A stretch of 21,857 nucleotides of DNA from a virus, in the IMG/VR virus record IMGVR_UViG_3300047554_000161, positions 1-21,857 of that record; one strand, written 5' to 3'. The notes beneath the pieces are model-generated. The model saw only the letters and a program-made list of their open reading frames with translations, was not told the origin of the DNA and ran no database searches. Made by a program: the position numbers and the translations under genes. Shown here one piece after another: positions 1-21,857 of this stretch. The stretch's first letter is position 1; the number at the start of each line of letters is the position of its first letter.

Positions 1-1127
1 CCATAGTCACCCTTGTTCTTTTTGAATAACATTAGTGGATAAACACTTATGTGGTCAACAGGATTATTTTTATCCATAATCCAATCATTGGTTTCTTCAA
101 AATACTCTATGGTGTCATAAGGTAATCCATAGATCAAACCAATGCCTATGTTTACTTTACCATTCCACTTTTCCTTTAACCAAGACAATCTATCTTTGAC
201 TTTGTTCGGCGCAAGACTTTTACCAATGGCAATACCACTTTGCTTATTAAGTGTTTCAACTCCAAAGAAAGTGCCAACTAATCCAGCTTCTCGTAGCAAG
301 TCAGCCTGATGTGGATACTTGTTCAACAAGTCTAGTCTAAGATAGCATGAAAAGTTAATCTTGAAAGGCAGAGATGTGAACAGTTTATGTATTGCTTCAA
401 TCTTGTCATTGTCGTCATTGAAGGTATCATCTGTTATGTAGTAGTTGGTACATCCAGTTGCTTCCCAAGTTTTTATCAAGTCATCTCTAACTTCTTCAAT
501 ATCTCTTAGGTAAGTACCTTTCTTTTTACCAATCAAAGAATACCCACAGAATTTACATTTGAAGATACACCCACGTGCCAACTCTAGCGGTAGAGCCTCT
601 CCGTCAAGAATAGAAAAGTCTTTTCTCCACCAATGAGTCTTGATGTTGTCCATCTTTGGCTCTGGGAATTGTTTGGAATCAAAAACCTTTGGTTGCTGTA
701 CGCCATCTGCCACACCCTTTGTATATTCAATGATAGCATCGTCTGCATATCCTAGGATGTATGTATCAATGCGAGCATCAGAAGCCCACAAGGATCTAAC
801 ACCACCGTAGATCAACTGCACATTAAACTGCTTGATGTATTGAAATAGTTTGTCTACATCTGCTGGTGTCATATGTGGGAATAGCGTTTGGTCTCCCCAG
901 AAAAAGGTAGAAGAAAAACCAACCCATAATGTATTGTCACTGATGTGAACACTCAATGCTTGTATAATTTCATCAACAGTAAAGTATTGAGTAAAGTCAA
1001 TAACTCTAGATGTATAACCAGCGTTTTCAAGAGCAGACGCTATTCTGTAAGAACCCAAGTTTCTTTGGATCTGAGAATAGGTTTCTGGAGACGTTGGTCC
1101 AGCAGCAATAATAATACAATCAATCAT
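1..1127 (-). CDS. Radical SAM enzyme with B12-binding-like N-terminal domain (partial, C-terminus beyond window)
   Basis: Reading from the ATG at 1127 gives 375 open codons up to the window edge, with no stop, so the C-terminus is missing. A CX3CX2C cluster (Cys187, Cys191, Cys194, within ARGCIFKCKFCGY) is the classic site for the radical SAM [4Fe-4S] cluster. Residues 1-110 (GSYRIASALENAGY, then alternating strands and helices) look like the cobalamin-binding-type domain of B12-radical SAM proteins, but no DxHxxG cobalamin motif is visible. A later stretch (GTFFGVETLN, about 290) fits the radical SAM barrel. Such enzymes cleave S-adenosylmethionine to start radical chemistry on an inert C-H or C-C bond. 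The start codon overlaps the upstream stop (TAATG), so it is the last visible gene of the modification operon. Family assignment is firm. A role in tailoring a modified DNA base is inferred from neighbours. Confidence 0.88.
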   Translation of the reverse strand, partial: MIDCIIIAAGPTSPETYSQIQRNLGSYRIASALENAGYTSRVIDFTQYFTVDEIIQALSVHISDNTLWVGFSSTFFWGDQTLFPHMTPADVDKLFQYIKQFNVQLIYGGVRSLWASDARIDTYILGYADDAIIEYTKGVADGVQQPKVFDSKQFPEPKMDNIKTHWWRKDFSILDGEALPLELARGCIFKCKFCGYSLIGKKKGTYLRDIEEVRDDLIKTWEATGCTNYYITDDTFNDDNDKIEAIHKLFTSLPFKINFSCYLRLDLLNKYPHQADLLREAGLVGTFFGVETLNKQSGIAIGKSLAPNKVKDRLSWLKEKWNGKVNIGIGLIYGLPYDTIEYFEETNDWIMDKNNPVDHISVYPLMLFKKNKGDY

Positions 1128-2146
1128 TAAAAGAATTCTTCTAAACCAACTTGAACAGGTTTCTCATCATCAAACAACCACTCTAGATTTTCCATCTTGC
1201 CACTACGCAAGAACAGTGGAAACTTTTCTTTGTCAATACCACGCTTGGAATCTAGACGTAAGTCAATAGTTTCGTTACGGGCTTGCCACATAACATTCCA
1301 ATCAATACCATGCCAACCGTCGCCTTCGCATTTGATAATCTCTTCAGCTTGGCGATCAAGATAGTATCCAAGATAACGACCATGATTTTCTCTAAAGATT
1401 TTCTTAAAAGAACACAGGCACGTTTCCATGGTAAAGAAATCAATTTGGTCTGTTAGCTCTGGGAATCTTCTTCGCGTTTCTTCCAGAATGTCTCTGGCTT
1501 GTACTTCAAGAGATCCATACTCGCTTCCAGTGAGTTTTCTATCATAATCGTCATCCTTGCCAAGGGCAAGTAGTAATCCATTACGATGAGAACGGGAACC
1601 ATCATAATCGTCCAACATGAGAGAAGTAGGAGTAACAAGCAAACCAGCAGTATGTTTAAGGTGCTGAAGATAAAACCAAGTGCTGTAACGCCCAAACTTA
1701 TGCAAGCTGTTTTTAAGTACTGACCACAACGCATCAAAGTTTTGCGTCTCATTATCTCCGTAGTACGATTCGAGTGTTTCACGTTGATCTTTCTTTCCAA
1801 TAAACTTTTGATACGATTCGAACATGGCAGGCAAGTGACCTTTGTTCCATTTTGTATCAGTTTGATATCTTAAACGCTTGTAGTTAGCAGTATTCCACTG
1901 CTCCATTCTATCAACAGTAGCCAACTCAAAGTCAGGAAACTCATTCATTAGAATCCAAGCTGTTGGTAGATAGTATGTGTTACCATATAACCAACACAAC
2001 CACAATCGTTGTTCATCGTTGTGTTCGTATCTCTTGTTCATGTAGTTGGTAGCCCAAACAGCTGGATCGCAGTCGTCATACTTTAACGACCATGCATACC
2101 AACGAATAAAGGCTTCACGTCGATTTTGTTTTAATCTATAATCCAT
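1127..2146 (-). CDS. Putative amino acid:DNA transferase / aGPT-pyrophosphorylase-like protein with clamp-binding-like tail
   Basis: This 339-residue protein appears all-helical, with no signal peptide or membrane segment. Conserved-looking blocks are WLYGNTYYLPTAW (52-64), FGRYSTWFYLQHLKHTAG (151-168), SRSHRNGLLLALGKDD (184-199) and HGRYLGYYLDRQAEEI (255-270). It resembles the helical superfamily of phage proteins called alpha-glutamyl/putrescinyl-thymine pyrophosphorylases, amino acid:DNA transferases and the helical domain of 5-hydroxymethyl-dU DNA kinase, which build hypermodified thymine. I recognise this from overall pattern only, so the family call is moderate and the exact reaction unknown. 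No P-loop kinase domain is present. The C-terminus GLEEFF matches the tail of the DNA polymerase in this window and may dock on the sliding clamp. Start and stop both overlap neighbours by one base (TAATG), between a GNAT-like gene and the radical SAM gene. Confidence 0.55.
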   Translation of the reverse strand: MDYRLKQNRREAFIRWYAWSLKYDDCDPAVWATNYMNKRYEHNDEQRLWLCWLYGNTYYLPTAWILMNEFPDFELATVDRMEQWNTANYKRLRYQTDTKWNKGHLPAMFESYQKFIGKKDQRETLESYYGDNETQNFDALWSVLKNSLHKFGRYSTWFYLQHLKHTAGLLVTPTSLMLDDYDGSRSHRNGLLLALGKDDDYDRKLTGSEYGSLEVQARDILEETRRRFPELTDQIDFFTMETCLCSFKKIFRENHGRYLGYYLDRQAEEIIKCEGDGWHGIDWNVMWQARNETIDLRLDSKRGIDKEKFPLFLRSGKMENLEWLFDDEKPVQVGLEEFF

Positions 2147-2787
2147 TATTTTAAAAAGTCTTCAAGAGATGGCTGATCCATCAGCGCGTCTCGTAGCCAT
2201 GCTTTACCAACTGTATCAATAGCAGCTTGAGTCTTTGCTTTCTTTTTGTCACCCCAAGTGTAAGACTCTAAACCTTCTCGACGGAATTGTTCACGAGCCT
2301 TTTGTGGCGGTAATGCTTGTAGTGGATTCACGATGGCGTTGTCTCTGTAAGCAATTTGCTCGGCACGTGTAGCGAATAGTGGTTGGTCGCTGCGGAGTGA
2401 ACCTGTTGGATCAACTGCCCAGAAGACCAAACCATTGCGTATGTGCCAGCTGACAGAGGTTGGTGTGCAAGAGATTTTAAGTCGTTGGACTTTTCGTTCT
2501 TCAACTGCATATTTGATCCAAGAGTCCCAGCACTTTGACGCATATCCTTTTCCTTCTTTACCTTCAACTGTAACGATTTCGTACAGATTTGCATAGCCAT
2601 CTCGATTGAATGTGGCAAAGATTAAAGAGACAACTTCACCGTTGTCTTCGAATGCCATTGGCAGATTCTTTTCATAATTATGAAAGCGAGTCCATAATGA
2701 ATGTGCAGCCGATAAGAACTTGGTGTTCTTACCAGCTGGACTTGAATCAATAATTTGTTGAACTTTAGTTGAGTTAATGAATATCAT
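2146..2787 (-). CDS. GNAT-like acyltransferase with clamp-binding-like tail
   Basis: This 213-residue protein has an N-terminal half like a GNAT fold. A strand at 51-60 (EVVSLIFATF) is followed by LYEIVTVEGKEGKGYASKCW (68-87), which fits the acetyl-CoA pyrophosphate-binding loop (x-x-G-x-G/A). Later come KISCTP and RNGLVFWAV (117-125), typical of GNAT strands 5-6. The C-terminal part (about 140-213) is basic and charged and of unknown function. The last residues, SLEDFLK, resemble the DNA polymerase tail. GNAT proteins move an acyl group from acyl-CoA to an amine. In thymine-hypermodifying phages, GNATs have been linked to base-modification clusters, so a modified base is a plausible substrate here, by inference. 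The gene overlaps the upstream amidotransferase by 14 bases and the downstream gene by one. The ATG at 2787 is the only good start. Confidence 0.65.
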   Translation of the reverse strand: MIFINSTKVQQIIDSSPAGKNTKFLSAAHSLWTRFHNYEKNLPMAFEDNGEVVSLIFATFNRDGYANLYEIVTVEGKEGKGYASKCWDSWIKYAVEERKVQRLKISCTPTSVSWHIRNGLVFWAVDPTGSLRSDQPLFATRAEQIAYRDNAIVNPLQALPPQKAREQFRREGLESYTWGDKKKAKTQAAIDTVGKAWLRDALMDQPSLEDFLK

Positions 2788-3484
2788 GTTGATAATCTAC
2801 AGCGCTTTTAATAGAGACTGCACGCAATTCCATTTTCAAGTCACCATCAAGTTTAATGTATGTATTCATTGGAACTTCCATAGTTGGAAGAAACAATCCA
2901 GCGCGTTGCGGAATATCAGCAGTAGAAGTAATTATACTACCATTAGTCATTGTAGTCAAATATAATGGTCGTTTGCCATTACGGTAAACAGTTACCTCTT
3001 TGGTAGATGCAATAAGTTGACAAACAGCCATGGACATATTACTGAACTCTTCTAGTGGACTTTTTGCGTGTAGCACCAATTCACTGTCGTTCTTTGTTTC
3101 AGTTTTATAACCGTACAACTCTTGCCACTTTTCTGGCAGTTCTTGGGTAATAACACCATTGTGAACAATAGCAACATTATCATTACCCAACGGTTGATTA
3201 TATTCCAAGTCGCTAGTTGAATAACGGCAGTGTCCAATCATATACAAGTTTCCATCTTCATTCAAGAATGATTTGAAGTTGTCGTTGTGCATATGTTTCT
3301 CAACGAATTGATCAGCTGGGATCGCTTCTTTGATTGTAACAAGGTTACCTTTATTCCAAGCAGGAATAAAAGAAATACCAGTGGCGTGCAAGCCACGAAT
3401 CTTTGATTCAACGAATACACGCTTTAAGGATTCAAAATCCTTCAGAGAAGGATTCTGTATAACTGCTCCAATAACTGCACACAT
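2774..3484 (-). CDS. Free-standing class II glutamine amidotransferase (Ntn hydrolase domain)
   Basis: At 236 residues this is just the glutaminase domain. Cys2, exposed after Met removal (MCAVIGAV), is the expected N-terminal nucleophile. RGLHATGISF (30-39) matches the RGxDSxGI motif, GHCRYST (84-90) matches GHxRxAT, HNG sits at 108-110 and NDSELV at 132-137. These are the family's catalytic and glutamine-binding blocks. Class II enzymes hydrolyse glutamine and pass ammonia to a partner synthase domain, as in GlmS, PurF and AsnB. No synthase domain is fused here, so the acceptor must be a separate protein or a small molecule. The stop overlaps the GNAT-like gene and the start overlaps the upstream oxygenase stop (TAATG). 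Supplying nitrogen for an amino or amide group on a modified base is my inference. Another possibility is a free glutaminase. Confidence 0.85.
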   Translation of the reverse strand: MCAVIGAVIQNPSLKDFESLKRVFVESKIRGLHATGISFIPAWNKGNLVTIKEAIPADQFVEKHMHNDNFKSFLNEDGNLYMIGHCRYSTSDLEYNQPLGNDNVAIVHNGVITQELPEKWQELYGYKTETKNDSELVLHAKSPLEEFSNMSMAVCQLIASTKEVTVYRNGKRPLYLTTMTNGSIITSTADIPQRAGLFLPTMEVPMNTYIKLDGDLKMELRAVSIKSAVDYQHDIH

Positions 3485-4086
3485 TATTTTAACTCAACTT
3501 TCATCATAGCTGGTAAGTTAGAGGCACCGAGAATACCACGGTAAAAAGAATTAAACCCTAAAGAAATTCTAGTTAAATCACTATTGTTCTGAGAAACGCC
3601 ATGTTTAATATGAGAAGGGAATAACAAAATGTTATTCTTCTGTACATTAATAATTTTAACTTGGGAATTATATTCGTGTGATTTAGAAATATCTGGAACT
3701 AACATATCATCTTCAGGTTTCATTAATACGAATGGCGCTGGGTTTTCTGTTAAATAAATAGCACCACTGATTATACTATTTCTATGTTTGTGTGTATGGT
3801 GGCTAGAACCTTTTGGGTTATAGTTGCTCCAAGACTGAGTCACATAAAGGTCAATATCATACCCTAATACATCTTTCACATAAACATTAAGATGTTTTGT
3901 TATTTGTTCTTTGAGGGAATTCAACTCAACAGCATCTAGTAAATAGGTTTCAAGTGACATATAATTATTATATACTAACTTCTCAGAAGCAGAAACTTGA
4001 TCGCGGATAAAGTTTGACTCACTCTCTGTTATATTTACATTAGAAATATAAACAGCAGTCGGAAACGCTTCTAACACTGAATGCAT
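3484..4086 (-). CDS. 2OG-Fe(II) oxygenase (HxH-type, similar to the TIGR02466 family)
   Basis: The 200-residue protein has the double-stranded beta-helix pattern of small phage 2-oxoglutarate/Fe(II) oxygenases. SSHHTHKHRNSIISGAIYL (94-112) gives the first two metal ligands (His97/His99 or His99/His101) and the SGxxYL strand. FPSHIKHGV (156-164) gives the distal His162, and R173 in LTRISL is the likely 2OG carboxylate ligand. Such proteins are common in marine T4-like phages, and their substrates are mostly unknown. It lies between the TET/JBP-like gene and the amidotransferase, with one-base TAATG overlaps on both sides. It is AT-rich compared with the TET/JBP-like gene: 20 and 19 G+C in the 60-base samples at 3901 and 3961, against 33 at 4201. 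That hints at separate acquisition. It lacks the clamp-like tail (ends MKVELK). Confidence 0.75.
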   Translation of the reverse strand: MHSVLEAFPTAVYISNVNITESESNFIRDQVSASEKLVYNNYMSLETYLLDAVELNSLKEQITKHLNVYVKDVLGYDIDLYVTQSWSNYNPKGSSHHTHKHRNSIISGAIYLTENPAPFVLMKPEDDMLVPDISKSHEYNSQVKIINVQKNNILLFPSHIKHGVSQNNSDLTRISLGFNSFYRGILGASNLPAMMKVELK

Positions 4087-5480
4087 TAGAAGAAACTTTC
4101 AAGTGAATTAGATTTATCTGACTCTGGGTGATACTTCAGCAACACTTCTGCGCCAAGTTTTTTCTCGCAGTAGTCATACCACTCTTGACTTTCCCACATA
4201 CCAGCAGAAACACCATTCCAAAGATGACGCTCAGAGCCGTCTTCGTTTCGGTGCCCTGCATGCTCTTTGTTCAAACGACGAGATTCAACAAACTCATAAC
4301 GGCAGTCTTCATACTCTTTTGAACCAAGTTCAAGCATCTTTTCACGGAAATAACAAACCAGTGAAATACGTTCGGCTTCTTCATCCAACAATTCAATTGG
4401 AGTGTTACCGTGCATAACTTCGTGGTTGTTGATCAACAGCAAATCGCCTGGACGTACATTGACAGCAACGCGATACTCTGGAGCAATTAGATAACCACCC
4501 TTGTAATTGCCGTTGTTAGAAAGAACCAACAAGTTAGAAAGACCACTGTTCAAGTCACCTGCATCAAAGTGTGCTGCAGTACGGAATGTTTTGTTAACAG
4601 TGATTGTAGTGAATGGAGTTTCTGGAACCAAGAATTGTGGATCAAGTTTCTTGGCAGCTTCCATTTGATTACTGTAACGCCATGGCATCAACTCTTTAAA
4701 ACCTTTGGCAAGAGTCTGTAGGAATGGGAATGCCATCTCAAACTTCTCACGATTCTTTTCAGTATAAGAAGTTGCACGACCATAAGGGATACGTGGGTAA
4801 CGATCAAACCAACCAGCAATACCAGAGAACACACCGTTGGCATAAGTTGTTTGACAAACATATTTCTGTACAACTCGCTTGGCTTCGGCGCGTTGTTCAT
4901 CCAAACTCAATTTACGAGTACGCTCAACCCAATCATCGAAAGTGAAATTGTCCTTTTTAACAGCCTGAATACTCCAAACATTGTTCTTATTAGAAGGCTG
5001 TTCTTTCTTGTTGGCGTGTTGACGCTTTAGTTCTTCGATCGGGTCTTCACCAAAGATGTTGGCTTTGGGATTAGAAAAGTAATCAATCACATCGTACTCA
5101 TACTCAGTGACCCACTCTCTGTTACCCAACTTGTCTTTTCGTGGACCAGCTGCGATGCCACGGTTTTGAGTCTCAACAGCTGCTTCGCGTAGACCAACAT
5201 ATGCAGCCAACTGTTCTTCTTTTGAGAAGAAGTTCTTACGGAACTTAAACGCAATACGCATTTCATCCGTACCTTTAGGGCAGCTGGCGCAGTCTTTGTC
5301 TGTATCGCAAGATGCTTGTTGAGCAATGTCGCAGTTTACTGGCATGTAAACGTCGGCGTCATAATCAACTAGAATATCATAATGTGATTCGTCTACAAAC
5401 TGACCCAGAAGATGAGAACAGTCGTGCTTTTTATCAGCCACGATAATTTTAACATTTCTACCTTCATCTATTTTACTCAT
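4086..5480 (-). CDS. TET/JBP-family DNA-base dioxygenase with N-terminal Cys cluster and clamp-binding-like tail
   Basis: The protein has 464 residues. The catalytic core lies at about 285-385. TVNKTFRTAAHFDAGD (294-309) supplies His304-x-Asp306. GLSNLLVL and GGYLIAPEYRVAVNVRPGD (328-346) follow. NNHEVMHGNTPI (351-362) carries the distal His (357, less likely 353), and ERISLVCYFRE (370-380) carries the 2OG-binding Arg371. This block order matches the TET/JBP branch of 2-oxoglutarate/Fe(II) dioxygenases, which oxidise the methyl group of thymine (JBP) or 5-methylcytosine (TET) in DNA. Nearby I see no cytosine methyltransferase, which makes thymine the likelier target, by inference. Cys50, 58, 64 and 67 form a possible metal site. 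The C-terminus NSLESFF resembles the polymerase tail. A strong AAGGAGAAG ribosome site precedes the ATG, 11 bases after the helicase stop. Confidence 0.82.
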   Translation of the reverse strand: MSKIDEGRNVKIIVADKKHDCSHLLGQFVDESHYDILVDYDADVYMPVNCDIAQQASCDTDKDCASCPKGTDEMRIAFKFRKNFFSKEEQLAAYVGLREAAVETQNRGIAAGPRKDKLGNREWVTEYEYDVIDYFSNPKANIFGEDPIEELKRQHANKKEQPSNKNNVWSIQAVKKDNFTFDDWVERTRKLSLDEQRAEAKRVVQKYVCQTTYANGVFSGIAGWFDRYPRIPYGRATSYTEKNREKFEMAFPFLQTLAKGFKELMPWRYSNQMEAAKKLDPQFLVPETPFTTITVNKTFRTAAHFDAGDLNSGLSNLLVLSNNGNYKGGYLIAPEYRVAVNVRPGDLLLINNHEVMHGNTPIELLDEEAERISLVCYFREKMLELGSKEYEDCRYEFVESRRLNKEHAGHRNEDGSERHLWNGVSAGMWESQEWYDYCEKKLGAEVLLKYHPESDKSNSLESFF

Positions 5481-5491
5481 TTATCTTCTCC

Positions 5492-6889
5492 TTAAAACTT
5501 GAAACTGTCGTAATTGTCTTCTCTATGTATTCGTTTACCAAAAGAACTTTTATCAAAAACAGGTCCATCATCCTTTTCCTGTCCAGAATCTGACAATCCT
5601 TGTTGTGCAGATTCTTCAACATCATATAACTTCATCTTGGAACGATCGATACCAACTACGAATCGTTTATAGAAGCTAGGGTCATTATAACGGTTCTTCA
5701 ATTGCTTGACGATAATCTGATTCAAGGCTTCTAACTCTTCGTTTGATACCAACGCAAACATAAAGTCGGCAGTGGCAGGTAGACCAAACGATTCAGATGT
5801 ATCTTCAAGACCTGGATCTGAATTGGAATAACCAGAACGAGTAGTTTGTGTAGCCGAAAGAATCGGAACATTATACTCAACAGCTAATCCACGTAGTTCT
5901 TCTGCAATGCTCTTGATATATGTATAAGAGTTCACAGAGCCACCTTGCTTCATACGCTGAGACGCACAAATGTTCAAGTAGTCAATCATAATAATATCAG
6001 GGGCGAAATCTCGTTTGAGTTTCAGTTCTTCCAACAGCGCTCTAAAGTGACCAGCATGAGCACTTGCAGTTGGATATTCTTTGATGATCAGTTTACCTTT
6101 GGTCTTGTTGGCAATCTTTTGAAGACGATTATCAAAGATGTCTTTATCAACAACCTTCAATTCATCCATTGTCAAGTTCAACAAGTTGGCATCGATACGT
6201 TCAGCGATACGTTCTTCAGCCATTTCCATGGTGATGTAAAGCACATTACGTCCTTGTGTCAAACAGCCAGCAGCCACGTGACACATGAACAATGATTTAC
6301 CAACACCAGTACCAGCCAGTGCAATGTTTAGAGTTTTCTTGGACAGACCACCTTTAGTGATCTTGTTGAACATCTCCAAGTCGAAAGCAATCTTTTCTTC
6401 AACGCGATGGTAGTAATCAAAACGTGCATCGTGATCTCCCAAGTAATCGTGACCAACGTGACTATCAAAACAAACAGACAACGCTTCTGAAAGAATACTT
6501 GGGATAGCGTCTTGTGTATGTTGCTTGTCTCTGCCGTCAATAATCTTGATTGAATCTACAATCGCATTATAGACAGCTTTGTCTTTACAAAACTTTTCTG
6601 TGTTAGTGACTAACCAATCACTGTTGATTGGAGCTTGTGCTAATCCATCAATGACTTCGTTAATCTCAACCAATTCTTTATCGATAAGATCAGTACGGTT
6701 ACTGACCTCAATGGACAAGATTTCTTTGGTTGCTGGTTTATTATACTTGTTAAAGAATTCGATAATCTCTGAAATGATCACCGACTCTTTTCTGTCGGCA
6801 AAGTAACTCTTCTTAAGGAATGGAATTACTTTGCGACAGTACTGTTCATCATAAATTAAATTTGCTAGAATCGTCTGTTCAATTCTCAT
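5492..6889 (-). CDS. 41: Replicative DNA helicase, DnaB/gp41-type
   Basis: The 465-residue product has the two-domain layout of DnaB-type hexameric helicases: a helical N-terminal domain (about 1-140) and a RecA-like ATPase. The Walker A motif AGTGVGKS is at 192-199 (Lys198), and the Walker B region is DIIMIDYLNI near 300, followed by SATQTTRSG. Length and context fit T4 gp41, which unwinds DNA at the fork and works with a primase. I chose the ATG at 6889 over a GTG nine bases upstream; it overlaps the end of the preceding gene by 11 bases. The neighbours are UvsX upstream and the putative modification cassette downstream. The tail NYDSFKF is only loosely like the clamp-binding peptides elsewhere in the window, and I do not claim it as one. 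Confidence 0.95.
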   Translation of the reverse strand: MRIEQTILANLIYDEQYCRKVIPFLKKSYFADRKESVIISEIIEFFNKYNKPATKEILSIEVSNRTDLIDKELVEINEVIDGLAQAPINSDWLVTNTEKFCKDKAVYNAIVDSIKIIDGRDKQHTQDAIPSILSEALSVCFDSHVGHDYLGDHDARFDYYHRVEEKIAFDLEMFNKITKGGLSKKTLNIALAGTGVGKSLFMCHVAAGCLTQGRNVLYITMEMAEERIAERIDANLLNLTMDELKVVDKDIFDNRLQKIANKTKGKLIIKEYPTASAHAGHFRALLEELKLKRDFAPDIIMIDYLNICASQRMKQGGSVNSYTYIKSIAEELRGLAVEYNVPILSATQTTRSGYSNSDPGLEDTSESFGLPATADFMFALVSNEELEALNQIIVKQLKNRYNDPSFYKRFVVGIDRSKMKLYDVEESAQQGLSDSGQEKDDGPVFDKSSFGKRIHREDNYDSFKF

Positions 6890-7181
6890 CAATACCACCA
6901 GTATATGAAATACTATTATTCTGCAATTCTTCGAGAATAATAAATTTCAGTAGTTCACCGATGTACATTTCAAATTCTTCGGTCTTATAAGTGACGCCAG
7001 CATCTTCATGTACATCATACTCAAAGTTCATCTTGCAAGTGTCATCAACACCATCGTTGATTTCCTCAAATGAAACTTTCCCATAAGAGAAAATTATACC
7101 TGAGAATGGACCAGAGGTCAACTTAACTGCCTCTACTCCACTCTTGCGAGACTCTACAACAATGTAAGGTTTGTCACTCAT
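6879..7181 (-). CDS. Conserved phage protein of unknown function between uvsX and helicase
   Basis: This 100-residue acidic protein has no motif that I recognise. It begins with strands (YIVVES, AVKLTSG, GIIFSYGKVSFEEI) and ends with a helix (MYIGELLKFIILEELQ, about 72-87), suggesting a small alpha/beta fold. It overlaps the uvsX stop by eight bases and the helicase start by eleven, so the three are probably translationally coupled. T4-like phages of marine bacteria often carry a small gene at this place, so it may help recombination or helicase loading, but nothing in the sequence proves this. Confidence 0.75.
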   Translation of the reverse strand: MSDKPYIVVESRKSGVEAVKLTSGPFSGIIFSYGKVSFEEINDGVDDTCKMNFEYDVHEDAGVTYKTEEFEMYIGELLKFIILEELQNNSISYTGGIDEN

Positions 7182-8244
7182 CGAATTCTAGGTTTTCTAA
7201 TGCTTTGTCAAGGTCTTCGCTTTGCACCATATCGACTGTACCGATAGAGTATTTGTCCTTCACAAAATCATAGAAAGACTTTTGCTGCAAGATAGGTAGC
7301 CAGAAGTCTTTACTATCTGTATCTTTGATACGATACTTCTTGTCTTCAATGACACCAGTTTCTAAATCTACCTTTGAATACCAACCATTGCTAGGCTTGA
7401 CAACATGTCCTGACTCGAGTGCAAGATCAAGTAGACCGCTCCACTTGCTAATGCCACCGTCAAAAGATACGGAAACAGGGATCTTAGATTTTTCTTTAAC
7501 ATGACGAGATTTTTCAACGTTGATAATAAAGTTGTAACCTACAACTTCAGTGCCTTCTTTTTCTTGCTGGCGACCAAGGATATAAATGTTATCAGCAGAG
7601 TAGTATGAACCAGTACCACCACCAACAATGTCTTTAGGATACAAACCAATTTCTTTGTAGGTGTGGTTAACAACTACCATTGGAATGTCTTTAAGCGTCA
7701 AGTGTGGAGTAATCATTCGGAACAATGACTTCAACTGCTTGGCACGACTCATGTCTGCAACAGACTTACCATCTAGGGCGTCTTCAACTTCTTTCTTAGA
7801 AGCCAAGTTACCAATAGAGTCAATGATAATGATAACGTGTTCACCACGTTCGATGTTTTGCAGCTGCTGCATGCAGTCAAACTTCAATTGTTCAATGTCG
7901 GTGATAGGAACATGAACAACTCTTTTAGTATTAATCCCAAAAGCGTCAAAGTAAGACTGAGGAGTACCAAACTCAGAATCATAAAAGAGAACAACAGCAT
8001 CGTCATATTTGTCCTGATAGGCTTTTGCCATTAGCAAAGAGAATGCAGTCTTAAAGTGCTTTGATGGACCAGCCCACATAGTAAGACCTGGAGTTAGACC
8101 ACCATCAAGGCGACCAGCCAGCGCTACGTTAATGACTGGGATTGAAGTAGGAATCATATCCTTCTTCTTAAAGAACTTGGAATCCGATAGGATAGAAGTA
8201 TCTTTGATTGTAGAATTCTTTCGGATTTTATCTAGAATACTCAT
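7174..8244 (-). CDS. uvsX: UvsX RecA-like recombinase
   Basis: The 356-residue protein has the phage RecA-type ATPase core. The unusual Walker A motif GPSKHFKT (59-66) is characteristic of T4 UvsX-like proteins, and VIIIIDSIGNLASKKE near 140 gives the Walker B strand. VVNHTYKEIG and the GGGTGSYYSADNIYIL segment fit the DNA-binding loop and subunit-interface regions. UvsX forms filaments on single-stranded DNA and drives strand exchange for recombination-dependent replication and repair. The length is close to T4 UvsX (about 390). The start overlaps the thioredoxin stop by one base (TAATG). It is the second gene of the operon that starts at the promoter at 8522-8550. Confidence 0.95.
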   Translation of the reverse strand: MSILDKIRKNSTIKDTSILSDSKFFKKKDMIPTSIPVINVALAGRLDGGLTPGLTMWAGPSKHFKTAFSLLMAKAYQDKYDDAVVLFYDSEFGTPQSYFDAFGINTKRVVHVPITDIEQLKFDCMQQLQNIERGEHVIIIIDSIGNLASKKEVEDALDGKSVADMSRAKQLKSLFRMITPHLTLKDIPMVVVNHTYKEIGLYPKDIVGGGTGSYYSADNIYILGRQQEKEGTEVVGYNFIINVEKSRHVKEKSKIPVSVSFDGGISKWSGLLDLALESGHVVKPSNGWYSKVDLETGVIEDKKYRIKDTDSKDFWLPILQQKSFYDFVKDKYSIGTVDMVQSEDLDKALENLEFDE

Positions 8245-8498
8245 TATTCACCTTTAATGAAAGTCAGTAGAGCTTGTTCGTTCATATATCCAGAACGAGA
8301 GCGAATAGTTGTACCAGTGTCATCAACGATAACTACCATTGGTACGCCGCGAACATTATATTGTTTGGCGACTTCCATGTTCTGGTCGATGTCAATGTCT
8401 TCGATTGTGATATCAATCTTGTCGCCAGCTTCTTGAATGACACGTGACAGCATCTTGCAAGGTTGACACCATTCGGCGTAAAATTTTAACATTTTCAT
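8244..8498 (-). CDS. Small thioredoxin
   Basis: The 84-residue thioredoxin-fold protein carries the redox motif WCQPC (Cys11, Cys14) after the strand MLKFYAE, and the cis-proline of GVP at residue 53 before the strand MVVIVDD. It lacks the long N-terminal extension of bacterial thioredoxin (about 105 aa), as is common in phage-encoded versions. It likely reduces disulfides of a phage or host enzyme; ribonucleotide reductase is the usual partner, but none is seen in this window. A strong TAGGAGAAA site precedes the ATG. It is the first gene after the promoter at 8522-8550 and is linked to uvsX by TAATG. A second in-frame ATG two codons later is possible. Confidence 0.9.
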   Translation of the reverse strand: MKMLKFYAEWCQPCKMLSRVIQEAGDKIDITIEDIDIDQNMEVAKQYNVRGVPMVVIVDDTGTTIRSRSGYMNEQALLTFIKGE

Positions 8499-8521
8499 AT
8501 ATTTTCTCCTAGTATTTTAGT

Positions 8522-8550
8522 ATTATACAGTATATTTTATTGTAAGGCAA
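8522..8550 (-). promoter_or_regulatory. Sigma-70-like promoter for the thioredoxin-uvsX-helicase-modification operon
   Basis: On the minus strand a TTGCCT box (8550-8545) is followed, after a 17-base spacer, by a perfect TATAAT (8527-8522). Both lie in the only gap in this region, 52 bases between the stop of the Asp/Asn-hydroxylase-like gene and the thioredoxin start. The ribosome site TAGGAGAA follows. The sequence around the -10 box, CTGTATAATA, also occurs at the promoter at 14871-14899. This would make genes 8498 to 1 one transcription unit. The element is visible; activity is inferred. Confidence 0.75.
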
Positions 8551-9096
8551 TTATGTTTTCTTAGAACGTGGTACATCGAACACGAATGTAACTCTGACAT
8601 TATCACCAATGTTCTGTGCACCGTGTGGCAATTTATTGTTAAACCAAAGCAAAGTTCCAGGCTCTACTGTAACAGATTCATCTCCCACAGTGTATATGTA
8701 TCTTCCTTGAATTGAAAGATGATAGCGATCCTTTGTTCGGTAGTAATCACCGATGTCAATGTGTGTTCCAACTACACCACCAACTGGCAGTGATAAGAAA
8801 CCACATCGACTGACTTTCTTGAAATGTCGTTTGACAAACCCAATAACTTCAGTGTGATGTTTGATTGCTGGAGTTGGAATGCACAGTTCGGTGTCTCCAA
8901 CATAGTCATCTATGTTTTCGATACCACCCATAATTAACTGCAACACACCAGCTTGAACATCTGGGAATCCATACGTAAGCATGGACTTGACGCCATCAAC
9001 TCGCGTTTGAATTCCCCAGTCTTCTGGATGTTTCTCCAATTGTGCCAAAATCTTTGACACATTGAGCCCAGTTTTGATTATCTTAATGTTATCCAA
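8551..9096 (-). CDS. Aspartyl/asparaginyl beta-hydroxylase-like 2OG-Fe(II) oxygenase
   Basis: Numbered from the chosen start, this is 181 residues with an iron-binding His112-x-Asp114 in GTHIDIGDYY, distal His158 in LPHGAQN and Arg168 in RVTFVFD. RYHLSI, VTVEPGTLLWF and the final strand follow the cupin-like fold of the Asp/Asn hydroxylase family. The substrate is unknown. No ATG is available near the N-terminus. I place the start at the TTG at 9096, because a GGAAG ribosome-binding-like site precedes it by eight bases and it overlaps the end of the polymerase gene slightly. The frame stays open to a TTG at 9138, which would add a basic stretch and overlap the polymerase by 50 bases. A GTG at 9063 is a third option. 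It is the last gene before the promoter at 8522-8550. Confidence 0.78.
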   Translation of the reverse strand: MDNIKIIKTGLNVSKILAQLEKHPEDWGIQTRVDGVKSMLTYGFPDVQAGVLQLIMGGIENIDDYVGDTELCIPTPAIKHHTEVIGFVKRHFKKVSRCGFLSLPVGGVVGTHIDIGDYYRTKDRYHLSIQGRYIYTVGDESVTVEPGTLLWFNNKLPHGAQNIGDNVRVTFVFDVPRSKKT

Positions 9097-11575
9097 AGAA
9101 ATCTTCCAGTGAACTTTCCTCTTGCGTCTTCCAACCAATTGGTTCGATTACGTTTTGAAGAGCATCTAAAAACACCTTTTCAAATTGAAGGTCATAGTCT
9201 ATGTATGATTCCAAATTAAACTCTTTTGGCAATTCACTGGTGAATGCGATAACGTCTTCTTGGAATGGATTGGGTTTTCTGACATAAACAAATTTGATCT
9301 TGTCACCATCACGAATGGCTTGGTACTTGTTATCAATACCAAAACGCTTGCAGTAGTGGTTGAACAGTAAGGCACCACGAACGTGGATTGGTGTACCCTT
9401 AGTGTAGATTGGAGAACCAGCGTACTGTTTCATACCATTAACGCCACGAGGAAATGCAATCTCCTGTACAGGCAGCTTGTTGAACACTTCCCTAAAGTCA
9501 TTAACATACTTATGTAGTTTCTTTTCGTCGCCTTCTAGAATAACATTGATAGAGTCTTTTAACTTATCACGAATAACAGCTGGCGTTGAAGACTTGACCA
9601 TCTCAAGACCCATAACTTTGATCTTGGGTTTTGCGTATTGAACACCTTCAGAGTTGTGCACGTTTAGAACATAACGCTTTTTGGCAGTCCAGATACCTTT
9701 GTCGGCTAGAACTTCGCGCTTCATAACCATCTTCTGGCTATATGCGTTCATGTACTTTGCCAACTCTTGATAACCGTCATCAATGAACGGCTGAAGAACT
9801 TCTTCGCAAACTTTGTCCATGAACTTAATCTTGGCATTGGTGTCTTTACCCTCACAAACCTTTTCGACTAGATTCTCTAGTGTCAAGTAGATTGAGTCAG
9901 TGTCGATCGCAACAACGTAATCCTTACCATCAGTCTTCATAGTCTTGTTCATGAATGCGTTTAGCTTGTTAGCCATCCAACGAATAGACAATTGACCTGA
10001 AGTTGTAATACCTTCAGCCATACGAATATCAAAGTAACGGAAATACTGATTACCCATGGCACCGTAAGCAGAGTTAAGAGCAATCTTCATAGCCATCTGC
10101 AAGTTATTCAATCGTGAGATGTCTTTCAACAAGTGCTTTTTAGTCTTGTCTTTTTCATACTCTTGTTGAACACCAAGCATCTGCTTCTTAAACTTGGAAC
10201 GATCCTTGTACATCTTTTCCATCAACTCAGGCATAAAACCTTTGATGTCTTTACGATAGCACCAACCGTTTGCAGTTAAAGCCAAGTCACGACGATGTGC
10301 ATAGCTAGTATCAACTTCTTGGTTCAGCAGCTTTTCTACCGTGACTGGAATCTTCTCATGAGTCAAAGTCTCTGGTGAGATATTGTACTGCATAATCAAG
10401 TGAGGGTACAGTGAGTTCAAGTCAAAGGATGCCATCCACTTATGTAAACCAATCAACGGATCTTTAACGAATGCGCCTTCGAATTGAGAGTCTTTGCCAG
10501 AATAAGACTTGGCTGGAATAACAATACGCTTTGTTCGCAAATGGTTATAGATGATAGAATCCCACATACGAACTTGAGAGTAAACATCTTCTGGATTGAT
10601 CTTGGCATTGTAAGCCATAGTCAAGTGCAGTTCGATTAGACGCATCTTGTCTTCCATGCGGTCAACCAATTCAACGTCGTGGATGTTATACTCAACAAAC
10701 TGTTGCCAGTGGTTGGTGTAAAACTCTCGGAATGTATCTCCTGGGTTTTCTTTCTTCTTGTCGCCCAATTCTTGCTCAGCGATGTAGTCAAGTCGATAAG
10801 ACTCTTGCTTGGAGTATGTATACTTTTTATACAACTCAAGATAATCAAGCTGACTAATACCAGTGATATCGTAGTGGATCTCTTCGTTACCTTTGATGAA
10901 TGTCTTACGCTCATTCACCATACCCCAAGGGCTAATTTTATTGGCAAAGGTGTCGCCAAGTTCACGGGCAATACGACGAACCAAATATGGCACGTCAAAG
11001 AAGTCAGTGTTCCAACCAGTGATAATGTCTGGATAGTTTTGTTGCCACCAGATCATAAACTCTTTGAGCAAGTGTTGCTCATCACGACAGTTGATATAAA
11101 CTACATCATCACGATTGTGAACGAATGCGCCAATACCAAAAGTGATGATGCGTTTAGAGATTAGATCTTTAACAGTAATCAACAACACTTCTTCATTGGC
11201 TGTGCGAATGTCTGGGAATCCAGACTCGGTCTTGGTTTCAATGTCAATGGTAAATACCTTGAGCAATTCCATATCCCAATTGACATCACCTTCATAGGTG
11301 TCACTGATATATTGATATGCGTAGTTGGTATTACCAAACACTGAAAAGCCTTGGACGCCATCATAACGCTTGACAAAATCTCGCGTTTCTCTGATCGATC
11401 CAGGCTTTACTTCATCTACGTAGATACCTTCAAGAGTTTTCCAATTAGATTGACTCTTGGAGGTAACGTAGAGTGTTGGGTAAAAGTCTACTTTACGATT
11501 GTATGCTCTACCTTTATCATAGCCTCGAACGAAAATCTTATCGCCGATGGCATATACTGATGTGTAAAATTCCAT
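9089..11575 (-). CDS. 43: Family B DNA polymerase (gp43)
   Basis: The 828-residue polymerase is shorter than T4 gp43 (about 898). The proofreading domain shows FTIDIET (Asp111, Glu113), WNTDFFDVPYL and YNIHDVELVDRMED. The polymerase domain shows motif A DLNSLYP (Asp385), motif B KIALNSAYGAMGN and motif C AIDTDSIYL (Asp558, Asp560). Motif C has Ile where many family B enzymes have Gly (YGDTDS). The C-terminus ESSLEDFFG corresponds to the hydrophobic tail by which T4/RB69 polymerase binds the sliding clamp. The start overlaps the SGNH-hydrolase stop by one base (TAATG). It acts at the replication fork with gp45, gp44, gp62 and gp41, which are also in this window. Confidence 0.98.
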   Translation of the reverse strand: MEFYTSVYAIGDKIFVRGYDKGRAYNRKVDFYPTLYVTSKSQSNWKTLEGIYVDEVKPGSIRETRDFVKRYDGVQGFSVFGNTNYAYQYISDTYEGDVNWDMELLKVFTIDIETKTESGFPDIRTANEEVLLITVKDLISKRIITFGIGAFVHNRDDVVYINCRDEQHLLKEFMIWWQQNYPDIITGWNTDFFDVPYLVRRIARELGDTFANKISPWGMVNERKTFIKGNEEIHYDITGISQLDYLELYKKYTYSKQESYRLDYIAEQELGDKKKENPGDTFREFYTNHWQQFVEYNIHDVELVDRMEDKMRLIELHLTMAYNAKINPEDVYSQVRMWDSIIYNHLRTKRIVIPAKSYSGKDSQFEGAFVKDPLIGLHKWMASFDLNSLYPHLIMQYNISPETLTHEKIPVTVEKLLNQEVDTSYAHRRDLALTANGWCYRKDIKGFMPELMEKMYKDRSKFKKQMLGVQQEYEKDKTKKHLLKDISRLNNLQMAMKIALNSAYGAMGNQYFRYFDIRMAEGITTSGQLSIRWMANKLNAFMNKTMKTDGKDYVVAIDTDSIYLTLENLVEKVCEGKDTNAKIKFMDKVCEEVLQPFIDDGYQELAKYMNAYSQKMVMKREVLADKGIWTAKKRYVLNVHNSEGVQYAKPKIKVMGLEMVKSSTPAVIRDKLKDSINVILEGDEKKLHKYVNDFREVFNKLPVQEIAFPRGVNGMKQYAGSPIYTKGTPIHVRGALLFNHYCKRFGIDNKYQAIRDGDKIKFVYVRKPNPFQEDVIAFTSELPKEFNLESYIDYDLQFEKVFLDALQNVIEPIGWKTQEESSLEDFFG

Positions 11576-11994
11576 TAGTTAGTTTTCTCTGCTAAATCTT
11601 TATAACCTGCCCAGCTTGGATGAATTCCATCAGGTTGTATTCTGTTAATTGGTAACACAGTGTCACCGAAATTCTTGGCAATAATTTGAACCCAATCTTG
11701 TACGATCTTGATATCTACATTGCTGGCTTTTAAATTGCCTGCTGGTAAAATCCAGAACACACGCTTGCCTTCTGCGCGTTGTCGAATAGTTAGCAGTTCT
11801 TTAAATGTATGAACACCGCTGTGATCATTCGATCCAAGACTGATAATAACTGTCTCAGCTGGTTGCATTTTGTGGGCGTAGTTTTTATTAAACTGCCAAG
11901 TATTAATACCACCTTTGCCAACTAGAACACAATCAGGGCGTTGCTGATGTATACCAACAGCAATACTATCACCAACAATTAGACAATCAATCAT
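11575..11994 (-). CDS. SGNH/GDSL hydrolase-like protein
   Basis: From the ATG at 11994 the protein has 139 residues and all four SGNH blocks: GDS with nucleophile Ser10 in LIVGDSIAVG, Gly29 in GKGGIN, Asn56 in SLGSND, and Asp122/His125 in DGIHPSWAGY. There is no signal peptide, so it should act in the cytoplasm. SGNH enzymes remove acyl, acetyl or related ester groups; the substrate here is unknown. I rejected a longer version from an ATG at 12036, because the ATG at 11994 overlaps the exonuclease stop as ATGA. It is joined to the polymerase gene by TAATG. Its place between an exonuclease and DNA polymerase is unusual and suggests either a nucleic-acid-linked ester substrate or simple cargo. 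Confidence 0.82.
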   Translation of the reverse strand: MIDCLIVGDSIAVGIHQQRPDCVLVGKGGINTWQFNKNYAHKMQPAETVIISLGSNDHSGVHTFKELLTIRQRAEGKRVFWILPAGNLKASNVDIKIVQDWVQIIAKNFGDTVLPINRIQPDGIHPSWAGYKDLAEKTN

Positions 11995-12563
11995 ACTTGC
12001 TTTCCATATAACAACATCATAACATCCAAAGCACAATCGTGTACTGGGTGATGTTTGATAACATTATGTCGCGCGAATTCAGGATGCTCTACGCTACAAT
12101 AACCATTAGTAGAACCGTACATGATATCCACTGCAGTTCTAATATCTCGCCACTGAGCATAACCAGTTATCTCTTGCATACCACATTTGGTTGAAAGAGA
12201 ATCAATGGCAAGTTGATCCAATGAACCGCGAGCCCACATAGTTTGTTTGTGGGCATTCGGGAACTTGTTCATATAGTTATGCAGTTCAGTGATAGCTTCT
12301 TCTGCAGTTAGATCAAAAGCACTTGGGTCCAAAGAAACTTTTCTAACATACTCATGTTGGTTTTGCCACCACTCTAGAGTTGATAGAGTTACAGTTCTAC
12401 CCAAACGCTGTACTTGATCCTTAGATTTTAGCTTAACGAAACACGCTCCGTCAAGTAATTGTTGATAAGTTGGTTTTTGCTCTGGGTCAAAATGAATCAA
12501 TGCTGCCGATAAAACGACAGCATTAGATTCGACACCCAGCGTTTCTACGTCGAAGATAAACAT
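11991..12563 (-). CDS. DEDDh-type 3'-5' exonuclease (similar to DexA/Rv2179c)
   Basis: The 190-residue protein begins with FIFDVETLG, giving metal ligands Asp5 and Glu7. The second-block aspartate is Asp116 in WARGSLDQLAI, and the third block HHPVHDCALD gives His175 and Asp180, spaced as in the DEDDh class. STLEWWQNQ (61-69) is also typical of the DexA/Rv2179c exonuclease group. T4 DexA degrades single-stranded DNA 3' to 5'; the T4 protein is longer (about 227). The substrate here (DNA or RNA) is not decided by the sequence. It starts within TAATG after the zinc-binding protein and its stop overlaps the next start (ATGA), placing it in the ligase-polymerase operon. Confidence 0.85.
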   Translation of the reverse strand: MFIFDVETLGVESNAVVLSAALIHFDPEQKPTYQQLLDGACFVKLKSKDQVQRLGRTVTLSTLEWWQNQHEYVRKVSLDPSAFDLTAEEAITELHNYMNKFPNAHKQTMWARGSLDQLAIDSLSTKCGMQEITGYAQWRDIRTAVDIMYGSTNGYCSVEHPEFARHNVIKHHPVHDCALDVMMLLYGKQV

Positions 12564-12955
12564 TAACTATTCTTTCTGTTTTGGTATTCTTGTTCGTGTT
12601 CATCACACAAAGTTCTAATCCATCCACCACTACGACGCGAACCAAGGTGTCCGCATGTTTCGCATGTTCGTGCCGCCCAAGATTCTGCCATTGAAACTAA
12701 TCCATCGATGTAATCGTCTCCACCTTGGTAATAAAAACGAAGCCCACCAAACTTTTCTTTAATCTGTTCAACAACAACTTGTGTGACAGAACCTTCTTTA
12801 GTTTTATTGCGCCAATCAATGTGTGTTTGAATATGTGAACACAGCACTTGAATAATAGGCAACCATCCATCACCAACAGCAACACCACCGTATTGCCCAG
12901 CAAACATCTTAGGATAAGTTTCCTCTAGATGTTTCTGGAATTCTTCATTTGTCAT
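12563..12955 (-). CDS. Phage protein of unknown function with C-terminal zinc-binding motif
   Basis: The 130-residue product shows a helical N-terminal part and a block FGGLRFYYQGGDDYIDGLVS (69-88), then a probable zinc site made of Cys98, Cys101, Cys117 and His120 (CETC ... LCDEH). Between the ligand pairs is a basic loop, GSRRSGGW, which could touch nucleic acid. Proteins with the GGLRFYY block followed by a CxxC knuckle are widespread in tailed phages, but their job is not known to me. It is coupled to ligase (ATGA) and the exonuclease (TAATG), which suggests a role in DNA metabolism. Confidence 0.8.
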   Translation of the reverse strand: MTNEEFQKHLEETYPKMFAGQYGGVAVGDGWLPIIQVLCSHIQTHIDWRNKTKEGSVTQVVVEQIKEKFGGLRFYYQGGDDYIDGLVSMAESWAARTCETCGHLGSRRSGGWIRTLCDEHEQEYQNRKNS

Positions 12956-14235
12956 TTAATATCTCCACTGGCATCAGCCACTTCTTTGTCATCACGAATC
13001 TCTAGAACGATAGGCAAGAAAAGAGATTCTTCACCAGCCTTGTTTTTGATACGCATGTTATACTTAATAGCAGCAATTTTACCGATAATTTCTGCACCTT
13101 GTTTACGTTGGTCATCGTTAAAACCAGAGCCAACAGAAACCTTAATCACACCATCAGAAGACTCGCATTTGATAGCGCCAAGCAGACCAGCATACTTGCC
13201 AGTGCCTTCTTCGATGCCAACAATCTTTAGATCGCACTCTAGTTCACCCTTGAATTTGATCTGAGTTTTTGAACGCTTGTCTTCCCAGATACCATTCATG
13301 TCTTTGAGGATAATACCTTCTTCACCACGTTGCAGCATTTCTTCGAACAGAGCTTTTGCAGTTTCGTAGTTATCCACTTCCCAACTCTTGACCAAAGAAA
13401 CTTTCTTAGGCATTTTAATAGCTTGTAGAGTTTCGAAACGATCCTTGTACTTGCTAGTGCCTTTACCGACAATAAAGTCTTCATATGGAATCACATCCCA
13501 GATGGTAGCTTGGACTTTACTAGCTTCATCGGCTTTAATCGTACCTTTGTTGGCTTTGTTTAGAATACCATTACCAGTTTGGCGATCAAGAATAACGCCA
13601 TTATCGCGCACAAGCAATTCGCCGTCAAACACAGCATTCTCATTATCAGCTAGGGTGATAAACTCTTTTTCTAAATTACCAAGCAGTTGAATCTCTTTAC
13701 CATTACGACTACGGAATTCGCACTTGCCATCCTTTACGATGGCGTTGAATCGCATCCCGTCCATTTTGAGTTGGACGTAAGCTGGGAACTTTACTTTGTC
13801 CACCAACTTTTGCTCGAACGGGCTGCACAACATTACTGGATATTCTAGCACCAAACCAGTCCACACTGCGTTTGCGGTTGATACTTGTACCCCACATTTT
13901 AAATCCTTTTGAATAATACGCTCAATAACCTTTGCATCATCGGCTGACACAACTTCTAGAATAGCAGTTAGACGATCGATAGCTGCATTGCCAGTAACAA
14001 CACGACCAGACAAGTCACCAAGCGAAGGCAACATCGACTGCAGCGATGCAGCATGTGCTGTGGTGTTGGGGGTGTACTTTGGAATCTTACGTTGATAGAA
14101 TTGCGTGAATGGATCTAGAGCCAGACGAACCACTTCACGAAGAACTGCATTGTCTTTATTAAGATTCAGCTGCTCGATTTTAAAATTACGAGAAGAGTTG
14201 GCAGCAAGTTCATCAAAAAAGACATTCAGATTCAT
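12952..14235 (-). CDS. 30: ATP-dependent DNA ligase (gp30-like)
   Basis: The 427-residue protein carries the nucleotidyltransferase motifs of ATP-dependent ligases. The adenylated lysine is Lys157 in KMDGMR (motif I), followed by FRSRNG (III region), VFDGELLV (IIIa/IV area), EEGIILKD (IV) and TQIKFKGELECDLKIVG (V). An N-terminal helical domain of about 130 residues matches T4 gp30, which is somewhat longer (487). It seals nicks after lagging-strand synthesis and repair. The ATG overlaps the end of the small gene before it by four bases, and its TGA overlaps the next start. Residues 340-427 form the OB-fold region (IVGIEEGTGKYAGLLGAIKC). Confidence 0.96.
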   Translation of the reverse strand: MNLNVFFDELAANSSRNFKIEQLNLNKDNAVLREVVRLALDPFTQFYQRKIPKYTPNTTAHAASLQSMLPSLGDLSGRVVTGNAAIDRLTAILEVVSADDAKVIERIIQKDLKCGVQVSTANAVWTGLVLEYPVMLCSPFEQKLVDKVKFPAYVQLKMDGMRFNAIVKDGKCEFRSRNGKEIQLLGNLEKEFITLADNENAVFDGELLVRDNGVILDRQTGNGILNKANKGTIKADEASKVQATIWDVIPYEDFIVGKGTSKYKDRFETLQAIKMPKKVSLVKSWEVDNYETAKALFEEMLQRGEEGIILKDMNGIWEDKRSKTQIKFKGELECDLKIVGIEEGTGKYAGLLGAIKCESSDGVIKVSVGSGFNDDQRKQGAEIIGKIAAIKYNMRIKNKAGEESLFLPIVLEIRDDKEVADASGDIK

Positions 14236-14414
14236 TTCAATTCCTTAAATTTACGGTAACGTGTGTCAAAGCCGATTGGTTTCTTAAACTTAGTTACCTT
14301 CTTTGTGTTGACATTATAGAATGCCACCATCTTGCTTTTGTCGTCAGTCAGGTAGTAGATGTGATTGGTCACATCTCCAACCCAGTCACTGGTGACTTCT
14401 TGGAAGGCTTTCAT
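14232..14414 (-). CDS. Small phage protein upstream of ligase, unknown function
   Basis: This 60-residue basic protein is rich in beta-prone segments (HIYYLTDD, KMVAFYNVNTKKVTKFKKP). The pattern suggests a small antiparallel sheet. No motif identifies a function. It looks real because it fits tightly between neighbours: its ATG overlaps the previous stop (ATGA) and its own end overlaps the ligase start by four bases. It probably depends on translational coupling, since no strong ribosome site lies before it. Confidence 0.7.
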   Translation of the reverse strand: MKAFQEVTSDWVGDVTNHIYYLTDDKSKMVAFYNVNTKKVTKFKKPIGFDTRYRKFKELK

Positions 14415-14623
14415 AGCGAGCGTGAAGGATAGCCAACAGCAAAGCCACTGGTGCCAATTTGGAAACTGCGAGAGGCTTTAGAACTCATTTTCTGAGTGGT
14501 GCGACGACGAGACTTTTTGGCTTTGACCACTTCAATCTGACCACCACGAGCAAGGAATTGCTGGACAGCTTCAGATGTTTCTTCACGAACTTGTGATTTG
14601 GTTTTGTAGATAGTTGCTTGCAT
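14411..14623 (-). CDS. Small basic phage protein, possible nucleic-acid binder
   Basis: From the ATG at 14623 the product has 70 residues. That start is preferred over an upstream ATG at 14650, because AAAGAGGAC lies eight bases before it. The N-terminal half, EETSEAVQQFLARGGQIEVV, looks like a short helix with a turn. The middle, KAKKSRRRTTQK (43-54), is strongly basic, and the C-terminal tail is rich in Ser, Gly and aromatic residues. Such composition suits DNA or RNA binding, but I do not recognise the family. The stop overlaps the next start (ATGA). It is the second gene after the promoter at 14871-14899. Confidence 0.75.
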   Translation of the reverse strand: MQATIYKTKSQVREETSEAVQQFLARGGQIEVVKAKKSRRRTTQKMSSKASRSFQIGTSGFAVGYPSRSL

Positions 14624-14642
14624 GATATAGTCCTCTTTCAAA

Positions 14643-14840
14643 TTAAACAAAATCGTAATAAGTCTCAGAACACATGGTACCCATCATGATACCTGCAGTC
14701 ACTTCGGAATAGATTGCATTGAAAACTTTGACGGCAGTCTTTGAATCACGCGTATTCAGGAACAGCGTACCATTCGTGAATGTAGCTGGAACATTGGTAA
14801 CTGATTTAACCACTGCCAAAACTTTGTTTTCGAATTCCAT
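14643..14840 (-). CDS. Small phage protein, first gene of the ligase-polymerase operon
   Basis: The chosen ATG at 14840 gives 65 residues (MEFENKVLAVV...). It sits behind GAGAAAGG and about 24 bases after a likely transcription start. A longer reading from 14960 would run through the promoter and is rejected. The product looks alpha/beta: TNVPATFTNGTLFLNT (16-31), a helix SKTAVKVFNAIYSE, then a Met/Gly-rich stretch AGIMMGTM. I do not recognise a family. Being the first gene after a strong promoter, it is probably made early and in quantity. Confidence 0.75.
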   Translation of the reverse strand: MEFENKVLAVVKSVTNVPATFTNGTLFLNTRDSKTAVKVFNAIYSEVTAGIMMGTMCSETYYDFV

Positions 14841-14870
14841 CTTAGTACCTTTCTCAATCACAATAGAGTT

Positions 14871-14899
14871 ATTATACAGCAGGTAACCATAAAAGACAA
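14871..14899 (-). promoter_or_regulatory. Sigma-70-like promoter for the ligase-exonuclease-polymerase operon
   Basis: On the minus strand TTGTCT (14899-14894) is followed by a 17-base spacer and a perfect TATAAT (14876-14871). It lies in the 161-base gap between a terminator (14959-14981) and the gene starting at 14840. The -10 context CTGTATAATA is shared with the promoter at 8522-8550. The predicted transcript would carry the genes from 14840 down to 8551. Confidence 0.7.
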
Positions 14900-14958
14900 C
14901 AAAAAGTTGCAATGACCCCACAGATTTGAGGGGCTTGTAAGTTGTTGATTTATAAAGC

Positions 14959-14981
14959 AAAAACCCTCCTATCGGAGGGTC
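14959..14981 (-). terminator. Rho-independent terminator
   Basis: On the minus strand CCCTCC (14979-14974), a four-base loop GATA and GGAGGG (14969-14964) form a GC-rich hairpin followed at once by TTTTTGC. It lies 20 bases after the stop at 15002 and before the promoter at 14871-14899, so it closes the transcript of the Sm-like gene. Confidence 0.85.
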
Positions 14982-15001
14982 TAAAAAGTAATACCTAAGT
15001 G

Positions 15002-15301
15002 TTACATTTTTGGCATCGCGCCAGCAGGGACGATCTGAATACCAGAACCGAATACACGGTTATATTCATTTACCATCTTTTGATCAGGTTCAGCCTCTGA
15101 TGCGATAGCTGATTTATATAATTTAACATTACCACTGGCGTATGGCATATATGGGGCAATACCAACACCCATTTGTCCATTCGATGTTTGTTGAATTACA
15201 ATATTCGCTGGGTTCTTTAATTCAATATAGTCACTATAATGATTAAAAATCTCAGAAATTAGTTCTTCACCGTTGATCAATTTAAATACTTTAACGCTCA
15301 T
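15002..15301 (-). CDS. Phage protein with Sm-like (LSM-like) beta-barrel pattern, unknown function
   Basis: The 99-residue protein starts VKVFKLINGEELISEIF and continues YIELKNPANIVIQQ, a strand-loop-strand order reminiscent of small Sm/LSM-like barrels seen in T4-like phages of marine hosts. PYMPYASGNVKLYKSAI gives further strands, and the tail is an amphipathic segment plus an AGAMPKM end. The fold suggestion comes from pattern alone, so an RNA-binding role is only a possibility. A GAGGAAT ribosome site precedes the ATG, two bases after the upstream stop. The hairpin terminator at 14959-14981 follows. Confidence 0.75.
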   Translation of the reverse strand: MSVKVFKLINGEELISEIFNHYSDYIELKNPANIVIQQTSNGQMGVGIAPYMPYASGNVKLYKSAIASEAEPDQKMVNEYNRVFGSGIQIVPAGAMPKM

Positions 15302-15303
15302 AA

Positions 15304-15507
15304 TTATTCCTCTATAACAAGATTCTCAATAAAATCGACAGCTTGGTGTTGATCAAAGAAAAATCTAAGATGTATTTTCTCCATATCAAAACCATGCATA
15401 GCCATAACTAATATCTGTTTGTTCTTATAAACAGATACTTTTAAAACCCAGTTACCTCTTCGCACAGTAACAAAGGAAATTAAATTGGGGGATAGTTTTG
15501 CTCTCAT
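15304..15507 (-). CDS. Small phage protein of unknown function, start codon inside a hairpin
   Basis: The 67-residue basic product has three beta-prone stretches (LISFVTVRRGN, WVLKVSVYKN, QILVMAMHG) and a C-terminal helix (HQAVDFIENLVIEE), suggesting a small alpha/beta fold. No family is recognised. The start codon lies in the 3' arm of a perfect 8-bp hairpin (15505-15525) and only a weak TAGG precedes it, so translation probably depends on ribosomes finishing the acetyltransferase gene just upstream. Confidence 0.7.
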   Translation of the reverse strand: MRAKLSPNLISFVTVRRGNWVLKVSVYKNKQILVMAMHGFDMEKIHLRFFFDQHQAVDFIENLVIEE

Positions 15508-15525
15508 ACCTAGTATTTAGGTATG
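15505..15525 (-). promoter_or_regulatory. Perfect hairpin covering a stop codon and the next start codon
   Basis: CATACCTA (15525-15518 on the minus strand), loop AATAC, and TAGGTATG (15512-15505) pair over eight bases. The stop of the acetyltransferase (15517-15519) and the ATG of the next gene (15507-15505) both fall inside. The fold would hide the weak TAGG site and the ATG unless a translating ribosome opens it. No T-run follows, so it is not a terminator. Confidence 0.6.
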
Positions 15526-16074
15526 GCGTCTCCAGTAAAAATCAAATACTCTAAAATTGTTTTTAAAGTACATATCGTATAACGCCACTCGATCCATATA
15601 AACATCTTTTGCTATTGTGGATGGAGTTGCTGGCTCAATATTAACTCTTGCATCTGACTCACCATATTCACTGACAACTACCATAGAGTTTTTCTTGGCA
15701 ATGTGACGCATGGCTTGATTCTCAGTTAGACAATGCATAAACACATGAGTAATACCACGTGTTCTCAACCATGTCACTGCACGATCAAACATGTGTTGAG
15801 CCAATCCTTGTCCTCTATAATCCTTATCAACAGAACATCCTAATTCAGCTTCGTTATTAACGATAGCAACGTGGCAAGCAGCCACAAGATGCCCGTCTAT
15901 ATGATCTACACCAAACCACTTTGAGTCAGTATTGAAAGAGTTTTCAATATATGATTTGATGTAATCGTCGGAGACTCCACCACCGAATCTAAGTCGACGG
16001 TCTTCTCCTTGTAAACTGGTCAAGTGAACAACCAGCTTTGTCTTATCTAACAGCGATAATTTTCTTGGTACCAT
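15517..16074 (-). CDS. GNAT-family N-acetyltransferase
   Basis: The 185-residue product has a clear GNAT core. GHLVAACHVAIVNNEAELGC (61-80) gives strands 2-4, and DKDYRGQGLAQHMFDRAV (83-100) is the acetyl-CoA loop (R/QxxGxG/A) with its helix. HVFMHCLTENQAMRHIAKKN (115-134) matches the later strand-helix with the typical Asn and Lys/Asn positions. The C-terminal 45 residues extend beyond a minimal GNAT. The acceptor is unknown. The ATG sits only a few bases after the hairpin terminator at 16081-16100 and has no visible Shine-Dalgarno site, which suggests low or conditional expression by read-through. Confidence 0.85.
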   Translation of the reverse strand: MVPRKLSLLDKTKLVVHLTSLQGEDRRLRFGGGVSDDYIKSYIENSFNTDSKWFGVDHIDGHLVAACHVAIVNNEAELGCSVDKDYRGQGLAQHMFDRAVTWLRTRGITHVFMHCLTENQAMRHIAKKNSMVVVSEYGESDARVNIEPATPSTIAKDVYMDRVALYDMYFKNNFRVFDFYWRRHT

Positions 16075-16080
16075 GATTAA

Positions 16081-16100
16081 AAAGGGGCATAAGCCCCTTT
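16081..16100 (-). terminator. Rho-independent terminator after hsp20
   Basis: AAAGGGGC (16100-16093 on the minus strand), a TTAT loop and GCCCCTTT (16088-16081) form an eight-base-pair hairpin followed by TTAATC. It begins two bases after the Hsp20 stop (16103). It also sits within seven bases of the next ATG (16074), so it doubles as the leader of the acetyltransferase gene. Confidence 0.8.
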
Positions 16101-16102
16101 AA

Positions 16103-16579
16103 TTACTCTTGTAAAAGAGACTTGTCGCCTTTAGCCTTTACTGGCACTTTCTTTGGCTTAGATGCTTCTGGAATAAGACGCTCAAGAGCGATCTTAAGCA
16201 TGCCATTGAAAAGTTCAGCGTCTTTGACTTCAACTTGATCATTTAGCGCAAATGTGCGAGTGAATGCACGTGCTGCGATACCCTTGAACAAAAAGTCTTC
16301 AGATTCGTCTGCTTTGACATTACCCTTAACAACTAGCTTACCACCGTCAATCTCGATGTCAATCTCGTTCTGACCAAAGCCAGCAACTGCCATCTCAATG
16401 ACGTAATGAGTGTCATCAACCTTACGGATGTTGTATGGAGGATAGTTTGGGATATTCTTAGTAACGTCGTCGTGCAGTTTTTGCATTTTCGAGAATTGCT
16501 CATCGAAACCGACGAAGAACTTGTCAAAGTCCTTGAACACGTCTTGACTAAAGAATGATGGAATGAATGATTTGCTCAT
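16103..16579 (-). CDS. hsp20: Small heat-shock protein Hsp20 (alpha-crystallin domain)
   Basis: From the ATG at 16579, preceded by AGGAGA, the product has 158 residues. The alpha-crystallin domain covers about 45-135: YNIRKVDDTHYVIEMAVAGF starts it, then IDIEIDGGKLVVKGN, FTRTFALND and the signature AELFNGMLKIALER. A short C-terminal tail with PVKAKGDKS and a VPV tripeptide resembles the IxI-type oligomer contact. Hsp20 proteins hold unfolding proteins in an ATP-independent way; T4-like marine phages commonly carry one. An upstream in-frame ATG at 16657 would add residues encoded by the structured leader and is rejected. The gene sits alone between two terminators (16606-16631 and 16081-16100), so it probably has its own regulation. 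Confidence 0.93.
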   Translation of the reverse strand: MSKSFIPSFFSQDVFKDFDKFFVGFDEQFSKMQKLHDDVTKNIPNYPPYNIRKVDDTHYVIEMAVAGFGQNEIDIEIDGGKLVVKGNVKADESEDFLFKGIAARAFTRTFALNDQVEVKDAELFNGMLKIALERLIPEASKPKKVPVKAKGDKSLLQE

Positions 16580-16605
16580 ATGTTTTCTCCTATTAAGCGA
16601 GGTTA

Positions 16606-16631
16606 TAAAAATTACCACCCGAAGCGTGGTA
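16606..16631 (-). terminator. UUCG-tetraloop terminator or attenuator before hsp20
   Basis: TACCAC (16631-16626 on the minus strand) pairs with GTGGTA (16618-16613). Inside, C16624 and G16619 close a TTCG loop with one bulged G. Five T residues follow after one A (16611-16607). It ends 27 bases before the Hsp20 ATG, a layout that suits either the 3' end of a small RNA or a transcription attenuator. Confidence 0.7.
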
Positions 16632-16790
16632 GTGCTGGTTACTTTATCCAGCGGCAATTAACGAATGCCAGTGAAATCTCTCGGACGCCATTGACCGTAG
16701 CATCAACGTTCCCAAGGTAGTGGGACAAAATAGTATGCGTTTTAACTTATGGCGTAGGGCGCATCCCCTGCCACTTCCCATCCCTGAGAA
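16632..16790 (-). ncRNA. Structured non-coding RNA or 5' leader upstream of hsp20
   Basis: This stretch follows the stop of the 55-aa gene and contains no convincing gene. Several helices can be drawn by eye on the minus strand. ACGCCAT (16755-16749) pairs perfectly with ATGGCGT (16691-16685). Within it, GTCCCA (16726-16721) pairs with TGGGAAC (16714-16708), with one bulge. AGGG/CCCT (16769-16766 with 16759-16756), GGCA/TGCC (16669-16666 with 16656-16653) and GCTGG/CCAGC (16652-16648 with 16638-16634) add hairpins. The stretch runs directly into the UUCG terminator. It also looks richer in G+C than many neighbours. T4-like phages and marine metagenomes are known to carry structured leader RNAs (for example the manA and wcaG motifs), but I cannot match it to either from memory. 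It could be a riboswitch-like attenuator for hsp20 or an independent small RNA. Confidence 0.55.
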
Positions 16791-16958
16791 TTATTCTGTT
16801 TGTGCAGCAGCTGCTTGTTCAGCACGCAACTGATCAATCTGTGCATCACCTTGTTGCTTGATCTTCAAGATAAGAGCAACAACTTCATCAAATGGGTGCT
16901 TGCCCAATACGCGAAGAATAGTATTTACGTCAGATGGATTCAATTCAAGTTTAATCAT
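16791..16958 (-). CDS. Small 55-aa phage protein downstream of regA
   Basis: The ATG at 16958 overlaps the RegA stop as ATGA. The 55-residue product begins MIKLELNPSDVNTILRVLGK, continues with a helix (DEVVALILKIKQQ) and ends in an Ala/Gln-rich coil (AEQAAAAQTE). It is mostly helical and may form a short coiled coil. Codon use looks like its neighbours. No function is known to me. The tight coupling with RegA supports a real gene, and it is the last gene before the structured non-coding region. Confidence 0.8.
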   Translation of the reverse strand: MIKLELNPSDVNTILRVLGKHPFDEVVALILKIKQQGDAQIDQLRAEQAAAAQTE

Positions 16959-17374
16959 TTTGTTTTCTTTCCTATGTTATATTTAGCTACCAATTCCCAT
17001 TGATCCTTTTCTTTGTAAGAAACGACCTTAATTTGAGACAAAGATGCTTTTTGTTCAGACTTCTTAGTATCTAGGATCTTCAATAAATCCCAATCTTGAA
17101 GCAATGAAGCAATAGCATTTCTACGCTCTACATCACCTTGGGTAATGTTCGATTCTTTACCGTCTAATGCAAATAGTTCTTTGAAATGTACGATAAAGTA
17201 TCTGCCTTGCTTGTGTAAGATATGGCAAGACTGATATAATTTATTCTCTTTTCTGGAAGCGATACCAATTCTGGTAAGAGTTTCGCGGACTTTTAGGAAG
17301 TTGTCTGGTTCTGGCAGACTCACCTCAAGCATGGACTCAGGAGTCCAATCGTAGTAAACCATCTCGATAGTCAT
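16955..17374 (-). CDS. regA: RegA translational repressor
   Basis: The 139-residue protein matches T4 RegA (122 aa) in overall layout. It opens with a segment of the type MVYYDWTPESMLEVSLPEPD, continues FLKVRETLTRIGIASRK, then LYQSCHILHKQGRYFIVHFKELFALDG and an NITQGDVERRNAIASLLQDW helix, and ends in a basic tail (KYNIGKKTK). RegA binds the ribosome-binding regions of early phage messages, including clamp and clamp-loader genes, and lowers their translation. Its position directly after gp62 is the classic T4 order. The ATG overlaps the gp62 stop (TAATG). Confidence 0.94.
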   Translation of the reverse strand: MTIEMVYYDWTPESMLEVSLPEPDNFLKVRETLTRIGIASRKENKLYQSCHILHKQGRYFIVHFKELFALDGKESNITQGDVERRNAIASLLQDWDLLKILDTKKSEQKASLSQIKVVSYKEKDQWELVAKYNIGKKTK

Positions 17375-17751
17375 TATTTTCCACCTTTATATAATTTTTC
17401 TTTTATCATAGTAAGTTGTTCATCTGAAAGGACAGTTAGTGCCTCTTTCGCCTTTTCGTCAGAGTACTTAAAGTACTCTTTAACTAAGAGCATGGATTCT
17501 GAGCTGGCATCTTTTTTAGCCCACTTACTAAATCGCTTGCGCTTAGGTATAGTATTTAGGAAAAAGAAAAACTGCCAGTCCTTATCGATGAAGCTGAGAC
17601 GGTTCATCTCATTAGCATACATGACGGTGTCTGGAAAATATGATAATCCTCGGTTTACAATATAAGGTAAGTAGTCCTTTGAAGCTGTTGGGTCTTCGAA
17701 TAAATTTCTTTTGTTATCACAAATCGCATTAATAAAGTCAAAAGGTGTCAT
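17374..17751 (-). CDS. 62: Clamp loader small subunit (gp62-like)
   Basis: The 125-residue protein begins TPFDFINAICDNKRNLFED, includes YLPYIVNRGLSYFPDTVMYANEMNR and an aromatic patch WQFFFFLNTIPKRKRFSKW, and ends with a helix. This pattern and its place between gp44 and RegA identify the small clamp-loader subunit. T4 gp62 is longer (187); marine T4-like phages have a shortened form. One gp62 with four gp44 subunits loads the gp45 clamp. The ATG overlaps the upstream 57-aa gene stop (ATGA) and its own stop overlaps the RegA start (TAATG). Confidence 0.92.
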   Translation of the reverse strand: MTPFDFINAICDNKRNLFEDPTASKDYLPYIVNRGLSYFPDTVMYANEMNRLSFIDKDWQFFFFLNTIPKRKRFSKWAKKDASSESMLLVKEYFKYSDEKAKEALTVLSDEQLTMIKEKLYKGGK

Positions 17752-17921
17752 TCGTTAAGTACCCAATTCTCTGCTGCGTCTTCAGCTTTGTCTAGACTGT
17801 GATATGTTTCGTACAATTCTTCACCAGAAACAGTGTCAGTGAATACTACTTGGTAGTCACCAGTGATGATTGACTCAACTGTTGCTATTCTTGTTCCTTG
17901 TTGATATGTGCTAATTTCCAT
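17748..17921 (-). CDS. Small 57-aa phage protein between the membrane protein and gp62
   Basis: The frame from the ATG at 17921 gives 57 residues: MEISTYQQGTRIATVESI, then GDYQVVFTDTVSGEEL and a C-terminal helix (LDKAEDAAENWVLNE). It looks like a small beta-hairpin plus helix. No family is recognised. Support comes from position: the ATG directly follows the upstream TAA, and the TGA overlaps the gp62 start by four bases. Confidence 0.8.
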   Translation of the reverse strand: MEISTYQQGTRIATVESIITGDYQVVFTDTVSGEELYETYHSLDKAEDAAENWVLNE

Positions 17922-18245
17922 TTAAATAAATCCTACTTCTTTTAAGTTTTCTGATGTTGCATTGAATTTCTTGTTAGGGAATCTCTTTGCAAGTTCTTTT
18001 TCTAACTCGTCACGAGTCATGCCTTGACCCATAAACTCATCGTTTTCAGAATTAAATACATACAGGGCTTCGCCATGTTTTTCGATTTTAATCGGAATGG
18101 TGTTTTCTTTGATGGTATTTACCATATCTGTTTCAAGGTCATCTAACATAGATGATACAATTTTCTTGGCATAACGCTCACGTTGCACCCACCCAAAAAC
18201 AAAACCCAAAACAAACGCGATAGCAAAAGCAATAACGAGTTCCAT
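17922..18245 (-). CDS. Small single-pass membrane protein of unknown function
   Basis: The 107-residue protein starts with one hydrophobic segment (LVIAFAIAFVLGFVFGWV, 3-20) followed by QRERYAKK, so the N-terminus is probably anchored in the inner membrane with the rest in the cytoplasm. The soluble part has a strand pair (IPIKIEKHGEALYVFN) and a TRDELEKELAKRFPNKKF helix. Similar small membrane proteins lie beside gp44 in other T4-like phages of marine hosts. Its role, possibly tethering or signalling, is unknown. It starts nine bases after the gp44 stop. Confidence 0.78.
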   Translation of the reverse strand: MELVIAFAIAFVLGFVFGWVQRERYAKKIVSSMLDDLETDMVNTIKENTIPIKIEKHGEALYVFNSENDEFMGQGMTRDELEKELAKRFPNKKFNATSENLKEVGFI

Positions 18246-18254
18246 ATATGTATC

Positions 18255-19208
18255 TCACTTAAATTTACAGTTAGCCATGATCTCAGTAAGAGCAGCCATG
18301 ATATTCAATTCTTGATCAGCCACGAACGCTGCCTTGTATTGATAGTCAGCCAAGATAAGAACCATCTGTGGAATGCTAGGCGGTTCCATGTAAGTAGTAG
18401 ATGTATCATAAAACTGACGGAAAAGACCAGTAATATCAGCATCTGAATTCTTGGCAACCCAAGAACGAACTTCAGTAAAGTTCTTTTCTTTCAAGAATCC
18501 AATCAGAGTCTTGTAAGACTCTTCTGACATATTGATAAGAATACCAGAATCAATCTTACCCGCCACAGAGTATTTCTGTAGTTCATTCAGGATTCGGCGA
18601 TAGTCAGGAAAGTGTTTGGTAGTTAGCTCAGCAACAGACTTTGGATCAAACTCAATACCTTCTTGCTTCAAGATTTTAGTTGCGCGCTTAAAGAAAGTAG
18701 CAGCAATCTCTTGCTTGTCTTTGTTCTCAATCTTAAAATCTACGTTGGCACAACGTGAACGTAGTGGCTCAATGATTTTATTCTTGAAGTTACATGTAAA
18801 GATAAAGCGACAGTTAGCAGAGAATTCTTCCATGAAAGAACGCAGTGCTGGTTGGACAGAATCTGATGTCATGTAATCAGCTTCGTCAATAATAACAACC
18901 TTCTTGGCATCAGTCAATGAAACAGTCGAAGCAAATGCCGTGATTGTAGTTCTAAGAGTATCAATCTTACGACCCTCATCAGAACCGTTGATCATCAGAT
19001 ACTCTGCACCAATTTCATTACACAAGGCTTTAGCCACAGTTGTCTTACCAACACCAGCTGTTCCAGAAAACAAAAAGTGTGGCAGTTCACCTTGAGCAAT
19101 ATATTCCCTGAATGTCTTTTTCAGAGACTCTGGTAGAACACAATCATCAATTTTCTGTGGGCGATACTTTTCAACCCACAGAAATTGTTCTTCACGGCTA
19201 TCAATCAT
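18255..19208 (-). CDS. 44: Clamp loader large subunit, AAA+ ATPase (gp44)
   Basis: The 317-residue protein is almost the length of T4 gp44 (319). It begins WVEKYRPQKIDDCVLP, typical of clamp loaders. It has Walker A GTAGVGKT (49-56, Lys55), Walker B VVIIDEAD (104-111), sensor 1 FTCN (137-140) and the SRC arginine-finger motif (151-153). With gp62 it opens gp45 and closes it around primer-template DNA using ATP. It follows the halogenase after a 12-base gap; in T4 gp44 follows gp45 directly, so the halogenase gene interrupts the usual pair. Confidence 0.97.
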   Translation of the reverse strand: MIDSREEQFLWVEKYRPQKIDDCVLPESLKKTFREYIAQGELPHFLFSGTAGVGKTTVAKALCNEIGAEYLMINGSDEGRKIDTLRTTITAFASTVSLTDAKKVVIIDEADYMTSDSVQPALRSFMEEFSANCRFIFTCNFKNKIIEPLRSRCANVDFKIENKDKQEIAATFFKRATKILKQEGIEFDPKSVAELTTKHFPDYRRILNELQKYSVAGKIDSGILINMSEESYKTLIGFLKEKNFTEVRSWVAKNSDADITGLFRQFYDTSTTYMEPPSIPQMVLILADYQYKAAFVADQELNIMAALTEIMANCKFK

Positions 19209-19220
19209 TATAAAACTCCA

Positions 19221-20678
19221 TTATTCAAATTTCAAAACATATCTATTCTGCTCTAGCAAAGTCTTGTGTTCAATCAATGCTAATTTAGAAAGCTCACTCA
19301 AGTAATTATTATACATCGACATCTGATTGGAGACAACTTTTTCTCCATGTGACTGCATAAAATTACTACTAATAGTATTCACATCAAATAAACCAAGACC
19401 ATCCATAACTTGTATCCAGTTTGTTTCACTAAACATAGTCCAGTTACCAGAAAAGTACATTCTAGTTGGCATTGCACTCTTGAATGTTTCTAAGTTTTCT
19501 CTAATAAAATCTGTCTTGGTTATTTCGTTTTTCACTGTCTTCCAAAAATCACTATCTGATCGTTTTGTCATATAGTGTAGTTGAACAAAGTCAACAATAT
19601 TATCAAATGAAGAAATAAACTCTTTATTGTAATGGTCAGAAGCCTTTCGGTTGACTACCCAATACTCAAAAGACTGAACAAACCCCATAGCTTGTAAAAT
19701 AGAATTACCAATACTGGATGCTTCTAACGGCTCAACGAATGATGCAGACAATCCAATAGAAAGACAATTATTAATCCAAAATCTATCTACTCTACCAGCT
19801 TCAAATTTAATATCTTTGGCAATATTAACTTGTTCGGTGTATACAGATTGCACCTCATCATGGGCTTGAGATGAATTTATAAAATCATCACAGAATACAT
19901 ATCCATTACCATAACGTCCACGTGTGGAAATTCTCCAATTCCATCCAGAAGACAATGCTCTAGATAATGTATATGGAGACAACTGAGAAACATCATCAGT
20001 TGGGAATGCCAATGCATGATTCATTGGAAGATATTTCTTATAAGAAATCCATTTAGCTCCGAGTTTAGAAGCTAAAAATTTCTTAAATCCAGTGCTATCA
20101 ATAAAGAAATCAGCATCGAATACTTCACCAGATTCAGAAACTACAGAACCAATATCACCATTATCTAAGATATTTACATCTGTTAAAGTTGTCTTGACGA
20201 TGTCAATATCACGCTCTGTGCATTTCTTATGTAAGTATTCATTTAACTTAAATGTATTAAAATGGTATTGGTATGTTGTGTTGATTCCACCAACCATTCT
20301 AACCATATCTGTACCAACGGTAACATCAACAAGTTGAATACCTTTGTGTATACAAGTCTTTTCTAATAAGTGGTCTTCTTGGGTTTGCCAAAAAGGTTGA
20401 CCAATCGCATGAAAATAGCTTTTATCATCTCCATTCCAATTCTCAAACTTGATGCCTTTCTTCAAGGCACCATCAGTCTCGCGAACTAATTCTCGATTGT
20501 CGAGACCTACATAATCACAAAACTGAGACCAATGCTCAGTCGATCCCTCTCCAACCCCAATAATACCAATATCTGCAGATTCGATAATGGTTATGGGGTA
20601 GAGTGGATATGCTTTACGTATAATCAAGGCAGAAATCAGACCTGCAGTCCCACCACCTACGATTACAAATTTCTTCAT
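19221..20678 (-). CDS. Flavin-dependent tryptophan-type halogenase
   Basis: The 485-residue protein has the FAD-binding motif GGGTAG at 8-13 and the halogenase signature GWNWRI (245-250), close to the family WxWxIP. A Lys in GIKFENW (Lys77) aligns with the catalytic lysine of PrnA/RebH, and Glu319 in EPLEASSIGNS corresponds to the conserved PLES glutamate. These enzymes use FADH2, O2 and chloride or bromide to halogenate tryptophan or related aromatics. The substrate is unknown. Tryptophan halogenases have been noted in marine T4-like phages. It is AT-rich: 19 G+C in each of the 60-base samples at 19801 and 20041, against 26 at 18841 in gp44. That suggests later insertion between gp45 and gp44. 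It begins three bases after the clamp stop. Confidence 0.9.
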   Translation of the reverse strand: MKKFVIVGGGTAGLISALIIRKAYPLYPITIIESADIGIIGVGEGSTEHWSQFCDYVGLDNRELVRETDGALKKGIKFENWNGDDKSYFHAIGQPFWQTQEDHLLEKTCIHKGIQLVDVTVGTDMVRMVGGINTTYQYHFNTFKLNEYLHKKCTERDIDIVKTTLTDVNILDNGDIGSVVSESGEVFDADFFIDSTGFKKFLASKLGAKWISYKKYLPMNHALAFPTDDVSQLSPYTLSRALSSGWNWRISTRGRYGNGYVFCDDFINSSQAHDEVQSVYTEQVNIAKDIKFEAGRVDRFWINNCLSIGLSASFVEPLEASSIGNSILQAMGFVQSFEYWVVNRKASDHYNKEFISSFDNIVDFVQLHYMTKRSDSDFWKTVKNEITKTDFIRENLETFKSAMPTRMYFSGNWTMFSETNWIQVMDGLGLFDVNTISSNFMQSHGEKVVSNQMSMYNNYLSELSKLALIEHKTLLEQNRYVLKFE

Positions 20679-20681
20679 ATA

Positions 20682-21338
20682 TTAAAAGTCGAATGTAGAA
20701 TCAGATTCAACAGCAACGTAATACACTAGATCGCCAGCAGACTTGAAGCGAGAGATTTTCTTGCTGGAAATACTAACAGTATATTCGCCTGGAAGCATCT
20801 TAAGATTTTCAACTTTCAAGTTGACTTTGAAAGACTTGTCTGTGGATCCAACTGGCTCACTGAAAGAGTTACCAGTTGCATTCTTTTTATCACCAACCAC
20901 AGCAGTGATAGTAGTGCCATCGCCAACAATAGAAACGTCGGAGGCACGAAGAACTGAAGCAGTCTTGTGAATCATGTTCAACATAGCAGCAGTCATTGTA
21001 AACTCGATGTCAGCATTCGGGAATGTGATAGACTTTTGCGGAGCAGTCAAGACAGTTGCATCAGCTGCAAAGTATTTGATGCTCATGTTACCTTGCTTGA
21101 TAGTAACATACTTTGTATCAAAGTCCAGTTCAGGATCTTCGAACAATGACATGGCACCAAGGAATTCGTTCAGATCGTAGATACCAAAGTCTGGGAATGT
21201 CTCAGAAACAACAGCGTCTGCCATCACGTTCTTTTGGGCAGAGATTGTTGCCAGTTTATTACCTTGCTTCAACAGAAGGTTTCCATTGATGCCTGCAAAG
21301 TTCTTAAACAGGGCAAGGGTTTCTTTTGATAGTTTCAT
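20682..21338 (-). CDS. 45: Sliding clamp, DNA polymerase processivity factor (gp45)
   Basis: The 218-residue protein is close to T4 gp45 (228). It starts MKLSKETLALFKNFAGINGN and shows the strand-rich repeats of the clamp fold, with FPDFGIYDLNEFLGAMSLFE (48-67) as a typical gp45 block and an ITFPNADIEFTMTAAMLNM repeat-like second domain. gp45 forms a trimeric ring that holds gp43 on DNA and, in T4, also activates late transcription. A strong TTTAGGAGAAAT ribosome site lies before the ATG, after a leader with a hairpin. It is the hub to which I propose the C-terminal tails of the modification enzymes bind. Confidence 0.95.
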   Translation of the reverse strand: MKLSKETLALFKNFAGINGNLLLKQGNKLATISAQKNVMADAVVSETFPDFGIYDLNEFLGAMSLFEDPELDFDTKYVTIKQGNMSIKYFAADATVLTAPQKSITFPNADIEFTMTAAMLNMIHKTASVLRASDVSIVGDGTTITAVVGDKKNATGNSFSEPVGSTDKSFKVNLKVENLKMLPGEYTVSISSKKISRFKSAGDLVYYVAVESDSTFDF

Positions 21339-21344
21339 TATTTC

Positions 21345-21399
21345 TCCTAAAATATATTACTATGTATAATAGATTATGCCTGAAAACTAAGTTTCAGGC
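21345..21399 (-). promoter_or_regulatory. Leader of the clamp gene: hairpin, AT-rich -10-like boxes and ribosome site
   Basis: Between the rubredoxin stop and the clamp start is a 70-base gap. GCCTGAAA (21399-21392 on the minus strand) and TTTCAGGC (21385-21378) form an eight-base-pair hairpin with a six-base loop. It is followed by TATTATACATA, which contains -10-like boxes and is one base from the T4 late box TATAAATA, and then AGGAGA. No T-run follows the hairpin on this strand, so it is a weak terminator at best. A promoter for gp45 is likely here, but its exact boxes are uncertain. Confidence 0.4.
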
Positions 21400-21408
21400 A
21401 AATTATTT

Positions 21409-21540
21409 TTATTCCATCAAGACGTAATCGTCTTTACTAACACCACATTCTGGGCAGTTGACTTCATCTGGAAGACTCAACCAATCAGCTTCTGATAATT
21501 GGTGACCGCAAACGATACAAACATAAATTCGTTCAGACAT
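21409..21540 (-). CDS. Rubredoxin-like protein
   Basis: The 43-residue product is little more than a rubredoxin knuckle pair: CIVCG (Cys8, Cys11) and CPECG (Cys29, Cys32), joined by a short loop with LPDEVN. Four cysteines would bind one iron or zinc. Rubredoxins are usually about 52-55 residues, so this is minimal and close in size to the C-terminal rubredoxin domain of rubrerythrin. Its ATG overlaps the stop of the rubrerythrin-like gene by one base (TAATG). I infer that the two proteins work as a pair, with electrons passing from the rubredoxin to the diiron protein. Confidence 0.9.
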   Translation of the reverse strand: MSERIYVCIVCGHQLSEADWLSLPDEVNCPECGVSKDDYVLME

Positions 21541-21857
21541 TATAGGCTCTCCTTGACTTTTTGGTATGCTTCAGCGTGACGCTTTTCAACTTTAGCAAGG
21601 GCAGCGAATCGCTTTTCAGCCAATGCCAACACTTTTTTGAACTGCTCAGCATGTTCTTTAGATTCAGCTGCTTGGTAGCGAGCTTCTAACATAGCTTCGT
21701 CGTTCTTTTCCAATTCAGCTTCTTCTTCCATGCGTGGATACATTTCTGTAAACTCATGGGTCTCGCCGAGAATGGCAAGATGTAAGCATTCTTTGGTAGA
21801 TGGTTTACCGATCAGCAACTCAAGATGACCCCATGCGTGAAGGATCTCTTGATCAGC
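21540..21857 (-). CDS. Rubrerythrin-like diiron protein (partial, N-terminus beyond window)
   Basis: The frame is open to the window edge, so 105 C-terminal residues are seen. ADQEILHAWGHLELLIGKP is followed by LGETHEFTEMYPRMEEEAE, in which GETHEFTEMYP matches the second E-x-x-E/H ligand helix of rubrerythrins. ESKEHAEQFKKVL and EKRHAEAYQKV give the later helices with Glu/His ligands. Rubrerythrins reduce hydrogen peroxide. In this gene the usual C-terminal rubredoxin domain is missing and is instead encoded by the next overlapping gene. A TTG at 21818 would give a truncated protein without the first ligand helix and is not the true start. Confidence 0.82.
   Translation of the reverse strand, partial: ADQEILHAWGHLELLIGKPSTKECLHLAILGETHEFTEMYPRMEEEAELEKNDEAMLEARYQAAESKEHAEQFKKVLALAEKRFAALAKVEKRHAEAYQKVKESL

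Follow-up and report, generated by a model that had tools for sequence, protein, structure and literature searches.

Candidate clamp-interacting C-terminal peptides shared by the DNA polymerase and three DNA modification enzymes of a gp45-encoding phage

T4 gp43, gp55, and gp33 are established clamp-tail proteins whose tails are interchangeable (PMC2988020), and cryo-EM places SLDFLF, the six residues that end the T4 gp43 peptide, in the pocket of the sliding clamp gp45 (PMC12746103). T4 alpha-GT also binds gp45 (Sommer 2004; pull-down repeated in PMC13216743), and a 2026 paper reports that this contact does not set the T4 alpha/beta glucosylation ratio (PMC13216743). In eukaryotes, DNMT1 carries a PCNA-binding motif and acts on newly replicated DNA (PMC9690074). 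The thymidine hypermodification pathway of phage ViI, with its 5-hmdU DNA kinase and ADDT, proceeds from a hydroxymethyl base through phosphorylation to amine transfer after replication (PMC6449724), and clamp tails are unmentioned in the ViI hypermodification literature that was searched. The type of peptide found on gp43, gp55, and gp33 is therefore already known, and its presence on DNA-modifying enzymes is apparently unreported.

The window analysed here is the whole 21,857-nucleotide stretch of a viral record (IMGVR_UViG_3300047554_000161), and its relevant features, all on the minus strand, are as follows.

9092..9112, minus strand: tail SLEDFFG of DNA polymerase gp43 (gene 9089-11575, ending ..EESSLEDFFG; Pfam DNA_pol_B)
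4089..4106, minus strand: tail SLESFF of the TET/JBP oxygenase (gene 4086-5480, ending ..KSNSLESFF)
2149..2169, minus strand: tail SLEDFLK of the GNAT-like acetyltransferase (gene 2146-2787, ending ..DQPSLEDFLK)
1130..1147, minus strand: tail GLEEFF of ADDT, the amino acid:DNA transferase, PF18724 (gene 1127-2146, ending ..QVGLEEFF)
20682..21338, minus strand: gp45 sliding clamp, the proposed docking partner of the four tails (Pfam gp45-slide_C)
17374-17751, minus strand: clamp loader gp62 (with gp44, the Phage_clamp_A / Gp44_lid pair of Pfam matches)
18255-19208, minus strand: clamp loader gp44 (the other member of that pair)
2774-3484, minus strand: amidotransferase in the operon of the tailed enzymes, untailed like its homologues
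3484-4086, minus strand: 2OG oxygenase in the same operon, likewise untailed, as are its homologues
3..1127, minus strand: radical SAM gene, cut at the contig end (Pfam Radical_SAM)

As in T4 gp43, gp55, and gp33, an S-L-[DE]-x-hydrophobic-hydrophobic peptide lies at or near the C-terminus on a linker; in contrast to T4, where the carriers are the polymerase and transcription factors, the enzymes that carry it here modify DNA bases and have unrelated folds. The locus resembles the alpha-GT case in pairing a phage DNA-modifying enzyme with the sliding clamp (binding was measured for alpha-GT and is predicted here), and replication-coupled modification has been hypothesised. However, alpha-GT is a single enzyme, whereas several enzymes of one pathway are involved here. 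Neither alpha- nor beta-GT of T4 has a gp43-like tail (alpha-GT ends ..FDIITK), and since alpha-GT nevertheless binds gp45, the tail is not the sole route to the clamp. A clamp-binding motif on a base-modifying enzyme that may act on newly replicated DNA recalls DNMT1, although cellular PCNA and maintenance methylation are replaced by phage gp45 and hypermodification. The ViI pathway shares enzyme families with the present systems (PF18747, PF18723, and PF18724), but the window phage oxidises with TET/JBP. A search with HMUDK_hel found no match in the window phage, and the control genomes of that search were likewise empty.

All four tails form the extreme C-terminus, as checked by translation, and a comparison of translations finds this ending in only four of the 28 window proteins: gp43, TET/JBP, GNAT-like, and ADDT. 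The tails thus show the mark of gp45 clamp-interacting-peptide (CIP/SCBM) proteins, namely S-L-[DE]-x-F-[FLI], a peptide both hydrophobic and acidic, placed at the C-terminus or close to it. The pattern [SGTAN]L[DE]xF at most two residues from the end occurs in 4 of the 28 proteins against 0.02 expected (Poisson P about 7e-9), where the expectation is the pattern's internal rate in eight relatives and the pattern was set after the tails had been seen. In the eight relatives it ends 30 of 1790 proteins, against a shuffled-tail mean of 0.9 and maximum of 5. These figures bear out the original prediction, which described a clamp-binding-like C-terminal peptide common to the polymerase and three modification enzymes. 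The Leu codons of the four tails are CTG, CTT, CTT, and TTA, and such differences in tail codons point to convergence at the amino-acid level rather than a recent DNA copy.

Ligase, exonuclease, RegA, Hsp20, the amidotransferase, both small 2OG oxygenases, and the remaining window proteins lack the tail among the 28 translations, in agreement with the earlier listing of the first five and the small oxygenase as untailed. The radical SAM gene had been singled out as a place to look for the same ending; the full gene, taken from a 99%-identical contig, ends ..QYKRMIGVRC and has no tail. The genome-wide scan also returned motif matches that were not counted: RNase H (ending LDEIEEF), whose end lies inside its conserved Pfam domain; thioredoxin, whose end is part of its fold; and two structural-looking proteins, namely a T4_baseplate protein, which has the ending GLESFF in two relatives, and a conserved protein ending APLDFF. 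The last two indicate that the motif by itself is no proof.

The protein formerly called transferase-like matches Pfam ADDT 'Amino acid:DNA transferase' (PF18724; E 4e-21, 76.3 bits against a curated cut-off of 26.2), and the TET/JBP protein matches Tet_JBP (PF12851; E 2e-26, 92.9 bits against a curated cut-off of 34.9). Sequence searches found no solved relatives for either. The GNAT assignment is weak, with a best E of 1e-4, PF00583 at 21.6 bits against a cut-off of 20.7, and PF12746 under its cut-off, and this protein has no match among the annotated phage collection. The best solved relatives of gp45 are the T4 and RB69 clamps (E about 1e-22). AlphaFold models of TET and GNAT, built from 24-sequence alignments, are poor (mean pLDDT 50 and 62) with the tails in low-confidence stretches, and thus no structural argument is drawn from them.

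The tails of the three enzymes are kept across 66-81 distinct homologue C-termini, and the gp43 tail columns are near-invariant across 40 distinct homologue termini. In TET (alignment A1), L460 and E461 are near-invariant and F463 and F464 invariant; in ADDT (alignment A2), G334, L335, E336, and F338 are invariant; and in GNAT (alignment A3), P206, S207, L208, E209, F211, and L212 are invariant. Loss of the tail in close homologues, which would have spoken against a clamp-binding role, was looked for; the tail is kept, and still present at 42-52% whole-protein identity, with the GNAT tail at about 50% identity reading NTLESFF or SLEAFL. The column entropy of TET F463/F464 is 0 bits against 1.2-2.9 in the linker upstream, and that of the ADDT G, L, and F is 0 bits against 1.3-2.6. 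In GNAT the contrast is weaker because the region upstream of the tail is itself conserved. With this exception, a conserved tail behind a poorly conserved linker, as looked for in a gp45 CIP/SCBM, is apparent from the alignments. The claim of selection over chance is clear.

The most telling evidence comes from beyond the window: in other gp45-encoding phages, homologues and further DNA-modifying enzymes have tails like that of their own polymerase, even where the polymerase tail is very different. The further tailed families are two 5-hmdU DNA kinase families, a TET-associated glycosyltransferase (TAGT), and one Dam. In Vibrio D506, [KR][KR]LW (RKLW type) ends the polymerase, ADDT, and both 5-hmdU kinases. 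The polymerase/enzyme tails are VNLLSMM, VNLMSLL, and VSLLGLM in Vi01, and SVMDFF, DLMGFF, NVFDLF, and SVLDLF in Cygsa01. DLP6 has TLDSFF (polymerase), TLGDFF (TET), and DLSSFF (TAGT); Cr30 has DLSSLF (polymerase) and DLSKLF (TAGT); and C48C1 has TLEDFF, SLEEFF, and, on Dam, STLDAFF. Swapping polymerases among lineages gives P from 1e-3 (7 lineages) to 3e-5 (9 lineages, taking in T4 and the phiA8-29 mismatch), and most such enzymes rank in the best 1-2% of their genome by tail similarity to their own polymerase. Judged by such comparisons, the tails are nearer to the gp43 tail of their own phage than chance predicts and than they are to the tails of other phages, a further property of the gp45 CIP/SCBM. 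The exceptions are Cr30 ADDT, which does not match its polymerase, Cr30 TET, which matches weakly, and the phiA8-29 enzymes (KKLW/KRLW against the polymerase VLKFFK). In the window clade, ADDT tails (GLExF) score below TET or GNAT tails. Most cyanophage Dam enzymes, tested as a further case, have no tail, and the nucleotide-level enzymes adjoining the tailed ones (thymidylate synthase, dNMP kinase, and NTP pyrophosphohydrolase) are untailed. All six tailed phages searched have gp45; five gp45-less phages are untailed, yet their TET/ADDT architecture differs too.

As a positive control, the full set of 269 T4 ORFs was ranked by how closely their tails resemble that of gp43; gp55 comes first and gp33 second. 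The gp55 homologues of most near relatives have S/N-L-D-x-F-I near the C-terminus, and those of more distant relatives have terminal SDLS[GASN]FFEE beside TET/GNAT/ADDT. The gp33 homologues of the clade end ..KLDV and are unusable as a control. With gp45 pocket residues taken from PMC3012046, the three basic-tail lineages have the three lowest net charges of the pocket loops, i.e., acid-rich loops (1 of 165 assignments); only this basic/acidic split is significant, and loop charge and tail charge show no significant rank correlation (rho -0.52, P 0.10).

We consider it highly likely that the tails act as clamp-interacting peptides, directed at the gp45 of the same phage, and recruit post-replicative hypermodification enzymes. 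As the tails are shared with the polymerase and change together with it from phage to phage, the enzymes very probably hook the same sliding ring and reach DNA in this way. The docking proposed originally gains strong comparative support from tails that are conserved, match the own polymerase, share the clamp epitope of gp55, and track gp45 loop charge. The tails may instead bind gp45 for other ends, such as competition with the polymerase or late RNA polymerase, timing against late transcription, or a higher local enzyme concentration on DNA. This is possible but the less expected outcome: gp55 relies on a tail of this kind in late transcription and the T4 alpha-GT-gp45 contact did not account for the share of alpha-glucosylation (PMC13216743), whereas the tails occur on post-replicative DNA modification enzymes and are absent from neighbouring nucleotide enzymes. 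It agrees with the first step of the clamp-peptide explanation. Improbable is a partner other than gp45 that the enzymes share with the polymerase, be it the clamp loader gp44/62, gp32, or some hub joining modification enzymes to the replisome; co-variation alone indicates a shared, co-evolving partner, whichever it is, but T4 tails at this position dock on gp45, the T4 ranking recovers exactly gp55 and gp33, and the gp45 pocket loops switch charge along with the tails. Finally, chance or fold-conserved endings of no common function, suggested by the RNase H, baseplate, and APLDFF look-alikes, are close to refuted, since the tail type switches with the polymerase inside the same enzyme families, and they also sit poorly with 30 observed tails and variable linkers before invariant ends.

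Under the clamp-recruitment explanation, a short and variable linker carries S/G-L-E-x-F-[FL], which would dock in the hydrophobic gp45 pocket like the T4 gp43, gp55, and gp33 tails. The clamp remaining on replicated DNA would provide a platform for enzymes working on the DNA polymer, and modification would be coupled to the fork, with the enzymes acting on new DNA behind it as the second half of the original proposal has it. In the presumed chemistry and order of steps, TET would oxidise the base, ADDT would then add an amino-acid-like group, and GNAT would acylate it. The untailed operon enzymes (amidotransferase, small oxygenase, and radical SAM) may do small-molecule work or act via partners.

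For gp45 phages generally, we find it somewhat probable that the replication clamp is where hypermodification is organised, with the enzymes that act on the polymer (by oxidation, phosphorylation, amine transfer, glycosylation, acylation, and sometimes methylation) tailed in the phage's own peptide dialect. Because this dialect would co-evolve with gp45, the tail may predict which orphan genes, phrog_4789 among them, have DNA or the clamp as their target. A tail search could uncover new clamp clients in these phages, and the tail would be a sequence-only means to tell DNA-acting enzymes from nucleotide or cofactor enzymes. The natural variants SLEDFF, VNLLSMM, and RKLW offer material for peptide-pocket co-evolution, and the old question of replication-coupled modification, posed for T4 alpha-GT, becomes testable through six-residue deletions. 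If the explanation is true, phage DNA would be modified fast and completely ahead of host restriction, since the ring marking replicated DNA would itself deliver the enzymes.

The 21.9-kb fragment derives from an uncultured T4-like phage (IMG/VR record) and carries replication genes (gp45, gp44, gp62, RegA, ligase, gp43, UvsX, and gp41) as well as an operon for DNA modification comprising a TET/JBP oxygenase, a small 2OG oxygenase, an amidotransferase, a GNAT-like enzyme, an amino acid:DNA transferase (ADDT), and a radical SAM enzyme. The original prediction of a shared C-terminal peptide was borne out exactly at the C-termini of the window proteins: SLEDFFG in the polymerase gp43, SLESFF in TET/JBP, SLEDFLK in the GNAT-like enzyme, and GLEEFF in ADDT. 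The pattern [SGTAN]L[DE]xF ends 4 of the 28 window proteins, solely these four, against 0.02 expected by chance from its internal rate (P = 7e-9, an optimistic value because the pattern was defined once the tails were known). Eight relatives show the same excess, with 30 such C-termini versus 0.9 after tail shuffling. The codons are unlike among the four tails, and therefore no tail was recently copied from another. Other window features are as follows:

19221-20678, minus strand: tryptophan-halogenase-like flavoprotein (PF04820, E 3e-99), its gene flanked by those of clamp loader gp44 and clamp gp45
8551-9138, minus strand: small Asp-hydroxylase-like ORF, whose listed TTG start falls within the 3' end of the polymerase gene (overlap ~50 bases); the real start may lie further downstream
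5492-6898, minus strand: gp41 helicase, with a conserved C-terminal end of its own type that differs from the polymerase tail; relatives have F-x-G-[FW]-K-F and Vibrio phages NNWKF

For calibration, all 269 T4 ORFs were ranked on the likeness of their last residues to the gp43 tail. After gp43 itself, gp55 came first and gp33 second, which are the two further T4 proteins known to use a gp43-type peptide. T4 alpha-GT and beta-GT had no score in this ranking; alpha-GT binds gp45 (PMC13216743), presumably via some other surface.

Tail retention, proposed earlier as a check, was seen among IMG/VR homologues (genes in relatives being simple ORF calls) of ADDT (GLExF), GNAT (SLE[ED]FL), TET (SLExFF or [SA]LEEFFG), and polymerase (SLEDFFG). 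The aligned homologues do not vary in the tail columns, while the linker ahead of them is among the most variable parts of TET and ADDT. A distant lineage, with 42-43% (TET), 47-52% (ADDT), and 50% (GNAT) identity to the window proteins, retains all three enzyme tails (SLEDFFA / TLDEFFG, GLEAFFV / GLEEFYGIN, and NTLESFF / SLEAFL). Most copies of the late sigma factor gp55 in its loci, whose genes lie a few kilobases away from those of the tailed enzymes, end SDLS[GASN]FFEE; the T4 gp55 C-terminus is a proven clamp epitope (PMC2988020). The radical SAM enzyme, raised as a further candidate, ends without the tail in the complete gene. Three near relatives (G004, at L201:17605-19015, and also G003 and G009) have another GNAT in place of the GNAT gene, ending in the looser forms DLASFI, NLEGF, and LDFHSFL, together with a 291-aa protein with no Pfam match; the operon therefore swaps late steps.

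TET and ADDT homologues in annotated phages were picked by whole-protein similarity with the tail ignored, the polymerase and gp45 were then located within the same phage records, and enzyme families, including the 5-hmdU DNA kinases HMUD2 and HMUDK_hel, were assigned from Pfam. The tails differ between phages and agree inside one phage:

Vibrio D506: polymerase ARKLW, ADDT TRKLW, HMUD2 kinase TKKLW, HMUDK_hel kinase TKRLW
Vi01: polymerase VNLLSMM, ADDT VNLMSLL, HMUD2 VSLLGLM, HMUDK_hel VNLLDRL
Cygsa01: polymerase SVMDFF, ADDT DLMGFF, kinases NVFDLF and SVLDLF
DLP6: polymerase TLDSFF, TET TLGDFF, TET-associated glycosyltransferase DLSSFF
Cr30: polymerase DLSSLF, glycosyltransferase-like DLSKLF
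C48C1: polymerase TLEDFF, TET SLEEFF, Dam STLDAFF

Swapping polymerase tails between lineages gave P = 1e-3 with seven lineages and 3e-5 with nine, the latter set counting phiA8-29, despite its mismatch, as well as T4. Tails helped to draw attention to the C48C1 Dam and to the glycosyltransferases of DLP6 and Cr30, a selection bias from which the kinases, TET, and ADDT are free. For Vibrio K475 and 207E48.1, a match in all four proteins was expected beforehand, and 4/4 end [KR][KR]LW; none of their thymidylate synthase, dNMP kinase, and NTP pyrophosphohydrolase ends this way. These two phages and D506 form one lineage, so the confirmation is within-lineage. Real exceptions are the Cr30 ADDT, the T4 glucosyltransferases, most cyanophage Dams, and the polymerase of Aeromonas phage phiA8-29 (G015), which ends VLKFFK versus KKLW/KRLW in its modification enzymes. 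The C48C1 Dam with its position, and further tailed proteins, are:

C48C1, L351:14480-15364: Dam-type methyltransferase, polymerase-like tail STLDAFFG, gene directly after the polymerase gene
Vi01, L324:11355-11567: phrog_4789, tail VNLLSLMRK
D506, L307:17591-17890: phrog_4789, tail KTKRLW
Cygsa01, L319:14399-14710: phrog_4789, tail NSLLDFF
Cygsa01, record PP179332, 1-1710: large-terminase-like protein ending SLDDFFNN

The cyanophage Dam homologues, whose genes adjoin those of the clamp loader, mostly have no polymerase-like tail. The Cys-rich phrog_4789 (70-103 aa, function unknown), whose tail co-varies with that of the polymerase, is a predicted clamp client and perhaps a late-transcription cofactor. 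Taken with reported T4 gp17-gp55 contacts (PMC9026906), the terminase-like protein may be a clamp-docking packaging motor.

The T4 gp43 tail SLDFLF occupies a hydrophobic pocket between gp45 domains (PMC12746103), and in RB69 gp45 two basic residues of the pocket face the acidic peptide (PMC3012046). Across eleven aligned gp45 lineages, the basic-tail lineages D506, phiA8-29, and Vi01 have acid-rich pocket-lining loops (e.g. PPEEPPVED in D506 versus PQKSITFPN in the window) and the three lowest loop charges, as in 1/165 assignments. phiA8-29 fits despite its discordant polymerase tail, its acidic loop resembling that of the RKLW-tailed Vibrio phages. The charge match is supporting evidence, because ranking all lineages by loop and tail charge gives a correlation of only -0.52 (P 0.10), distant clamps cannot be aligned with certainty, and the basic-tail lineages are related to one another. 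AlphaFold monomer models were poor.

Clamp peptides on gp43, gp55, and gp33, alpha-GT-gp45 binding, and DNMT1 on PCNA are known already. In the open literature searched, phage TET, ADDT, glycosyltransferase, and 5-hmdU kinase enzymes were nowhere reported to carry clamp tails; priority is not certain, because key primary papers lie outside that scope.

The tails may merely raise local enzyme concentration on DNA, instead of coupling the enzymes to the fork. It is most likely that the clamp holds several modification enzymes through their tails. The tail would then mark enzymes working on the DNA polymer, and the GNAT is therefore assigned to DNA itself, probably acylating the ADDT-installed group, while the untailed amidotransferase, small oxygenase, and radical SAM enzyme would serve precursor chemistry or partner roles. 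With gp45 loaded at primer ends and remaining on replicated DNA, tail docking may couple modification to the fork.
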